Shown here: piece by piece, positions 1 through 64,000 of the stretch
Layout of the letters: each line of letters opens with the position of its first letter
Numbering within the stretch: position 1 is the first letter of the stretch
Assembly: GCF_013141825.1 (NCBI RefSeq)
Contig: NZ_RZNH01000001.1
Location: 186,001 to 250,000, forward strand
From: Marinifilum caeruleilacunae
GTDB lineage: Bacteria > Bacteroidota > Bacteroidia > Bacteroidales > Marinifilaceae
Reading direction: 5' to 3'
Length of the DNA stretch: 64,000 nt
The notes under the pieces: generated by a model
The model's input: only the letters and a program-made list of their open reading frames with translations
Database searches by the model: none
Told to the model about the DNA's origin: nothing
Translations under genes and position numbers: made by a program

Positions 1-470
1 GCCTCTATGGCATGTTTCGATGCCGTATAAGGTGCCAAAAAAGGATAGGTTTGTAACCCTGCAGTTGAAGACGTAACCATTATTTTCCCATGGCCACGCT
101 TTACAAACAAGGCCGCAAACTTCTGAGCAAGTTCAAGTGTTCTAAACACATTTATTTCAAAGACCTTTCGAAATCGTTCAACTGGTATTTCTGCAGCCGG
201 ACCCGTTTCTCCTGTAGCTGCGTTTAAAATCAGAATATCTGTTTGTTCTCCGTACTTACGAATCACGGTTTCGTGGTCAGCCTTGTTGGTATATTCCAAC
301 TTTTCTATGATCAAATCAAGACCTTTCTCACTGGCCTCATGCTTTAATAATGTTACTTGTGGCCAATCGTGAACAGTAGCAATTACCTTATGACCATTTT
401 TGGCAAGTCCAAGGGCTGTTAATTTACCAATACCCGAACCTGCTCCTGTAATTAAAATCACTTTACTCAT
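1..470 (-). CDS. SDR family oxidoreductase, C-terminus cut by window edge
   Basis: The reading frame opens at the ATG complementary to 468-470 and runs without a stop to base 1, so about 156 N-terminal residues are visible. The cofactor motif TGAGSGIG lies at residues 8-15. The catalytic set is recognisable as Ser134/135, Tyr148 and Lys152 (YTASK). The usual NNAG is replaced by NAATGETGP, a variant seen in many classical SDRs. It is an NAD(P)H-dependent dehydrogenase/reductase of unknown substrate in the cytoplasm. It precedes the AraC gene at 694-1554 on the same strand, from which it is separated by 223 bp. The substrate cannot be read from the sequence. Confidence 0.9.
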   Translation of the reverse strand, partial: MSKVILITGAGSGIGKLTALGLAKNGHKVIATVHDWPQVTLLKHEASEKGLDLIIEKLEYTNKADHETVIRKYGEQTDILILNAATGETGPAAEIPVERFRKVFEINVFRTLELAQKFAALFVKRGHGKIMVTSSTAGLQTYPFLAPYTASKHAIE

Positions 471-693
471 AACATGTTAATTTTAAATTTGTATTCTAGA
501 TTAGTATCCAATAAGGAATTATTAATTAACTTTCATTTTTTTGGACATAAGGATTCCAATATGTCAATGATTGATCGACAATCCTGTTAGGCAATGCAAA
601 GCTTAATTTCTTATAGGATTCAGAGGTTTATTCTAAAAATGAATTTCAATCTTGAATTTCACTTTGGTGCGATAGTTTCATTTCTGATAAATA

Positions 694-1554
694 TTAGAGT
701 TTTTCCCGATATTGCGAAGGAGTACAACCTACATGTTTTCTGAATAATCTGGTAAAATAAGTTGGGTAATCAAAACCAAGAGCATGAGCCACCTCTGAAA
801 TGGATTTATCCATATTTTTCAATTGATTTTTCGCTTCGGATATGATTTTTTCGTGTATCAGTTCAAGAGCGGTTTTCCCGGTATTGTACTTTATCAGATC
901 ACTAAAATAATTGGATGACAAATGTAGGTTATCTGCAAAATAATTTACCGAAGGCAGCTGTTTCGGATGTTCTAAATAATAGTTGTTCAGTTCCTTTTTA
1001 AACGCTACCACAATCTTATTATACAAAGGTTCACGTGTTTTAAATTGTCGTTCGTAACACTTTTGTACGTAGGTTAAAAACAGATTGCAGTATGCCATTA
1101 ACAAATCCATCGAATAATCATCCTTCTGATATTCATTGTATACTTGTTCAAATAAAGTTTCAATGCGCAATTGCTCATTCTCTGTTAAGAACAGAGCTTC
1201 CCTTATTTCATAATTAAAGAAGCTGAATCCAATCTGATTTTCTTGCAACAACAAAGGTGAAATCAAGATATGATATCCACTCCAAGGCGAATCAACATTC
1301 CAATGAAAAGCCTGGTTTGCCTGAATAAGATACATGAATCCTGATTTGGTATCGAACTCTGTATTTCCAAACCAATGCAAATCGGTCACGTTTCGCTTGA
1401 AAGCCATCAGGTAAAAATCAGATGTAATTTCGGGAGAAGAAAGGCGCAGATTTTTATGATCTTCGTACCTCACCACATCAATTAAATCTTTTTTGGGTGT
1501 TCCCAAATTGCAATATTGGTTGTAATCTTTAATTGTATCGAAATGTCTGCTCAT
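694..1554 (-). CDS. AraC family transcriptional regulator
   Basis: This 286-residue protein has a sensor-like N-terminal half and a C-terminal double helix-turn-helix. The HTH is recognisable from residues about 200-286 (LPSVNYFADNLHLSSNYF, SEVAHALGFDYPTYFTRLFRK, PSQYREK). The middle segment FFNYEIREALFLTENEQ and the motif YERQF are shared with the regulators at 6116, 10092, 13369 and 15322, so these are paralogs. It lies between two SDR genes on the same strand and probably controls one or both. The ligand is unknown. No promoter was found in the 74 bp before it. Confidence 0.93.
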   Translation of the reverse strand: MSRHFDTIKDYNQYCNLGTPKKDLIDVVRYEDHKNLRLSSPEITSDFYLMAFKRNVTDLHWFGNTEFDTKSGFMYLIQANQAFHWNVDSPWSGYHILISPLLLQENQIGFSFFNYEIREALFLTENEQLRIETLFEQVYNEYQKDDYSMDLLMAYCNLFLTYVQKCYERQFKTREPLYNKIVVAFKKELNNYYLEHPKQLPSVNYFADNLHLSSNYFSDLIKYNTGKTALELIHEKIISEAKNQLKNMDKSISEVAHALGFDYPTYFTRLFRKHVGCTPSQYREKL

Positions 1555-1589
1555 ATTTTAAAGCTAAGGAAAAACTAAATACAAGAACG

Positions 1590-1616
1590 AACCCGGCAGC
1601 CAAAATTACCGGGTTT
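1590..1616 (-). terminator. Hairpin after the SDR gene
   Basis: Inverted arms AACCCGG and CCGGGTT enclose a 13-nt loop, 13 bp beyond the stop of the SDR gene. On the minus strand it is followed by a T-rich but interrupted stretch. It could separate the SDR from the downstream AraC gene. The tail is weak, so this may only be a partial terminator. Confidence 0.4.
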
Positions 1617-1628
1617 GATGTTATTTTT

Positions 1629-2381
1629 CTAAAACTCTTGAATAGTTGGTCGAATCACAATTTCATTCACATCCACATCGGCTGGTTGCTCAACTGCATA
1701 GGCAATAGCACGTGCGATAGAATCGGCAGAAATTTCCATTTGTTCGTACAGGTTGTTTACGGCAGCGGAACTTTCTTTGTGCGATGTTCCATGTTTTAAT
1801 TCCGATTCAATGGCACCAGGTTCGATGGTCGTTGTCCTGATGTGAGCTCCAGCTTCGTGTCTTAAGCCTTCTGAAATGGCGCGAACAGCAAACTTTGTTC
1901 CACTATAAACAGTACCTCCAGGACTAAATACTTTTACGCCAGCTACCGATGAGATATTGATAAAATGACCACTTTCCTGTTGTTGGAACAGAGGTAAAGC
2001 AGCTGCAACTCCATAAAGCACTCCTTTGATGTTGATATCAATCATGCGATCCCACTCATCCACTTTGATTTCACTCATTGGAGCAATAGACATTAGGCCT
2101 GCATTGTTTATCATTACATCAAGCTTTCCAAAGGTATCAACAGCTTTATCAGTCAATGCCTTTATCTCTTTCTGTCTTGTAACGTCAACTTTAAGATAAT
2201 CAGCACTTCCACCATTTTCCTTAATTTCACTTACAATGCGAATCAGATTTTCTTCTCGTCTGGCACCAAGAACCACTTTGGCACCTTTTGCAGCCAAATA
2301 TCTTGCTGTTGCTTCGCCCAATCCACTGCTTGCCCCGGTAATTACAACCACTTTTCCTCTAATGTTATCTTGCAAATTCAT
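1629..2381 (-). CDS. SDR family oxidoreductase
   Basis: This 250-residue protein is a full-length classical short-chain dehydrogenase/reductase. It has the cofactor motif TGASSGLG at residues 15-22, NNAG at 92-95, Ser144/145, and the catalytic pair Tyr159 and Lys163. An Arg-Arg pair at residues 41-42 after the second strand favours NADP(H), which is an inference from the family rule. The C-terminal part (ADVDVNEIVIRPT) resembles the YdfG/serine-3-dehydrogenase-like branch, but the substrate is not established. The upstream region has a TACATTTG -7 element and a half-site like those of the other island oxidoreductases, suggesting AraC control. Confidence 0.93.
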   Translation of the reverse strand: MNLQDNIRGKVVVITGASSGLGEATARYLAAKGAKVVLGARREENLIRIVSEIKENGGSADYLKVDVTRQKEIKALTDKAVDTFGKLDVMINNAGLMSIAPMSEIKVDEWDRMIDINIKGVLYGVAAALPLFQQQESGHFINISSVAGVKVFSPGGTVYSGTKFAVRAISEGLRHEAGAHIRTTTIEPGAIESELKHGTSHKESSAAVNNLYEQMEISADSIARAIAYAVEQPADVDVNEIVIRPTIQEF

Positions 2382-2419
2382 AATGATTTGTTTTTTGTTA
2401 GTACTAAAAGATTCTAAGG

Positions 2420-2483
2420 CAAATGTACAGTAGAGAGCTGGTTATCAACTAAAACAAAAAACGGAAAGAGTGAAACAAATTAC
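2420..2483 (-). promoter_or_regulatory. Putative AraC-type promoter of the SDR gene
   Basis: On the minus strand a -7 element TACATTTG occupies 2427-2420. Sixty bases upstream of its TTTG (2483-2472) is GTAATTTGTTTC, which shares its first eight bases with half-site 2 of the promoter at 14350. The expected second copy at 2462 is poor (GTTTTTTGTTTT). The geometry equals that of the three stronger sites at 4868, 11035 and 14329. It is weaker evidence than those. Confidence 0.4.
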
Positions 2484-2530
2484 AGAGCTGTACTATTTTA
2501 CATCAATTTTAGGTACAAAAATAAGCGCAT

Positions 2531-2563
2531 AAAAAAACAGCTCCCTTAATGGAAGCTGTTTTT
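2531..2563 (-). terminator. Rho-independent terminator of the HU gene
   Basis: On the minus strand AAAAACAGCT pairs with AGCTGTTTTT around a short loop and runs into a T tract. It begins about 20 bp beyond the HU stop codon. Confidence 0.8.
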
Positions 2564-2581
2564 AATATCAGTAAATAAATT

Positions 2582-2854
2582 TTAGTTTACCGCTTCGTCA
2601 ATCGCTTTTCCTGGCTTAAATTTAACCACTTTCTTAGCAGCGATTTGAATTTCTTTACCAGTTTGTGGATTTCTACCTGTTCTGGCAGCTCTTTCAGTTA
2701 ATGAGAAAGTACCAAATCCAATTAATTGAGCGCTCTCACCTTTCACTAATGATTCTTTAATAGAATCCATCATTGCATTTAATGCTTTTTCGCTATCTGC
2801 TTTTGACAACTCTGCCTTTTCAGCAATTGCTGAAACTAATTCTTGCTTGTTCAT
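2582..2854 (-). CDS. HU family DNA-binding protein
   Basis: This 90-residue protein has the standard length and layout of HU. Two N-terminal helices (MNKQELVSAIAEKAELSKAD) are followed by the beta-saddle GFGTFSLTERAARTGRNP and its RNPQTG arm tip, then the basic C-terminal segment KKVVKFKPGKA. It binds and bends DNA without strong sequence specificity as a nucleoid dimer. It is a single-gene unit with its own terminator. Nothing in its surroundings suggests it belongs to the oxidoreductase island functionally. Bacteroidota usually carry several HU paralogs, so no specific symbol is given. Confidence 0.97.
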   Translation of the reverse strand: MNKQELVSAIAEKAELSKADSEKALNAMMDSIKESLVKGESAQLIGFGTFSLTERAARTGRNPQTGKEIQIAAKKVVKFKPGKAIDEAVN

Positions 2855-3079
2855 ATAATTTTTATTAATTGAGGTCTGAAAATACTAAAAAAATCCTTAC
2901 ATCTATTGATTTTATTGAACTTTATTAACTAAAAAATCATTTATCCATTCAACAAAATAAGAGTTTTCAGTATGGTTTTAATAATCTGCCTACAATGCAT
3001 GTTTCAAATTAATCCTGAATATCAATGATTTGATATTCTCTACAAAGAAGTATTCCCCTTAAAGGTGATAAGTGTAAAC

Positions 3080-4714
3080 TTATTCCCTTGTATCCACCAT
3101 AAACATTGGATCTTTGTTGAAAGCTATCCAATCTTTTTTTAGTGCCTTGTACATTTCATCCATACCTTCAGCATCTATTCCATTCTTTTTTAAATCCAGA
3201 ATATACTTCATCAAATTATAGCAGGTGGTAAACTGACCACAGGCTATTAATGAATTCATTCTGTCCAGCTTAATATCTTCCTCGCTCCACCACAATGTAG
3301 TAGGCGCTTCAGAAGCGATCATGGCAACGGTTTTCAACTGCTTTTTCGGAGCAGTAATTTCTGCATTGGTTTTTCTTTCGCCATTCAGTTCTCCAATTAC
3401 CGAACTAATTCTGCGATTCTTCAAACTCTCCGAAGAGTACAACAATTCATAATTCAGGTATCTGATCTGTTTCAGAAACACATTATTAATCATTTTTGCT
3501 CCCGAAGTGGCACGTTCAATAATCATGCGCTTTACCAGATCAATATCCAATCGCTGAAAAGATTTGACTTCATCGAGTAATGATGCAGGTACATTCTTTC
3601 TGAATATGGTTTTGATTTTTCGAACAATATCAGTTTTCACATGCCCTGCAATGGCTCCAATCATGCTTACACTTAGTCCGATTCCTGTTAAAATTCCACC
3701 AGTTATATATAGCGACGGCCATGCTTTGTCTTTAATCAATTCCAATGAGTTGATCAACATCAGTACGAAACCAGCAAACAAAACAAAGAGGTACAACCAG
3801 TGAAGTTTAATGTATTTCAAAAAGCTTCTGATTTTTTCTTTAATCGACATTTGGCTTGTATCTGTAGTGCTTTCGGCTTGCCATGGCTGCATATCGCTGC
3901 TGCCTACATCGTTCACAATAATTAAATCGAGCGGTTTATCACGCATTTTTGAATTGCTGATATTCACCATACTACCTATGCCCTGGTTGTCTACAATTCC
4001 TCCATCCATTACACCAAGTCCATGGCAGAAATCCGGCAAACGTTTAATGGCTTTGTATTGTGGATCTTTTCTATCGCGGATGTAATCGTCGGGAAAAACC
4101 AATGGCTCAAAACCTATGGGAAAACAAGAGGATGACGCAACAATATCAGCCAATGGTATTTTCGCACTGATTTGATTCATTTCGGCACATCGCAAACTGC
4201 CATTTCCAAAAACACCGACATTCTGAAAGCGAAATGCTTTTCCGTAAGAAAATTCGGTAGCATTAAAACAGACATGTTTCAAGTGTGATGATCTGCTCTT
4301 TTTAAACATTCCGAACTCTCCCTGAAAAATGGGCATATCGGCATAGCTTAAAGCAAAGGCATTAATAAGCGAAGGCCTTTTATGAGGATGCTTTGCCCAA
4401 ACTTCGGCTGATTCGAGCTTACCAACTGCATTCTCAACCAACTTATCCTTGCCAGGTGTAAAGCTTTCGTAGAACCTGTGATAGAATGTTTCAAAATCGT
4501 AATTCTCACTCTGAACCGCCCTGGCAAAAGCTACTGCCAGTAATGATCCGCCACTAACCGAACTAAGAGCCTCTACATGATTCAAAAGAGTTTCATTTTT
4601 GAATGGAATTCGGTTTAAATAGGAGATTACGCCCAAAGAGAAGAAAGTGGCGCGATACCCTCCTCCACTAAAGCATAAACCGATGGATTCGAATGGGGTA
4701 ATTGGGGTTTGCAT
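3080..4714 (-). CDS. Patatin-like phospholipase with two internal membrane segments
   Basis: This 544-residue protein carries a patatin catalytic domain in its first ~270 residues. The oxyanion-hole glycines are GGGYR at 17-21. The nucleophile is Ser54 in SVSGG, a GxSxG variant whose first Gly is Ser. The catalytic Asp is Asp237 in DGG. Two hydrophobic helices follow at about 305-323 and 334-357, then a ~190-residue soluble tail that I do not recognise. It is therefore probably an inner-membrane-anchored lipid acyl hydrolase with both soluble parts on the same side. No signal peptide is visible. It stands alone, divergent from the aldo/keto reductase gene. Substrate and role are unknown. Confidence 0.88.
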   Translation of the reverse strand: MQTPITPFESIGLCFSGGGYRATFFSLGVISYLNRIPFKNETLLNHVEALSSVSGGSLLAVAFARAVQSENYDFETFYHRFYESFTPGKDKLVENAVGKLESAEVWAKHPHKRPSLINAFALSYADMPIFQGEFGMFKKSRSSHLKHVCFNATEFSYGKAFRFQNVGVFGNGSLRCAEMNQISAKIPLADIVASSSCFPIGFEPLVFPDDYIRDRKDPQYKAIKRLPDFCHGLGVMDGGIVDNQGIGSMVNISNSKMRDKPLDLIIVNDVGSSDMQPWQAESTTDTSQMSIKEKIRSFLKYIKLHWLYLFVLFAGFVLMLINSLELIKDKAWPSLYITGGILTGIGLSVSMIGAIAGHVKTDIVRKIKTIFRKNVPASLLDEVKSFQRLDIDLVKRMIIERATSGAKMINNVFLKQIRYLNYELLYSSESLKNRRISSVIGELNGERKTNAEITAPKKQLKTVAMIASEAPTTLWWSEEDIKLDRMNSLIACGQFTTCYNLMKYILDLKKNGIDAEGMDEMYKALKKDWIAFNKDPMFMVDTRE

Positions 4715-4867
4715 AGCAATTATTTAAGTCGTGTTTTGTTATATGTGCTAAATATAAAAAATAATACGATTTAATAAGAATTTCTATTATTTCCTGCTTT
4801 CCTATTGGCTCGCTAAGCATCTTTTTAATCAAATATTGCTAGTAAGTTCACTTTTTAACTACTCCTG

Positions 4868-4931
4868 CAAAAATGTATACATCTTCAACAAAAATGGTTA
4901 ACGCATAAGCACTTGTAATGTCCGTTCTTTG
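4868..4931 (+). promoter_or_regulatory. Tandem AraC-type half-sites and -7 element before the aldo/keto reductase
   Basis: CAAAAATGTATA (4868-4879) and CAAAAATGGTTA (4889-4900) start exactly 21 bp apart, i.e. two helical turns. A TTTG at 4928-4931 follows the second unit by 39 bp and can serve as the -7 element; the TA of TAnnTTTG is missing, as expected for an activator-dependent promoter. The arrangement recurs at 11035-11098 and 14329-14391. That an AraC protein of this island binds here is an inference. Confidence 0.6.
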
Positions 4932-4967
4932 TATTGTGATTGATTTAATCGATAACTAAAAATTAAA

Positions 4968-6002
4968 ATGATGAAATACAAAAGTTTAGGAAATACTGGA
5001 TTGTATGTTTCTGAGTTAACACTTGGAACCATGACTTTCGATCAGAAAAATGAGACTCCTGAAGGATTTTCGGGTATTATTGGTGCTACGGGACAGGAAT
5101 TGGCAACAAAGATGGTGAACCTTTCGATAGACGCTGGAATTAACCTTTTTGATACTGCAAACATTTACAGTGCAGGACAATCGGAAATTATGCTGGGAAA
5201 AGCTTTAGGCTCTAAACGAAAAGATGTTTTAATTGCAAGCAAGTTGTACAATACATTTACAAAAGGACCAAACGACCTGGGAACAAGTCGAATTGCCATT
5301 ATGCGTGAAGTGGAAGCCAGTCTGAAACGATTAGACACCGATTACATTGATCTTTACCAGGTTCACAGTTTCGATCCCACAACACCCCTTGAAGAAACCA
5401 TGCGTGCTTTAGATGATTTGGTTCGACAAGGGAAAGTAAGGTACATTGGTCTTTCCAATTTTAGCGCCTGGCAAATTGCCAAAGCCGATGGACTTGCAAA
5501 ACAATTGGGTACGGAAAAATTCTGTTCGGTTCAGGCATACTACTCATTGGTAGGGCGAGAACTGGAAAGAGAGATCATACCTGCTTCCATGGATTTGGGT
5601 TTGGGAACACTAATTTGGAGTCCATTGGCAGGTGGTTTCTTAAGTGGCAAGTTTACTCGCGAAAGCGAAGCTACAGGCAGAAGAGCAAATTTTGAATTTC
5701 CACCAGTGAATAAGGAAAAAGGATATGATGTTGTGGATCAACTAAAAGAAATTGCAGAGCGTAAAAATGCCTCTGTTGCCCAAATTTCTTTGGCCTGGTT
5801 GCTGCACAAACAAGGTGTTACAAGTGTAATTATCGGAGCTCGAAAAGAAGAACAATTAATCAATAACCTGGGCGCAGTAAATATTGAACTAAGTGAGCAA
5901 GAAATGAAGCAACTGGATGAAGTAAGTGCATTGCTTCCAGAGTATCCGCAATACCTTCCTTCGATGCAACGTGGCGATGACTTAATGAGTGCATTCTCCT
6001 AA
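4968..6002 (+). CDS. Aldo/keto reductase
   Basis: This 344-residue TIM-barrel protein reduces aldehydes or ketones with NADPH in the cytoplasm. The catalytic tetrad can be placed: Asp62, Tyr67, Lys92 and His133. The sequence LGTMTFD near the start and SNFSAWQIAKADG belong to the AKR family close to the YajO/Tas and potassium-channel beta-subunit-like branch. A second ATG three bases after the first is an equally possible start. It is followed by a strong hairpin and then by an AraC regulator on the same strand. Two tandem half-sites lie upstream, so it is probably inducible. The physiological substrate is unknown. Confidence 0.94.
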   Translation: MMKYKSLGNTGLYVSELTLGTMTFDQKNETPEGFSGIIGATGQELATKMVNLSIDAGINLFDTANIYSAGQSEIMLGKALGSKRKDVLIASKLYNTFTKGPNDLGTSRIAIMREVEASLKRLDTDYIDLYQVHSFDPTTPLEETMRALDDLVRQGKVRYIGLSNFSAWQIAKADGLAKQLGTEKFCSVQAYYSLVGRELEREIIPASMDLGLGTLIWSPLAGGFLSGKFTRESEATGRRANFEFPPVNKEKGYDVVDQLKEIAERKNASVAQISLAWLLHKQGVTSVIIGARKEEQLINNLGAVNIELSEQEMKQLDEVSALLPEYPQYLPSMQRGDDLMSAFS

Positions 6003-6039
6003 GTATTTTATTGTAAGCGTTTATCTATTCATAATAAAC

Positions 6040-6081
6040 ACCTTTGGCCTACTAACATGAAAAACTGTTAGAGCCAAAGGT
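6040..6081 (+). terminator. Hairpin after the aldo/keto reductase
   Basis: ACCTTTGGC pairs with GCCAAAGGT, extended by CTAACA/TGTTAG with a 3-nt bulge. A T-rich run follows on the plus strand. Confidence 0.65.
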
Positions 6082-6115
6082 ATTTCTTCACTCGATTTTC
6101 TTTAATTTTATATCG

Positions 6116-7039
6116 ATGATTCATAAAAACTATAAAAATATTACTGAGTTTAACCAGGATCAGAATTTACCTGAACCTGAAAATCCGCTTTTCATGGTAG
6201 GACATCTTAAATTGGGAGCAGATGAAATCAAAAAAATTTCTCCTTCTAAGAAAAGTATCAGTTATAACAGCCAGTTTTATGTGATCAGTTTAAAAAAGAT
6301 TGTATCAGGTGAAATTATTTACGGACGTACAAAATATGATTGCAGTACTGGAAGTATGCTGTTTTGGGCTCCAAACCAAACCCTTATCACCAAGGACATT
6401 GCAATTACCTCAGAAGTATGGCACATCGCTTTTCACGATGATTTTATCAGAGGTTTGGATATTCGAAAAAAGATCAAAAACTACAATTTCTTCAATTACT
6501 ATGTGAATGAAGCATTGCATCTTTCTCCAAAAGAGGAAGAAACCATCAAATCAATTTTCAAAAATATCTATAACGAATATCATAACAACCAGGATGAGTT
6601 TAGTAAGGATATTATTATCTCACAACTGGAAACACTTTTAAAATACTCCGATCGTTTTTACAAACGACAATTTATTAACAGACAAACAATTAACAAAGAG
6701 CTCTTTACGAAATTCAAGGAAATCTTGAACGCCTATTTTGAATCGAACAGGTTTGAGGAAGAAGGCATTCCAAGTGTTGAATGGATTGCCAACGAACTTG
6801 GAGTAAGTTATCGTTACATGAGTGATACCATAAAAGCAGAAACCGGCAAAACTGCCATCGATCAAATCAATTTATTCTTGATTGAAGAAGCTAAAAATCT
6901 CTTGCTAAAGGAGAATGTTCCAATTTCTGAAACTGCCTATAAATTGGGCTTTAAATATCCACAGTATTTTTCCCGTTTATTCAAAAAGAAAACAGGCTTA
7001 AGTCCAAAGGAATATATCGAATCTGTATCTGCCAATTAA
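6116..7039 (+). CDS. AraC family transcriptional regulator
   Basis: This 307-residue protein has the same layout as the other island regulators: a sensor half, a FFNYYVNEALHLSPKEEE linker region and a C-terminal double HTH (IPSVEWIANELGVSYRYM; SETAYKLGFKYPQYFSRLFKK). It is very similar to the protein at 13369-14292 over its entire length, including the start (EPENPLF) and the block YGRTKYDC. The two probably arose by duplication. It directly follows the aldo/keto reductase and is the natural candidate to control it. The ligand is unknown. Confidence 0.94.
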   Translation: MIHKNYKNITEFNQDQNLPEPENPLFMVGHLKLGADEIKKISPSKKSISYNSQFYVISLKKIVSGEIIYGRTKYDCSTGSMLFWAPNQTLITKDIAITSEVWHIAFHDDFIRGLDIRKKIKNYNFFNYYVNEALHLSPKEEETIKSIFKNIYNEYHNNQDEFSKDIIISQLETLLKYSDRFYKRQFINRQTINKELFTKFKEILNAYFESNRFEEEGIPSVEWIANELGVSYRYMSDTIKAETGKTAIDQINLFLIEEAKNLLLKENVPISETAYKLGFKYPQYFSRLFKKKTGLSPKEYIESVSAN

Positions 7040-7057
7040 GGATTACAGCTTGTAAAA

Positions 7058-7540
7058 TCAATACAAAGTTTGTCCAAATTTTGCTTTCAGATTTCTATCG
7101 TACATGATAATGCTACCGGCTACAGAAACATTTACACTTAATCGGGTGTCGAATTTTACCAGGTGGTGAGATTTCTCGATGGCAGTTTTGGTTAAGCCAT
7201 TGTCTTCGGCTCCCAACAGATACACACAACGACGAGGGTGTTTGAACTCTTCAAGATTTACAGCCTTATCATCCAGCTCCACACCCACCAATACAGCTCC
7301 CTTTGGAAGGTGAGCGTAAAAATCATCGAAGTTATCGTAATGGAAATAAGGCATTGCACCCGTAGCTTTATGTGTATCGCAAGCCTGTTTCGCATAGCGT
7401 TTTCCTACGGTAAAAATAAAGCTCGCTCCCATATTTTGAGCTGAACGCCACAAAACCCCTAAGTTTTCAGGTGTTTTTCCATTCTGAATTCCAATGCCGA
7501 AAAATCCCTGTTCCAATGTATCTATCATCTGTTTTTCCAA
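7058..7540 (-). CDS. RNA 2'-O-methyltransferase, TrmH/SpoU family
   Basis: This 160-residue protein is a minimal SPOUT methyltransferase. All three family motifs are visible: NLGVLWRSAQNMGA, YLLGAEDNGLT and LSVNVSVAGSIIMYDR. These form the trefoil knot that binds S-adenosylmethionine. Such short forms methylate ribose in tRNA or rRNA; the exact position modified cannot be told from sequence. It is convergent with the AraC gene at 6116, with only 18 bp between the stops, and looks like a housekeeping gene standing inside the island. Confidence 0.92.
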   Translation of the reverse strand: MEKQMIDTLEQGFFGIGIQNGKTPENLGVLWRSAQNMGASFIFTVGKRYAKQACDTHKATGAMPYFHYDNFDDFYAHLPKGAVLVGVELDDKAVNLEEFKHPRRCVYLLGAEDNGLTKTAIEKSHHLVKFDTRLSVNVSVAGSIIMYDRNLKAKFGQTLY

Positions 7541-7595
7541 TTAAGGCTGTAAATATAGGAGTTTATCGGCGAATAGCTATTGATAAACAAACAAA

Positions 7596-7621
7596 CCTGT
7601 CCAGCACAAATGCCAGACAGG
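7596..7621 (-). terminator. Terminator of the Old Yellow Enzyme gene
   Basis: CCTGTC pairs with GACAGG, and inner GC pairs with GC across two mismatches. On the minus strand the stem is followed by a T-rich run. It lies about 70 bp after the stop at 7693. Confidence 0.55.
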
Positions 7622-7692
7622 TAAGTTATAGAACCTCCGGTTATATTTCCCACTAAATCATAGTTCGGTTCTACTTTAAAATATCAGTTCAA

Positions 7693-8811
7693 TTAATTCG
7701 ATTGTTTCACTTTAAACCAACCTTCAAACTGTCCTACGGTTTTGGCAAAACGTTCAGGAATAATGATATCCTGGTAATAATCCAAATCAATTCCCAACTC
7801 GGGTTCTTCATTATTTTGTACTTTTTCTACCCAGTTTGGATCCGTAACAATTGCCTTTCCTATGGCCAGCAAATCGTAACCAATATTGTTTAAAGCATCT
7901 TCGGCATCCTCTTTTGTATTGATACCTCCTACTCCAATTAGAGGTTTTCTGCCTGCAATGGTCTGCAAAAGTCTTTTTCCAATTTTACGATCATCCGATT
8001 TATCGCGAATTGAGGAGTTTGCATAGTGATGCGATGAAATGTGCAGGTAATCAATTCTTTCATCAGACAAACGATCTACGAGTTTCAAAGTATCATCCAT
8101 GCTAATCCCGGGATTTTCCAATTCTTCAGGAGAGAAACGGTATCCAATAATAAATCGGTCATCGGCATACTCATCGCGTGCTTTATTAGCCACCTTTATT
8201 AATTCTAAAACCAATTTCATGCGTTTGTAAACATCTCCGCCAAACTCGTCTGTTCTTCGATTGGCATGAGGCGAAAAGAATTGCTGAATCAGGTAAGTAT
8301 TCGCTCCATGAATTTCAATCCCTTCAAAACCAGCCTTAATTGCTCGCACTGTTGCATGGTAAAAACCATCAATAAATTCCCAAACCTCTTTTGTTGTTAA
8401 CTCTCTTGGCGTTGGCATTTCCTCAATTGTGTCGCCAAAAAAGTTATGATTAGGCTTAATTGCCGATGCACTTACCAGCTCTCCTTTGCTTGGATCTGCC
8501 ATTCGTCCTCCGTGAAAAATTTGCAAGACCGCTTTTGCACCTCCAGCTTTTATTGCATCAGCCATTTTCTTTAAAGAAGGAATAAATTCGTCGGTTCCTG
8601 CATAAAACTGGTTGTCAAAACCTTGTCCATTTGCTTGGAAAAAAGTACAACCAGTAATAAACATGCCAACCCCCTTTGCACGTGCAGCGTAGTAATCGGC
8701 TTCAATGTCCGACACAGTTAGGTCATCATTCGATCCCCATGTAGTCATAGGTGCTACTACAAATCTATTTCTTAGTGTAACTTCCTTATTTAGTTTAAAT
8801 TCTTGAAACAT
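7693..8811 (-). CDS. NADH:flavin oxidoreductase, Old Yellow Enzyme family
   Basis: The protein is about 372 residues from the start chosen here. An ATG at 8841 would add ten residues (MYIIILELEN) that do not resemble the family, whereas MFQEFKLNKEVTLRNRFVVAPM matches the usual beginning. The FMN TIM barrel shows APMTT, the substrate-site HGAN in EGIEIHGANTYL, and the following FSPHANRRTDEFGG segment. The enzyme uses NAD(P)H to reduce activated C=C bonds or nitro groups. It lies 69 bp after the dehalogenase-like gene on the same strand and is probably cotranscribed with it. Confidence 0.92.
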   Translation of the reverse strand: MFQEFKLNKEVTLRNRFVVAPMTTWGSNDDLTVSDIEADYYAARAKGVGMFITGCTFFQANGQGFDNQFYAGTDEFIPSLKKMADAIKAGGAKAVLQIFHGGRMADPSKGELVSASAIKPNHNFFGDTIEEMPTPRELTTKEVWEFIDGFYHATVRAIKAGFEGIEIHGANTYLIQQFFSPHANRRTDEFGGDVYKRMKLVLELIKVANKARDEYADDRFIIGYRFSPEELENPGISMDDTLKLVDRLSDERIDYLHISSHHYANSSIRDKSDDRKIGKRLLQTIAGRKPLIGVGGINTKEDAEDALNNIGYDLLAIGKAIVTDPNWVEKVQNNEEPELGIDLDYYQDIIIPERFAKTVGQFEGWFKVKQSN

Positions 8812-8880
8812 ATTTTCTAATTCTAAAATGATTATATACAACTTCTAAACTTACCATCACACGTTTTGTATTACCTATTT

Positions 8881-9846
8881 TTACAATTGTTCCAACCAGT
8901 TTGCGATTGCTTTTCCAATGTTATCTGGTTGATCTTCCTGCACAAAGTGAATTCCTTCCCCGATATAAACAAAGTCGGTATTTTTCATGTTCTTTCGCAA
9001 GTATTCTACCACCGGAATGGGCATAAGCATACCTGGTGTAGCCCAAAGACAAAGCTTAGGAATCTCGCTATCGGTAACAAATTGCATGCTTGCCGCGATA
9101 ATTTTAGTTACATCCTCGGGTTCGCCGCCAATTGGAATTTGTCGTGGCCAGGCCAAAAGAGGTTTTCGGCTTTCAGGAGTTGGGAATGGACGACGATACT
9201 CTGCTTTTGTCTCTTCTGATAATGGTGTGACCACCATTTCACGACTCAAAATTTCTTCGATAAAGATGTTTTCTTCCAGAGCCATTTTTTCACCAATACC
9301 TGGAGTACGCAGCTTTTGGGCAAACTCTCCGAAGGAGCCAAACGCTTCGTAAGAAGGAACCGGATGCACGGGTGGAACCATGGCATCCATAAAAGCAACT
9401 GCCGAAACAGTTTCGGGTCTTGTTCGGGCGTAAGTCCATCCCAAACCTGATCCCCAGTCGTGGATCACCAAAATGGCATTTTTCAATTTCAGCGAATCCA
9501 ATAGTGTTGCCAAATGGTCGAACTGATCCTGAAAACTGTAATCGATATCTGGCTTGCCACTATCTCCCATCCCAATCAAATCTGGCGCAATTACCCGATA
9601 ATCATTCATTACATAAGGAATAATGTTTCGCCACAGATACGACGAGGCCGGGTTCCCATGTATGAAAACTACAGGACGTCCTTCACCTATATCAATGTAA
9701 GCCATTTTATGTCCAAGAATATTGGCCGATTTTTTCTGGTGAGGATCAAATGTCTCTTCTGAAGTTTGTGCTTTAAGCGTTTGAATTCCTGTGCTCATGA
9801 TAAACATTGCTATCATAGCCAGTAATGTTAATTGTTTTTTGTTCAT
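8881..9846 (-). CDS. Exported haloalkane-dehalogenase-like alpha/beta hydrolase
   Basis: This 321-residue protein begins with a signal peptide (residues 1-26, ending TLKAQ). The mature part follows the DhaA-type haloalkane dehalogenase pattern. HGNPASS puts Asn65 in the halide-binding position, the nucleophile Asp130 is followed by Trp131 (IHDWGSG), and His300 is in GIHFVQED. At the position of the DhaA catalytic Glu there is Asp154 (AFMDAMVPP). Known family members hydrolyse carbon-halogen bonds in the cytoplasm, so export is unusual. The Asp-Trp pair argues against a simple esterase. Halogenated substrate specificity is an inference only. Confidence 0.85.
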   Translation of the reverse strand: MNKKQLTLLAMIAMFIMSTGIQTLKAQTSEETFDPHQKKSANILGHKMAYIDIGEGRPVVFIHGNPASSYLWRNIIPYVMNDYRVIAPDLIGMGDSGKPDIDYSFQDQFDHLATLLDSLKLKNAILVIHDWGSGLGWTYARTRPETVSAVAFMDAMVPPVHPVPSYEAFGSFGEFAQKLRTPGIGEKMALEENIFIEEILSREMVVTPLSEETKAEYRRPFPTPESRKPLLAWPRQIPIGGEPEDVTKIIAASMQFVTDSEIPKLCLWATPGMLMPIPVVEYLRKNMKNTDFVYIGEGIHFVQEDQPDNIGKAIANWLEQL

Positions 9847-10032
9847 AATTCTAGTCTGTTAACTTGTATGTGTAATTCCCATTAAATTGATCGGTTTTAC
9901 CTCTCTCTATGTTCAAGCATCGCAACTGACACAAAATCCAACACACTGAATACATTGCAATTGAAAAGCAATTAAAATGCATTCACAGCTTGTTCACCTG
10001 TATTGGATCTGTTTCGGTTTTAATGACACGAC

Positions 10033-10064
10033 AAATTACCTCAGAAAAATTGAGGTGGTAATTT
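10033..10064. other. Inverted repeat after the AraC gene
   Basis: AAATTACCTCA (10033-10043) pairs with TGAGGTGGTAATTT (10051-10064), with a two-base bulge and a 7-nt loop. It begins 28 bp after the stop of the AraC gene at 10092. The following T run is short, so it may be a weak terminator or an operator. Confidence 0.5.
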
Positions 10065-10091
10065 CACAAATTCGGGGTTTACTTATACAAA

Positions 10092-10925
10092 TTACAGGTT
10101 GCGGAATTTGGAAGGGGCAGTTCCTGTCATTTTGCGGAAAAATCGGGTAAAATAACTTGCATATTCAAAGCCCAATTGATCCGCCACTTGAGAAATGGTA
10201 GTGGTCTTATTTTGCAGTAAGTTTTTGGAAGTGTTAATGATATGAGCATGAATGTGTTCCAGCGCAGGCTTCCCGGTATAATGCTTAATAATATCGCTTA
10301 AGTAATTTGGGGTAACATTCAGATTATCTGCGAAATATTGCACAGAAGGCTGAGTAATTTCATCCCTGGATATTTTTGTATAATAGCTTTCCAGCTGATC
10401 AAAAAATCGATCTACCAAAGGGCTGTATTGCTGCTCTTTTCCTTGCATTTGCCTTTTATAGAATTGGGCAATATGGGTCAGCATCAAATTGGAATAACCT
10501 GCCAATAAATCAACCGAAAAATCAGGTTTACTGTATTCCTTATACGATAACTTAAATAAATCAGTAATGATTTGTTCTTCTTCATCGTTTAAAAATAGCA
10601 ATCCATTCAAACGATAAGTTAAGAATGTATATCTCAAATGTTGGTTATTAGAGATCAAATTATCGGTTATTTGGACATAGTAGCCATTGTCAATTTTATA
10701 ATCGCCCCATTCGAAAGGTTGGTTGGGACTCGAAAAACACATGCTACTTCTTCCATCATGCGCCTTAACATCGAACTTAACAGATACACGATAATAGTTG
10801 GTGTTTACAGCCGGAGATTCACTTCTAAAATCAGGTGTGTACAAACCAACATCAATCATATTGTGCTTTGGACTGGCAACATTAATGTATTTGTTAAATG
10901 CTTTAAAATCTGTAAAGTTCATCAT
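10092..10925 (-). CDS. AraC family transcriptional regulator
   Basis: This 277-residue island paralog has the C-terminal double HTH (QPSVQYFADNLNVTPNYLSDI; SQVADQLGFEYASYFTRFFRK) and the shared middle motifs (FLNDEEEQIITDLFKLSYKEY, FYKRQ). Two ATG codons are adjacent at the start. It is transcribed away from the exported hydrolase gene at 11128, and the 202-bp space between them holds its own consensus promoter and a pair of half-sites facing the hydrolase. It is therefore the likely activator of that hydrolase. The effector is unknown. Confidence 0.94.
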   Translation of the reverse strand: MMNFTDFKAFNKYINVASPKHNMIDVGLYTPDFRSESPAVNTNYYRVSVKFDVKAHDGRSSMCFSSPNQPFEWGDYKIDNGYYVQITDNLISNNQHLRYTFLTYRLNGLLFLNDEEEQIITDLFKLSYKEYSKPDFSVDLLAGYSNLMLTHIAQFYKRQMQGKEQQYSPLVDRFFDQLESYYTKISRDEITQPSVQYFADNLNVTPNYLSDIIKHYTGKPALEHIHAHIINTSKNLLQNKTTTISQVADQLGFEYASYFTRFFRKMTGTAPSKFRNL

Positions 10926-10977
10926 TAAAAAATTATAACTGATTTTATCTAATTAATGACCACACATGAATACGCGC

Positions 10978-11010
10978 CAAATGTAATTATTTATTTCCAA
11001 TAACAACAAA
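10978..11010 (-). promoter_or_regulatory. Consensus Bacteroidota promoter of the AraC gene
   Basis: Reading the minus strand, a -33 TTTG (11010-11007) is followed after 21 bases by a -7 TACATTTG (10985-10978). This fits the TTTG / TAnnTTTG consensus of the Bacteroidota primary sigma factor. Transcription would start near 10971, giving a leader of roughly 45 bases. Confidence 0.65.
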
Positions 11011-11034
11011 TTTCTGATTTGATCCTTGATTTTA

Positions 11035-11098
11035 CCAAAATGTATAAGCCAAGTACCAAAAAGTGTAAGGAGCAGATAGGCTTCTTGCCCCAACTTTG
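11035..11098 (+). promoter_or_regulatory. Tandem AraC-type half-sites and -7 element before the exported hydrolase
   Basis: The 16-base sequences starting at 11033 and 11054 agree at 14 positions and are 21 bp apart. The cores are CCAAAATGTATA (11035) and CCAAAAAGTGTA (11056). A TTTG at 11095-11098 lies 39 bp from the second core, exactly as at 4889/4928. The site faces 11128 and is adjacent to the divergent AraC promoter. Confidence 0.65.
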
Positions 11099-11127
11099 TA
11101 TCAGTTAATCAATAGAATAAAAACGAC

Positions 11128-12168
11128 ATGAAACAAATGGTAAAAACAGTGCTTGCTTTGTTGCTGCTGGCAGCATTCACAAACAGTTCGGCACAAAAGA
11201 ATAATTACTTAAAAGAAAATACAATGGAAAATTTTAAGGCAGGAAGAAATGAGGTGATGTTTAAAAGTCAGGCTTTGAAGCTTGCAGGTTTACTTTTTAC
11301 GCCCGAGAATTTCGATTCGAATCAAAAATACCCAACAGTGGTATTCTCTGGTCCATTTAACCAGATTAAAGAACAAATGGGCGCTGTGTATGGAGAAAAA
11401 TTTGCAAATAAAGGCTATGTGTTCTTATCATTCGATCATTTAGGCTATGGCGATAGCGAAGGAGAAATCAGGGACAACGAGAACTCTTTTATTAAAATGG
11501 AGAGCATTCGCGATGCTATAAGTTATTTGGGAACATTGGATTTTGTTGACAAAACTAAAATTTACGGATTAGGAGGTTGTGCCAGCGGGGGATATATGCC
11601 ACTTGTTGCTGTAACCGACAAAAGAATGGCAGCAATTGCCACTGTAAGCGGAATGATGGATAACAAGACCAGTTATTTCGGTATGATGACCAAAGAACAG
11701 CTAATGCCGATATTCGAGATGGCCAATGCTGCCCGTCAAAAAGCTTACGAAACGGGCGAAGTTGAATACTACGATGCCCTGAATATGGCAAATACCGACC
11801 CTTCGAACGAAGGCTATGACTATTACATGACTGCAAGAGCTGGCAGAGAGACCTATCCAAATTACAGTCACCTGGCTCCAATGTTTTTAATGGAAAATGC
11901 ACCATTAACCAGCGCTACAAGCTATGCTCCTTATTTGTATACTCCTTATTTGGGCATTATTGGAGAAAACACCGTTCCGGAAGAAGGCGAAACACCTTCA
12001 CTTCTTCACACCGGACCTTTAACGGTAGATTTTTATAATGCTGCCAGCGAACCCAAAGAACTGTACAAAGTTCCCGGCGCTTCGCATGTTAGCTTGTACG
12101 ATATTGATAAAGATGTAGATAAAGCCGTGGATAAAATGGTAGAATTTTTTACGAAGTACAGTAAGTAA
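11128..12168 (+). CDS. Exported alpha/beta hydrolase, dienelactone-hydrolase-like
   Basis: This 346-residue protein has a signal peptide (residues 1-22, ending SSAQ) and an alpha/beta hydrolase fold. The nucleophile elbow reads GLGGCASGG. Cys151 occupies the position of the nucleophile in a GxCxS arrangement, as in dienelactone hydrolases, rather than a GxSxG serine. The catalytic His is probably in PGASHVSLYD near the C-terminus. It acts in the periplasm on an unknown ester, lactone or similar bond. It is the only gene of its transcription unit, closed by a hairpin, and faces the divergent AraC regulator. Confidence 0.85.
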   Translation: MKQMVKTVLALLLLAAFTNSSAQKNNYLKENTMENFKAGRNEVMFKSQALKLAGLLFTPENFDSNQKYPTVVFSGPFNQIKEQMGAVYGEKFANKGYVFLSFDHLGYGDSEGEIRDNENSFIKMESIRDAISYLGTLDFVDKTKIYGLGGCASGGYMPLVAVTDKRMAAIATVSGMMDNKTSYFGMMTKEQLMPIFEMANAARQKAYETGEVEYYDALNMANTDPSNEGYDYYMTARAGRETYPNYSHLAPMFLMENAPLTSATSYAPYLYTPYLGIIGENTVPEEGETPSLLHTGPLTVDFYNAASEPKELYKVPGASHVSLYDIDKDVDKAVDKMVEFFTKYSK

Positions 12169-12178
12169 ATGTAAAGCT

Positions 12179-12208
12179 ATAGAGGTCAGGTATTGACCTC
12201 TATTTTTA
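12179..12208 (+). terminator. Terminator of the exported hydrolase
   Basis: ATAGAGGTCA and TGACCTCTAT form a perfect 10-bp stem with a 5-nt loop, followed by TTTTT. Confidence 0.85.
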
Positions 12209-12264
12209 ATCCAAATACCGGATTATTCACCAATTTTTAACATTGATTTTTTAAATAACCTAGC

Positions 12265-12636
12265 ATGACAATTCAGGAAATTGCAAAACTCATTAATTCT
12301 AAATGGGTTCACCAAATAAGAGCAGGCGAAAAACATCGATTTGTTGACATTACAATTGTAGAAACAGAAGGAAGATTTTTTGTTCGACAGTACAAATTTG
12401 GCATGAGAAGCTGGTATCATGCCTTTCTTCAAAATTCTACGGGTGCCATTAAAATAAATGATACCATAATTCCGATTGATGGCGTAGTTCCTAAAGATTT
12501 GAAAGAAATCAATCCTAAAGTGAACCGAGCCTACTTTAAAAAGCTAAATGTTCTTTATCCTTTAATGAGATTGACCTACAATCGAAAAAAACATGAAGCT
12601 TCTACACTGGAACTCATTCCAAAAATAAAGATGTAA
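12265..12636 (+). CDS. DUF2255-like protein
   Basis: This 123-residue cytoplasmic protein resembles the DUF2255 family. It has a short N-terminal helix, then VDITIVETEGRFFVRQYKFGMRSWYHAF, in which the strand pair plus RSW-type segment is the family's hallmark. The function of DUF2255 is not established, although members often sit beside flavin- or nitroreductase-type genes. Here it leads a three-gene run with a lipoprotein nitroreductase (36 bp downstream) and an AraC regulator. Assignment is from memory of the family, without a database search. Confidence 0.65.
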   Translation: MTIQEIAKLINSKWVHQIRAGEKHRFVDITIVETEGRFFVRQYKFGMRSWYHAFLQNSTGAIKINDTIIPIDGVVPKDLKEINPKVNRAYFKKLNVLYPLMRLTYNRKKHEASTLELIPKIKM

Positions 12637-12672
12637 AATCTGAAAACAAATCATTTACTAAAACACAAATAG

Positions 12673-13356
12673 ATGAAAAAAACATTTGCAATACTGCTTA
12701 CAATGGGAATATTAAATGCTTGCACAAGTGCACATGGCAATCGTAAAGATGCTAATACTGGAGCAACGGCAATTGCTAGTGATATCATTAAACTTGATCA
12801 ACCTAACATGAATCATAAAGCAAGTTTAATGGAGGCATTTCACAAAAGAAAATCGACTCGTAGTTTTGCAGAACAAAATATTAGCAAGCAAGATTTAAGC
12901 AATTTGCTTTGGGCTGCCGGAGGCATTAACAGGAAAAATGGTGGTAGAACAGTTCCTCTGCTTGGAGATATTTCAATTTATGTTGCCATGCAATCGGGTG
13001 TATACCAATATCAGCCTGTGCAACATGAATTAAAACAAATCATATCAGAAGACATTCGCGACCAAATTTCAGAACAAAGCACGGTAAAGAAAGCACCCCT
13101 GGTTTTTATTTATGCCATTGATGATAATTCTTTTCCTGATTTTATGAGTAAAGCCATGAAAGAAGCGCATGGTATGGATTTTTACTATGGAAATCAAACC
13201 GCATACTCCACACAAAATGTATATTTATATGCTTGCAGTAACAAGATGAATGCAGTGGTTATTGGAGGTTTTAAAAGAGAGTTTGTAGATCAGAAACTCA
13301 TGTTCGATGAGAATAAAAATTCTTATCTTATACAACTGGTTGGTTATTCGAAATAA
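12673..13356 (+). CDS. Lipoprotein nitroreductase (SagB/ThcOx-type)
   Basis: The 227-residue product starts with a lipoprotein signal ending in LNAC (Cys17). The mature domain has the nitroreductase opening AFHKRKSTRSFAEQNIS and LSNLLWAAGGINRKNGGRTVPLLGDI, which in this family contacts FMN. The C-terminal part (AYSTQNVYLYA, VIGGFKREFVDQ) fits the fold. Most nitroreductases are cytoplasmic; a lipid-anchored form would need FMN and a reductant outside the cytoplasm, or may have another role. It is followed 12 bp later by an AraC gene. Confidence 0.85.
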   Translation: MKKTFAILLTMGILNACTSAHGNRKDANTGATAIASDIIKLDQPNMNHKASLMEAFHKRKSTRSFAEQNISKQDLSNLLWAAGGINRKNGGRTVPLLGDISIYVAMQSGVYQYQPVQHELKQIISEDIRDQISEQSTVKKAPLVFIYAIDDNSFPDFMSKAMKEAHGMDFYYGNQTAYSTQNVYLYACSNKMNAVVIGGFKREFVDQKLMFDENKNSYLIQLVGYSK

Positions 13357-13368
13357 GAGATTATCGAT

Positions 13369-14292
13369 ATGAAAGAATTGAATTTTAAATCTATTGCACA
13401 GATGCATGAGTATTTTGGCGAAGCTGAACCTGAAAATCCTTTGTTCAGTATTCTGCATAGCATCAATTCCGATGCAGAAACGCAGGTTTGCGAAAATACT
13501 CCTGAACCTGTAAAAATATGCAACCAATTCTATTCCATCAGTCTCAAAAACATTATTGAAGGAGAAATTTTGTATGGTCGCACAAAATATGATTGCGATA
13601 AAGGCTCAATGCTGTTTATGGCTCCTGATCAAAGTATGATTATGAAAGGCATCGTGATTAGTAAAGAGTCGTGGCACATTGCATTTCAGAAGGATTATTT
13701 AAATGGATATGATCTTTTTAACAAGATTAAAAAGTACAACTTCTTTAATTACAATGCCAACGAAGCGTTACACCTCTCTCCTAAAGAAGAGAAAATTATG
13801 ATGACGGTATTCGAAAATATCCATTTGGAGTACCACAACAACCAGGATGAATTTAGTAAGGAAATCATCATTTCTCATTTGGAAACCCTGTTGAAATATG
13901 CCGACCGTTTTTACAAGCGCCAGTTTTTAAACAGGCAAAGTATTAATAAGGCATTGTATACACGATTTAAAGAGGTTTTGAATGATTATTTTGCTTCAAA
14001 TAAATTCGAATCGGAAGGTATTCCTACTGTTGAATGGCTCTCAACTCAATTGGGAGTAAGTCACAGATACATGAGTGATACCATTAAAGCAGAAACAGGA
14101 AAAACAGCGGTTGACCAAATTAATCTGTACCTGATTGAAGAAGCAAAAAACCTCTTGCTAAATCCGAATGCCAGTATATCGGAAACGGCCTACAAATTAG
14201 GTTTTGAATATCCGCAGTATTTCTCTCGCCTCTTTAAAAAGAAAACAGGCATGAGTCCGAAAGCCTATATCGAAAGTAGTTTATTGAATTAA
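13369..14292 (+). CDS. AraC family transcriptional regulator
   Basis: This 307-residue protein is the closest paralog of the regulator at 6116-7039. They share the lengths, the EPENPLF start region, YGRTKYDC, FFNYNANEALHLSPKEE and an almost identical double HTH (IPTVEWLSTQLGVSHRYM; SETAYKLGFEYPQYFSRLFKK). It begins 12 bp after the nitroreductase and is probably the last gene of that operon. It may also act on the SDR promoter downstream. The DNA-binding helices being nearly identical to those of the 6116 protein suggests the two recognise the same sites. Confidence 0.94.
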   Translation: MKELNFKSIAQMHEYFGEAEPENPLFSILHSINSDAETQVCENTPEPVKICNQFYSISLKNIIEGEILYGRTKYDCDKGSMLFMAPDQSMIMKGIVISKESWHIAFQKDYLNGYDLFNKIKKYNFFNYNANEALHLSPKEEKIMMTVFENIHLEYHNNQDEFSKEIIISHLETLLKYADRFYKRQFLNRQSINKALYTRFKEVLNDYFASNKFESEGIPTVEWLSTQLGVSHRYMSDTIKAETGKTAVDQINLYLIEEAKNLLLNPNASISETAYKLGFEYPQYFSRLFKKKTGMSPKAYIESSLLN

Positions 14293-14318
14293 AAGTCGGT
14301 TTTAAACCGACTTTTTTT
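14291..14318 (+). terminator. Terminator after the AraC gene
   Basis: AAAAGTCGGTTT pairs with AAACCGACTTTT and ends in a run of seven T. It overlaps the stop codon of the AraC gene. Confidence 0.88.
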
Positions 14319-14328
14319 GTGCCCACCA

Positions 14329-14391
14329 GTAAAACGGCTATCCATTCCTGTAATTTGGATACGTTAAAGGATTTGTTGTCTTCTAAATTTG
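14329..14391 (+). promoter_or_regulatory. Tandem AraC-type half-sites and -7 element before the SDR
   Basis: GTAAAACGGCTA (14329-14340) and GTAATTTGGATA (14350-14361) start 21 bp apart. A perfect -7 element TAAATTTG is at 14384-14391, its TTTG 38 bp from the second unit. With the sites at 4868 and 11035 this gives six half-sites that all fit NNAAWWNGKNTA. Confidence 0.6.
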
Positions 14392-14420
14392 TCCCATCAA
14401 TGAATTAAAAAAATGATAAG

Positions 14421-15233
14421 ATGAGAAAGACGGTAATCATTACAGGAACAAGTTCGGGATTCGGAAAACTTAGTGCGAAAAAATTTCAACAGGAAGGATG
14501 GAATGTAATTGCAACGATGCGAAATCCCGAAAAGGAAACAGAACTGCATCTTCTGGATCATGTTTTACTATGCCAGCTTGATGTTGCCGACAATCAAAGT
14601 ATTAAGAAGGCAATTGCCGAAGGAATAAAGCATTTTGGTAAGATAGACGTATTGGTAAACAATGCGGGATATGTAGTGGCAGGTGTTACAGAAGAAATTC
14701 CTGAAGAAGATATACGTCGCCAATTCGATGTAAACCTATTTGGTGCGCTCAACACGATGAAAGCCATATTGCCACATTTTAGAGCAAATAAATCGGGTAC
14801 GATCATAAACGTTTCGTCGGTTGGAGGAAAAATTACAACTCCATTTATGGCTGTTTACCAGGCAAGTAAATTTGCCATTGAAGGATTAACAGAGGCAATG
14901 CAATACGAATTGAATCCTTTTAATATCAAACTAAAACTGATTGAGCCAGGAGCTTTCAATACCAACTTAGGAACTTCTATGAGTTTTACTCCAACAAAAA
15001 ATGAGAGTGATTACAAAAACATTTTAGATAAAGCAATGGCTGGCTATGCCAAATGGGGCGAGCAGCAACAAAATCCGCAGGAAGTTGCCGATGCCATTTT
15101 CAGTGCATGCACCGATGGTACAGAGCAATTTCGTTACCCTGTTGGGGCAGATGCAATACAAATTCTGGCTGCACGAAATCAGATGGACGATGTTGAGTTT
15201 AAAAGTATGATTGCACAAACTATGGATTTATAA
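14421..15233 (+). CDS. SDR family oxidoreductase
   Basis: This 270-residue classical SDR has TGTSSGFG at residues 8-15, NNAG at 80-83, Ser132/133, Tyr146 and Lys150. The tail (NPQEVADAIFSACTDGTEQFRYPVGADA) matches the group of SDRs annotated as retinol-dehydrogenase-like or 'oxidoreductase with Rossmann fold' in Bacteroidota. The substrate is unknown. It is preceded by a tandem half-site promoter and followed by an AraC gene whose start codon lies 86 bp beyond its stop, so the pair is likely cotranscribed. Confidence 0.94.
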   Translation: MRKTVIITGTSSGFGKLSAKKFQQEGWNVIATMRNPEKETELHLLDHVLLCQLDVADNQSIKKAIAEGIKHFGKIDVLVNNAGYVVAGVTEEIPEEDIRRQFDVNLFGALNTMKAILPHFRANKSGTIINVSSVGGKITTPFMAVYQASKFAIEGLTEAMQYELNPFNIKLKLIEPGAFNTNLGTSMSFTPTKNESDYKNILDKAMAGYAKWGEQQQNPQEVADAIFSACTDGTEQFRYPVGADAIQILAARNQMDDVEFKSMIAQTMDL

Positions 15234-15321
15234 ATACGATCAAACCAATTCGATTTGTGCAACGCCACCAGGTCGCTTAAATCGGATTAAAAAGCTAAAT
15301 TTACTTCTAAAGAATAATTTC

Positions 15322-16227
15322 ATGACCCATACAGTTATAATCAAGTCCATTAGTGAGCTTCACGAACTTTTTTCGTATCCGGATAAACCAGATCACCCTT
15401 TGATTAGTTTGATCGATTTTTCGAAAATACAGATGAGAAAAGACGCTACCCGCTATATTTTGGGTTTTTACCTGGTTTCCTTAAAAAAGCTAAAAGGTGC
15501 AGATTACCTGTATGGCCGTAAAGATCATGACTTTTCGGAAGCCTCACTCATTTGTATGGCTCCTGAACAATTGAGTTTTGTAAGTAATATCGAGGAAGAA
15601 AGTTCTGTGGAAGGTTGGGGCTTGTATTTCCATCCCGATTTGATCCGTTCCAGTTTCCTGAATGATAAGATCAAGTCTTATGGTTTTTTCTCTTACGATA
15701 TGAACGAGGCTCTTCACTTATCCGATAAGGAAAAGAAAACCCTTTATGCTGTAGTAGAAACCATTAAACAGGAGTACAGCATGAATCTCGATTCATTTAG
15801 CAATGATTTAATTGTTTCGAATATTGAGGTGTTGCTAAATTATTGCAAACGCTTTTATGGTCGACAGTTCTTAACCAGGGCACATCATAACAAAGGAATT
15901 GTATCGCAATTTGAAAAGCTCCTATCGGATTACTTTGAATCAGAAGAAGTGAAAACGAATGGATTGCCATCGGTCAAATATTGTGCTAAAAAATTACATT
16001 TATCCCCAAACTATTTGGGAGATTTACTCAAACAGGAAACGGGTAAAAGCGCCATGGAACACATCCATTATCACCTGATAGAAAAGGCCAAAAGCCTACT
16101 TCTGAACAGCTCACAATCGGTCAGCGAAATTGCTTACCAGTTAGGATATGAGCAAACTCAGAATTTTAGCAAATTTTTCAAGAAAAAAACTCAAATGAGT
16201 CCTTTGGAATATCGGAGGTTAAACTAA
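15322..16227 (+). CDS. AraC family transcriptional regulator
   Basis: The frame is open from 15211, but the first 37 codons overlap the SDR gene and read as non-protein-like. ATG at 15322 (MTHTVIIKSISELHELF) matches the start of the other island regulators and gives 301 residues. The double HTH is at the C-terminus (LPSVKYCAKKLHLSPNYLGDL; SEIAYQLGYEQTQNFSKFFKK). It shares FFSYDMNEALHLSDKEKK and FYGRQF with the paralogs at 694, 6116, 10092 and 13369. It follows the SDR gene and probably regulates it. Confidence 0.92.
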   Translation: MTHTVIIKSISELHELFSYPDKPDHPLISLIDFSKIQMRKDATRYILGFYLVSLKKLKGADYLYGRKDHDFSEASLICMAPEQLSFVSNIEEESSVEGWGLYFHPDLIRSSFLNDKIKSYGFFSYDMNEALHLSDKEKKTLYAVVETIKQEYSMNLDSFSNDLIVSNIEVLLNYCKRFYGRQFLTRAHHNKGIVSQFEKLLSDYFESEEVKTNGLPSVKYCAKKLHLSPNYLGDLLKQETGKSAMEHIHYHLIEKAKSLLLNSSQSVSEIAYQLGYEQTQNFSKFFKKKTQMSPLEYRRLN

Positions 16228-16247
16228 AAAATAATGGTTTAAAATAA

Positions 16248-16284
16248 AACATGCCTGGCAAGTTAATGTCAGGCATGTTCTATT
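16248..16284. terminator. Bidirectional terminator between AraC and GH127 genes
   Basis: AACATGCCTGGCA and TGTCAGGCATGTT pair over 13 positions (one wobble) with a 6-nt loop. A T-rich tail is present on both strands, fitting the convergent genes that end at 16227 and 16301. Confidence 0.85.
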
Positions 16285-16300
16285 TTAGATCGTTCGCATC

Positions 16301-18280
16301 CTATAAATTCTGAAATGTCACTTTCCTTAAGATCGTTCCAGCCAATGGCACCAATTCAACATCTATTTTCTCTTGATTTTCAGGATTGATCAACTCTATA
16401 TTAATTCTTCCTTGATTCTTAAAATCCTTTGTATTTTCATGCATTTGAAAGCTGGCATTCCCGTCATTAACAAGTTTCCAGGCAATTTTATTCTGTTGAT
16501 TATTGGTGTAGGAAACATTTCTGAATCTATCCAAATCGAATTGTTTTGTAACTTCTTCTGTACTTTCCAGGGGCAAAGCATAAAGAAGTGGTCCATGGGT
16601 AAAATAGCTCTCTCCTTTCAAATCGACATGTCTTTTAACCTGAGTTTTAAAAGCAAGTTTCACTACATCTCCATTCTGCCATTCCTTTTCTATCTGATTG
16701 CCTTGGTATATTTTGTCATTCACCATTACACTCATTTCGGTGCACCAGTCTGGTTTTCTGAATGTCATTTTAAATTGTACCGGCTTATCTAGTTTAAATT
16801 GATAAGTGGATTCAAGCTCATACGGATAGTTCGTACTTTCTATAATTTCAATCTTTTCACCATTTATTTCCGCATTCAGTTTAGATGGGCCATAAATGCT
16901 CTTCACCAATCCACTGGAGCTTTTCAGCCACATATTACTTAAAAAATACGGACCAATTCTTCCTGCATTTGGAACACAACATACGGCAGCTTTTCTGTGA
17001 GTTGGAGAATAAGTGTAACGGGTATTGTCCTTATGAACATCCTCCTTTCCAGGGTGAAGTGAGCCCGTCATCGTATAGGAATTGTCCGTTTTTAAATAGG
17101 CAATCGAATGTTCATGTGGATGTCGAGCACCCTGGGCTGCATTATAGAAAAGCCACTCTATTCTATCAGCCCATTTTAAATCCCCACTTTTCTGTAGTAA
17201 AAAAGAATAAGAATCTAATAATTCCTGAAGGGAGCAGTATTCATATCCCGTTTCACTGGCATCGGCATATCGTTCAAAAATAAACTCATCGCCTATAGGT
17301 GCACCCGAAGGAGTTAAATACTTGTTCAGTTTATTTAAATAGGCATCTAAAGCCTTCATGTATTTATTATCCTTGCTTCCATAAGACGCAATTACCAAGG
17401 CTCTCAGGTGCTCGTAGGTATGAACGCCATGCCCTTTAAATTTATAGTTCTCATTCGCTAAATTCTTCAGGTGAATATCAACCTCAGACAATTCGTATTT
17501 GTTATAATCATCGTATAACCAAATTGCGTAATCGCGATATTCTTCCTTATGCGTAAGCTGGTGCAATTTATCCAGCACATCAACAATGGTTAAACCATGA
17601 CCAACACCGGCGTATGGTTTGCTCACATTAAATGGGTCTGATTGATAGATAGGATACTGACTCATTGTAAATTGCATTGCCTTTTCCACTGCATCGAATA
17701 CCTCCTTGTCACCCGTTAACTCATAATAAGCCAGTAAAATTCTGAAGAGAGACGATTGCGCCCACAACTCACCATTTTCACCTTCGAAATTGTATCTTAA
17801 ATCTTCTGCATAAATCCCCATATATCCATCCTCGTCCTGGTAAGAAATCATTCTATCAACAAATTGCTTCGCTTTCGCGATATACTCCTCATTTTCCAGC
17901 AAGTAGGCGTGTCTTAACCAACCATCGCGCCAATTGGATTGAGTTTCGCTGTTCCACCACAGAATTTGGGTAGTCCACTCTCCTACACCAATGGCTCCAA
18001 CATCTTTGCTTTTTATCTTATTCGTTAATCTGTCTTTTCCATAAATATCATCTTCCAAAATAAGGTCGGGAACCAATTCATCCAAATGTCCCACATAACC
18101 TTCCTCCAGGTCAGTTTTCATTTGCTTGTAGATCCATCCATTGGGTTTAATTTCGCCCAAAGTCAATGTCTTTAATTCTTTCATATCACCATGAATTGTG
18201 TCCACTTTTACCTTCGATTGCTGACAAGCCGTTGTAAAAATGATTAAGGCTACACCTAATAAATATGCTTTTGCTTTCAT
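16301..18280 (-). CDS. GH127-family (beta-L-arabinofuranosidase-like) lipoprotein
   Basis: This 659-residue protein has a lipoprotein signal ending FTTAC (Cys19). The (alpha/alpha)6 barrel carries the GH127 zinc site: Glu347 and Cys349 in EYC, and Cys434-Cys435 in VCCVPN. In the characterised enzyme HypBA1 the first of the paired cysteines is the nucleophile and the Glu plus three Cys hold zinc. It thus probably removes beta-L-arabinofuranose or a related sugar in the periplasm or at the cell surface. The gene is divergent from an AraC regulator with a cupin sensor, which likely controls it. No SusC/D pair is adjacent. Confidence 0.9.
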   Translation of the reverse strand: MKAKAYLLGVALIIFTTACQQSKVKVDTIHGDMKELKTLTLGEIKPNGWIYKQMKTDLEEGYVGHLDELVPDLILEDDIYGKDRLTNKIKSKDVGAIGVGEWTTQILWWNSETQSNWRDGWLRHAYLLENEEYIAKAKQFVDRMISYQDEDGYMGIYAEDLRYNFEGENGELWAQSSLFRILLAYYELTGDKEVFDAVEKAMQFTMSQYPIYQSDPFNVSKPYAGVGHGLTIVDVLDKLHQLTHKEEYRDYAIWLYDDYNKYELSEVDIHLKNLANENYKFKGHGVHTYEHLRALVIASYGSKDNKYMKALDAYLNKLNKYLTPSGAPIGDEFIFERYADASETGYEYCSLQELLDSYSFLLQKSGDLKWADRIEWLFYNAAQGARHPHEHSIAYLKTDNSYTMTGSLHPGKEDVHKDNTRYTYSPTHRKAAVCCVPNAGRIGPYFLSNMWLKSSSGLVKSIYGPSKLNAEINGEKIEIIESTNYPYELESTYQFKLDKPVQFKMTFRKPDWCTEMSVMVNDKIYQGNQIEKEWQNGDVVKLAFKTQVKRHVDLKGESYFTHGPLLYALPLESTEEVTKQFDLDRFRNVSYTNNQQNKIAWKLVNDGNASFQMHENTKDFKNQGRINIELINPENQEKIDVELVPLAGTILRKVTFQNL

Positions 18281-18438
18281 AAACTATGTATTTAATGATT
18301 ACAAAGTAAGCCTCAATTTGCAATGAAATCTACCTGCTTATTTGCCAAAACTTGCACTGTATTGAATAAACTCATATTTTTACCGATACCGCATTCAATT
18401 GAATTCAATAATTTCTGTAAATAATCGTTTCGTGTGCC

Positions 18439-19299
18439 ATGAAAGTTTCCTTTGAAAAAATTCACAAAGAAGCCCTGTCATCTATAAAAGTTGTGGTCTT
18501 AGATCGAGAAGAAGGTCAACGCCCATTGCATTTTCATCCTGAATATGAGCTTACGCTAATCACCAAAGGATTTGGGAAACGATTTGTTGGAGATCACATC
18601 TCCACCTTTACAAAAAATGATTTGGTATTGATTGGAGAAAATCTCCCTCATTGTTGGATTCACAGTACAAAACTGGATATTGTAAGTATTCAGTTCAATC
18701 GGAGTATTTTTGGCGACAACTTTCTAAACCTACCTGAATTGAATGAAATTAAAACCTTACTGGATGATTCCAATCGCGGTTTATTTTTCGAAAATGCGAA
18801 GTCTGATATGATTTCCAGAATACGAAAACTATCTAATCTGTCGAACTTCGATAGAATTAGTGAATTGCTAATTATTTTGCATGAGTTGGGAAGTAAAGTT
18901 CACAAAACGTCCTTATCATCGAAGCATTTTAACACAGAAAACTTTACCAAGACCAAACATCGAATCGATAAGGTTTTTAATTACATCTATCAGAACATTA
19001 ATGGTGAGCTTAAAGTAGAAGTTGCTGCTGGAATTCTAAACATGACCACCTCTGCTTTTTGTCATTATTTTAAGAAGTGCACAGAAAAAACTTTTTCTGA
19101 ATTCGTAAACGAAATTCGTATTGGCTATGCCAGCAAACTCTTAATTGAAACTGATAATAATGTGTCCCAAATTGCTTTCGAGAGTGGTTACAACAGCTTA
19201 TCGAATTTTAACCAACGATTTAAACAAATTAAAGGAATGAGTCCCAAATCTTTTCGGGAAAAATATCATTCGGATGCCTATAAAGAATCGAAGAATTAA
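18439..19299 (+). CDS. AraC family regulator with cupin sensor domain
   Basis: This 286-residue protein differs from the five island paralogs. Its N-terminus is a cupin-type arm (LHFHPEYELTLITKGFGKRFVGDH; GENLPHCWIHS) that in sugar-responsive AraC proteins holds the ligand. The C-terminal double HTH (VEVAAGILNMTTSAFCHYFKK; SQIAFESGYNSLSNFNQRFKQ, SPKSFREKY) is clear. It is divergent from the GH127 gene across a 158-bp space and probably responds to a pentose or similar sugar. The ligand is not shown by the sequence. Confidence 0.92.
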   Translation: MKVSFEKIHKEALSSIKVVVLDREEGQRPLHFHPEYELTLITKGFGKRFVGDHISTFTKNDLVLIGENLPHCWIHSTKLDIVSIQFNRSIFGDNFLNLPELNEIKTLLDDSNRGLFFENAKSDMISRIRKLSNLSNFDRISELLIILHELGSKVHKTSLSSKHFNTENFTKTKHRIDKVFNYIYQNINGELKVEVAAGILNMTTSAFCHYFKKCTEKTFSEFVNEIRIGYASKLLIETDNNVSQIAFESGYNSLSNFNQRFKQIKGMSPKSFREKYHSDAYKESKN

Positions 19300-19373
19300 A
19301 CACAAAATCATCAATATGTTTATTAACATTGATTATAAATTGTCTTCTTTTCATTCTTATCAATAAAAAATAA

Positions 19374-19381
19374 TACATTTG
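19374..19381 (+). promoter_or_regulatory. -7 element of the cobalamin riboswitch transcript
   Basis: TACATTTG fits TAnnTTTG. Transcription would begin about 7 bases downstream, right at the 5' end of the riboswitch. The -33 region has no clear TTTG. Confidence 0.5.
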
Positions 19382-19386
19382 CAGCG

Positions 19387-19581
19387 CAATTGGTGCTCAC
19401 TTTGCATTCAGCAAATGGAGTTAAAAGGGAATCCGGTGTAAATCCGGAACAGTACCCGCTACTGTAAATCCCATAAACACTACGAGGTGTTTATTTGTTC
19501 TCAACAGTCTAAATCCACTGTTCTATTTAGAATGGGAAGGAGTTGAGAACTGGGAAAGTCAGGAAACCTGCCAGATGTAAT
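19387..19581 (+). ncRNA. Cobalamin (adenosylcobalamin) riboswitch
   Basis: The leader contains the conserved B12-box parts in order: GGTGC near the 5' end, AAAAGGGAATCCGGTG, the paired segment GTAAATCCGGAACAGTACCC, GCTACTGTAA, a variable stem arm, and GGGAAAGTCAGGAAACCTGCC at the 3' end. The region 19300-19683 is otherwise non-coding. It lies about 100 bp before a TonB receptor gene and would lower expression of the receptor and chelatase when cobalamin is plentiful. Whether control is at transcription or translation cannot be decided here. Confidence 0.96.
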
Positions 19582-19683
19582 TGTTTAATTATTGCTTCCG
19601 GGAAAAGAAGTTAATGATGGTTTTGTAGATTTTCAGAATTAAATCCCTCATTTATTCCAGGAATGCATTAGTATTATTTTACT

Positions 19684-21942
19684 ATGCATAAAATATTTTG
19701 CGTATTGTTAATGCAGGTGCTTTGTATTGCCGCATTTTCACAAAAACTTAGTCTCAAGGGCAAAGTTTATGATAATAATTCCAAAGAAGGAATCGAATAT
19801 GCCTACATTTATTTGGATGGTATACAGTCAAGCTCTGTGAGTCAGAATGGTGGTTACTATTCCCTCGAAAACTTACAAAAAGGCAAATACAAACTTTGTG
19901 TTTCGGTGCTTGGATATCAGGCTTTCTCTAAGGATATTGAATTAATTACTTCTCAAAAATTTGATATCGGTTTAGATCCAAAGTCTTTTAGCATTGAGCC
20001 AATAGTAATCACCGGAACCGGCACACAACATAGAATTGACAAAGTACCTGTTCAGACCGAAATAATCAGCAAAAAAGACATTGCGGAACAATCGGGAAGA
20101 AATATTGAAGAAATATTATCAGGTATTTCCTCTTCTATTGATTATACAAGCAGTTCGATGGGTTCCAACATTAAAATTAATGGTCTTGGAAAAGACTATG
20201 TTTTAATTCTTTTAAATGGAAAAAGATTAACGGGAGGTGTTGGTGGTTATGCCGATTTAAGCAGAATTAACTCCGATGATATTGAGCAAATTGAAGTGGT
20301 AAAAGGAGCTTCCTCTACCCTATATGGATCCGACGCAATTGCAGGTGTAATTAATATCATTACCAAAAAGGTTAAAGGTAAATTTTCGGCGACTAGTAGT
20401 TCCCGACTTGGAGCTTATGGTGACTTTAAGCAACTTAACTCTTTTACCTTTAGCAAGGATAAACTATCGGGGAAAACCACTTTCAACTACAAGCAAAAGG
20501 CCGGATATCAGTTAAACTCGATGAAATACAATAACAAGTGGGAATCGAATCATGATTTGCCGTATTTGGTAAGAACTCATTACAAACCTACCAACAAATC
20601 CAAAGCCTACACCATTCGTCAATTTTTAGGGTATGAAGTCAATCAGAAACTAAGCATTGATCTTAATTTATCGTGGTACGAAAAGACATTGTATTTCCCT
20701 TTTAAGGCTCAAATGCATAACTATTACTACAACGACAGATCGGTATCGCTCGGCGGAAGATATCAATTGAAAAATAAGAATTACCTAAGCTTCAATTTCG
20801 ATGTTGACAATTACTTGTATTATACCGAATATCCTTATAAATACAACGAAACCTATATCACAAGTAAGGATGTGATTAAAAAGACCTATTACCCTGGCGA
20901 TCGATTTAAAAACTCTGATGTTGTTCATGTTATTTCGCAGCTTAAAGGTGTTTTTAACCTGAACGATAAGCACAAATTGAGCCTGGGAAGTGAAATTAAA
21001 GGAGAATATCTTGAAGCCAAATACCGATTAAATAATCCTGAAGCAAGTGCTTACACGTATTCGCTATATGCACAGGATGAGTTTAAACTGGCAAATAAAT
21101 TAGATATTGTAGCCGGGATCAGAAGTCTTTATCACGATAAATCAGGTTTTTCATTGACTCCCAAGTTAACAATGATGTACAAGGAAGACCAGTTTACCCA
21201 CAGATTTACCTACTCCAATGGATATAAAAGTCCTACCCTAAAAGAATTGTACTATTACTATGAAAGTAACCGCATGGGCATGTATCGATTGTATTTGGGT
21301 AATGAAGATTTAAAAGCTCAAAAATCGCATTATTTTGCACTTTCGAGCGAGTTTAAAGCCAACAAATTCAGAACAGGATTAAGCCTTTACCTGAATCGTA
21401 TTTACGACAAAATCGATTATAAAATTATTCCAACAAGTTATGATCATGCTCGCCGAGGCATTGAAGAGACAAAAAAGCGCTACAATATAGATAAAGCCAG
21501 AACTTTAGGTGCTGATTGGCACATGAGCTTTCCAATTTACACCAAATTGTTTCTTAGTGGCAATTACAGTTATGTGAGCGCCAGGAATATCACGCAAGAT
21601 ATCAGGTTGAATGGCGTATCGGAACACAGTGCAACATGGAAGCTTTCGTGGACAGAACGATGGAACAGTCAAAAGTTAAACATTAACCTATCGGGCGTTT
21701 ACAAATCGGACCGCTTCTACCTGGAAGAAGATTTGGAGCGAAGCTATGCAGATCCATATCAGTTATGGAAACTCTCATCGAGCTATAGCTTTAAGAAATG
21801 GAAACACTATAAAATCAGGCTAACTGCTGGAATTGACAACCTCTTCGACGATGTGGATGACAGGCCTTATGGCTCTCATTATAGCACTTTAAATCCGGGA
21901 AGAACACTGTTTATTGGCCTGAATGTAGACTTTGCAAACTAA
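19684..21942 (+). CDS. TonB-dependent receptor, BtuB-like corrinoid transporter
   Basis: This 752-residue outer-membrane receptor starts with a signal peptide (to about residue 20) and a CarboxypepD_reg-like domain (LSLKGKVYDNNSKEGIEYAYIYL). The plug domain follows (ILSGISSSIDYTS, GLGKDYVLILLNGKRLTGG, IEQIEVVKGASSTLYGSDAIAGVINI), then a 22-strand-type barrel ending in an aromatic-type strand (TLFIGLNVDF). The cobalamin riboswitch directly upstream identifies corrinoids as the likely cargo. The CbiK-like lipoprotein gene follows at once. No BtuFCD inner-membrane transporter is in the window. Confidence 0.92.
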   Translation: MHKIFCVLLMQVLCIAAFSQKLSLKGKVYDNNSKEGIEYAYIYLDGIQSSSVSQNGGYYSLENLQKGKYKLCVSVLGYQAFSKDIELITSQKFDIGLDPKSFSIEPIVITGTGTQHRIDKVPVQTEIISKKDIAEQSGRNIEEILSGISSSIDYTSSSMGSNIKINGLGKDYVLILLNGKRLTGGVGGYADLSRINSDDIEQIEVVKGASSTLYGSDAIAGVINIITKKVKGKFSATSSSRLGAYGDFKQLNSFTFSKDKLSGKTTFNYKQKAGYQLNSMKYNNKWESNHDLPYLVRTHYKPTNKSKAYTIRQFLGYEVNQKLSIDLNLSWYEKTLYFPFKAQMHNYYYNDRSVSLGGRYQLKNKNYLSFNFDVDNYLYYTEYPYKYNETYITSKDVIKKTYYPGDRFKNSDVVHVISQLKGVFNLNDKHKLSLGSEIKGEYLEAKYRLNNPEASAYTYSLYAQDEFKLANKLDIVAGIRSLYHDKSGFSLTPKLTMMYKEDQFTHRFTYSNGYKSPTLKELYYYYESNRMGMYRLYLGNEDLKAQKSHYFALSSEFKANKFRTGLSLYLNRIYDKIDYKIIPTSYDHARRGIEETKKRYNIDKARTLGADWHMSFPIYTKLFLSGNYSYVSARNITQDIRLNGVSEHSATWKLSWTERWNSQKLNINLSGVYKSDRFYLEEDLERSYADPYQLWKLSSSYSFKKWKHYKIRLTAGIDNLFDDVDDRPYGSHYSTLNPGRTLFIGLNVDFAN

Positions 21943-22004
21943 ACTCGAATTCAGATTTGAATTCATATCATAAAATCAAAATTAACTCACAAAAAAAACA
22001 CAAA

Positions 22005-22943
22005 ATGAATCTAATTAAAAGATCAGCAATCGCTTTATGCGCATTAGCTATGGTTTTCACTGGATGTAGTGATGACGACAATGACGACAAAAACACATTA
22101 GGCGACAAAGATGGTATCCTATTGGTAACTTTCGGTTCTTCATTTCCAGATCCACAGAAAACATTCGAGAAAATTGACCTTGCTGCCAAAGAAAGATTTT
22201 CTGGCGAAACCATTAAATGGGGTTTTACTTCTGACATTATTATCAACAAATTGCGCCAGGGAAATGGTGAAGGATCTTTAAACGGAACTGTAATCGATAA
22301 TGACACACCAGAGGAAGCTTTGGAAATTATGGTGAAAGAAGGATTTTCGAAATTCGAAGTTCAATCCTTACACGTAATTCCAGGTGAAGAATTTGACGAA
22401 TTGGAAGAAGCCATTCAAGATTTCAAAATGAAATATGAGGGTGTAGAAGTAAAAGTGGGTCGCCCATTGCTTGACAGCGATGCTGACATTAAAAAAGTGG
22501 CTGAAATTTTAGCTGCAAAATTTGCCAACGAAATTACCGAAGGACCAGTATTATTTATGGGTCACGGAACTCCTCATGCGGCAGATGCTCAATACCTGAA
22601 ATTGCAAAGCGAGCTACAAAAATTAAATGCGAATTTCTTTGTTGGTACGGTTGAAGGAATTGGCTTCGATGCGGGAACTACTTCGATTGGTGGTATTTTA
22701 GCGGAACTTGATAAGCTAAGTCCAAAGGCCAATAAAGTTACCATTACTCCTTTAATGTCGATTGCAGGTGATCATGCCAACAACGATATGAATGGCAATA
22801 CAGGTGAAACGGATCCGGCTGAACAATCGTGGAAAGAGAGATTGGAAGCAAAATCATATACAGTAAACACTGTAATGAAAGGTTTGGGTGATTATGATGA
22901 AATCAACGACATTTGGATGGATCATCTTGAAGGTGCAGAATAA
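22005..22943 (+). CDS. cbiK: Exported sirohydrochlorin cobaltochelatase-like (CbiK) lipoprotein
   Basis: The frame is open from 21957, but ATG at 22005 gives a proper lipoprotein signal ending VFTGC (312 residues). An Asp-rich segment follows the Cys. The chelatase domain opens with GILLVTFGSSFPDPQKTF and carries the CbiK metal-site histidines in VQSLHVIPGEEF and FMGHGTPHAADAQY, and the motif PLMSIAGDHANNDM. CbiK normally inserts Co2+ into sirohydrochlorin in the cytoplasm; an exported form is known in Desulfovibrio. Placement behind a B12-controlled receptor suggests a role in corrinoid, cobalt or tetrapyrrole scavenging outside the cytoplasm. Confidence 0.9.
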   Translation: MNLIKRSAIALCALAMVFTGCSDDDNDDKNTLGDKDGILLVTFGSSFPDPQKTFEKIDLAAKERFSGETIKWGFTSDIIINKLRQGNGEGSLNGTVIDNDTPEEALEIMVKEGFSKFEVQSLHVIPGEEFDELEEAIQDFKMKYEGVEVKVGRPLLDSDADIKKVAEILAAKFANEITEGPVLFMGHGTPHAADAQYLKLQSELQKLNANFFVGTVEGIGFDAGTTSIGGILAELDKLSPKANKVTITPLMSIAGDHANNDMNGNTGETDPAEQSWKERLEAKSYTVNTVMKGLGDYDEINDIWMDHLEGAE

Positions 22944-22976
22944 CTATCACTGACATCATAACTTGTTTAAAAATGA

Positions 22977-23007
22977 GAAAGGCAGAAATTTGATTTCTGC
23001 CTTTTTT
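22977..23007 (+). terminator. Terminator of the btuB-like/cbiK operon
   Basis: AAAGGCAGAAAT pairs with ATTTCTGCCTTT and ends in TTTTTT, 34 bp after the cbiK stop. Confidence 0.88.
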
Positions 23008-23024
23008 AGCTTATGGTTTTTCAT

Positions 23025-23053
23025 AAAAAAGACCTCCCCTTAGGAAGGCCTTT
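23025..23053 (-). terminator. Terminator of the small gene at 23104
   Basis: On the minus strand AAAGGCCTTCC pairs with GGAGGTCTTT and runs into TTTTTT. It is one of three similar GGCCTTCC-core hairpins in the window. Confidence 0.8.
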
Positions 23054-23103
23054 GCTGCTGTTTGGTTTAGTCATTCAATTGACTACTAGTCAAAATAAAA
23101 CAT

Positions 23104-23295
23104 CTAAACTGATTTTGATTGATAAACGTCTAGTACTAACTTATTGTGCTTTGTATTAAAATTTAATTTAATCCAATTGTGCAATTCATTTTGCTCTTCA
23201 ATACTTAGCCATTGTAACGATTTTTCGACCTCTTTTCTAAATAAGGGTAGGTCATCTGCTACTGCATTTAAAACCATTTTTTGGTGTTCCAACAT
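23104..23295 (-). CDS. Small hypothetical protein after flavodoxin
   Basis: This 63-residue reading frame has a balanced, helical-looking composition (LFRKEVEKSLQWLSIEEQNELHNWIKL) and no Cys or signal peptide. It lies 66 bp after the flavodoxin stop on the same strand and is closed by its own hairpin at 23025-23053. That placement supports translation. I do not recognise the family. It may be a flavodoxin-associated accessory protein, or a chance frame in the 3' region. Confidence 0.5.
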   Translation of the reverse strand: MLEHQKMVLNAVADDLPLFRKEVEKSLQWLSIEEQNELHNWIKLNFNTKHNKLVLDVYQSKSV

Positions 23296-23361
23296 TCTTA
23301 TTGACTTTTATAATGGATTTTGCAGAAAGCAAATTGCTTTCACCTTTCAATCAATTGAATC

Positions 23362-23859
23362 TTAGTGTAAGTCTTTGCTAATCTGTTCAACCCATCTGGT
23401 TATTCTCTCATCTGATAAATCTCCCTGATTTTCTTCATCAAGAGCCAATCCAATAAATTTTCCATCAAGCACGGCTGTTGACTCATCAAAGTCATAGCTT
23501 TCGGTCTCAACAGAACCAACAATTTTACAGCCTTTATCTTTCACTACTTCGTAAATGCTTCCCATGCCTCCTACAAAAGTGTCAGGATTGCTGGAAGAAT
23601 CACCCAATCCAAAAATTGCAACAACTTTCCCACTTAAATCTGCCGATTCAACATTAGAGATAAAGTCTTCCCAGTCGTCTTGCAAATCACCCGCGCCCCA
23701 TGTAGAAGTTCCGAAAATCAGGTTTTCGTATTTTGTAAGAGCTTCTTCTGGTTTGGTCGAAACATCAATAATATCTGCCTCTAATAATCCTGCAAGCTGA
23801 TTTGCTGCATTTTCTGTATTTCCTGTAGTGGAACCGTAAATAATCGCTGTTTTACTCAC
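23362..23859 (-). CDS. fldA: Flavodoxin
   Basis: This 165-residue protein has the long-chain flavodoxin layout. The FMN phosphate loop is GSTTGNTE at residues 9-16, the first isoalloxazine loop is STWGAGDLQDDW with its Trp, and the second is GLGDSSSNPDTFVGG. It carries one or two electrons at low potential in the cytoplasm, replacing ferredoxin, typically under iron limitation. It has its own promoter at 23916-23946 and is separated by a terminator from the TonB/ABC/PepSY operon upstream, so it is not simply the last gene of that operon although the order may matter. Confidence 0.95.
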   Translation of the reverse strand: MSKTAIIYGSTTGNTENAANQLAGLLEADIIDVSTKPEEALTKYENLIFGTSTWGAGDLQDDWEDFISNVESADLSGKVVAIFGLGDSSSNPDTFVGGMGSIYEVVKDKGCKIVGSVETESYDFDESTAVLDGKFIGLALDEENQGDLSDERITRWVEQISKDLH

Positions 23860-23915
23860 TGTTAATATGTTTATTTGTTATACTTGAACTGACTTATTCT
23901 TTGTTTAGAATAATT

Positions 23916-23946
23916 CAAAATTAAGTAACAGTTCCCGACTTATCAA
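23916..23946 (-). promoter_or_regulatory. Promoter of flavodoxin
   Basis: On the minus strand, TTG at 23946-23944 (-33) is followed after 20 bases by TAATTTTG at 23923-23916 (-7). The leader would be about 50 bases. Confidence 0.6.
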
Positions 23947-23981
23947 TCATTATAAATGATGATTTTAATGTTATGAAAATC

Positions 23982-24009
23982 AAAAAGGCCTTCCTATACA
24001 GGAAGGCCC
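23982..24009 (-). terminator. Terminator of the TonB/ABC/PepSY operon
   Basis: On the minus strand GGGCCTTCCT pairs with AGGAAGGCC and ends in TTTTT, about 35 bp after the PepSY stop codon. Confidence 0.85.
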
Positions 24010-24042
24010 AAAATCAAAATTACAACTAATCTTAGTTTAAAA

Positions 24043-24597
24043 CTAAGAACAAAAAAACAAAAGAACAGGTATGATGAAACCAATAATCATCAACCACACT
24101 CCCCTTTTCTTAAATCCTTTTTTCCCTTTAACCATTATGGCACCAGAAATGGCAAAAAAGATTAAAACAATGGCATAAACAATGCCTATTGAAGAAAATC
24201 TTTGCCCTGAATTATAGTGAATATCGTTCACAAATTTATAAACAGGAATTTTCTTATAAGTGGTGACTTTTAGCTTACCATTATGTGGATGATACTCTCC
24301 CAAACCACCTTTAACGTATAGGTTATATACTTCACCGGCAGGTATAATGCGATTTAATTTTGGAGCATCGCCAAAGCCATTTTCCCAATAGGTTTTTAAC
24401 TCATCAGGTGTTAGGTTTGCTTTGGTGTTTTTCTCCAATACGATTTCACGATAGGACGGATTCTGCTCATCTTTTTTAAGAATCAGCAATATTCCCGAAA
24501 GCGCATAAATTAAAGTTAATCCAATAAATAAATATCCCAGGTCCCGGTGCAGTGACCTGATGTTTTTGTTAAAAAGTTTCTTATTCCACAATTTCAT
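24043..24597 (-). CDS. PepSY-associated transmembrane protein
   Basis: The frame opens at 24609, but ATG at 24597 (MKLWNKKLFNKNIRSLHRDLGYL) is the more family-like start, giving 184 residues. It overlaps the preceding gene by 17 bp, which suggests translational coupling. An N-terminal helix with the RxLHRDLG motif leads into a first membrane segment (about 20-42). A periplasmic PepSY-like region follows (VYNLYVKGG, GKLKVTTYKKIPVYKFVNDIHYN), then two more membrane helices near the C-terminus. Related PepSY membrane proteins transfer electrons to ferric siderophores. It probably works with the upstream transport proteins. Confidence 0.85.
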   Translation of the reverse strand: MKLWNKKLFNKNIRSLHRDLGYLFIGLTLIYALSGILLILKKDEQNPSYREIVLEKNTKANLTPDELKTYWENGFGDAPKLNRIIPAGEVYNLYVKGGLGEYHPHNGKLKVTTYKKIPVYKFVNDIHYNSGQRFSSIGIVYAIVLIFFAISGAIMVKGKKGFKKRGVWLMIIGFIIPVLLFFCS

Positions 24598-25093
24598 AAG
24601 AGGTTCCATTTACAAAATAGATCGAATAGAAATTTTTATTGTTTTCTTTCATCCAATCACGCATTTTGGTAATGTTGGTCATTTCAGCCGAACAATGTTT
24701 TCCACCCTCTTCGGCATCTTGTTTCGCTTTAACTTTTTGCTCATATTCATTAATAAACTCTTCGGATAGTCTTTTTTCTTGTACGGTTCCTTTTACACGA
24801 ATATCCATACCCGAAAGCTCACGATTAAAACCTTTGATTTCACCTTTTGCTTCAACACGTATAGAGAATTTACCTGTTTCATCTAATAAGAATGCTCTGC
24901 GTCCCGAATGTGCACAAACATGGCTTACGGTTCCCGAAAACTCTACTTCCGCACCAACAAGCTTTTCTGCATTTTCCAGGATTTCGGCAATGCTGGTAGT
25001 TTTAGTCGACTTTTCTGATAAGTGATTACCATTTGCCATAGCGCTTCCAACGAACATGATCATTGCCAGCGATAGAAATAACAATTTTTTCAT
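24581..25093 (-). CDS. Exported OB-fold-like protein
   Basis: This 170-residue protein has a signal peptide (residues 1-20, ending SAMA). The mature part resembles an OB-fold of the tRNA_anti/BOF type: EVEFSGTVSHVCAHSGRRAFLLDETGKFSIRVEAKGEI, then DIRVKGTVQEKR. Two cysteines are present in the mature part (VCAH; KHCSAEM), and the segment between them is rich in charged residues. It is expected in the periplasm. The role is unknown; binding of a small ligand or metal is possible. It lies within the operon, 12 bp after the DUF4857-like gene. Confidence 0.7.
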   Translation of the reverse strand: MKKLLFLSLAMIMFVGSAMANGNHLSEKSTKTTSIAEILENAEKLVGAEVEFSGTVSHVCAHSGRRAFLLDETGKFSIRVEAKGEIKGFNRELSGMDIRVKGTVQEKRLSEEFINEYEQKVKAKQDAEEGGKHCSAEMTNITKMRDWMKENNKNFYSIYFVNGTSYEIVE

Positions 25094-25105
25094 CTCTTTT
25101 AATTT

Positions 25106-26320
25106 TTATCGGTTAAATATTAAACTTGTTATAAATCCATAAATTCCTGTACATGCAATCCATACTACGGGAATGAATTGGAATTCTTGTTTGCGATATC
25201 GAATAATAAATACAAAAATCAATGCCAATAAAAAGTTGGTGACCAGAACCAGGTAAGATCCAAAATGTATAATTGGCTTAATATATTTTGTATTTCCGCT
25301 TGTAAATCCTACTGCAAATGGCAGGAAATATTTACTGTAGTTTGTTCCCACAGCCTGGCCTTCGATGAGAGTTCTATCTGCAATTTCTTTTGTATCTGCA
25401 TGAAGCGCCATCACCTCTTTACCTCTGCTGGAAACTACATTTACATTCCAATACAAAGGATTGGCCATTATCATCATTTGATCTCTGTCAACATCATAAT
25501 TGGGAGTTGGAATTTCCTGTAACTTATAGGAATCAGTAGTAATTAAATGTAGTTTCTTATTGGCATCAAACACAAAAGCATAGAAGCTTCTATCATCAGG
25601 TTCCATGGTAAGTATATACTCCGGCACAATTTCGGATGGCAAGGGCACTTTTTTAAGGAAAGGCATACTGTTTACCATTTTTAGATGAAAAATCTGATTC
25701 ATGTTATCGATGATAAAATAACCTTCATCATATGCTTTTCGCGTTGATGGATTACCTGCAGCCATTTTTGCAGGAAACTGAAAACCTCTTTTTACAAAGT
25801 GGTGGTTAAACTTCTCGCTTTTTTCTGTGTTAATTTCATTGGTTTCCGGATTGATGAACTCTATTTTATCCCTTAAACGAAATACATCGCCCGGCATTTC
25901 AATTCTTACTCGTCCCGACATCGATTCAAAAAGAGTGTACAAAGGAATGTGAGGTTTGTTTTTATCGGCTGGTTTTACTCTAAAAAAGAATTTTTTGGAA
26001 TTTACAATTCTTGGATTGATATCTATTCCATCAATACTTTTTGGCATTCGTCCATCGGCAAATAGCTGGGTTGAATAAAACATGGGCAAAATGCTATCGA
26101 ATTCCAATTCAGAATATACTCGATTGGTTTTAATGTTTTTTCGAATCAAGTGCCCCTCTTTTTCATCAAACTCAATGGCGCAAAAGGCTTTATCGATAGA
26201 ACTATAGTAAGTAAAAATGTTAGGAGATGCTATATCGGTAACCAGGTGGTAAGATTTTGGCAACAACCAGGCCAGGAGCAAACTTCCTAAAATGATGATT
26301 AAATATTTAATATTTTTCAT
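25106..26320 (-). CDS. DUF4857-like inner-membrane protein
   Basis: An ATG at 26356 is in frame, but ATG at 26320 (MKNIKYLIIILGSLLLAWLLP) is preferred because it gives a clean membrane helix at the N-terminus; the product is then 404 residues. A long periplasmic domain of about 300 residues follows, with beta-rich, propeller-like repeats (ILTMEPDDRSFYAFVFDANKK). Three C-terminal membrane helices close it. The sequence matches my memory of DUF4857, a Bacteroidota family of unknown function. With the ABC ATPase and permease it probably forms an inner-membrane complex. Confidence 0.72.
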   Translation of the reverse strand: MKNIKYLIIILGSLLLAWLLPKSYHLVTDIASPNIFTYYSSIDKAFCAIEFDEKEGHLIRKNIKTNRVYSELEFDSILPMFYSTQLFADGRMPKSIDGIDINPRIVNSKKFFFRVKPADKNKPHIPLYTLFESMSGRVRIEMPGDVFRLRDKIEFINPETNEINTEKSEKFNHHFVKRGFQFPAKMAAGNPSTRKAYDEGYFIIDNMNQIFHLKMVNSMPFLKKVPLPSEIVPEYILTMEPDDRSFYAFVFDANKKLHLITTDSYKLQEIPTPNYDVDRDQMMIMANPLYWNVNVVSSRGKEVMALHADTKEIADRTLIEGQAVGTNYSKYFLPFAVGFTSGNTKYIKPIIHFGSYLVLVTNFLLALIFVFIIRYRKQEFQFIPVVWIACTGIYGFITSLIFNR

Positions 26321-26339
26321 GTCAAATAAATCGAATAAA

Positions 26340-27011
26340 TTAATCCTGTATTCCAACTTTTAATCGTTGAACAGAAAAATAGCCGAATGGCAATACATAA
26401 AATGGAATCAATAGAACAGCCAGAATGATTAGGCCATAAGCTCCTGGAAAATCAGTTAGAAAACACAATTGCAGTGTACCAAACATGATTAATGCGTTAA
26501 AAATCCTACGTTTCCAGGTAGGTTCAAGGCAAATCCAGGACATAAAGGTATAAGCCGTGATTCCAGCAACATACCAAGGCAATATTGTATAAATGATGCT
26601 TGAAATGATCTCTTTTGGAAAATAGATTCCGGCAAATGCCAAAACGATGGCAACATGTAAAACAAAAATGATTGTTAAAGCCAAAAGTCCAAATCCCAGC
26701 ATTGAGAATACAATTTTCTTATTAGGAAGCGGTAAGTGTAAGCTCAGTTTTATTCTTTTCTGAATCATTTCAGGCACAAATTGTGCCAATGCCAAACAGA
26801 AACCTGTTGCCAATGGAAAGTACTTTAAATCGCGAAACAGAAACTGATCTCTGTTTACAATTACGTCCCATAAATGTTCTAATCCTACCAGTCTGAACGA
26901 TCTTCCTAACTTTAAAAAAATATAGGCCAAAAGAGCAAGTCCAACTGCAAAAGCGCCAATTGCAAACCATTTGGTCTTTTTCCATTCTTTAAATAATAAT
27001 GCATTTGTCAT
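26340..27011 (-). CDS. ABC-2-like permease subunit
   Basis: This 223-residue protein has about six membrane helices (around 15-33, 63-80, 98-125, 130-157, 165-182 and 190-213). The cytoplasmic start MTNALLFKEWKKTKW, with the acidic-Trp coupling helix, is typical for ABC-2 and NosY-like permeases. It begins 4 bp after the ABC ATPase gene ends and is its obvious partner. No substrate-binding lipoprotein of an importer type is present, so export, or energy transduction to the DUF4857-like protein, is as likely as import. Confidence 0.8.
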   Translation of the reverse strand: MTNALLFKEWKKTKWFAIGAFAVGLALLAYIFLKLGRSFRLVGLEHLWDVIVNRDQFLFRDLKYFPLATGFCLALAQFVPEMIQKRIKLSLHLPLPNKKIVFSMLGFGLLALTIIFVLHVAIVLAFAGIYFPKEIISSIIYTILPWYVAGITAYTFMSWICLEPTWKRRIFNALIMFGTLQLCFLTDFPGAYGLIILAVLLIPFYVLPFGYFSVQRLKVGIQD

Positions 27012-27015
27012 TTCT

Positions 27016-27903
27016 CTAATATTTACCTGTTAATCCAATAAATGCCTCTTCCAAACTCAAATTTTCTTCCAGTATTTCACTGGCAGACACATTGTATTTT
27101 GCGAATAAATTCTGCAATTCAGTTTTGCCTAATAAGGAGTAAACTTCGGTGTTTCCTTTTATGGTTACCGGGTTATAGATGTCGCTAATTTCATCTATAT
27201 AACCAGGATTAGAGCAAGTAAACTTGTATCGTTTAAACGATTCCAACAATTCATTTACAGGCTTCTGCATTACAATTCTACCATAATCCATAATCAAACA
27301 ATCGTCGATTAAACGCTCCATATCCTGTATGATATGGGAAGTGACAAATACCGTTTTATTTTCGGCTTTGGCATATTCGCTTAAATAGTCAACAAAAAGC
27401 ATTCGGTAACCCGGATCAAGCCCCATCGAAAAATCGTCCAGAATTAACAGCTCAGGATCCTGAGCAAGTATCAAACCCAATGCTACCTGCGATCTTTGTC
27501 CACAAGACATTCTCGAAATTTTTTGTTTCGGATCAATCTTTAAAAGTTTCATCAACTCGTAGTATGCTTCTTTTCTCCAATTCGGATAGAATGCCGAATA
27601 GAATTTTTCGATTTCCGAAATATTCATAAATGAATACTGAACATGGCCTTCGATCAATAATCCTACCTTTCTTTTTGTTTCTGGTGAAAGATTGGCCGAG
27701 CTTTCGCCAAACATTAAACATTCACCGCTACGAGGTTTTAAATAGCCATTTAAAATGTTAATCGTTGTAGTTTTTCCGGTTCCATTTTTACCCAATAAAC
27801 CCAGAATTCTACCTTGTGGAATTTCAAAATTCAAATTCTCATAAATACAGCGTTTGCCGTAATAGTGAGTCAAATTTTTACATTCAACAATAGCTTGTTG
27901 CAT
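27016..27903 (-). CDS. ABC transporter ATP-binding protein
   Basis: The 295-residue ATPase has Walker A GKNGTGKT at 38-45, a BcrA-like IEG segment at 84-86, the signature written as MSCGQ (132-136) in place of LSGGQ, Walker B LLILD (152-156) and the switch His190. Asp157 stands where the catalytic Glu normally is (DDF instead of DEP). The order and type match ABC-2 exporters rather than metal importers. It lies between the outer-membrane barrel gene (10 bp) and the permease (4 bp). Confidence 0.93.
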   Translation of the reverse strand: MQQAIVECKNLTHYYGKRCIYENLNFEIPQGRILGLLGKNGTGKTTTINILNGYLKPRSGECLMFGESSANLSPETKRKVGLLIEGHVQYSFMNISEIEKFYSAFYPNWRKEAYYELMKLLKIDPKQKISRMSCGQRSQVALGLILAQDPELLILDDFSMGLDPGYRMLFVDYLSEYAKAENKTVFVTSHIIQDMERLIDDCLIMDYGRIVMQKPVNELLESFKRYKFTCSNPGYIDEISDIYNPVTIKGNTEVYSLLGKTELQNLFAKYNVSASEILEENLSLEEAFIGLTGKY

Positions 27904-27913
27904 AATTGTTATT

Positions 27914-29431
27914 TTATAGTGTTAATCCAATTGCCAAATTAAATCCATATTGCGATTTCGATCCGCTAATGATCATTTGATTATATTCTAATCTGGTATA
28001 AAGTCCGTATGATTTTTTTGTACCTATATCATATCGAATATCCGTTCCCAGAATCAATTTATCTGCACTTAAGAATTTGTAATTTGGAGTAATGAGTCCT
28101 TCGTTTGCTCCCTCAGATGCTACATTTGTAGTTATTAGGTCGCTATTTAAACAGTAGTTTGCCAATGAAAATAATTTCAGATTTAAACTTGATTTTTTTA
28201 GAACAAACCTTTTCCCAAGTCCTAAATTTAAATTTAAGTGGTTTAGTTCTTGCAATGGTTTTTGCCCTGTTAAAATCCATCGCTCCTCGTTTGAGTATGA
28301 ATAATTTACATTTAAATGATAAAAAGTACTTCGGTGTTCTTTCTTGTAAAACAAAATACCATCTATACCTAACTTAAATTTATCAGCCGTATATTTTTGA
28401 GTCACATTTATAAGCTTAAAGTCTTTGTAAGAATGATCGAATCCTTTTTGACTTAAATATTTAAAATATGACTTTAGTTTTAAGAACCTTCCGTTAGGTT
28501 TGAACAATCTTCCAAGACTTAGATTCAAAGTTTTGGAGTTCATATGATTTATTTTGTATAAAATATCAGCCAGTTCCAATTCAGATTTTTGATAAGATAC
28601 AGAGCTGAAAAAACCTTTATCGTCAACAGGAATTAACTGAGTGCCAATCTCATAAGATTTAAGTTCATATGTATTATACTTGGGGTCATTAGATTTAACA
28701 GGAGTAGAAAATTCTTTATCACTTACTCCCATCCCTCTTAAATAATATATTTTAATTCCTGCTCCTGTTTTATAAACATCTATGTCCTGATCTTGCTGAT
28801 AATCGGCAAAACTAAAATTGGCACCAATTTTATACTTTTTGCTTATTTTTTTTAGCACCCCAATATTAATAGTTACATCAGAAACAGTAGACTTTGGTCT
28901 GGGATCTAATTTTCGGTACTCCTCTGTTGCTTTATATTTGCCTTGAATGCCAATCGTATAATTTTCACTTTCGTAATTATAGATTCCTTCGAAATAATAA
29001 TGCTCTTTATAAGATTTTCCTCCTATCGTATCTGCAACTATAAACGGGTATAACCTGTAATAATCACTTACTGTATTCCATTTAATATTTTCTGTATGGC
29101 TTTTTATATATTTTGCTCGCCCAAAAACAGAGCTTTGTTTTCTTTTTTTAAACGAATAAGCATCAAAATTTATCGCAGAATTTTTGTCTCCTAATTCGAT
29201 AATGTATAATCCATTCGATTTATTTTCTTGCAATGAGAGAGAAATATCAGAAAAAGACTTATCGTATTTATGACTCAACATTGCTGGATTTCTCCAAATT
29301 TCTGACTGGTTATTAATTAGTTCTTTTTCAAAATCAACGGCATTAGCATTTCTATTTTGAGTAAATGCAAAGGCTGCTGAATTGATAATAACAACAACAC
29401 CAAGAATATATTTTACTATGAATGAACGCAT
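27914..29431 (-). CDS. Outer-membrane beta-barrel protein (DUF6850-like)
   Basis: This 505-residue protein has a signal peptide (residues 1-24) and alternating amphipathic strands with aromatic girdles throughout (YYRLYPFIVADT, FYHLNVNYSYSNEERW, KSYGLYTRLEYNQM). It ends in an outer-membrane-type terminal strand (SQYGFNLAIGLTL). It resembles the DUF6850 barrel family of Bacteroidota, which has no known function. No plug domain is present. Being between the DUF4876-like lipoprotein and the ABC genes, it may form a second outer-membrane component of the same system. Confidence 0.75.
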   Translation of the reverse strand: MRSFIVKYILGVVVIINSAAFAFTQNRNANAVDFEKELINNQSEIWRNPAMLSHKYDKSFSDISLSLQENKSNGLYIIELGDKNSAINFDAYSFKKRKQSSVFGRAKYIKSHTENIKWNTVSDYYRLYPFIVADTIGGKSYKEHYYFEGIYNYESENYTIGIQGKYKATEEYRKLDPRPKSTVSDVTINIGVLKKISKKYKIGANFSFADYQQDQDIDVYKTGAGIKIYYLRGMGVSDKEFSTPVKSNDPKYNTYELKSYEIGTQLIPVDDKGFFSSVSYQKSELELADILYKINHMNSKTLNLSLGRLFKPNGRFLKLKSYFKYLSQKGFDHSYKDFKLINVTQKYTADKFKLGIDGILFYKKEHRSTFYHLNVNYSYSNEERWILTGQKPLQELNHLNLNLGLGKRFVLKKSSLNLKLFSLANYCLNSDLITTNVASEGANEGLITPNYKFLSADKLILGTDIRYDIGTKKSYGLYTRLEYNQMIISGSKSQYGFNLAIGLTL

Positions 29432-29512
29432 TATATTAACAACAATTAGACTCTACAAAATTTAAATAAGATCCGAAGAATTTATTTCCACGGATCTTAA
29501 TAATTAATTTTA

Positions 29513-30751
29513 TTATTCAGTTTCAATTACACCTGGAGAAGGCATCGCAGTTGGGATAAAATCTACAGCTGAATTATTGGTATCCATTAAAACAACTCTA
29601 CCATCGGCTTCTACATAGCTAACTTTACGTTTTACCGATTTACCATAGCGTGTATCATCACCATCACCACTATGAGTCCAGGTTAAATCCAAAGTTGGCG
29701 ACATTGCTTTCCATTGATACTCTGATGGAGTACTACATCCTACTGCATCAATAATTGCATCATTTGGAACTTCCCATGCATCATTGTCCATATCGAAAAC
29801 CAAATCTCCGAACACGAATTTATAGTCATAATGGTATGCATAATCGCTTGTAAAAGCTTCAGGTGTTACGTCATTCATTCTAAACAGAATATAAGAGTTA
29901 TAACCTCTGTTATGTAGATGCCAAACTGATGTTGAAGCGGAGACCATTTTAATCATATTAGGAACTTCAGGAACATCTACATCAATATCAGCACCATCGA
30001 ACCACTCAAAGTCTGATCCTGATAAATCAAATGAATTTGCGTTATCAGAAATGTGGTTAATAGCTATATCAGAAATTAAAATAGATTCTCCTGGTTGTAC
30101 AGGATAGTCTGTGCCATTTCCAGGTATTCTATATACAGCTCTAACAGGTGTAAATTCATTTCTGTTATCAGGAGATAAATCTACTAGTTTATCAACTGTC
30201 TGAAATTCTGTCTCTCCAATACACAGACCATCAGCATAAAGTACTTTTGAAGTGTTATTATACAATTCGAAATACTGATCTCCTTCTAAATATGGATCTC
30301 CTTCAGGAGTTTTGGTATCAGCAAAGAAAATTTCAGATATTACGAAATCAGATTTTGAACTGTAAACAAATAAATCTATATCAAGGCCAAATTCTCCACC
30401 TTCAATACTTACATTTTCTTTAAGACCTCTTATTGCACCGTGCATTAAAGTCTTGTTGCCATCTGCATTAACTGCATAATAATCAATTTCACCAGCAATT
30501 AGAAAATTGTAGATTCCCTCTTCCAGATCAATTGCAGGATATTCGAAACCATTTAATTCCATTACAATTTCTTCTCCCGAATTCACATTAGTAACGGTCA
30601 AATCTCCAAAATAGAAAGATGAGGTTTCAATATCATCGGGAGTATTTAACTGAATTGTTAAATATGATACAGGTATTTCATTATCATCATCGCTACAAGA
30701 GAATAGCGATACCACCATTAAAAGGCTTAAGCCAAATATCAGCTTTTTCAT
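29513..30751 (-). CDS. DUF4876-like lipoprotein
   Basis: This 412-residue lipoprotein has a signal ending SLFSC (Cys19) followed by the acidic segment SDDDNE that in Bacteroidota often marks surface export. An Ig-like first domain (YLTIQLNTPDD, GFEYPAIDLEEGIYNFLIAGE) is followed by a lamin-tail-like portion (FVISEIFFADTKTPEGDPY, EGDQYFELYNNTSKVLYADG). It fits the DUF4876 family from memory. It comes 11 bp after the TonB receptor and is probably its surface lipoprotein partner, comparable in position to SusD, BtuG or XusB but unrelated in sequence. Confidence 0.78.
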   Translation of the reverse strand: MKKLIFGLSLLMVVSLFSCSDDDNEIPVSYLTIQLNTPDDIETSSFYFGDLTVTNVNSGEEIVMELNGFEYPAIDLEEGIYNFLIAGEIDYYAVNADGNKTLMHGAIRGLKENVSIEGGEFGLDIDLFVYSSKSDFVISEIFFADTKTPEGDPYLEGDQYFELYNNTSKVLYADGLCIGETEFQTVDKLVDLSPDNRNEFTPVRAVYRIPGNGTDYPVQPGESILISDIAINHISDNANSFDLSGSDFEWFDGADIDVDVPEVPNMIKMVSASTSVWHLHNRGYNSYILFRMNDVTPEAFTSDYAYHYDYKFVFGDLVFDMDNDAWEVPNDAIIDAVGCSTPSEYQWKAMSPTLDLTWTHSGDGDDTRYGKSVKRKVSYVEADGRVVLMDTNNSAVDFIPTAMPSPGVIETE

Positions 30752-30762
30752 TTTTAGTTATA

Positions 30763-33516
30763 TTATAGATTAATATTAAGTTCCATACCAAAATATGGAT
30801 TTGAAATTCTTCTCACATGTAATCCGTCTTCAGTTGTATAGCTAGGGTGATAATCGAGTATGCTATTCACATAAAAAGACAATTTCATATACTCACCTAT
30901 TTCTTTGGAAACAGTTAAGTTAATATCAATACCAATTGGAGTTCTTTTGGTATCAAACTCATTAGAGCTAGGTTCATCGTATAAAAACCTTAGAACAGGA
31001 TCTGTAGTATCAGATTCATCATACTTAAAAAAGTTGCCTGATTTATCCATATAAGAATCAGGCATACCATTATGAGGATTGCGTTTATTCTTATAATACC
31101 ACATACATTGTATTGAAGTTGAAAAAATCAATCCAAATTCCTTTATATGTGTATCTGCCCTAAAATTGGTATTAAATTGTTCATATTCTTTACCTAGGTC
31201 CCAATTGTAAAGACCTACATATGGATATAGACCGACATCAATATATTTCTGAGGTCTTTTATAGGTAGGTTGACTTAAATCGTATTTAGCTTTCATCCAG
31301 GCACCATTAAGCGAAATTCTAGATTTTAATGCTTTAATTTGTCCAAAATCAATTTGATATTCGAAACCTTGCTTTGTTTCTTTGGCACCATTGATATTTT
31401 GGTTATAAAACATGAAATCTTTCTTGTCTTCAAACTCAAACATATCAACCGTTGGCGGTTCATTTATATCTTTTGGCTGAGGTCCTGAACTAATGTCATA
31501 TAATTTATAATCCATTACAGCAACACGACTTAAATTCTTATATCCATTTTTTAATTCTTCGCGATATGCATTTAAATATGCACGAATTTTACCAAGCCTA
31601 ATATTTAAGCCTAATTCAAACTTCTCATTTCTTATTGGGTCTAATTCATAATTAACAGGATCAACAATTTTTGTTTTATAATGCACCTGTCTCAAATTTT
31701 CATTCTGTGAATAATAAGTCAATTGTACTTTATCAAAATATTGTACATCGGGATACAAATGAGACAATCCAGGAAATTTAGAGTGCATACCATACCCCCC
31801 AATAAACTCTAGGTTTACATCTTGATTCCAAATATTAATTTCCGGTAACTTCCAATTTAAATTAATGCGTGGATCGAAATAAAATTTATCGGATATTTTG
31901 TATGCTGAATTGACATTAAGTGCCCTATTTGCTCTTACTCCACCTTTAAATATAATGGTGTGTAGTGATATTGGCAGAACTATTTTATCTTCGAAATAAA
32001 CTGCTATTTTTTGCATGGAAGGAATATCCTTTGATGCTCTCGGTCGACCTACTCCAGCATACAGTGGTCTGGTTTCATCATATACCTCTCCATCCCCAAA
32101 ATTTTTACTGTAATTCCAATTTGCACCTAAAAGAATATTGTGATTTAAATTAAAAGTCTTTGCAACTAAATAACTGGAAATATCAGATGATATATAAACA
32201 GGTTTACCATCGAGTTTTAAATGTCCCATGTAGGAACCTGGTAAATAAGTGCCGTAAAATTCACCTTCTTCTCTATTTGTATATACCGGAGTTCTATTTC
32301 CAGCAACAGGTTCTGTTAAATTTTTTTCATTTTGGGTGTAACTGGCATTTACCAATACATCGAGATTTTTGAACCATGAGGAAGTGTTATTTGAGATGTT
32401 TAGTGATGATCCAAATACAATCTTATTGTATTTGCTATCATAAACCGACTCTTGTACATCAATTTCAGGGTCTGTCTTACTCTCATCAAAAGATCCAGTA
32501 TAATCGAAGTTTGAATGAAATGTTATAGAGTTCTTAGCTTCTTTTTTGTATTCGAAACGTATCGATCCTGTTATTCTACTGTAATTAACCTTAGGATTCC
32601 TTGCATCCGCTTTATAATCCAAAAAGTCCAAATCCATATTTAAACGACTATCATCATTTAAATCAATCCCTTTACCTACAGAAAATAATTTTGAGCCAGG
32701 ATCTGACTTTATTCTTGCATAAAAAGGTTTTGCTTTGTATGAACGCTTGATATTAACCAATCCACTTGTCAAGTCTCCATATTTTACTGATGGAATACCT
32801 CTTACAATTTCTACCGATTCAATATTATCAGTCGAAATCAAGCGCATATCTATCCCTTTTCCTGTTGTATTTCTATTTGCAATATAGCTTCCATTTCCAT
32901 CGGTAATATTCTGTAATTCTGCATCATTTGATAAAGTATGTCCATCGATTACAAAGGCAGTTCCAAAGGAGGTGTTATAGTCATAGTCATAATCATTTGC
33001 TTCGAGAGGTTCACGCAATGATATCAACTGCATGCTAGTCATTTTATTTTTAACTGTAACACCGCCAGGCAATAATTCCAATATATCTGCAAAACTAGAA
33101 GGCTGTAAGTGTCTTAGTGCATCTTTTTTAATGGTCGATGATGTTCCATTCACTCGAGATTCTTCCGCAATTACAGTTACTTCGTTGAGTCCTTGTGTTT
33201 CCACTTCCATACTTATTTGGAAGTTTTTTATTCCTGAGCGAAGAGTAATTTTCTGTTCAATTGTTTTGTATCCCAAACAGGAAACATATAATATATAATC
33301 TCCAGCTTGTACATTTTCTATTGTAAACTCACCATTATTATTGGTAACCGACCACTTATGCACTTCCTTTAAAACAACAGTTGCCAATTCAACTGGTATT
33401 TCAGATTCAGCAACAATAACTTTACCACTAAAAGTGATCGTCTCTTGTGCGTATATCGATTTGTTAGTCAATAAAACAGCAAAAACTAAACAGTATGAAA
33501 GTATCTTGAATTTCAT
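30763..33516 (-). CDS. TonB-dependent receptor, first gene of the eight-gene operon
   Basis: This 917-residue receptor has a signal peptide (to about residue 23), a CarboxypepD_reg-like domain (FSGKVIVAESEIPVELATVV), a plug (LPGGVTVKNKM, FVIDGHTLSNDAEL, IESVEIVRGIPSVKYGDLTSG) and a large barrel ending in YFGMELNINL. Its plug carries an Asp/Tyr-rich insert (NDYDYDYN). It imports something bound by the lipoprotein encoded next. No riboswitch is seen in its leader, so its regulation differs from the corrinoid receptor. The substrate is unknown; metal complexes, heme or corrinoids fit the neighbours. Confidence 0.92.
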   Translation of the reverse strand: MKFKILSYCLVFAVLLTNKSIYAQETITFSGKVIVAESEIPVELATVVLKEVHKWSVTNNNGEFTIENVQAGDYILYVSCLGYKTIEQKITLRSGIKNFQISMEVETQGLNEVTVIAEESRVNGTSSTIKKDALRHLQPSSFADILELLPGGVTVKNKMTSMQLISLREPLEANDYDYDYNTSFGTAFVIDGHTLSNDAELQNITDGNGSYIANRNTTGKGIDMRLISTDNIESVEIVRGIPSVKYGDLTSGLVNIKRSYKAKPFYARIKSDPGSKLFSVGKGIDLNDDSRLNMDLDFLDYKADARNPKVNYSRITGSIRFEYKKEAKNSITFHSNFDYTGSFDESKTDPEIDVQESVYDSKYNKIVFGSSLNISNNTSSWFKNLDVLVNASYTQNEKNLTEPVAGNRTPVYTNREEGEFYGTYLPGSYMGHLKLDGKPVYISSDISSYLVAKTFNLNHNILLGANWNYSKNFGDGEVYDETRPLYAGVGRPRASKDIPSMQKIAVYFEDKIVLPISLHTIIFKGGVRANRALNVNSAYKISDKFYFDPRINLNWKLPEINIWNQDVNLEFIGGYGMHSKFPGLSHLYPDVQYFDKVQLTYYSQNENLRQVHYKTKIVDPVNYELDPIRNEKFELGLNIRLGKIRAYLNAYREELKNGYKNLSRVAVMDYKLYDISSGPQPKDINEPPTVDMFEFEDKKDFMFYNQNINGAKETKQGFEYQIDFGQIKALKSRISLNGAWMKAKYDLSQPTYKRPQKYIDVGLYPYVGLYNWDLGKEYEQFNTNFRADTHIKEFGLIFSTSIQCMWYYKNKRNPHNGMPDSYMDKSGNFFKYDESDTTDPVLRFLYDEPSSNEFDTKRTPIGIDINLTVSKEIGEYMKLSFYVNSILDYHPSYTTEDGLHVRRISNPYFGMELNINL

Positions 33517-33612
33517 TGTTTAATATTAATTTTACATTGTTCACGCCACAACTTGTATGGCGCTTGATTTCAGAGATATAAGAAAGCCAAAAAATTCATA
33601 GGGGATTTTCCA

Positions 33613-33643
33613 CAAAAGTATGCGATAGCTTTACTTAACACAA
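33613..33643 (-). promoter_or_regulatory. Promoter of the TonB/ABC/PepSY operon
   Basis: On the minus strand ATTG (ending at 33641) is followed after 20 bases by TACTTTTG at 33620-33613, a match to TAnnTTTG. The start of transcription would be near 33606, giving a 90-base leader. Confidence 0.5.
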
Positions 33644-33777
33644 TCCTCATAATTGGTGATATCATCAAGCTGAAATCATAACATCTTATGAGAACTTTTA
33701 AAAAGGCTTGTAAATTTGATCAGGTAGACTGTTGAAAACAGCAATATATTTGTGTAGAGCTTCACTAGCCGGAATAC

Positions 33778-33811
33778 AAAAAAACCTTACCAGCTAACAT
33801 CTGGTAAGGTT
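33778..33811 (-). terminator. Terminator of the small gene at 33873
   Basis: On the minus strand AACCTTACCAG pairs perfectly with CTGGTAAGGTT around 7 bases and ends in TTTTTTT. It lies 62 bp after the small frame's stop. Confidence 0.85.
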
Positions 33812-33872
33812 CGCAAACTAACAAAATTTAAATTAATAGCTTTTCAGCCTTAATTTAAAAATTATACAACTA

Positions 33873-34013
33873 TCACTTTTTCTTCTGCTTATTCGAATTT
33901 GATTGTTTGGTGCTTCTGGCTTTTTTCATCCAATCTTCTTCGATAAACAACAATCCATTCACCGATTGAACTGTAATCTTGTCGGAATTATCTGTGATTG
34001 ATAAAATTTTCAT
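33873..34013 (-). CDS. Small basic hypothetical protein
   Basis: From ATG 34013 the product has 46 residues (MKILSITDNSDKITVQSVNG), ending in a strongly basic tail of Lys, Arg, Asn and Gln. A start at 34079 would add 22 residues, but the stretch between reads less like protein and A-rich sequence before 34013 suits Bacteroidota initiation. A strong terminator downstream supports a real transcript in this direction. I do not recognise a family. The basic tail may bind nucleic acid. Confidence 0.45.
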   Translation of the reverse strand: MKILSITDNSDKITVQSVNGLLFIEEDWMKKARSTKQSNSNKQKKK

Positions 34014-34280
34014 ATTTCTGTCTATTAAATTGTTAAGGTTCTGTTTGATAAAAGTAATACCAGAAACTTTGACTATCAATCACCATATTTGATGAAATAA
34101 CTACAGGTGAATCATTATTTATTATGATATCATACTCCACAAATAGCTATTAACTTTACTTTATTACCTCCGGCTAATTATGTCATACATCTTGCTTAAA
34201 CGCATATTGATAGAATCTATATGCAAGTTGATATAAAAAGCTATGAACTGCCAGCTTTTTAAATTACATTTGACATCGAA

Positions 34281-34628
34281 ATGAATTTGGTGCAACAACA
34301 CATAAAACACATTACATTAATTGGCATCTGCCTTATCGGTATGCTAATTGTAAATAATGCTCTGTTTACACATTGGCATTCAATGCCTGATGGACAGATG
34401 GTTGTTCACGCCCATCCATTTCATAACAGCACTAATCCTCCTGCCGAGCATGATCATAGCGAGAATGATCTTCAGATTCTTCAGAATATTAGTGTTTTGT
34501 TTTTTATTGGCGCTCTGTTTGTAGCATTTCTTCTCAAGAATGAAGCCAGAGAAACAAATGATACATTAAATGTATCCCATTACAATGTTCTCTGCATTAG
34601 AGATTTTGGCAGGGCTCCGCCACAATAA
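34281..34628 (+). CDS. His-rich small membrane protein
   Basis: This 115-residue protein has a membrane helix near the start (about 10-28), a His-rich loop (HWHSMPDGQMVVHAHPFHN, EHDHSEND) and a second helix at about 70-88. The loop, holding many His, should bind a transition metal such as zinc or copper in the periplasm. Similar small proteins with an HAHPF-type motif precede metal-related TonB receptors in Bacteroidota, as I recall. It lies 181 bp before a TonB receptor on the same strand. A TACATTTG motif at 34265-34272 is unusually near the start codon. Confidence 0.7.
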   Translation: MNLVQQHIKHITLIGICLIGMLIVNNALFTHWHSMPDGQMVVHAHPFHNSTNPPAEHDHSENDLQILQNISVLFFIGALFVAFLLKNEARETNDTLNVSHYNVLCIRDFGRAPPQ

Positions 34629-34748
34629 GCCACATACTTCATTTTTTCCCTTTTCGGGATTCTCACAATTTTATTGTGAACAATTCTGTTTTGTCAAAAC
34701 CATTGGCAGAGCACAATCTGTATGTAAAAATTTATAACAAAAAATATC

Positions 34749-34793
34749 TCATCATCTCACCATTCATCAAAGTGAATGGGTGGGCTATGATGA
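34749..34793 (+). promoter_or_regulatory. Long stem-loop before the TonB receptor start
   Basis: TCATCAT and CACCATTCA on the left pair with TGAATGGGTG and ATGATGA on the right, separated by a 6-nt loop with small internal bulges. The structure ends about 17 bp before the ATG at 34810. It could control translation or be part of an attenuator; no known riboswitch was recognised. Confidence 0.45.
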
Positions 34794-34809
34794 TAGCACA
34801 CACTTTTTT

Positions 34810-37161
34810 ATGAAAAATTTTATTTTAGCAATTGCCGTTATATTGTTTTCGGCACAATTCGTTTTAGGTCAGAAAAAACATAGCGATGCAGTAATCGTGG
34901 GACATGTAGTTTGCAACGACGAACACATTCCTTTTGTGAATGTAACCATTAAAGGAACCACAATTGGTACATCGACCGATGGAACAGGTCACTACCGATT
35001 GGTAAATTTGCCAGTTGGAAAACTAACAGTTGTAGTTTCGGGTTTGGGATACAAAACCAGCGAGAAAATAATTACAACCGAAGCTGATAAAACCATCGAA
35101 GTAAAATTTGAAATCGAAGAAGATGCATTAGGTATCGACGAGGTTGTGGTTACAGGCGATAAAGGTGCAAGCAAAAGAACCGAGTCTCCAGTAATTGTAA
35201 GCTCCTTGTCTCCTGCCCTGTTTTCGGTAAGTCAGTCGACCGTACTTAGCGAAAGTTTGAATTTTAGTCCTGGCTTACGAATGGAAACCAATTGTCAGAA
35301 TTGTGGTTTCAACCAGGTACGTATGAATGGTATGGAAGGGCCATATTCACAAATCCTGATCAATAGCCGCCCTATTTTTAGCGGATTGGCTGGTGTTTAC
35401 GGATTGGAATTGATCCCAACAAACATGATTGAAAAAGTAGAGGTTGTACGTGGTGGTGGTTCTGCCCTTTACGGTAGCAACGCCATTGCCGGTACCATTA
35501 ATATGATACTGAAAGATCCTTTGGTTGATTCTTACGAACTGGGAGCAAGTACGAGTCTTATTGGAGTTGGTGTAGACGGAGCTGATGATCCTGCATTGGA
35601 TTACAATGCAAATTTTAATGCATCGGTAGTTTCTGATGATTATAAAACAGGCTTATCGGTATATGGATTTTATCGCAACAAAGAAGCATTCGACGCCAAC
35701 AATGATGGTTTTAGCGAACTAACCGAGATCGACAACACAACAGTTGGAACACGCTTCTTTCACCGCTTTGGATTCAGAGGAAAACTAGCTGTTGATTTCT
35801 TTCACATCGACGAAAAACGAAGAGGAGGAAACAAACTAAGCTATTTGCCTCACATGGCTGATATTGCGGAGCAATTGGAGCATAAAATAACAACAACAGC
35901 AGTTTCCTACGACCAGTTCTTTAGAGAAGAAGATAAGCTATCTCTTTATGCCTCTGGTCAGAAGGTCGACAGAGCATCCTACTATGGTGTTGAGCGTTCA
36001 TTAGCTGATTATGGTCAAACCGATGATTTTACCTATAATGTAGGAGCTCAATATGATGCAAAATTCATGAACTCTTCATTGATTTTCGGTCTTGAAAATA
36101 CCCACTCATCTCTTGATGATAAAAAATTGGGTTACTACGATAAGGACCAGGATATCTATACCGATAATGTTACCATATCAGATCAAACCAGTAATACGGT
36201 AGGTTTATTTGCCCAGTATACTTACAAATTTGAGAAGCTTAAGTTATCATTGGGAGGTCGTTTCGATCACTACAGCATTAAAGACAAAGCTGCAGACAAG
36301 CAAGCTCATTCCGACAAATCGGGAAATGTTTTTAGTCCAAGAGTAAATGTTCTTTACGATATCTTGCCCGAATTGCAATTTAGAGTAAGCTATTCGCAAG
36401 GCTACAGGGCACCTCAAATTTTCGATGAAGACTTGCATATTGAAGCATCACAGGCAAGAAGGGTAATCCACAAAAATAGTGAAGACCTTAAGAAAGAAAC
36501 CAGTCATAGTTACATGACTTCATTGGACTACAACACCACAATTGGAAATACCAAAATTGGATTCCTAGTGGAAGGTTTTTACACAAAATTAAACGATGCA
36601 TTTGTTAAAGAATCATCTGATCCGGATGAAAACAATGTGGTAACTCGTCTACGTACAAATGCCGAAGATGGCGCTAAAGTATATGGTATCAATACTGAAT
36701 TAAGCATTTTCCCTTCAAGAGATCTTTCTATCGTTGCAGGTTTTACATCACAACGAAGCGAATATCAAAAACCACAGGAATTCGATACCAAAAGTTTTCT
36801 AAGAACACCCAATAACTATGGATTTATTACTGTAGATTGGGATTTTGCAGGCAACTGGTGTCTAAATGCAACTGGTAACTATACAGGAAAAATGTATGTT
36901 CCGTACTATGGAAATACCATTAGTGATCCTATAGCAGGAGAATTAAGAGAAAGTTCTTCCTTCTTCGATGTAGGTACTAAAATTGAATATACCACACAAC
37001 TAAATGGTGCAAGCGTAAAATTCTGGGGTGGTATTAAAAATATTTTTAATTCTTACCAGGACGACTTCGATAGAAATATCGATAGAGACCCTGGTTATAT
37101 TTATGGACCTGGAAGCCCAAGAGTTATTAGCTTCGGGGTTAAAATAGGTAACCTACTATAA
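34810..37161 (+). CDS. TonB-dependent receptor, probably metal-related
   Basis: The frame is open from 34780; ATG at 34810 starts a normal signal peptide (MKNFILAIAVILFSAQFVLG), giving 783 residues. After a CarboxypepD_reg-like domain, the plug contains METNCQNCGFNQVRMNGMEGPYSQ, with a CxxC pair typical of a large CirA/BtuB-like Bacteroidota group. It continues with ILINSRPIFSGLAGVYG and VEVVRGGGSALYGSNAIAG. The barrel ends at VISFGVKIGNLL. The His-rich small protein upstream suggests a metal or metal complex as cargo, but the substrate is unproven. It ends at a strong bidirectional terminator. Confidence 0.92.
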   Translation: MKNFILAIAVILFSAQFVLGQKKHSDAVIVGHVVCNDEHIPFVNVTIKGTTIGTSTDGTGHYRLVNLPVGKLTVVVSGLGYKTSEKIITTEADKTIEVKFEIEEDALGIDEVVVTGDKGASKRTESPVIVSSLSPALFSVSQSTVLSESLNFSPGLRMETNCQNCGFNQVRMNGMEGPYSQILINSRPIFSGLAGVYGLELIPTNMIEKVEVVRGGGSALYGSNAIAGTINMILKDPLVDSYELGASTSLIGVGVDGADDPALDYNANFNASVVSDDYKTGLSVYGFYRNKEAFDANNDGFSELTEIDNTTVGTRFFHRFGFRGKLAVDFFHIDEKRRGGNKLSYLPHMADIAEQLEHKITTTAVSYDQFFREEDKLSLYASGQKVDRASYYGVERSLADYGQTDDFTYNVGAQYDAKFMNSSLIFGLENTHSSLDDKKLGYYDKDQDIYTDNVTISDQTSNTVGLFAQYTYKFEKLKLSLGGRFDHYSIKDKAADKQAHSDKSGNVFSPRVNVLYDILPELQFRVSYSQGYRAPQIFDEDLHIEASQARRVIHKNSEDLKKETSHSYMTSLDYNTTIGNTKIGFLVEGFYTKLNDAFVKESSDPDENNVVTRLRTNAEDGAKVYGINTELSIFPSRDLSIVAGFTSQRSEYQKPQEFDTKSFLRTPNNYGFITVDWDFAGNWCLNATGNYTGKMYVPYYGNTISDPIAGELRESSSFFDVGTKIEYTTQLNGASVKFWGGIKNIFNSYQDDFDRNIDRDPGYIYGPGSPRVISFGVKIGNLL

Positions 37162-37174
37162 AATGAAGTAGAAC

Positions 37175-37208
37175 AAAAAAAAACCTCCTTATCAGGAGGT
37201 TTTTTTTA
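37175..37208. terminator. Bidirectional terminator
   Basis: A run of A, then AACCTCCT / AGGAGGTT, then eight T. It serves the TonB receptor (plus) and the LuxR gene (minus). Confidence 0.9.
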
Positions 37209-37222
37209 CTACAACACAAGCT

Positions 37223-37828
37223 TTACATTGCTTCTTCTGGTTTGATAATATTATTCATTAAAGCATAAACCGTTAAGCCTGAAATTGTTTTAATCCCAAG
37301 CTTACTGGTAATATTTTTACGATGCGTAATTACCGTATTAATCGAAATAAATAACTGATCTGCAATTTCTTTATTGGAACATCCTAAAGCAACTGCTTTA
37401 AGAACATCAATTTCCCGATCACTTAAGCCTCTCGAATCTTCGTCCTGAGAATCATCGGTCATAGGATCGTAGAAAAATTGTTGAAGTTTCTCAACAACAC
37501 TTTTTCTGCTGCTGGTTTGAGAAATAAAATAATCGAACATACATCTCTCACTTTGTTGTTTCCCGATCAAAATGGTTCGGCACATACATGTCGATTTTTT
37601 AACTCCTTCAAAACATTCCATTTTTTGCTTTTGCATGATATCTTCGCAAAGAATGAGAAAATTTGTCTGTGGTACATCTTTCAAAATACATTCCAACTCG
37701 TCGTAGCTATCCGCCTCATGCACTTCAGATTCCAATCCAATTACATTTAGGAGGGTTTTAACTCCAAGTCTTACCAAATATTGTTCCGAAGCAATTATAG
37801 TATGAACTTTTCTGTTTTCAATTTCCAT
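37223..37828 (-). CDS. LuxR-type regulator with degenerate, Cys-rich receiver domain
   Basis: The frame is open from 37924, but the first 32 codons lie within the upstream gene; ATG 37828 (MEIENRKVHTIIASEQYLV) gives 201 residues. The C-terminal LuxR HTH is clear (LSDREIDVLKAVALGCSNKEIADQLFISINTVITHRKNI). The N-terminal receiver has lost its active site: Ser14-Glu15 instead of the acidic pair, Cys61-Glu62 where the phosphorylated Asp should be, Gln104 instead of Lys. It has cysteines at 47, 61, 72, 81, 83 and 96. It overlaps the hemerythrin gene by 11 bp and is probably translationally coupled. Confidence 0.88.
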   Translation of the reverse strand: MEIENRKVHTIIASEQYLVRLGVKTLLNVIGLESEVHEADSYDELECILKDVPQTNFLILCEDIMQKQKMECFEGVKKSTCMCRTILIGKQQSERCMFDYFISQTSSRKSVVEKLQQFFYDPMTDDSQDEDSRGLSDREIDVLKAVALGCSNKEIADQLFISINTVITHRKNITSKLGIKTISGLTVYALMNNIIKPEEAM

Positions 37829-38558
37829 AATACTCCAAAACCTTTTTTTCCAACATTTTAACCTTTGGTATAAGCACCTTTTCTTCCATCCTAGTATGAT
37901 CTTCAATATCACACTCAAGTTCAAACAATTCTGTTAAAAGGTGTTCACAATCATCTTCACAATGCAATGGTGGTAAAAACCTGATAATTAGATTTTTCAA
38001 ATCGGCCAGTTTCACTTCTAGACTCTCGTGATTGCGTTCGTATACCTCAATCGGGTCATTCTTAATTTTATTTATGAGTTCCTGGCTGCAATTGTTTGTA
38101 CTCAATGCTCTCTCTAAATCAAGAACATACGGAAAAACACTTCTTTCCTCCTCTTTAAAATGATGCTCTACATCAACTTTATATTCTTCAAAAAATGTTT
38201 TGAGTAAACTGATATTTCTGCAATTCTCCTCTTGAGCTTCCTCTTCCATTTTTTTAATAAAAAGCTCAATATGTGGCACTTTAGACTTCAAATAGTATGT
38301 ATGGGTATTGGTCAGGTATTCAACCATAACCTCGGCATTAAAATCACTAAAATGTTTATCCGGAAAATAATCCGAATTGTGATAAGAATTCAATATTTCA
38401 AGAAAAAAGGGCACATTCACTTTTTTTTCTTCGCAGATTTCATTCACAGTTTTATTGCCAAAGCCTAACTTTATTCCAAACCTGTTAATCACAGGAAGCA
38501 GTTGATAATCTTTTAAAATGATCTCTGCCATTTTACTATGTCTTGTAAAAGCTATCAT
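37818..38558 (-). CDS. Hemerythrin-domain protein, YtfE/ScdA (RIC)-like
   Basis: This 246-residue protein (or 237 from an ATG at 38531) has a ScdA_N-like N-terminal domain and a hemerythrin four-helix bundle. Likely di-iron ligands are His86 or His96, His132/133, Glu137, His177, His221 and Glu225. The usual CC motif of the ScdA N-terminal domain is absent (FGIKLGFGNKTVNEIC). RIC proteins help repair iron-sulfur clusters or respond to nitric oxide and oxygen. Overlap with the LuxR gene suggests a sensor-regulator pair. Confidence 0.88.
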   Translation of the reverse strand: MIAFTRHSKMAEIILKDYQLLPVINRFGIKLGFGNKTVNEICEEKKVNVPFFLEILNSYHNSDYFPDKHFSDFNAEVMVEYLTNTHTYYLKSKVPHIELFIKKMEEEAQEENCRNISLLKTFFEEYKVDVEHHFKEEERSVFPYVLDLERALSTNNCSQELINKIKNDPIEVYERNHESLEVKLADLKNLIIRFLPPLHCEDDCEHLLTELFELECDIEDHTRMEEKVLIPKVKMLEKKVLEYYGN

Positions 38559-38718
38559 TCACATTTGTTTTGTTAATTTGATATTTGAGTTGCAGGAAAT
38601 CAGTTATTCAACAAGATATCTTCTGATCAATTAAAAATAGATGATTCCTGGCAGCTCCTACAAAATTAACTTATCAATATGCAGAATGAAATCCCAATAT
38701 GTTATGATTTTTATAAAC

Positions 38719-38747
38719 AAAAAGGCCTTCCAAACGGAAGGCCTTTT
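38719..38747 (-). terminator. Terminator of isocitrate dehydrogenase
   Basis: AAAAGGCCTTCC and GGAAGGCCTTTT form a 12-bp stem with a 4-nt loop, followed by T on the minus strand. Confidence 0.88.
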
Positions 38748-38770
38748 ATATATAATCACCTAATAATAGA

Positions 38771-41017
<2,247 letters not shown>

Positions 41018-41158
41018 TTAATTAAAAATAGTCTGTTTAATTCTTCCGTTAGAATTAAGCACAATTCAAACTTGGGATAAACATATATATTTTTTTAATT
41101 CCCCAATTTAAAAGAGCTTATTTTTTAACGATTTTTTTCTTTAATTATAATCATCTGT

Positions 41159-41194
41159 AAATAAGGCTCATGAACAAATTCATGAGCCTTATTT
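41159..41194 (-). terminator. Terminator of dnaX
   Basis: ATAAGGCTCATGA and TCATGAGCCTTAT form a perfect 13-bp stem with 6-nt loop, ending in T on both sides. It follows the dnaX stop by about 40 bp. Confidence 0.85.
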
Positions 41195-41233
41195 AGTCTA
41201 TATTCCATATGCTTTATAACCTATTTTGCATTT

Positions 41234-43015
41234 CTACTCGAAATCGAGGGCCAATTTTTTCTTGAGCAATGCTAAAGACGGATTTTTTTCGGATAATATT
41301 CTTAAAATATCAGTCTCGTTGTACACCTTTTTTGTGCTTTGCGTTTGCTCCAATCTTGTAAATAATTCCACCTTTGGATTTGTGAAAATTCGACGCAAAT
41401 AATTCTCAAGTTCCAATTTCAGATTGTTGATATCCTCCAACTGTAGATTATTAAAAGTTTTAATCAGAACCTTCGATTCCTTAATTACGATTTCGACGGT
41501 AGAAAGTGAGATTCTTATTCTCTCGTCCTTTTTCTTTATTCTTGCAAACTCTTTCAGTTGTCCTAAAACCCCGACATTGGTAAATTCAAATACCTTTTCG
41601 CTCGTAGCAACACCCGAGGAAGTATCCATTTTATCTGCTGGCTTCGAATCAACTTTTGGTCGCTGAATTCCTGTTTGTAATGCTTGCTTGATTGATACGG
41701 TAGGTGAGTATGAATTTCTACTCACTCCTGCATTTACCACCTTCTTCTTTGCTGATTTCTCAGCTTGATTATTTGCATTCTCTTTTATAGTGGCTGATAC
41801 AGTGGCAGCAGGCTGACCATTTTTAGCCTGCGTATTTTGTGTTGGAGCAAGGCTTCTGCCCTCAACTAATATCTTTAATAGCTTCTTGCTGTTTTTTTTT
41901 AGGTTAGTTCCTTTTTTTTTTGATTCAATTATCTGGGACAATTGAATTAAACTAAGCTCTATTAATAAGCGTGGATTCTGACTGGATTTATAAGCAACAT
42001 CGCATTGGTTTAATATGCCGAGCGATTCGTAGAGAAAATCGACAGGACATTTCTTGGCCTGATCGACATATTTTTGTTTGACACTATCGCTCACTTCAAG
42101 CAATTGAATCGTGGCCTGGTCTTTTCCAACCAAAACATCACGTATGTGGGCACTCAAACCTCCAATAAAGTGATGACCATCGAATCCTTTTTCGAATATC
42201 TCGTTCAGCATTATCAATACATCGGTAACTTTTCCTTCTAATGCTGCATCAACAATTCTAAAATAGTAATCGTAATCCAATACATTCAAATTCTGAATTA
42301 CATTTTCGAAAGAGATTTCTTTTCCCGAAAAGCTTACAATCTGGTCGAAAATCGATAAGGCATCGCGCATGGCACCATCGGCTTTCATTCCAATTACGTT
42401 TAAAGCTTCTTCGTCGATGTTTACCGATTCTTTCTCAGCAATGTTTTTAAGATGCTTCACTGCATCTTCAACTTTAATTCTGCTGAAATCGAAAATCTGG
42501 CAACGAGATAAAATTGTAGGTAAAATTTTATGTTTCTCCGTAGTTGCCAACACAAATATTGCGTGTGCTGGTGGTTCTTCCAATGTTTTCAGGAAAGCAT
42601 TAAAAGCCGATGCCGATAACATGTGAACCTCGTCGATGATATAAATGCTGTAACTTCCAATTTGAGGTGGTATTCTTACCTGGTCAATTAGTGTACGGAT
42701 ATCATCAACAGAGTTGTTCGAAGCAGCATCCAGTTCGTGAATATTGTAGGAACGGTTTTCGTTAAACGCCTTACAGGATTCACATTCGTTGCATGCTTCA
42801 AAATCGGAACTAATATTGGAACAGTTTATTGTTTTTGCAAAGATTCGTGCACAGGAAGTTTTACCAACACCACGCGGACCACAAAACAAATAGGCGTGCG
42901 CCAAATGATTGTTTTTAATAGCATTCTTTAAGGTTACGGTAATAGACTCCTGACCTACAACTGTTGAAAAAGTTGAGGGACGATATTTACGAGCTGAAAC
43001 AATAAAATTCTCCAT
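41234..43015 (-). CDS. dnaX: DNA polymerase III subunit gamma/tau
   Basis: This 593-residue clamp-loader ATPase starts with VSARKYRPSTFSTVVGQE. Walker A is GPRGVGKTS at 46-54, the zinc module uses Cys65, Cys75, Cys78 and Cys81, and the Walker B/DEAD-like motif is IIDEVHMLSASAFNAFLKTLEEPP. Domain III follows to about residue 360. The rest is a low-complexity linker and a tau-specific tail (RISLSTVEIVIKESK). It loads the sliding clamp in DNA replication. A poly-Lys/Asn region around residue 385 is A/T-rich; whether programmed frameshifting yields gamma here was not tested. Confidence 0.96.
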   Translation of the reverse strand: MENFIVSARKYRPSTFSTVVGQESITVTLKNAIKNNHLAHAYLFCGPRGVGKTSCARIFAKTINCSNISSDFEACNECESCKAFNENRSYNIHELDAASNNSVDDIRTLIDQVRIPPQIGSYSIYIIDEVHMLSASAFNAFLKTLEEPPAHAIFVLATTEKHKILPTILSRCQIFDFSRIKVEDAVKHLKNIAEKESVNIDEEALNVIGMKADGAMRDALSIFDQIVSFSGKEISFENVIQNLNVLDYDYYFRIVDAALEGKVTDVLIMLNEIFEKGFDGHHFIGGLSAHIRDVLVGKDQATIQLLEVSDSVKQKYVDQAKKCPVDFLYESLGILNQCDVAYKSSQNPRLLIELSLIQLSQIIESKKKGTNLKKNSKKLLKILVEGRSLAPTQNTQAKNGQPAATVSATIKENANNQAEKSAKKKVVNAGVSRNSYSPTVSIKQALQTGIQRPKVDSKPADKMDTSSGVATSEKVFEFTNVGVLGQLKEFARIKKKDERIRISLSTVEIVIKESKVLIKTFNNLQLEDINNLKLELENYLRRIFTNPKVELFTRLEQTQSTKKVYNETDILRILSEKNPSLALLKKKLALDFE

Positions 43016-43174
43016 ATATATAATAAAACCTTAGCAGGTCGATTTTCTTTTTTCGAATTTCAAATATACAGAATCAATACCAATATAACATCACGAAAGT
43101 GCGAAGAATTTACAAGCAATTTTGCAGGTATTTTCTTATGTCCGACAGGCCAATATTTTAGCCAATCAAGACAT

Positions 43175-43209
43175 CAAAAAAAGACTTCCGAATCAATTGA
43201 AAGTCTTTC
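43175..43209 (-). terminator. Terminator of the RelA/SpoT gene
   Basis: On the minus strand AAAGACTT pairs with AAGTCTTT over a 13-nt loop, followed by seven T. Confidence 0.7.
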
Positions 43210-43237
43210 TGTTTGTATTGTATATTACTGTTTGATT

Positions 43238-45433
43238 TTATGCTACTGTATCGTAACGAGATACACGATGAACACCTTTTATGCGTCGTAGTTTTACCAT
43301 CAAAGTATTTAAGTGTTCAATATTTGAAACTACTACAGTTAGGTTTCCTTCAAAACTTCCTGCATTGGTTTCTACCGATATGGATCTCATCTGTACTCTT
43401 AAATCTTTACTGATTACCTCAGAGATATTGGTCACCATGCCCAATTCGTCATCGCCGGTAATATGAAGCACTGCCTGGTAGGAAGCAGCTCCTTTTTCTG
43501 TCCAGTTGGCCTTTACCACACGATATGGATACCTGCTCATCATCTCTTTTGCATTCGAACAGCCCACACGGTGAATACGGATCCCTTTTCCAATGGTAAT
43601 AAAACCGAAAATATCATCTCCAAAAATCGGGTTACAACATTTCGAAAGTGTATAATCCACATTGGCAATGTTCTGATCCACAATCAACACATCCTCACCA
43701 GCAGTCTGTTTGGTTCTGGATGTATAATCCGGCATGTCTTCCGGAGCCTTTTCCTCAACTACTTCTTCTCTGGTTAAAATCTCTTTTATTTCCGATAAAT
43801 CGTGCAATTCGGTGGCAATACCATAATACAAATCCACAGCAAGTTTGTATTTGTATTCGCTCATTAACTTACGGATATTTTCATCGCAAAATTCAATCTT
43901 CCAGTTCTTCATTCGACGCTTTAAGGTCTCTTTACCCAAATCGGCTTCCTTAAGCATCTCCTCTTTCATCGACTGGCGAATTTTGTTCTTAGCCTTTGTC
44001 GTTACCACAAAGTTTAACCAGTCCGATTTTGGTTTCTGAGTATTGGAAGTGGTTATGGCAACCTGGTCACCATTTTTCAACTCCTGTCGAATGGAAACAT
44101 TTCTTTGGTTCACCGTACCGCCAATACATTTCCCTCCCAAATCGGAATGTATCGAATAGGCAAAATCAAGTAAGGTAGCTCCCAATGGCAACTGTTTTAA
44201 ATCGCCTTTAGGTGTAAATACATAAATTTCCTTATTGTATAAATCCGCCTTAAACTTATCAATTAAGTCAATAGAATCACTCTCTTGGCTTTCAAGCACT
44301 TCTCGAATATCCTGCAGCCAATTATCAAGACCTCCTTCACCTTTTCCTCCCTTGTATTTCCAGTGAGCAGCAAAACCCTGCTCTGCAATTCTGTTCATTC
44401 GCTTGGAACGAATCTGCACCTCTACCCACCTGTTATCCTGACCTAAGACAGTTGTGTGCAAAGATTCATATCCATTGGATTTTGGAATGGTAATCCAATC
44501 GCGCAAGCGCTCCGGATTTGGCCTGTATAAATCACTCACAGCAGAATACACTTTCCAGCATTCCGACTTCTCCTTCTTAGCCGAAGCTTTCAGGATAATT
44601 CGGATCGCAAAGATGTCATAAACCTCTTCGAACTCAACCTGCTTCTTTTTCATTTTATTCAAAATAGAAGCAATGGTTTTTGTTCTTGCCTTAATCTTGT
44701 ATTTTAAACCGAGTTGGTCCAACTCATTTTTAATTGGATCTACAAAATCATGAATGAACTTCTCACGTTCTTCTTCCGAATCTTTCAGTTTCTGAACAAT
44801 TTCAAAGTAAATATCGGGTTGAAGGTAACGCAGGGCCAAATCTTCCATATCCGATTTTACATTGTACATTCCTAAACGGTGTGCCAATGGGATATACAAG
44901 AATTCTATTTCTTTGGCCAATGCTGTTTGTTCTTTCTTCGACTTGTGCTCCATATTTCTCAAGTGGAACAGTCGATCGGCCAGGATGATTAACACAACTC
45001 GTACATCATCGGCGAAACTGAGCAAGAGCTTTCTAAAATTCTCGGTATGCTGGGTAAGGTTTTGATTGTATACACTGGTTACTTTTACCAGTCCTGAAAT
45101 GATTTGCGATACTTTAGGACCAAATAGTTCTGTAATTTCATCGATATTAACATGTTCTTTTTGAACGATATCATAAAGAAGAGCACAAATTACCGATGTA
45201 CGTCCCAAACCAAGTTCTTCCACTACGATTTGAGCCACCGATAAGGATCGGTAAATGGCAGGGTCGCCATTACTTCTTCTTTCTCCTTCGTGGTCTTGGA
45301 GGCTTAAGTCAAATGCTTTTCGTACCAGTTTGATATCTGCCCTGGTCACAATATTTTTACAGGTCTTAAGTAGGTGTTTATACCTTTGTAATATTTGCCT
45401 TCTTTCTTCTTCTTCCCTATTTAATTCTGTCAT
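43238..45433 (-). CDS. RelA/SpoT homolog with inactive hydrolase domain
   Basis: This 731-residue long RSH protein makes (p)ppGpp. The synthetase domain is intact (YDIFAIRII; RDWITIPKSNGYESLHTTV), followed by TGS (IYVFTPKGDLKQLP), zinc-finger/helical (LSKCCNPIFGDD; HRVGCSNA) and ACT domains. The hydrolase HD site is destroyed: the His of HD is Tyr87 (LLYD), the ED pair is Gln91-Lys92, the first metal His is Arg62, and the Asn after ADRL is His157. It should therefore act as a RelA-type synthetase only, and a second RSH or SAH must hydrolyse (p)ppGpp elsewhere in the genome. Confidence 0.94.
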   Translation of the reverse strand: MTELNREEEERRQILQRYKHLLKTCKNIVTRADIKLVRKAFDLSLQDHEGERRSNGDPAIYRSLSVAQIVVEELGLGRTSVICALLYDIVQKEHVNIDEITELFGPKVSQIISGLVKVTSVYNQNLTQHTENFRKLLLSFADDVRVVLIILADRLFHLRNMEHKSKKEQTALAKEIEFLYIPLAHRLGMYNVKSDMEDLALRYLQPDIYFEIVQKLKDSEEEREKFIHDFVDPIKNELDQLGLKYKIKARTKTIASILNKMKKKQVEFEEVYDIFAIRIILKASAKKEKSECWKVYSAVSDLYRPNPERLRDWITIPKSNGYESLHTTVLGQDNRWVEVQIRSKRMNRIAEQGFAAHWKYKGGKGEGGLDNWLQDIREVLESQESDSIDLIDKFKADLYNKEIYVFTPKGDLKQLPLGATLLDFAYSIHSDLGGKCIGGTVNQRNVSIRQELKNGDQVAITTSNTQKPKSDWLNFVVTTKAKNKIRQSMKEEMLKEADLGKETLKRRMKNWKIEFCDENIRKLMSEYKYKLAVDLYYGIATELHDLSEIKEILTREEVVEEKAPEDMPDYTSRTKQTAGEDVLIVDQNIANVDYTLSKCCNPIFGDDIFGFITIGKGIRIHRVGCSNAKEMMSRYPYRVVKANWTEKGAASYQAVLHITGDDELGMVTNISEVISKDLRVQMRSISVETNAGSFEGNLTVVVSNIEHLNTLMVKLRRIKGVHRVSRYDTVA

Positions 45434-45748
45434 AACTTTCTCACTTCATCAAGAGATTTACACATAACGGCATGCAACTAAAAATTCGATTTAAGTCCTG
45501 CTTCTGTTTATTAAGAATTTATTATTCCTTCAGCTTTTTAAAGCTCAATAAAAGTATAAAAGCTATTAAAAACAGACAAGAAGATTAATACTTTTTAACG
45601 TATTTAAAGCAATATAGAATTTACGAAAAAATAATTAAACTAGTGTGCTCATCTCATTATCAATTCATTGCTAAATTCTTGCAAATTGAGTATAAAAAAC
45701 TGCACGGATTTCTTAAATTTGTTAGCTCAGCATAAGAATAAACAGCAA

Positions 45749-46456
45749 ATGAACTCTGGCAAATTGCAGAAAATACTCTTCACCCGACAGCTTTCCGATA
45801 AGCACTACGATTTCGGTAAAAAACTGGGATTATCTATAGAAGATTATCCTTTTATAGAGATAGAGATAAAGCATTTGCATGATGAAGAAATTAGAGCAAT
45901 TGAACAAGATCGAAATGCATCCTGGATTTTCACCAGCAAAAATGCTGTACAAAGTCTCGTTGATTCTCTCGCCAACCTGTCGGATTTTACCGATAGGAAA
46001 TGCTTCGCTGTAGGAGAAAAAACGGCAGAAACATTACGAAACTACAATTTCGAAGTAATTGTTCCTGATAGCCATAATGCCCTCTCGTTAGTAGATCGAT
46101 TGGCAAATGAATCAGCAAACACATCTTACTTTTACTTTTCGGGAAATATGCGCCGAAAAACCATTAGCAATTTTTTCCTGGAAAATGACATCCATTATCG
46201 CGAAGTGGAATGCTACAAAACCAATCTCATTCAACCCGATCTGGATCATCTTGATTTTGATGCTGTCTGTTTTTGCAGTCCAAGTGCAGTGCTTAGTTTC
46301 TTCTCAAAATATCAGTTAAAAGAAGAAATTCCATGCATTGCCATTGGTAACACAACGGCCGTTAAGCTTCTGGATTATAGCGAAAATGTGGCTATGTCTG
46401 AAAAGACCAATATTTATTCTATGCTTGAAATTTGTAACGAATATTTAAATATTTAA
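45749..46456 (+). CDS. hemD: Uroporphyrinogen-III synthase
   Basis: The frame is open from 45668; ATG at 45749 ([16 protein letters not shown]) gives 235 residues, the usual size. The bilobal pattern is seen in [69 protein letters not shown] and [18 protein letters not shown], then [17 protein letters not shown]. It closes hydroxymethylbilane to uroporphyrinogen III. The protein family is poorly conserved, but the hemL gene 11 bp downstream supports the call. Confidence 0.92.
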
Positions 46457-46467
46457 AACCATACACT

Positions 46468-47760
46468 ATGTATCAATACAAAAGAAGTTCGGAACTATTC
46501 GATGAAGCCAATAAATACATACCAGGTGGGGTAAATTCGCCTGTTAGAGCTTTTAAATCGGTAGGTGGAACACCTGTATTTATAGAGAAAGCAAAAGGAA
46601 GCATTTTAACCGATGCCGACGGAAATGAGTATATCGATTACATTTCTTCCTGGGGACCAATGATTCTTGGTCATGCTTATCCAAAAGTAATTGAGGCCAT
46701 AAAAGAAAAAGTGGAAGATTCAACCTCATTTGGTGCTCCAACTGAACTGGAAATTGATATTGCCAAATTGATTGTTGAAATGGTTCCTAACATCGATAAG
46801 GTGAGAATGGTGAATTCAGGTACAGAGGCTTGTATGAGTGCCATTCGTGTTGCCAGAGGTTATACCGGGCGCAACAAATTCATCAAGTTTGAAGGCTGTT
46901 ATCATGGTCATGCCGATTCTTTCCTGATTAAAGCAGGTAGTGGAGCAAGTACCTTTGGAGTACCAAATTCTCCTGGTGTAACTCCAGGAACTGCAAACGA
47001 TACGCTTACGGCGAGATACAACGATATCGACAATGTAAAACAGTTGGTTGCTGAAAATAAAGATGAAATTGCGGCCATTATTATTGAACCAATTGCAGGA
47101 AACATGGGGTGCGTTCTTCCTAAAAAAGGTTTTATGGAGGAGCTTAGAACACTTTGCGACCAGGAAGGCATTCTGTTAATTTTCGACGAGGTAATGAATG
47201 GATTCCGTTTGGCAAGAGGTGGCGCACAGGAGTATCTTGGCATTAAAGCCGACCTGGTTACTTTTGGTAAAGTAATTGGCGGTGGTATGCCTGTAGGAGC
47301 ATACGCTGGTCCGGATGAAATCATGAAAGTAGTTTCACCACTTGGTCCGGTTTACCAGGCAGGTACTCTTTCAGGTAATCCTATTGCAATGATTGCAGGA
47401 TACACTTTACTAAAAGATTTGAATGAAAACCCACAATATTTTACCGAACTGGAGGAAAAGACGGAATACCTTCACAAAGGACTTGATAAAGTATTGGCAG
47501 AATCGGGATTCGACTATAAAATTAACCGTTGTGGTTCGATGATTAGTGTTTTCTTTACCGATGTTGATGTGCTTGATTTTGATACGGCAGCAACAGCAAA
47601 TAATGAAAAATTTCCTCAATTCTTCCACGAAATGTTGAAAAGAGGTATTTATCTTCCTCCATCATCATTCGAAAGTTATTTCCTATCAAATTCTCTGACT
47701 TACGAAATGTTAGACAAAACAATTCAAGCAGCTAAAGAATCTTTAGAAGCTATGAAATAA
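46468..47760 (+). CDS. hemL: Glutamate-1-semialdehyde 2,1-aminomutase
   Basis: This 430-residue PLP enzyme makes 5-aminolevulinate from glutamate-1-semialdehyde. The PLP lysine is Lys268 in TFGKVIGGG. Other family signatures are [39 protein letters not shown] and FDEVMNGFR. It works directly after HemA, encoded at 54758-56011 on the other strand. It forms a two-gene unit with hemD. Confidence 0.97.
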
Positions 47761-47767
47761 ACAATTT

Positions 47768-47793
47768 GAGAGTCTCGTATTTGCGAGACTCTC
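47768..47793 (+). terminator. Hairpin after hemL
   Basis: GAGAGTCTCG and CGAGACTCTC form a perfect 10-bp stem with a 6-nt loop, 8 bp after the hemL stop. The T tail is missing, so termination may need Rho or be partial. Confidence 0.6.
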
Positions 47794-47835
47794 TAGAAAC
47801 AGCTTTAGTATAAACTAACCAAACTCCCCGGCACA

Positions 47836-48777
47836 ATGATCATTACAAAGCAACATTTACTGGATACACATGAAAGAATAAGCGATTACATCCACAGAAC
47901 ACCTGTTTTTACATCCAGCTTAATCAATGAAATTGTTGGCACTGAAATCTACTTTAAGTGTGAAAATTTTCAGAAAATGGGTGCTTTTAAAATGCGAGGT
48001 GCCACCAACGCAATTCTACAACTTTCGAATACAGAAAAAGAGTTTGGTGTGGCCACACATTCTTCAGGTAATTTTGCACAAGCCCTGGCTCTGGCAGCAA
48101 AACTTCAGGGCATTAAAGCCTATGTGGTAATGCCTTCCAATGCACCAGAAATTAAAAAGGCTGCCGTTAAAGGCTATGGCGGTGAAGTGATAGAGTGTGA
48201 ACCCAACTTGCAAGCCAGGGAAACTACCCTAAACGAAGTAGTCAATAAAACCGGGGCCGTTTTTCTTCACCCTTACAACGATTATTATGTGATTCAAGGG
48301 CAAGGAACAGCTGCTATGGAACTGATAGAAGATTATGCAGATTTAGATTGCATTTTTGCTCCTGTTGGTGGTGGAGGTTTACTATCGGGTACAGCTTTGG
48401 CAGCGAAACATTTTTCTCCAAACACAAAAGTAATTGCTGGTGAACCCATGGGTGCCGACGATGCATGGCAATCCTTTCAGAAGGGTGAAATTGTACCTCA
48501 AACCAATCCCAATACCATTGCCGATGGTCTGCTAACCTCTCTTGGCGATAAAACATTTCCCATTATCAGAGATTATGTTGAAGATATCCTAAGAGTTGAA
48601 GAAGAGGAAATCATAAGTGCAATGCGTCTGATTTACGAGCGAATGAAGCTTGTTGTGGAGCCATCGAGTGCAGTCGCTCTTGCAGCGCTCATCAAAGAGA
48701 AGGAGAAGTACCAAAATCAGAAAATTGGTGTGATTCTTTCTGGTGGAAATGTACAGCTAAGTAAATTGCCTTTTTAA
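47836..48777 (+). CDS. PLP-dependent threonine/serine dehydratase-like enzyme
   Basis: This 313-residue fold-type II PLP enzyme carries Lys52 in GAFKMRGA, the phosphate-binding SSGNFAQALA, and the glycine-rich GGGGLLSG. Its length lacks the C-terminal ACT regulatory domain of biosynthetic IlvA. It matches catabolic threonine ammonia-lyase and serine racemase proteins, which the sequence alone does not distinguish. It lies behind the hem genes but has no obvious link to tetrapyrroles. Confidence 0.9.
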   Translation: MIITKQHLLDTHERISDYIHRTPVFTSSLINEIVGTEIYFKCENFQKMGAFKMRGATNAILQLSNTEKEFGVATHSSGNFAQALALAAKLQGIKAYVVMPSNAPEIKKAAVKGYGGEVIECEPNLQARETTLNEVVNKTGAVFLHPYNDYYVIQGQGTAAMELIEDYADLDCIFAPVGGGGLLSGTALAAKHFSPNTKVIAGEPMGADDAWQSFQKGEIVPQTNPNTIADGLLTSLGDKTFPIIRDYVEDILRVEEEEIISAMRLIYERMKLVVEPSSAVALAALIKEKEKYQNQKIGVILSGGNVQLSKLPF

Positions 48778-48799
48778 TCTAAGTTTGATTTAAAATTCG

Positions 48800-49315
48800 A
48801 TGGACCTTAAAAAATTATTGGATCCCTTTCCAATGAAGCAGGAAGCACAACTGGTTGCGCAACGCATTGCCGAAGACCCAAAACATGTTCAGCAACTATG
48901 GGAATGGTGTATCAGCAATGAAAAACACTCCTGGCGCGCCACCTGGTTAATGGATAAGGTATATGATATTGATCCGGATCTGGTTCGTCCGTACATCCCC
49001 AAAATGATTGCAATCATCCCTAATCTGAATGATGAAAGCAAGCAAAGACAATATCTAAAATTGATTAGCGCAGAAACTCTTCCTTCCGACATTTCAGGTG
49101 AGTTTATCAACTCTTGTTTCGACTTTCTGATAAGCACTACAACGCCTGTGGCAGTTAAGGTGCACGCCATGCAAATACTATATCATTTCTCATTAATAGA
49201 GCCTGACATTCAACATGAACTTGCCCTGATTATTGAAGAACAGATGGAAAATGGAACTGCAGGCTTTTGCAGCAGAGGAAGAAAAATATTAAAAAAAATT
49301 GCTTCTAAACCTTAA
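48800..49315 (+). CDS. Helical-repeat hypothetical protein
   Basis: This 171-residue cytoplasmic protein is almost all alpha-helical, with HEAT-like pairs (VQQLWEWCISNEKHSWRATWLMDKVYDIDPDLVRPYIPKM; PVAVKVHAMQILYHFSLIEPDI). It follows the dehydratase gene by 22 bp and is probably cotranscribed. HEAT-type proteins bind other proteins; no partner is evident. No catalytic motif is seen. Confidence 0.7.
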   Translation: MDLKKLLDPFPMKQEAQLVAQRIAEDPKHVQQLWEWCISNEKHSWRATWLMDKVYDIDPDLVRPYIPKMIAIIPNLNDESKQRQYLKLISAETLPSDISGEFINSCFDFLISTTTPVAVKVHAMQILYHFSLIEPDIQHELALIIEEQMENGTAGFCSRGRKILKKIASKP

Positions 49316-49517
49316 AATTTTGATCTAGAAAAAGCATTTTTTAGTTTAAAAATATTTAACTATTCCCTTTCATACTGATAACTAAACCAAAATATCTGTT
49401 CATTCGCTAGCTATTAATTGGCATTCATAAAAAATACTTCCCGATCTTTTATTAAGAGGATAAAAGAATATAAATTGCTTATCAATATTTTTTAGGAGAA
49501 GTTCAATAGGGATTGCA

Positions 49518-50186
49518 ATGAGCAGGGACAAACAAAATACAATTAGCGAAGAAGAGAAGAGTAAATTGCGGGAAAGTGCAATTGTAAAGGAATTTTCGAG
49601 GCTCTCAAAATCCTTACGCAAAAAGAGGCAAATTATCGTATTTTATAGAATCACTGTGAGTGTAATTTTAATTTCATTCTGCGCTTTTATTTACTTTAAT
49701 CCAGTAAAACAAGCTGATAAAAAAAACACGCAAGTAAAACACCTTACAGCTGCTAAACTTCAAAACAAATCAGAATTTCCTACAATATCCCCAAAGAAGA
49801 AAGTGCCCACAAATCATTACTATACAGTTTATTTCGAAAATGAATCCTCTCATCCGCTAGCTCAGTTTCCAAATAAAAAACAATCGGAAGAATTTAGTCG
49901 GGTATTGAAAAAAATGCAACTACCCAAAACCCACATTGTAAAGGATAGCATCTATCGTAACCGAAAAAATTTACAAACAGAAATTTATCCATTCAGGTAT
50001 GCGGTTCAGTTAGGTGCTTACCAAACTGACATTTTAGAAAAATACCGCAGCAATTTAATTTGGATTGTCGATCAGGAAGATGATCAATATTTTAAATATC
50101 GAATTGCTCCATTCTATGGTTATTCAAAAAGTAGAGCTTTTGCCAATAAGATAAATCTTAAAGAAACCTATATTTTGCCATTTTAA
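49518..50186 (+). CDS. Membrane protein with SPOR-like C-terminal region
   Basis: This 222-residue protein has a charged cytoplasmic start (about 40 residues), one membrane helix (about 45-62), a Lys-rich periplasmic linker and a C-terminal region resembling a SPOR domain (YAVQLGAYQTDILEKYRSNL, YFKYRIAPFYGYSKSRAFANKI). SPOR domains bind denuded peptidoglycan at the septum. The match is from pattern only and is imperfect. It stands between the helical-repeat gene and the orphan kinase. Confidence 0.6.
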   Translation: MSRDKQNTISEEEKSKLRESAIVKEFSRLSKSLRKKRQIIVFYRITVSVILISFCAFIYFNPVKQADKKNTQVKHLTAAKLQNKSEFPTISPKKKVPTNHYYTVYFENESSHPLAQFPNKKQSEEFSRVLKKMQLPKTHIVKDSIYRNRKNLQTEIYPFRYAVQLGAYQTDILEKYRSNLIWIVDQEDDQYFKYRIAPFYGYSKSRAFANKINLKETYILPF

Positions 50187-50312
50187 CTGTTATTATTTAC
50201 TAATCATTGCATATTTATAAGTTAATTGCACCTATCATTAAAAAAATTCAATTTCCCTACTTCATCTCACAGTTTTATTGCTTAATTTTATTGTACCAGA
50301 AACGAGAGTAAG

Positions 50313-51557
50313 ATGAAAGCACCAGAACAAATGCCAAAATGGATGTTGGACAAATGGCAAGGTATTGCCGATTTACTGGCTGAAATTTTAAACATACCCG
50401 CTGCATTAATCATGAAAGCAGCAAATGAGCAAATGGAAGTCTTTATAAGCAGTCAATCCAATAACAATCCATATCATGTTGGCGATAAAGAAGATTGGCA
50501 TGGTTTATATTGTGAAGCTGTAATTAAATCGAAAGAAAAATTACTGGTATCCAATGCCCTTACTGATAAAGAATGGGATCGGAATCCAGACATAAAGCTT
50601 GGCATGATTGCCTATCTGGGCTATCCCATTTTATATCCTGATAAATCTCCCTTTGGTACGATATGCATATTGGATAACAAGGAAAATAAATTCTCAGCAT
50701 TGCATGAAAAAATTCTGCTACAGTTTAAAGATGTAATTGAACTGGATTTGGCCTTGATTAGTTCTTTTGAGATACAATCTTCGGAAATGGTTAAGACCAT
50801 TAAGAAACAGCAGGATCAACTAAAAGAGCAAAATATCGCACTACAAAAAACCAAGGAAAAAGCCGAAGAAAGCAACCGCTTAAAATCAGCTTTCTTACAA
50901 AATATATCGCACGAAATCAGAACTCCATTAAATGCCGTTGTAGGATTTTCCGAACTCCTTTCTCTGCCCAATTTAAGCCAGGAAAAAAGAGAATATTTTG
51001 CATCCATTATCATTAAAAACTCTGATCAACTGCTTTCGATTGTATCTGATATCCTCACTGTTTCTGCCATAGAAACAGACCAGCAAAAGGTTAATATTGA
51101 TAGCATTTGTTTGGATTCTTTACTGCAGGACATCGAAGATGTATACAGACTTAAGAATGATGACAATGCTGTAGAATTGATTAAAAAAATTCCAGAAGAA
51201 CTACGAGGGCATAAGATTAATACAGACAAAACAAAGGTGAAGCAAATCATTACAAACCTGCTAAACAATGCATTCAAATTTACAGAAAATGGCGCGATTG
51301 AATTTGGAGTTGCCTTAAATAATAACGCTTATGAATTCTTTGTAAAAGATAGTGGCATTGGAATACCTGAGGAGATGCAGGACGAAATTTTTAATCGATT
51401 TACTCAAACCAACGAAACTACAAGCGAATTGTATGGAGGCATTGGTTTAGGCTTGTCCATTTCAAAAGCATTTGTTGAATTATTAGGAGGCAAAATCTGG
51501 CTCAAATCTGAAGTAGGTATCGGTTCCAATTTCTATTTCACATTGCCCAATCAATAA
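50313..51557 (+). CDS. Orphan hybrid-free sensor histidine kinase with GAF-like domain
   Basis: This 414-residue kinase has no membrane helix. An N-terminal GAF-like domain (about 10-150; GLYCEAVIKSKEKLLVSNAL, YLGYPILYPDKSPFGTICILD) is followed by a coiled coil (160-190), HisKA with phospho-acceptor His200 (FLQNISHEIRTPLN), and HATPase with N box ITNLLNNAFKFT, DSGIGIPEEM and GGIGLGLSISK. It probably senses an intracellular small molecule. No response regulator is adjacent, so the partner lies elsewhere. Confidence 0.92.
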   Translation: MKAPEQMPKWMLDKWQGIADLLAEILNIPAALIMKAANEQMEVFISSQSNNNPYHVGDKEDWHGLYCEAVIKSKEKLLVSNALTDKEWDRNPDIKLGMIAYLGYPILYPDKSPFGTICILDNKENKFSALHEKILLQFKDVIELDLALISSFEIQSSEMVKTIKKQQDQLKEQNIALQKTKEKAEESNRLKSAFLQNISHEIRTPLNAVVGFSELLSLPNLSQEKREYFASIIIKNSDQLLSIVSDILTVSAIETDQQKVNIDSICLDSLLQDIEDVYRLKNDDNAVELIKKIPEELRGHKINTDKTKVKQIITNLLNNAFKFTENGAIEFGVALNNNAYEFFVKDSGIGIPEEMQDEIFNRFTQTNETTSELYGGIGLGLSISKAFVELLGGKIWLKSEVGIGSNFYFTLPNQ

Positions 51558-51562
51558 TTCAT

Positions 51563-51597
51563 AAAAAAGGAGAAAGCCAACACTTTCTCCTTTTTTA
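51563..51597. terminator. Bidirectional terminator between kinase and hemE
   Basis: AAAAAAGGAGAAAG and CTTTCTCCTTTTTT form a 14-bp stem with a 6-nt loop. It serves both convergent genes. Confidence 0.9.
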
Positions 51598-51632
51598 TCT
51601 TATCAGATCAAAACTGATCTATACCTTACATT

Positions 51633-52664
51633 TTATCTTCCCCAATCGGATTCTTTTACCTTTTTCACCAGGTATTCTACATTTTCAACCGGGATTGTTG
51701 GCAACAAGCCATGTCCCAAATTGAAGATCCATTTGTGATCCTTTCTTCCGTAATCCAGGTAATACTCAAATTCACGGTCGATAGCCTCAGGTGTCGATTC
51801 CAAAATTCTTGGATCGAAATTTCCTTGAAGAATCATCTCCTCTCCTACAATGTTTCTCACCTCGTGTAAAGGCATTTGCCAATCAACACTTACACAGTCG
51901 CACAAATCGTAATTCACCATGTTAATTCCAGTTCCCAGGCCTTTAGGCAAGTAAATTGTTTTTACACCAGCCTCGCGAACCGCTCCCAATATGGCCTTTA
52001 CCGATGGTAGGAAAACCTCTTTGTACAATTCAACAGGAATTAAGCCGGCATGAGTTTCGAACAACTGGAAAGCTTGTACACCATGCTTCACTTGTTTCAA
52101 AGCATAATGAATACTCATCTCGGTGATTTTTGCCACCACTTTCTTCATCAGCTCCTTATCACGGTAAATGGCAGGAACGAAATCAGGAAAATTCTGATTT
52201 CTGCTAAAACCCTGATACATGTAACAAAGTGTAGTTAACGGCCCGCCACAAAAGCCAATCAAAGGAATTTCTTTGGGTTTGATTTCAAGAATTCTATCAA
52301 TTGCTGCATAGATATGATCCAGTTTCTCAGGTTTTTCAGTTAAAAAGCTCAAAGGATCTGCCACATCTTTCAAGGCAGTAGCAAAACTTGGCCCTTTTCC
52401 TTCAAAACTTAACTCCATTCCCAATGCTTCAGGAATTACCAGAATGTCTGAGAATAAAATTGCAGCATCAACTCCCAAATCGTGGATAGGCAACAAAGTT
52501 ACATCAGCAGCCAAATTCGGAGTTTCCATCATCTCTTTGAAACCATATGTTTCTCTCAATTTCATGTATGATGGCAACACTCTTCCCGCCTGACGCATAA
52601 ACCACATTGGTGGTCTTTCTCTCTTTACTCCGTTTATCGTATCTAAAAATATTGATTGGCTCAT
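51633..52664 (-). CDS. hemE: Uroporphyrinogen decarboxylase
   Basis: This 343-residue enzyme converts uroporphyrinogen III to coproporphyrinogen III in the cytoplasm. The family's substrate loop PPMWFMRQAGRVLPSY is at 18-33, with the conserved Asp in ILFSDILVIPEALG and the later YLPKGLGTGINM and FNLGHGLLPT motifs. It is the last gene of hemC-hemB-hemE, 26 bp after hemB. Confidence 0.97.
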   Translation of the reverse strand: MSQSIFLDTINGVKRERPPMWFMRQAGRVLPSYMKLRETYGFKEMMETPNLAADVTLLPIHDLGVDAAILFSDILVIPEALGMELSFEGKGPSFATALKDVADPLSFLTEKPEKLDHIYAAIDRILEIKPKEIPLIGFCGGPLTTLCYMYQGFSRNQNFPDFVPAIYRDKELMKKVVAKITEMSIHYALKQVKHGVQAFQLFETHAGLIPVELYKEVFLPSVKAILGAVREAGVKTIYLPKGLGTGINMVNYDLCDCVSVDWQMPLHEVRNIVGEEMILQGNFDPRILESTPEAIDREFEYYLDYGRKDHKWIFNLGHGLLPTIPVENVEYLVKKVKESDWGR

Positions 52665-52690
52665 CGATTATTAATCGTTAAAGGTTAGTA

Positions 52691-53683
52691 TTAAGCTTTT
52701 CCGTTTAGGATATCAGCTACATCTTTTGCATGGTAGGTAATGATAATATCAGCACCTGCTCTTTTGATAGACATCATGATTTCCATCATCACACGCTTGC
52801 CATCAATCCAATCATTCGCTTCGGCAGCTTTCACCATCGAAAACTCTCCACTTACATTGTAGGCAGCTACAGGAACATTAAATTCATGTTTTGTACGATA
52901 AATTACATCCAGATAACTCAAGGCAGGTTTCACCATTACAATATCAGCTCCTTCGGCGATATCCATTTCTACTTCGCGCATTGCTTCATCGCTGTTTCTT
53001 GGATCCATTTGGTAGGTAGAACGATCGCCAAATTGTGGCGCACTTTCTGCTGCATCTCTAAAAGGACCGTAAAATCCGGAAGCGTATTTTGCAGAGTAAG
53101 CCATAATTGGAATTTTCTCGAAACAGTTCTCATCCAAGGCTTTTCTCATGTATGCAACACGACCATCCATCATATCGCTTGGTGCAACCATATCAACACC
53201 AGCTTCGGCCAATGAAACAGCCTGAGCCGCAAGTGTAACAAGAGTCTGATCGTTATCAACATCACCATCTACAATGGTTCCACAGTGTCCGTGTGTAGTG
53301 TACTCACAGTTACAGATATCTGCAATGATATACATTTCAGGATATTTTGCCTTAATGGCTCTGGTTGCCTGCTGTACAATTCCATGATCGTGAGTTGCTA
53401 CGCTTCCATCCGCATCTTTTGATTCAGGTATACCAAACAACAATACAGATCTAACACCTGATTCCAGTAACTCTCCACATTTTTCGACAAGCATATCGAT
53501 TGATAACTGATCGTTACCCGGCATACTTTTAATCGGGTTTTTAACCTTTTCGCCCGGACAAACAAAAAGTGGCATGATTAAATCATCAACAGAAAGTGAT
53601 GTTTCTGCTACCATATCACGAACAACTTTGCTGTAACGCAATCTTCTCATTCGTGTATCAGGAAAAAGTGGACGTAAACTCAT
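52691..53683 (-). CDS. hemB: Porphobilinogen synthase
   Basis: This 330-residue enzyme condenses two 5-aminolevulinate molecules. The two Schiff-base lysines are Lys199 (YSAKYASGFYGPF) and Lys252 (VMVKPALSY). Cys124, Cys126 and Cys134 (ICNCEYTTHGHCG) form a catalytic zinc site, so it is the zinc-dependent type. It lies 58 bp after hemC on the same strand. Confidence 0.98.
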   Translation of the reverse strand: MSLRPLFPDTRMRRLRYSKVVRDMVAETSLSVDDLIMPLFVCPGEKVKNPIKSMPGNDQLSIDMLVEKCGELLESGVRSVLLFGIPESKDADGSVATHDHGIVQQATRAIKAKYPEMYIIADICNCEYTTHGHCGTIVDGDVDNDQTLVTLAAQAVSLAEAGVDMVAPSDMMDGRVAYMRKALDENCFEKIPIMAYSAKYASGFYGPFRDAAESAPQFGDRSTYQMDPRNSDEAMREVEMDIAEGADIVMVKPALSYLDVIYRTKHEFNVPVAAYNVSGEFSMVKAAEANDWIDGKRVMMEIMMSIKRAGADIIITYHAKDVADILNGKA

Positions 53684-53741
53684 AGTGTATGTATTTTGTA
53701 ATTTTTATTTATTGATATTTATTCAATTTTTCGAAAGACTT

Positions 53742-54668
53742 TTAAAGATAAAAATTTATTCCTTTTGCCTTGCAAGTTTCTTTCATTTGCTGAGCCAATT
53801 CTTTCGACTTTTCAATTGATTCTGAAACGGCAACTTCCACCTGTTCCACAATGAACTGATTGGTCTTTAAATCACCAACAATGGCAATCATCGTCATGCT
53901 ATCATCGCTAACAACTGCATGAGCTGCCAATGGGAATTTACATCCTCCTTCAATCTCGGCCATAAATGCTCTTTCGGCTAAAATAGCCTGCATTGTTGCT
54001 TCATGATTTACTTTTTCGACAATGGCTATAGATTCTGTGTCATTATCTCTACACTCAATGGCAATGGCTCCCTGTCCAATGGCAGGAATGCACTGATCGA
54101 CATCCAGCAACAAATTTTCCTGGAATTCTTTTCCAAGTCTGTTCATTCCGGCAGCTGCAAGAATGATGGCATCATATTCACCATCCATTAGCTTTTGCAT
54201 TCTGGTATCAATATTGCCTCTAATTTCTTTAAAGTTTGTATCTGGTCTTAAATCGGCCAACTGTACTCTTCTTCGCGGACTTCCCGTTCCCAAAATAAAG
54301 CCCTCGGGCATTTGCTCAATTGTGCTTCCATCTCTACTCAGAAAAACATCACGTACATCTTCGCGTTCGGGAAAAGCAACCAGTTTTAAACCCGCTGGAT
54401 GAAAACTTGGAACATCTTTTAAACTGTGAATTGCAATGTCGGCTTCGCCCTCCAAAAGTGCATGTTCCAATTCCTTAACAAACAAACCTGTCGTTCCAAA
54501 TTCTGTTAATGAGCGATTCAAAACACGATCGCCCTGCGTACTAAATTTGATGACTTCAAATTCAACATCCGGATTGGCATTCTGCAGAAGCTCTACAGTT
54601 TGCATGGTTTGCGTATAGGCCAATAAACTTGGTCGTGTTGCAACTCTTATTTTCTTTTTAGCTGACAT
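53742..54668 (-). CDS. hemC: Hydroxymethylbilane synthase
   Basis: This 308-residue enzyme joins four porphobilinogens. The dipyrromethane cofactor is carried by Cys243 (EGGCKFPLAAH). Asp85 in HSLKDVP is the catalytic Asp, and the arginine cluster GTGSPRRRVQL is present. It comes after a terminator that separates it from hemA, so it may have its own promoter or depend on read-through. Confidence 0.97.
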   Translation of the reverse strand: MSAKKKIRVATRPSLLAYTQTMQTVELLQNANPDVEFEVIKFSTQGDRVLNRSLTEFGTTGLFVKELEHALLEGEADIAIHSLKDVPSFHPAGLKLVAFPEREDVRDVFLSRDGSTIEQMPEGFILGTGSPRRRVQLADLRPDTNFKEIRGNIDTRMQKLMDGEYDAIILAAAGMNRLGKEFQENLLLDVDQCIPAIGQGAIAIECRDNDTESIAIVEKVNHEATMQAILAERAFMAEIEGGCKFPLAAHAVVSDDSMTMIAIVGDLKTNQFIVEQVEVAVSESIEKSKELAQQMKETCKAKGINFYL

Positions 54669-54701
54669 TTAGGATTGTATTTCGTCGGTTATTATGGGAA
54701 A

Positions 54702-54739
54702 TAAAAAAGCCATATAAAACAGGTTTATATAGCTTTTTA
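54702..54739 (-). terminator. Terminator between hemA and hemC
   Basis: On the minus strand AAAAAGCTATATAAA pairs with TTTATATGGCTTTTTT and ends in T. It lies just after the hemA stop, so it could reduce transcription of hemC-hemB-hemE relative to hemA. Confidence 0.75.
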
Positions 54740-54757
54740 TCGAAAGCTTACAAAGCT

Positions 54758-56011
54758 TTACGAATCCATATCTTTAAAAATCATATTTAGCGTTTCCATT
54801 GGGCTCGATTGCTTTTTGTGATGATCCTTCAAATGATTGATACATGCTCTGGCAATCTTATTCACAATGTTGTTGGTGATGTGCTCTACCTTTTTCAGTT
54901 CATCATCAGAAAGTTTGTTTTTGTGATAATCCAGCTCCTTGCGCTGCACATTCTGAAGATTTTCTTTTAGTGCAACAATAACGGGAGAAAGGTATTTCAC
55001 TTCTAACCATCCGTAAAACTCACCAATCGAAGCCTGAATAATTTTTTCGGCATCAGGAATACAAGCTTTACGCTGATCTATTGCCGCAGAAATGTGCTTG
55101 GAAAGTTCATCAACTGTAATCACCAAAACATTTTCCATTTCATCAATGGCTGTATCAACATTGCGAGGCACCGAAAGATCGAGCACCAGTTTACACGATT
55201 CTACACCTTTAAAATGATCGAGTGTTAAAGTTGGTTTTGATGCTCCTGTAGCAACAATAATAACTTCTGCTTTATCAACCTCTTCGTTTAATTTTTCGAT
55301 TGGCTGATATTGAATATTGTACTTATTTGCCAGTGCCTCGGCTTTCTCAATGGTTCTATTCACCAAGGTAAGTGAACGATTACTCATGTGCTTTAAAAGG
55401 TTTCCACAAGTATCTTTTCCAATATCGCCAGTACCATACAAAAGAAAGCTACAATTTTCTAAAGTTGATACCTTATCCTTAATGTATTGAACTGCTGCAT
55501 GAGATACGGAAGCCGCACCTTTGCTAATTTCTGTATCGTTCTTGATTTTTTTGCTTGCCTGGAAAACAAATGAGAACAGACGATTCATAAAAGAATTCAC
55601 CATTCCAATTTGCTCCGATTGTTGATAGGCATTTTTCACCTGACCAACAATCTGAAAGTCACCAATAATTTGGGAATCCAATCCAGCAGTAACCTTATAT
55701 AAGTGTCGAATACACTCATTTCCATGAAGTGTGTATCCGTTATAGTTTAAATCATTTCTATTTCCTTTGCAGTATTTCAAAAACAGGTCTGTAATGACTT
55801 CTACTTCTGAAGAATGCGCATAAATCTCGGTTCGATTACAGGTTGATAGAATTACCATCCCTTCGATCTGATGCTCCTTTGCCTCCTTCAATATATTTTC
55901 CTGATCTTCTGACGATAAAGAAAACATCCCCCTCACATCCAGAGCCGTTTTTCTATAGCTAATTCCTAGAACAAATAATTTTTGTAGATTTTCTCGAATT
56001 TGTAATGACAT
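54758..56011 (-). CDS. hemA: Glutamyl-tRNA reductase
   Basis: This 417-residue enzyme reduces glutamyl-tRNA to glutamate-1-semialdehyde with NADPH. The catalytic Cys58 is in STCNRTEIYA. The NADP domain (LYGTGDIGKDTCGNLL) and the dimerisation helix region at the C-terminus are present. It is the first committed step of tetrapyrrole synthesis and works with HemL encoded at 46468. Its leader carries a strong inverted repeat at 56034-56067. Confidence 0.96.
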   Translation of the reverse strand: MSLQIRENLQKLFVLGISYRKTALDVRGMFSLSSEDQENILKEAKEHQIEGMVILSTCNRTEIYAHSSEVEVITDLFLKYCKGNRNDLNYNGYTLHGNECIRHLYKVTAGLDSQIIGDFQIVGQVKNAYQQSEQIGMVNSFMNRLFSFVFQASKKIKNDTEISKGAASVSHAAVQYIKDKVSTLENCSFLLYGTGDIGKDTCGNLLKHMSNRSLTLVNRTIEKAEALANKYNIQYQPIEKLNEEVDKAEVIIVATGASKPTLTLDHFKGVESCKLVLDLSVPRNVDTAIDEMENVLVITVDELSKHISAAIDQRKACIPDAEKIIQASIGEFYGWLEVKYLSPVIVALKENLQNVQRKELDYHKNKLSDDELKKVEHITNNIVNKIARACINHLKDHHKKQSSPMETLNMIFKDMDS

Positions 56012-56033
56012 AAAAACGGAATTTGTTTACTCA

Positions 56034-56067
56034 TTTGTTACATATCCTTAAATCTGGATGTAACAAA
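56034..56067 (-). promoter_or_regulatory. Inverted repeat in the hemA leader
   Basis: TTTGTTACAT pairs with ATGTAACAAA, plus CC/GG inside a bulge, with an 8-nt loop. A TATATTTG -7 motif lies just upstream on the minus strand at 56081-56074, placing the start of transcription at about the hairpin's 5' edge. The repeat is therefore either a protein operator or a hairpin at the very 5' end of hemA mRNA. The rest of the 285-bp space before hemA shows nothing I recognise. Confidence 0.55.
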
Positions 56068-56296
56068 CCGATTCAAATATAACGGTAATTATTCAAAAAT
56101 CCTCCTAATTTCAGTAAGTGCATGAATAAATATTGACCACTTTAATTATTATGGAAAATTCAAAAACCCTAAAAGGATTTTAATATCTTTAATACCAAAA
56201 TAATCGAACTTTCTTTCATAATCTTACTATTCCTAATATATTTAATCATTCAGAATAAATTTAAATAAAAAGAACGATATTTTTAGACGATAAAGT

Positions 56297-57133
56297 ATGA
56301 ATAAAACGACTCTTGAAACAAGATATAGAATAGGCATTTTAGGTTGCGGGTGGTTAGGATTGCCACTGTCCGAATTTTTTATTGCGCAAGGATTGGAAGT
56401 GAAAGGTTCCACCCCATCGCCTGACAAGTTGCAAGCTCTGCAAGAAAAAGGAATCAAATCGTTTCATATTAATTTGGATCCCTCTTTAAATTCTGATTAC
56501 AATTCTGATTTTTTCGATACCGATGTGTTAATTATAAACTTTCCACCAAAACGTAGAGATGATATTCTTGATTGGCACACCCAGCAAATTGAATCATTAG
56601 TTTCGGCCATCCGAAAATCTAAAATTGATAAAATCATTTTTATCAGCTCCACCTCTGTTTATGCCGAAGTAAATGGAGAAGTAAGTGAATTGAATGAGGA
56701 AACTCCTGCGAAAAATAGTGGCAAAGCCCTGCGCATAGCAGAAGAATTACTCTTGGAAGAACCGAGTTTTCGAACCACCATTATTCGTTTTGGCGGACTT
56801 ATTGGCTATGATCGAAAACCAGGTAGGTTTTTTGCAGGTAAAAAGAACCTGAAAAATGGCGATGTTCCCGTCAATTTAATCCATAGGGATGATTGTATTG
56901 GAATCATCAATCACGTGATTACCAACAATATTTGGGGTGAAACTTTTAATGCATGTTGTCCTGAACATCCGCGCAGAAAAGATTTTTATAAAGCCGCAGC
57001 AGAAGCTCATCATTTTGAAATTCCCGAATTCCTATCTAACAAAGATGAATTTAAAATTGTTAATTGCGATAAACTCATTAAATCGGGCTATTCTTTTCTG
57101 TATCAAAATCCTGTAGACTGTTTAATTGTTTAA
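56297..57133 (+). CDS. NAD(P)-dependent epimerase/dehydratase-like protein
   Basis: This 278-residue Rossmann-fold protein resembles the YeeZ group of extended SDRs. It has GILGCGWLGLPL near residue 13, then DKIIFISSTSVYAEVNGEVSE, the position where the active-site Ser and Tyr sit. The Tyr-xxx-Lys of classical epimerases is not clear, so catalysis is uncertain. It is followed by a small ABM-like gene. No pathway is indicated. Confidence 0.8.
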   Translation: MNKTTLETRYRIGILGCGWLGLPLSEFFIAQGLEVKGSTPSPDKLQALQEKGIKSFHINLDPSLNSDYNSDFFDTDVLIINFPPKRRDDILDWHTQQIESLVSAIRKSKIDKIIFISSTSVYAEVNGEVSELNEETPAKNSGKALRIAEELLLEEPSFRTTIIRFGGLIGYDRKPGRFFAGKKNLKNGDVPVNLIHRDDCIGIINHVITNNIWGETFNACCPEHPRRKDFYKAAAEAHHFEIPEFLSNKDEFKIVNCDKLIKSGYSFLYQNPVDCLIV

Positions 57134-57252
57134 GTAAATTTTTCTTTTAAACTAAAAAAAGATAAGATTATCCTATTATTTACGACTATAATCAATTTAT
57201 TATAAAGTCCGTTCTTATTTTAATTAAATTTAGAACAAATATTCATTGAATA

Positions 57253-57540
57253 ATGGTATATCTGCTACTTAAACAACCCACAAAGGATATGAATTCCTGG
57301 CGAGAATCTTTCGACCGTTTTTTGGAATATCGAAAAATTGGCGGTGAATTGTCTTGTAAAATTTACCAGACACCTCGCAAAAAGAATGAGCTAATTGTTC
57401 TCTCGGAATGGCGAAGCATGGATGAAGTAACAGAATTCCTGGAATCTCAATCATTTGAAATGATTAAGGAACTAGAAGACAAAGAGCCCCTTACCATTAA
57501 ATTGCTGAACAAGCGAAATATCAACAAGTATATCAAATAA
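57253..57540 (+). CDS. Small ABM-like (dimeric alpha/beta barrel) protein
   Basis: This 95-residue protein has the pattern of antibiotic-biosynthesis-monooxygenase-type ferredoxin-like folds: YLLLKQPTKDMNSWRESFDRF, CKIYQTPRKKNELIVLSEWRSMDEVTEFL. Such proteins act as small monooxygenases or heme-degrading or ligand-binding dimers. No His or other catalytic residue could be placed. Its stop directly abuts the next gene's stop on the other strand. Confidence 0.6.
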   Translation: MVYLLLKQPTKDMNSWRESFDRFLEYRKIGGELSCKIYQTPRKKNELIVLSEWRSMDEVTEFLESQSFEMIKELEDKEPLTIKLLNKRNINKYIK

Positions 57541-58092
57541 TTAGAGTAATTCTTCCATTTTTAGCATCATTTCCATATTGATCGCCTCTATTGTTTTTGC
57601 AAGCACATGAAGCAGGAGGTGTGGAAATTCATCTTCATAAAGATTTTCTTCCAGTTCAGTCAGGCAATCGTCCAGGCCAAATCGATAGCCTTTAATTTGA
57701 TTCATGTTCGTCAGGTATTCCAGAATTTGAATCTCATTCAGATTCAGATGTTCAGGCAAATTTAAGGGTACTATTTCCAAATCTTGCTTGGGAAAAACTT
57801 TATATGACTCTTCCACAATTGAGTTAATGTAAGAGTTTAACACATCTACCATATCTTCCAAGCTATCAAATCCATATGACAAACCCAACAAATCCTCATA
57901 AGCATCTACAAACAATGAATTCATCAAGAGAAGATACTCATCAAGTTTCTCTATTTGTGTTGTACTAACACCAGGTTGAATTCTATAAAATTCCAGAATT
58001 CCCTGGATAATTTCAGACCTGGATTCTGTTGTCGATCTTACTGTATTTTCATTAAACTCCTTCACTTCCCAATTGTAAATGTGTTGTTTCAA
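57541..58092 (-). CDS. Hypothetical acidic helical protein overlapping the PHP-ACT gene
   Basis: This 183-residue protein is acidic and helical with no signal peptide (LDEYLLLMNSLFVDAYEDLLGL, FGLDDCLTELEENLYEDEF). Its start overlaps the last 41 bp of the upstream PHP-ACT gene in another frame, a sign of translational coupling. I do not recognise the family. It is probably a partner of that enzyme. Confidence 0.65.
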   Translation of the reverse strand: MKQHIYNWEVKEFNENTVRSTTESRSEIIQGILEFYRIQPGVSTTQIEKLDEYLLLMNSLFVDAYEDLLGLSYGFDSLEDMVDVLNSYINSIVEESYKVFPKQDLEIVPLNLPEHLNLNEIQILEYLTNMNQIKGYRFGLDDCLTELEENLYEDEFPHLLLHVLAKTIEAINMEMMLKMEELL

Positions 58093-59803
58093 AAAATTGT
58101 GGCCCTAATTTTTTCAGCACTTCCGAAACTGAATTCGAACTCTCTTCTATTCCAAGTATGGCATAACCTTTATTCCCTCTTTGCCCTAATTTTAAATCTT
58201 TAATATTGATATTTTGAGAAGCCAAAGCCGAAAGCAGAATCAATAAAACGCCAGAAGAGTTATTATGAATCGATAAAATCATCTGTTTGCTAATGGCAAT
58301 AGGCAAATTAACACCATCCACTTCGAGCAGATAATTCTTTCCCTTTTGCAATTCCGGAATATCGAAATTATCGCCAACACGTATTTCAATAAAGCTATCT
58401 CCTCCAGTTCCCCTCACAAATTCAACAGCTTCTTTTATGGCATTTTCATCTCCGCTTAGGGTTAAAAAAGCAGTTGCTGTTCCATCGTTATTGGTGTTTA
58501 AATATGCGGTTTCCACATTAATTTCTTCCGATGCAAGTGCATTAAAAATCATCGATAAAACACCAGGATCATCCCTATGATGGGAAAGCAGTCCGCTTGT
58601 TTTACTCGAAGAATTTTCGGGTACAGAATTGCTAATTGTGACCGATTTATTGCCTTTTCGTATGCGAATGGCCTCAAAATCACCCAAGGAAGTGGCATTC
58701 TTATGATGTTCGAGAAAAGTTCGAAATTCTCCACCAAAAGAAAACTTCGGAATTCTTCTCTGTTTTCGATCTTCAAACCTAAGGTTTAACATCTCAATTC
58801 CAAGATTCATCACCTTGTATTTTTCCTCCTTAAATCCCGAATTTCGCAAAGGTCTTTTTTCGGGTATGGTTTTCGAAAAACTGAGGTAATGTTTGTAACC
58901 TACCTCGTAGGCAAATTTAATTCCCCTTTCGAAATGATTTCCCAGGTTTTGAATGCTATGTGTATCCGTTCCAAGCGAAATTGGAATATCAAGCTGTTTG
59001 GCTCTTTGCAAGATTGATTGGTGAGGGTAAATCCCACAACCTTTATTGATTCCTGCCAGGTTAACATCAAGGGCAAGATTGTACTCGCTGATCATTTCGA
59101 GCAAAAAACGCATTCTTCGAGCCAAAATATGATCGCTCGTATCCAATTCCAACAAAGCTTGAGGAATAGGTGCAAATAGTTTTGGCAAATCCAAATGCCC
59201 TACAATCTGTATCATTTCCCATGAGCAATCAACCATTTCAATCAATTCCTCGATATAGCCCAACCAATAATTCTCTACTCCACCACGAAGTTTAATAAGC
59301 TGATCTGCCTCTTCCTGGGAACCATCGTAAGGAATTCCTTCTTTGGAAAAGTGTAAGGATCCAATTACAAAATCGGCATTCTGAGCCTGGAAAATTTTTG
59401 AGCGATTCCATTGCAAGCCCAAATCGGCTCCCAACCATTCCAATTCGATACCATATTTTATTGAAATTTCGTTCCCATACTTCTCTTTCAGTTTTTCAAT
59501 CTTCTTGGGATAATTGAAATAAGCATTGTCGCCTCGTATGAATTTTACATCCAAACGTTTTTCTGCAGCATAGCGAAATCGCGTTAAGCGCGGTGTGTGA
59601 ATGATAAAGCTAATATTCGGATGACCTTTGGCAATTGCCTGCTCCGTAATCTTTTCCAATTCGTCAACACCATGCTTCACATGGTCGTTTCCCGTTCCTG
59701 CATGAATTCCGTGTGTTTCCCAAATAAAATATTCGGGCGGCTGTATTTTATTTCCTGACATCAAAAATTGCTTTGTGCTTATTGAATGAGTAAAATTAAC
59801 CAT
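58052..59803 (-). CDS. PHP-domain phosphoesterase fused to two ACT domains
   Basis: This 583-residue protein (569 from an ATG at 59761) joins a PHP metal-dependent phosphoesterase to two ligand-binding domains. Metal ligands can be placed: His31 and His34 (THGIHAG), His69, Glu120, His151 (SLHF), His203 (GHLD), and Asp280-His282 (GTDTH). ACT-like segments are at about 403-475 (SHHRDDPGVLSMIF) and 508-575 (NINIKDLKLGQRGNKGYAIL), the latter like the C-terminus of 3-phosphoglycerate dehydrogenase. It suggests a histidinol-phosphatase-like enzyme under amino-acid feedback. No his or ser gene is adjacent. Confidence 0.8.
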   Translation of the reverse strand: MVNFTHSISTKQFLMSGNKIQPPEYFIWETHGIHAGTGNDHVKHGVDELEKITEQAIAKGHPNISFIIHTPRLTRFRYAAEKRLDVKFIRGDNAYFNYPKKIEKLKEKYGNEISIKYGIELEWLGADLGLQWNRSKIFQAQNADFVIGSLHFSKEGIPYDGSQEEADQLIKLRGGVENYWLGYIEELIEMVDCSWEMIQIVGHLDLPKLFAPIPQALLELDTSDHILARRMRFLLEMISEYNLALDVNLAGINKGCGIYPHQSILQRAKQLDIPISLGTDTHSIQNLGNHFERGIKFAYEVGYKHYLSFSKTIPEKRPLRNSGFKEEKYKVMNLGIEMLNLRFEDRKQRRIPKFSFGGEFRTFLEHHKNATSLGDFEAIRIRKGNKSVTISNSVPENSSSKTSGLLSHHRDDPGVLSMIFNALASEEINVETAYLNTNNDGTATAFLTLSGDENAIKEAVEFVRGTGGDSFIEIRVGDNFDIPELQKGKNYLLEVDGVNLPIAISKQMILSIHNNSSGVLLILLSALASQNINIKDLKLGQRGNKGYAILGIEESSNSVSEVLKKLGPQFFETTHLQLGSEGV

Positions 59804-59903
59804 TTGTCTAGAATATCATCGCTCCCAAGCCTGGAAATCATCCAAATCCTGTAAAGGCAGTAAAAATTATCGGTTTGTCCATGATTTAATACTAACAAAT
59901 ACA

Positions 59904-59942
59904 GAAAGTGCAGACTCCATTTCGAGAGTCTGCACTTTTTTG
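59904..59942 (-). terminator. Terminator of the FkbH-like gene
   Basis: AAAGTGCAGACTC and GAGTCTGCACTTT form a 13-bp stem with 7-nt loop. T-rich sequence follows on both strands. It lies 25 bp after the stop at 59967. Confidence 0.85.
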
Positions 59943-59966
59943 TTTGTATTGATATTTATATCAGTT

Positions 59967-61799
59967 TTAACTTTTTACCGAACGTAAGATTCCATAATAG
60001 TATCTTCTTAAATAACGATAAATGGGTTTAAAAACATCCATTACTGGAGTTAAAGCAATTCTGTTTTTTTGAATCGATTGATGATTCAATTCCTTCAAAA
60101 TTCTGATTAATTCGAGCGCTATATTCTTGTAACAATGCCTTTTGTAGCGCTTATAGCTATAAGTTAAATCTTTGGATGATAAGACTATTTTTCTAAGGTC
60201 TACCAGGTAACAGTTTGAGGCATTGGTAATAAAGCCGTCCAATGCATTATTCATTTCAGCAATTCTCTCTGATGAATAATCTTCCCAATCGGCCGTAAAC
60301 TTAACCTCTGGTCCGTTTAAAAATACAATTGGAATATGAGCCGGAATTGCCGACCTTATTTTTTTTAGATTGGCAGTGAAATCATCAACAGATATTTTCC
60401 CCCTATGTATGAATTCTTTGGCAAAGAATTTTAAAAATTTTGCATTGATCCCCTTCCATCTTTTTTTGCGGTACACTTTGATAATATTGCACCATTCCTG
60501 TTTGTCTGTCAGGTTGATATTATTGGTTCCAAAAGTTACTTTTAATCCATTCGACTGATGTTCGTACATCTCCTGAATGTAATCCATATTCAAACTGTAA
60601 ATGAACACGTCGAAATGAGTGGAGAAAATCTTTGTTCGATAGGCGTCCTCATCAATAAAAGGCAGGTTCTTTTCTAAATATTGCTTTTGATCCAATGACA
60701 ATTCAAGGCTATCCAACAACATTTGGGTATGCTCCTTATTGATTACAATGTTGTTTTTGCCATTATAATTGGACTCTTTTAACAGCTTACATTTATAATC
60801 TCTCAAATAAAATAGCATCTGAAACAGGTCACATTCTCCTTTAAACAGAATGGTCATTTCTTCCTTACCAGGAGTGGAATCCTTTTCTTTTTCTGAGAAA
60901 TCATCCTCATCCATTACAGAAATCCAATTGGGTTTTGATTCATCCAATTGAACTGCGACATCGGGAACTACTTCCAGTTTCGGGAAATTTAGTTTTTCGT
61001 ACAGGTATTGTTCAACCCCCAAATTGATAATGCGGCAAGAGAAAACGAAATGTTCCAATCGATTCAAATTTCGATCGAAAGCGTAAAAACCGGTAATGCC
61101 ATAATCTCCATATTTATCGACTACCCGAATCAGTTTTTTCTCAAGATTTATATCTCCTATGAGAGTCTCAAGTTCTGTTTCATTGAGTCGTTGTTTGGTA
61201 TAATTCAACTGGTTGGTTCGATTTAAAAGCTCCAGCAATCGGTCTTTGTGTTGATTGTCAAGCTCCATGTATTGAATTTTAATGTCGGAGGTTAACAAGA
61301 ACTCCTCATTACTGGTGTGTTCCGATTGATCAACAAATTTCTTCTCTAAAATTTTATAATGTCCCAGCCTGCTGTGTGTAGAATCATCTTTGCCTGCAAA
61401 AGCTGGGTGATTTTTAATATTGGAGATAAAAGATGGATCTTCGGCAAAGATGCCTTTGTTGTAAAATTTTGCCTCTTCAAGATTCATATGATTATCGTCG
61501 AGAAAGAGTGTATTTTCAGCCCTTAGCTGACATTTTTCGATCACTCGTTGCACCAACTTCCCTTTTCCTTCCCATTCAATCTCGGGAAAAATAAAGTAGT
61601 CCCAAACCCCAATTTCCTGAAGTTTATCCCTGGCCTGTGAAAAATTATTTTTGGAAACAATACTATTAATAATCCCTCTACCTGTCAGCCACTTGACCAA
61701 ATCTACATTCTCCTGGACACAACTCACACCTTCTTCGGAAAGGGTTCCTTTCCAAAAAGTTTCATCAAGATCCCAGATGACAAGTTTAATGCTTTTCAT
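59967..61799 (-). CDS. FkbH-like HAD-IIIC family protein
   Basis: This 610-residue protein begins with a HAD domain: catalytic Asp10 and Asp12 in WDLDETFWKG, then SKNNFSQA and FLDDNHMNLEEAK. A middle part (about 165-285) resembles a GNAT-type domain (VDKYGDYGITGFYAF, IINLGVEQYLYEKL). The C-terminal ~200 residues look like an SGNH-hydrolase-type fold (IPIVFLNGPEV, NCYLVDLRKIV). FkbH proteins activate three-carbon units for polyketide or glycan modification. It lies 90 bp after the Wzc-like gene, so it may modify an exopolysaccharide. Confidence 0.82.
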   Translation of the reverse strand: MKSIKLVIWDLDETFWKGTLSEEGVSCVQENVDLVKWLTGRGIINSIVSKNNFSQARDKLQEIGVWDYFIFPEIEWEGKGKLVQRVIEKCQLRAENTLFLDDNHMNLEEAKFYNKGIFAEDPSFISNIKNHPAFAGKDDSTHSRLGHYKILEKKFVDQSEHTSNEEFLLTSDIKIQYMELDNQHKDRLLELLNRTNQLNYTKQRLNETELETLIGDINLEKKLIRVVDKYGDYGITGFYAFDRNLNRLEHFVFSCRIINLGVEQYLYEKLNFPKLEVVPDVAVQLDESKPNWISVMDEDDFSEKEKDSTPGKEEMTILFKGECDLFQMLFYLRDYKCKLLKESNYNGKNNIVINKEHTQMLLDSLELSLDQKQYLEKNLPFIDEDAYRTKIFSTHFDVFIYSLNMDYIQEMYEHQSNGLKVTFGTNNINLTDKQEWCNIIKVYRKKRWKGINAKFLKFFAKEFIHRGKISVDDFTANLKKIRSAIPAHIPIVFLNGPEVKFTADWEDYSSERIAEMNNALDGFITNASNCYLVDLRKIVLSSKDLTYSYKRYKRHCYKNIALELIRILKELNHQSIQKNRIALTPVMDVFKPIYRYLRRYYYGILRSVKS

Positions 61800-61889
61800 A
61801 GCTCTTTATTTAATTCACATATTGCATTTTGAATAGGGATTAGTGTTTTTAATGACTTACAACAATTCATGGGTTTTCAATATGGGCAT

Positions 61890-64000
61890 TTACGATTTCA
61901 ATGAATTCTGATGAAAGATTACATCATCTTTATAGTATCCATTTTTATATCCGAATTTACCAAAGTTGAATCCTTCGTATTTAAAATCGTTCAGCAAGAG
62001 CGAAACGTTCCTAAACGAACCTTTATCTACGAGTTTATTGATATAGTTTACCTGATCGTTACGACTGTACTTGTGTCTGAGCACAAACAGGTTTACGTCG
62101 GCATATTTTCCAACCAGCACACCATCTGTTACGACCGAAACGGGGGCATTATCCATTACAATGTAACTAAACTTACTTTTCACCAATTCCATAAATCGAC
62201 TAAACCTACCATTGGAAAGAAGCTCGGCAGGATTGGAGGCAACTGGTCCGGCTGGAATAAAGCTCAGGTTTTCGATTTGTGTTGGATGTACAATCTCCTT
62301 AAAACTTTCCTTATCCTCCAGGAAACTGCTCATTCCTATCTGACCATTTAATCCAAACAATTTGTACAGTTTGGGTTTTCTCATATCTGTTTCAATTAGC
62401 AGCACCTTACGGTGGCTCATGGCCAAAATCGCTGCCAAATTTGCACTCACGAATGATTTTCCTTCGCCGGATATGATAGATTGTACCGATATTACTTTCT
62501 GACTTTGGTCTGATAAAATATATTCCAGATCGGTTCTAAGATTTCTAAACGATTCGGTAACTGCAGCCTGTGGACGTTTTGATACCAATACCTCCTTTTT
62601 GTATTTGTTATGACTGATTACACCCAAAACATTCAAAACTGTTTCCTGTTCAATCTCAGAAACATTATCAATGGTATTGTTGAAATAGTCGGCAGTTTTA
62701 ATAAAAACAAAAGGAATGAAAGCTGCTAAACAGAAGCCCAAGGCCAAATTAATTAATAGTTTCGGTCCAACCTTCACAGTTGAAGTTAAACTTGCCTGAT
62801 CAAGAATTTGCGAATTGGGTGCATTGGATGCAATGGTAATTTCGGCCTCTGCCCTCTTTTTTAAAAGGAAGGTGTAGAGGTCGTTATTCAAATCGTACCT
62901 TCGTTTGATATTGGAAAATTTTTGCTCAATTTTAGGCATTTTAGCCAATTTTCCCCTTACCCTGCTGATCTGTCTCGAAATCTCAATCATTTCATTTTCT
63001 GCATGCACCAGTAGGTTTTTAAGGTTCTCTTCCAAACTCTCTTTGGTGTGTTTTATTTCTTTATCGAGAACCTTCATATTGGGTTCGTTTGCTGTGGCAC
63101 TTAAGGAGTAAACTTCTTTTTTGCTGTACAAATCGCCCAATTTTAGCACCAACTGATTCAGTACAGGATCAGTAATATCAACAACCGAAGGAGATAAGAT
63201 GGATTTGGAAACTCGTTCTTCTCCAAAATTTCTTTGAAGGCTATTCTCTACCTTATTAAATTCTTTGTTGTTGCTTAGGTATCGATTCAAATTTCTACAG
63301 TAGTTAAGCTTCCTTTCAGCCAGTGTATATTCTTCTTCCAGCCTCTTTAAATCCGATAATACAAGATTACTCTCCTGCTCCAGGTTCACACTTTGATTTT
63401 TAGATTGAAAATCGCTGAACAGGTGTCCTGTTTCCCGCAAGGAATCGATAACACCATCCAATTGCATATCGATAAACCTGACCGTATTTTCTGAAATTTT
63501 GTTCTTTTCTGCCAGGCAGTAATCTATATATCTATTGCTTAATTCATTTAAATAATCAACCAACCTATTGGCTTGCGTACCTCTAATTTTCAGGTTTATC
63601 AGGTTTCCTTTTTGTTCTGCCAGGTTTACCTCTAAACTACCCACATAAGCAAGGCTAAGGCTCTCTAAATCGTGCAAAACAAAAGAGTATTCAACATTCA
63701 TTGGAACCAGCAAATCTTCATTTTTTTCAATAATAAAGCTGAAATATTCATTCTCAAATACTTCTCCAAATCTTCCTTTGTTCTCGATATTTACAGTATT
63801 CCCTCCGCCCACAGCAAGGTCTTCAACCCGAAGCAAATACTCCTCGTCCGAAATCATTCGTACATAAACAGGTATATTTTTAGGGTTTGCAATAATTCCG
63901 GTCTCCACAATGACAAATGGTTCTCTTCCATACAAATCTTCATTGTATAGTGGTTTTTTCAGATACCAGGATGATTCCCATCCCAGGTTCCTGATCACCT
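61890..64000 (-). CDS. Wzc-type polysaccharide co-polymerase / tyrosine autokinase, N-terminus outside window
   Basis: The frame is open to the right edge, so only the C-terminal ~703 residues are present. The visible part includes the periplasmic Wzz-like coiled coil, a second membrane helix (LLINLALGFCLAAFIPFVFI) and a cytoplasmic BY-kinase. Walker A is in ISGEGKSFVSANLA, Walker A' in LLIETDMRKPK, and Walker B in YIVMDNAPVSVV. The tail holds several Tyr (FGYKNGYYKDD) for autophosphorylation. It controls chain length and export of capsular or exopolysaccharide. Confidence 0.93.
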   Translation of the reverse strand, partial: VIRNLGWESSWYLKKPLYNEDLYGREPFVIVETGIIANPKNIPVYVRMISDEEYLLRVEDLAVGGGNTVNIENKGRFGEVFENEYFSFIIEKNEDLLVPMNVEYSFVLHDLESLSLAYVGSLEVNLAEQKGNLINLKIRGTQANRLVDYLNELSNRYIDYCLAEKNKISENTVRFIDMQLDGVIDSLRETGHLFSDFQSKNQSVNLEQESNLVLSDLKRLEEEYTLAERKLNYCRNLNRYLSNNKEFNKVENSLQRNFGEERVSKSILSPSVVDITDPVLNQLVLKLGDLYSKKEVYSLSATANEPNMKVLDKEIKHTKESLEENLKNLLVHAENEMIEISRQISRVRGKLAKMPKIEQKFSNIKRRYDLNNDLYTFLLKKRAEAEITIASNAPNSQILDQASLTSTVKVGPKLLINLALGFCLAAFIPFVFIKTADYFNNTIDNVSEIEQETVLNVLGVISHNKYKKEVLVSKRPQAAVTESFRNLRTDLEYILSDQSQKVISVQSIISGEGKSFVSANLAAILAMSHRKVLLIETDMRKPKLYKLFGLNGQIGMSSFLEDKESFKEIVHPTQIENLSFIPAGPVASNPAELLSNGRFSRFMELVKSKFSYIVMDNAPVSVVTDGVLVGKYADVNLFVLRHKYSRNDQVNYINKLVDKGSFRNVSLLLNDFKYEGFNFGKFGYKNGYYKDDVIFHQNSLKS

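Follow-up and report, generated by a model that had tools for sequence, protein, structure and literature searches.

The eight-gene operon of Marinifilum encodes, with a probability that we put at roughly 60%, a TonB-dependent uptake system for iron that is modular and repressed by iron. It lies on the minus strand of the window, by which we mean the whole 64,000-nucleotide stretch analysed. The evidence includes a regulatory signature, the joint conservation of the gene families and the unequal divergence of the outer-membrane and inner-membrane genes.

The eight genes are conserved together and probably share one transcript

All eight co-directional minus-strand reading frames appear in the ORF list where the first-pass annotation had placed them (Table 1). 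The intergenic gaps, from the first gene to the last, are 11, 81, 10, 4, 19, 12 and -29 bp when the DUF4857 start is taken as ATG 26320 (with TTG 26356, the earliest option, the frame would run into the permease gene), in agreement with the annotated picture of mostly small gaps with 81 bp as the largest. The proposed promoter at 33613 coincides with the end of a TAnnTTTG box inside a 33-bp signature match, and the proposed terminator near 23982 with a terminator-like stem (24009-23986) followed by a T tail. Spacing and signals suggest that the eight genes form one transcription unit, and the reading as an envelope-spanning operon is supported. A 46-aa ORF with an operator-like site lies upstream (34013-33873); a tblastn search of the fetched loci returned only the window's own copy of it.

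Table 1. Features of the operon and its surroundings (positions within the window)
Feature	Position	Strand	Basis
Putative iron operator of the operon	33638..33663	-	Matrix score 25.6
TAnnTTTG -7-type box	33613..33620	-	20 bp past the operator's GATTG end
TonB-dependent receptor, 917 aa, outer cassette	30763..33516	-	ORF, Pfam
DUF4876 lipoprotein, 412 aa, outer cassette	29513..30751	-	ORF, Pfam
DUF6850 outer-membrane barrel, 505 aa	27914..29431	-	Pfam, AlphaFold
ABC ATPase, 295 aa	27016..27903	-	ORF, Pfam ABC_tran over cut-off
ABC-2-like membrane protein (permease), 223 aa	26340..27011	-	ORF, hydropathy
DUF4857 protein, 404 aa	25106..26320	-	ORF, Pfam, AlphaFold, VIA
Exported OB-fold-like protein, 170 aa	24581..25093	-	ORF, weak profile match
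PepSY_TM_like_2 membrane protein, 188 aa	24043..24609	-	ORF, Pfam
Terminator-like stem, then T run, 3' of PepSY gene	23986..24009	-	Sequence
Putative iron operator of fldA	23941..23966	-	Matrix score 24.0; exact signature 23916-23948
fldA (flavodoxin), a unit of its own with the same type of operator	23362..23859	-	ORF, family scans, signature

Among 295 Bacteroidales-order genomes, DUF4876 was present in 39 of the 40 that carry DUF4857 versus 17 of the 255 others, and the families lay within 13 kb of each other in 37 of 47 loci. Conservation of the operon as a group, as first suggested, is thus supported. The contrary possibility, that the families are separate in most genomes, holds by half, since DUF4876 is present without DUF4857 in 17 of its 56 genomes; we therefore regard the operon as two modules, an outer and an inner one.

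A putative iron operator precedes the operon

The window sites were scored with a matrix built from six sites in other loci. The 33-bp signature match upstream of the operon (33613-33645) includes the TAnnTTTG box, and the signature occurs twice in the window versus 0.13 expected; none of 100 shuffles reached two. Across the whole genome (5.27 Mb) 11 sites were found, while a reversed-pattern control gave 0. Scored with a matrix free of window sequence, five of these sites reach at least 8.8 and the other six at most 1.1. The five high scorers precede a TBDT-HmuY-PepSY-CobN operon (hmu-type haem operon), flavodoxin 2, fldA, the eight-gene operon and FeoAB; since the signature was defined in part from the operon and fldA, three of the five are independent. 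The window and 80 loci together (1.33 Mb) contain 27 sites versus 1, 2 and 1 in randomised copies. Outside the window and the six loci that defined the signature (L037-L042, left out of this tally), 18 sites remain, of which 9 stand before the receptor, 2 before the ATPase, 2 before a flavodoxin and 5 before something else. The operator type is thus common to the operon, feoAB, hmu and the flavodoxins.

According to PMC10434189, BT3625-33 of B. thetaiotaomicron is upregulated 36.7-128x under iron depletion, and PG1019-22 20.8-214.5x. The same source publishes BT3625-BT3633 as a fimbrillin locus, found in B. thetaiotaomicron only of the three species compared. It resembles our operon in its like-annotated gene set and strong induction, and differs in that both the PepSY and the DUF4876 annotation are carried by two genes each; what is read in print as a one-species locus is here a widespread family. 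That the genes serve a fimbrillin or other surface structure, with the receptor incidental, could draw on this annotation and on the exporter type of the ATPase. Against it, a Pfam scan found no fimbrillin family in the eight-gene operon, gene order suggests that the annotated fimbrillin BT3630 occupies the position of DUF6850 in related Bacteroides loci, and the operon probably belongs to an iron regulon. We consider this reading very unlikely.

The first-pass annotation had left the substrate as heme, iron chelate or corrinoid; iron is strongly supported, and corrinoid gains no support. Corrinoid uptake had been suggested by a neighbouring locus 1-5 kb past the last gene, which comprises a receptor and a CbiK lipoprotein (to 22943) as well as a riboswitch at 19374-19589. 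However, in the window and 7 related loci alike no cobalamin riboswitch precedes the operon, the CbiK/receptor neighbour was found only in M. flexuosum among loci L020-L116, and the operator is that of feoAB, hmu and the flavodoxins. We thus reject the corrinoid link as extremely improbable. A cobalamin riboswitch found 3' of the operon in Labilibaculum (L039, L040) was also discarded, as the next genes resemble, by eye, anaerobic ribonucleotide reductase and its activase, not uptake genes.

Outer-membrane genes diverge over a constant inner-membrane trio

The receptor carries a plug domain (Pfam Plug 1e-7, CarbopepD_reg_2 3e-18). The DUF4876 match of the lipoprotein (3e-55) is over the cut-off, its Cys19 is invariant in 55 aligned rows, and the family profile matches PDB 4q1z at E 8e-72. 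The barrel matches DUF6850 over the cut-off (6e-74), and its AlphaFold model has 18 strands of at least 11 residues with a mean pLDDT of 92.7. In the papers searched, DUF6850 and PDB 4Q1Z go unmentioned, and DUF4857 is named in one.

Loci whose outer genes are only 25-59% identical have ATPase-permease-DUF4857 trios that are 87-100% identical. These comparisons show that close relatives can swap receptor, lipoprotein and barrel together, as one cassette, above a constant inner-membrane engine, and we treat the cassette as a unit because its three genes are exchanged jointly. Polymorphism of the pyoverdine receptor FpvA, which is swapped between close strains, is a similar case of receptor replacement among close relatives; in the Marinifilum-type operon, however, three outer genes move jointly over a constant inner engine. 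This exchange, and the Asp in place of the catalytic Glu described below, are new in the present analysis. The first-pass annotation had noticed neither of them, nor the shared operator and the iron induction reported for like-annotated loci.

The proposed ABC-DUF4857 complex is more likely to drive a periplasmic step than import

The ATPase has the signature MSCGQ, and its Asp157 sits at the position of the catalytic Glu (LDDFSMGLD), as does an Asp in 69 of 69 aligned ATPase rows. Its best PDB matches are ABCA lipid transporters. A simple hydropathy scan gives the permease about 6 hydrophobic helices; it matched no Pfam or NCBIfam family and no PDB sequence at E up to 1. The DUF4857 protein (Pfam match 4e-89, over cut-off; AlphaFold mean pLDDT 91.0) has one N-terminal TM helix, a beta-rich periplasmic domain with propeller-like blades and C-terminal helices. 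It has no PDB sequence relative at E up to 1, and no relatives on plasmids were found. Although the model is propeller-like, the profile compared with itself revealed no significant internal repeat. As the gene order ATPase-permease-DUF4857 is kept in 67 loci and one natural permease-DUF4857 fusion exists, we propose that the three proteins form one complex.

Could this trio carry intact haem or chelate over the inner membrane, DUF4857 serving as its tethered binding domain? The trio mostly adjoins a receptor cassette and the conserved periplasmic domain of DUF4857 is large, both of which would suit such classical import. However, an engine that recognises the ligand would be odd where divergent outer genes share near-identical trios, and the ABCA-type matches and the Asp substitution speak in the same direction, so that we find classical import quite unlikely. 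Pfam and NCBIfam scans found no substrate-binding protein family in the operon, and the ABC pair is indeed of exporter type, as had been noted. It is more likely that an atypical ABC-propeller complex drives a periplasmic step.

The NosDFYL/NosR system of N2O-reductase maturation combines an ATPase, an ABC-2-type permease and a large periplasmic beta partner, a likeness that extends to a polyferredoxin in relatives of our operon. The operon differs by its propeller-like DUF4857 and its iron regulon; Pfam gave DUF4857 as the only match for this protein, not NosD, and none of the eight genes matched NosL.

Context supports a PepSY reductase

The PepSY protein (PF16357, 35.7 bits, cut-off 27) has 3 hydrophobic helices and conserved His21 and His131, and the suggested role as an iron-uptake reductase is supported by its context. 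The OB protein carries HxCxHxG plus a distal Cys; its Pfam/NCBIfam matches are sub-threshold, and no PDB sequence relative was found below E 0.13. The Xus system (XusABC, BT_2063-2065) likewise combines a TonB receptor, a surface lipoprotein and a PepSY protein in an iron-stress context. Our operon has instead of the XusB-type DUF4374 lipoprotein a DUF4876 one (the sole match in a Pfam scan to E 0.1), and adds a barrel, an OB protein and the ABC-DUF4857 engine. PMC13142918 describes the inner-membrane Fe2+ carrier as unknown. Hmu-type haem uptake (own genome, L175) shares the operator type, receptor and PepSY; HmuY and CobN-like HmuS are absent from the eight genes by Pfam and present elsewhere in the genome.

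In some relatives a polyferredoxin scores on NosR and NapH models, below cut-off. Outer cassettes apart from the engine adjoin a polyferredoxin accompanied by S46 peptidases, M16 peptidases or both (L130, L132, L134, L135) or ChaN plus M16 (L131). This arrangement, and the presence of an M16 peptidase close to the unit in 8 of 80 loci, would fit Fus-type piracy of iron from proteins or peptides, in which a protein fragment carrying iron or haem enters through the receptor and is opened by proteases, after which the ABC complex moves the resulting product or the metal. FusC is an M16 protease serving iron piracy (PMC6071955) that cleaves ferredoxin (PMC6793856), and Fus shares with our operon and some relatives a receptor, an inner-membrane transporter and an M16 protease. 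However, Pfam found no M16 protease among the eight genes, which hold an extra lipoprotein, barrel and PepSY protein; the titles of 5 of the 8 M16 loci name Ignavibacteriales, Ignavibacteriae, Stygiobacter or Melioribacter, and none names a Bacteroidales genus. Fus-like piracy is thus unlikely.

Proposed mechanism and implications

In the iron uptake system that we favour, iron shortage would cause a repressor, presumably of Fur/DtxR type, to leave the putative operator at the -33 region. The DUF4876 lipoprotein, the TonB receptor and the porin-like DUF6850 barrel would capture a ferric ligand and pass it to the periplasm, where the PepSY protein may reduce and free the iron, its two conserved His being perhaps haem ligands, and the HxCxH OB protein would act as iron handler. 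In some relatives a NapH/NosR-like polyferredoxin, at times together with M16 peptidases, may be used or added. The weakest step concerns the putative complex in which the propeller-like DUF4857, anchored in the membrane, joins the ATPase and the ABC-2-type permease; this complex is probably slow-turning (Glu-to-Asp) and would drive a periplasmic step such as stripping, handover or maturation, not ligand import. Fe2+ would then enter via FeoAB, under the same operator type.

It is possible, though the odds are against it, that this constitutes a new uptake architecture: interchangeable three-part receptor cassettes plugging into one constant inner engine, with an invariant-Asp ATPase that would act by way of its propeller-like periplasmic arm as a motor for metal stripping or handover, not as a transporter, and PepSY or polyferredoxin as alternative electron donors. 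The question raised is the role of an ABC engine that does not follow the ligand.

A row of obscure domains thus becomes a testable iron uptake system, whose like-annotated locus in a human gut commensal is strongly induced by iron depletion, and the promoter-operator signature picks out an iron regulon within its own genome. The system is found in Bacteroidota and on contigs titled Ignavibacteriales, Calditrichota and Neomarinimicrobiota. Exchange of receptor cassettes in otherwise near-identical operons bears on iron competition and on phage or bacteriocin receptors.

The eight genes and their families

Checking of the open reading frames placed all eight minus-strand genes where the first-pass annotation had put them, with gaps, from the first gene, of 11, 81, 10, 4, 19, 12 and -29 bp. 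The families guessed for them were upheld, except that the permease and the exported OB-fold-like protein (OB) have no Pfam family above the cut-off. The operon's DUF4857 protein is 80% identical to that of M. breve and 79% to that of M. flexuosum, which places the genome in Marinifilum.

Coordinates of features in the window and in fetched related loci (L numbers)
Location	Position	Strand	Feature	Setting
Window	19374-22943	+	Cobalamin riboswitch, receptor, CbiK-family lipoprotein	
Window	24009-23986	-	Terminator-like stem	3' of operon
Window	33613-33620	-	TAnnTTTG box	5' of operon
Window	33812-33782		Terminator-like stem	After 46-aa ORF
Window	34013-33873		46-aa ORF	Non-conserved
Window	34074-34099	-	Third operator-like site, score 26.1	Upstream of 46-aa ORF
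Window	37223-38558	-	LuxR-type regulator	Adjoins hemerythrin-domain protein
L036	6916-12552		Tandem trios	
L039, L040	12569-12752		Cobalamin riboswitch	Directly after operon
L044	15007-15873		ChaN-type haem-binding protein	Near operon or outer cassette
L046	14057-14938		ChaN-type haem-binding protein	Near operon or outer cassette
L083	19289-19398		Divergent signatures	Between flavodoxin and ORF starting like copper P-type ATPase (by eye)
L131	11659-12606		ChaN-type haem-binding protein	Near operon or outer cassette

A putative iron operator precedes the operon

The first operator matrix was built from six sites of L037-L042 and holds no window sequence. Its three best window matches lie at 34074, 33638 (operon) and 23941 (fldA, the adjoining flavodoxin gene), with scores of 24.0-26.1, while the best score in 20 randomised windows was 20.1. 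With a second matrix, which also holds two window sites and was applied to L043-L116, 11 of 40 receptor and 2 of 4 flavodoxin promoters reached p<=0.05 against random stretches of their own locus; by title, the 11 receptor loci are Bacteroidales members, except L048 (Ichthyobacteriaceae).

The GATTG end of the operator lies 20 bp from the TAnnTTTG box, and this signature was first recognised in L037-L042 and the window. The window has two copies of it (0.13 expected), and the window plus 80 loci (1.33 Mb) have 27, against 1, 2 and 1 in randomised copies. The 25 signatures outside the window precede a receptor (15), a flavodoxin (3), an ATPase at which the unit starts (2) and, once each, a ChaN-like gene, a hemerythrin-type gene, a 783-aa ORF, a 569-aa ORF and no gene; without the defining loci 18 are left (receptor 9, ATPase 2, flavodoxin 2, other 5). 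The organism's own genome has 11 sites (reversed-pattern control, 0), and a window-free matrix scored five of them at 8.8-23.9 and six at 1.1 or less. The high-scoring sites stand in front of TBDT-HmuY-PepSY-CobN, a second flavodoxin, fldA, the operon and FeoAB; since fldA and the operon were used in defining the signature, the independent finds are hmu, the second flavodoxin and FeoAB. The position of the operator at the -33 element of a Bacteroidota promoter is compatible with repression.

In a published study (PMC10434189), BT3625-BT3633 of B. thetaiotaomicron, annotated as DUF4857, ABC ATPase, PepSY, DUF4876 and receptor, rose 36.7-128-fold on iron depletion and PG1019-22 rose 20.8-214.5-fold. 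The former is named there as putative fimbrillin synthesis/transport, and is given for B. thetaiotaomicron only among the three species compared. Its match to our operon rests on annotation and on gene order in other Bacteroides (L070), and the published induction agrees with an iron regulon.

The third operator-like site and the 46-aa ORF, with its own terminator-like stem, may represent a small RNA or peptide under iron control. The riboswitch-led genes at 19374 are a separate corrinoid or cobalt-chelatase unit; by eye, the genes after the L039 riboswitch resemble anaerobic ribonucleotide reductase. The LuxR-type/hemerythrin pair, for which we take CdhR of P. gingivalis as a lead, recurs in L038, L039, L042, L045 and L049, preceded in L045 by a signature.

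Outer genes and ABC trio co-occur

Among 295 genomes of the window's order, DUF4857 exceeds the cut-off in 40 and DUF4876 in 56; DUF4876 is found in 39 of the 40 DUF4857 genomes versus 17 of the 255 others (Fisher 5e-34), and in 37 of 47 DUF4857 loci the same contig carries DUF4876 no more than 13 kb away. The corresponding numbers for 198 genomes of the phylum are 7 and 15, with both in six.

Of the 149 DUF4857 relatives that a scan of the genome collection turned up, the best 80 were kept as loci; all were fetched via DUF4857, many end at contig ends and families were counted at set score thresholds. These best 80 of 149 hold DUF4857 (78), ATPase (73), permease (72), receptor (51), DUF4876 (53), DUF6850 (57), OB (41), PepSY (35), polyferredoxin (16), M16 (8), YCF48-type (24) and flavodoxin (5) genes. 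OB/PepSY accompany polyferredoxin in 3 and occur alone in 38, polyferredoxin is alone in 13, and 26 have neither. The ATPase-permease-DUF4857 trio is complete in 67 loci, where its genes are separated by median gaps of 8 and 26 bp. A single 680-aa ORF unites permease and DUF4857 in one genome, and another (L036) has two trios in tandem, beside which no receptor cassette was recognised within the fetched stretch.

The operon has two modules: in some places DUF4876 and DUF6850 accompany a receptor away from the trio. We inspected 20 fetched stretches with such detached cassettes; some of their genomes are without DUF4857, others (e.g. those of L133, L134 and L135) carry it elsewhere. Among the matches listed, the neighbours are polyferredoxin with S46 and/or M16 peptidases (L130, L132, L134, L135), ChaN with two M16 genes (L131), OB (L128), OB and PepSY on the opposite strand (L129), a di-haem peroxidase (L118) and a HEAT-repeat protein (L133). 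Because relatives have peptidases, protein-borne iron is a serious rival as the source. The ChaN-type gene of L044 is preceded by a signature.

The outer genes can be exchanged above a conserved engine

Distances correlate at r 0.89-0.95 among the outer genes and at 0.93-0.97 within the trio, versus 0.62-0.68 between the two groups (38 of 80 loci, those in which each of the six families was present within a set length range; the best paralogue was used). In the 23 of these with OB the latter value is 0.70-0.79; as the outer genes are far diverged, saturation may depress these correlations. Between M. breve and M. flexuosum the outer proteins are 59% (receptor), 54% (DUF4876, better of two copies) and 31% (DUF6850) identical, and the inner ones 99% (ATPase), 100% (permease), 97% (DUF4857), 98% (OB) and 97% (PepSY). 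Where the barrel gene gives way to the ATPase gene, DNA identity in 250-bp bins rises abruptly from 63% to 96%; receptor residues 1-60 are 100% identical, falling to 28-67% past residue 120, and a flanking gene is 99% identical. Receptor/DUF4876/DUF6850 versus ATPase/permease/DUF4857 identities are 35/39/29 versus 95/97/96% in Draconibacterium (L092/L093) and 30/25/26 versus 94/90/87% in Carboxylicivirga (L043/L046; OB 84, PepSY 81%). Among the eight pairs with DUF4857 distance <=0.13, three have exchange and five none. The outer trio of receptor, DUF4876 and DUF6850 genes can therefore be swapped together, as a single cassette, over an engine that stays conserved.

Proposed role and place among known systems

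The gene set, its co-conservation, operator sharing, cassette exchange and an Asp substitution are directly supported. In the mechanism that we propose, the surface cassette would capture the ligand, TonB would drive entry, PepSY/OB would free iron by reduction and Fe2+ would pass inward through FeoAB. PMC13142918 states a similar order of steps for Xus, with the inner-membrane Fe2+ carrier unknown there. Outer genes with identities of 25-59% go with trios that are 87-100% identical, so the ABC engine probably does not recognise the ligand itself; rather than import, its part may be a step needed whatever the ligand, such as stripping, metal handover or upkeep of the envelope bridge.

The operon would work like Xus, with which it shares receptor, lipoprotein and PepSY but not the Xus-defining lipoprotein family, and its added ABC engine is Nos-like, although NosD is absent. 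It also differs from Hmu in lacking HmuY/HmuS and from Fus in lacking the M16 protease. We file the operon under TonB-dependent iron uptake, in a new variant form.
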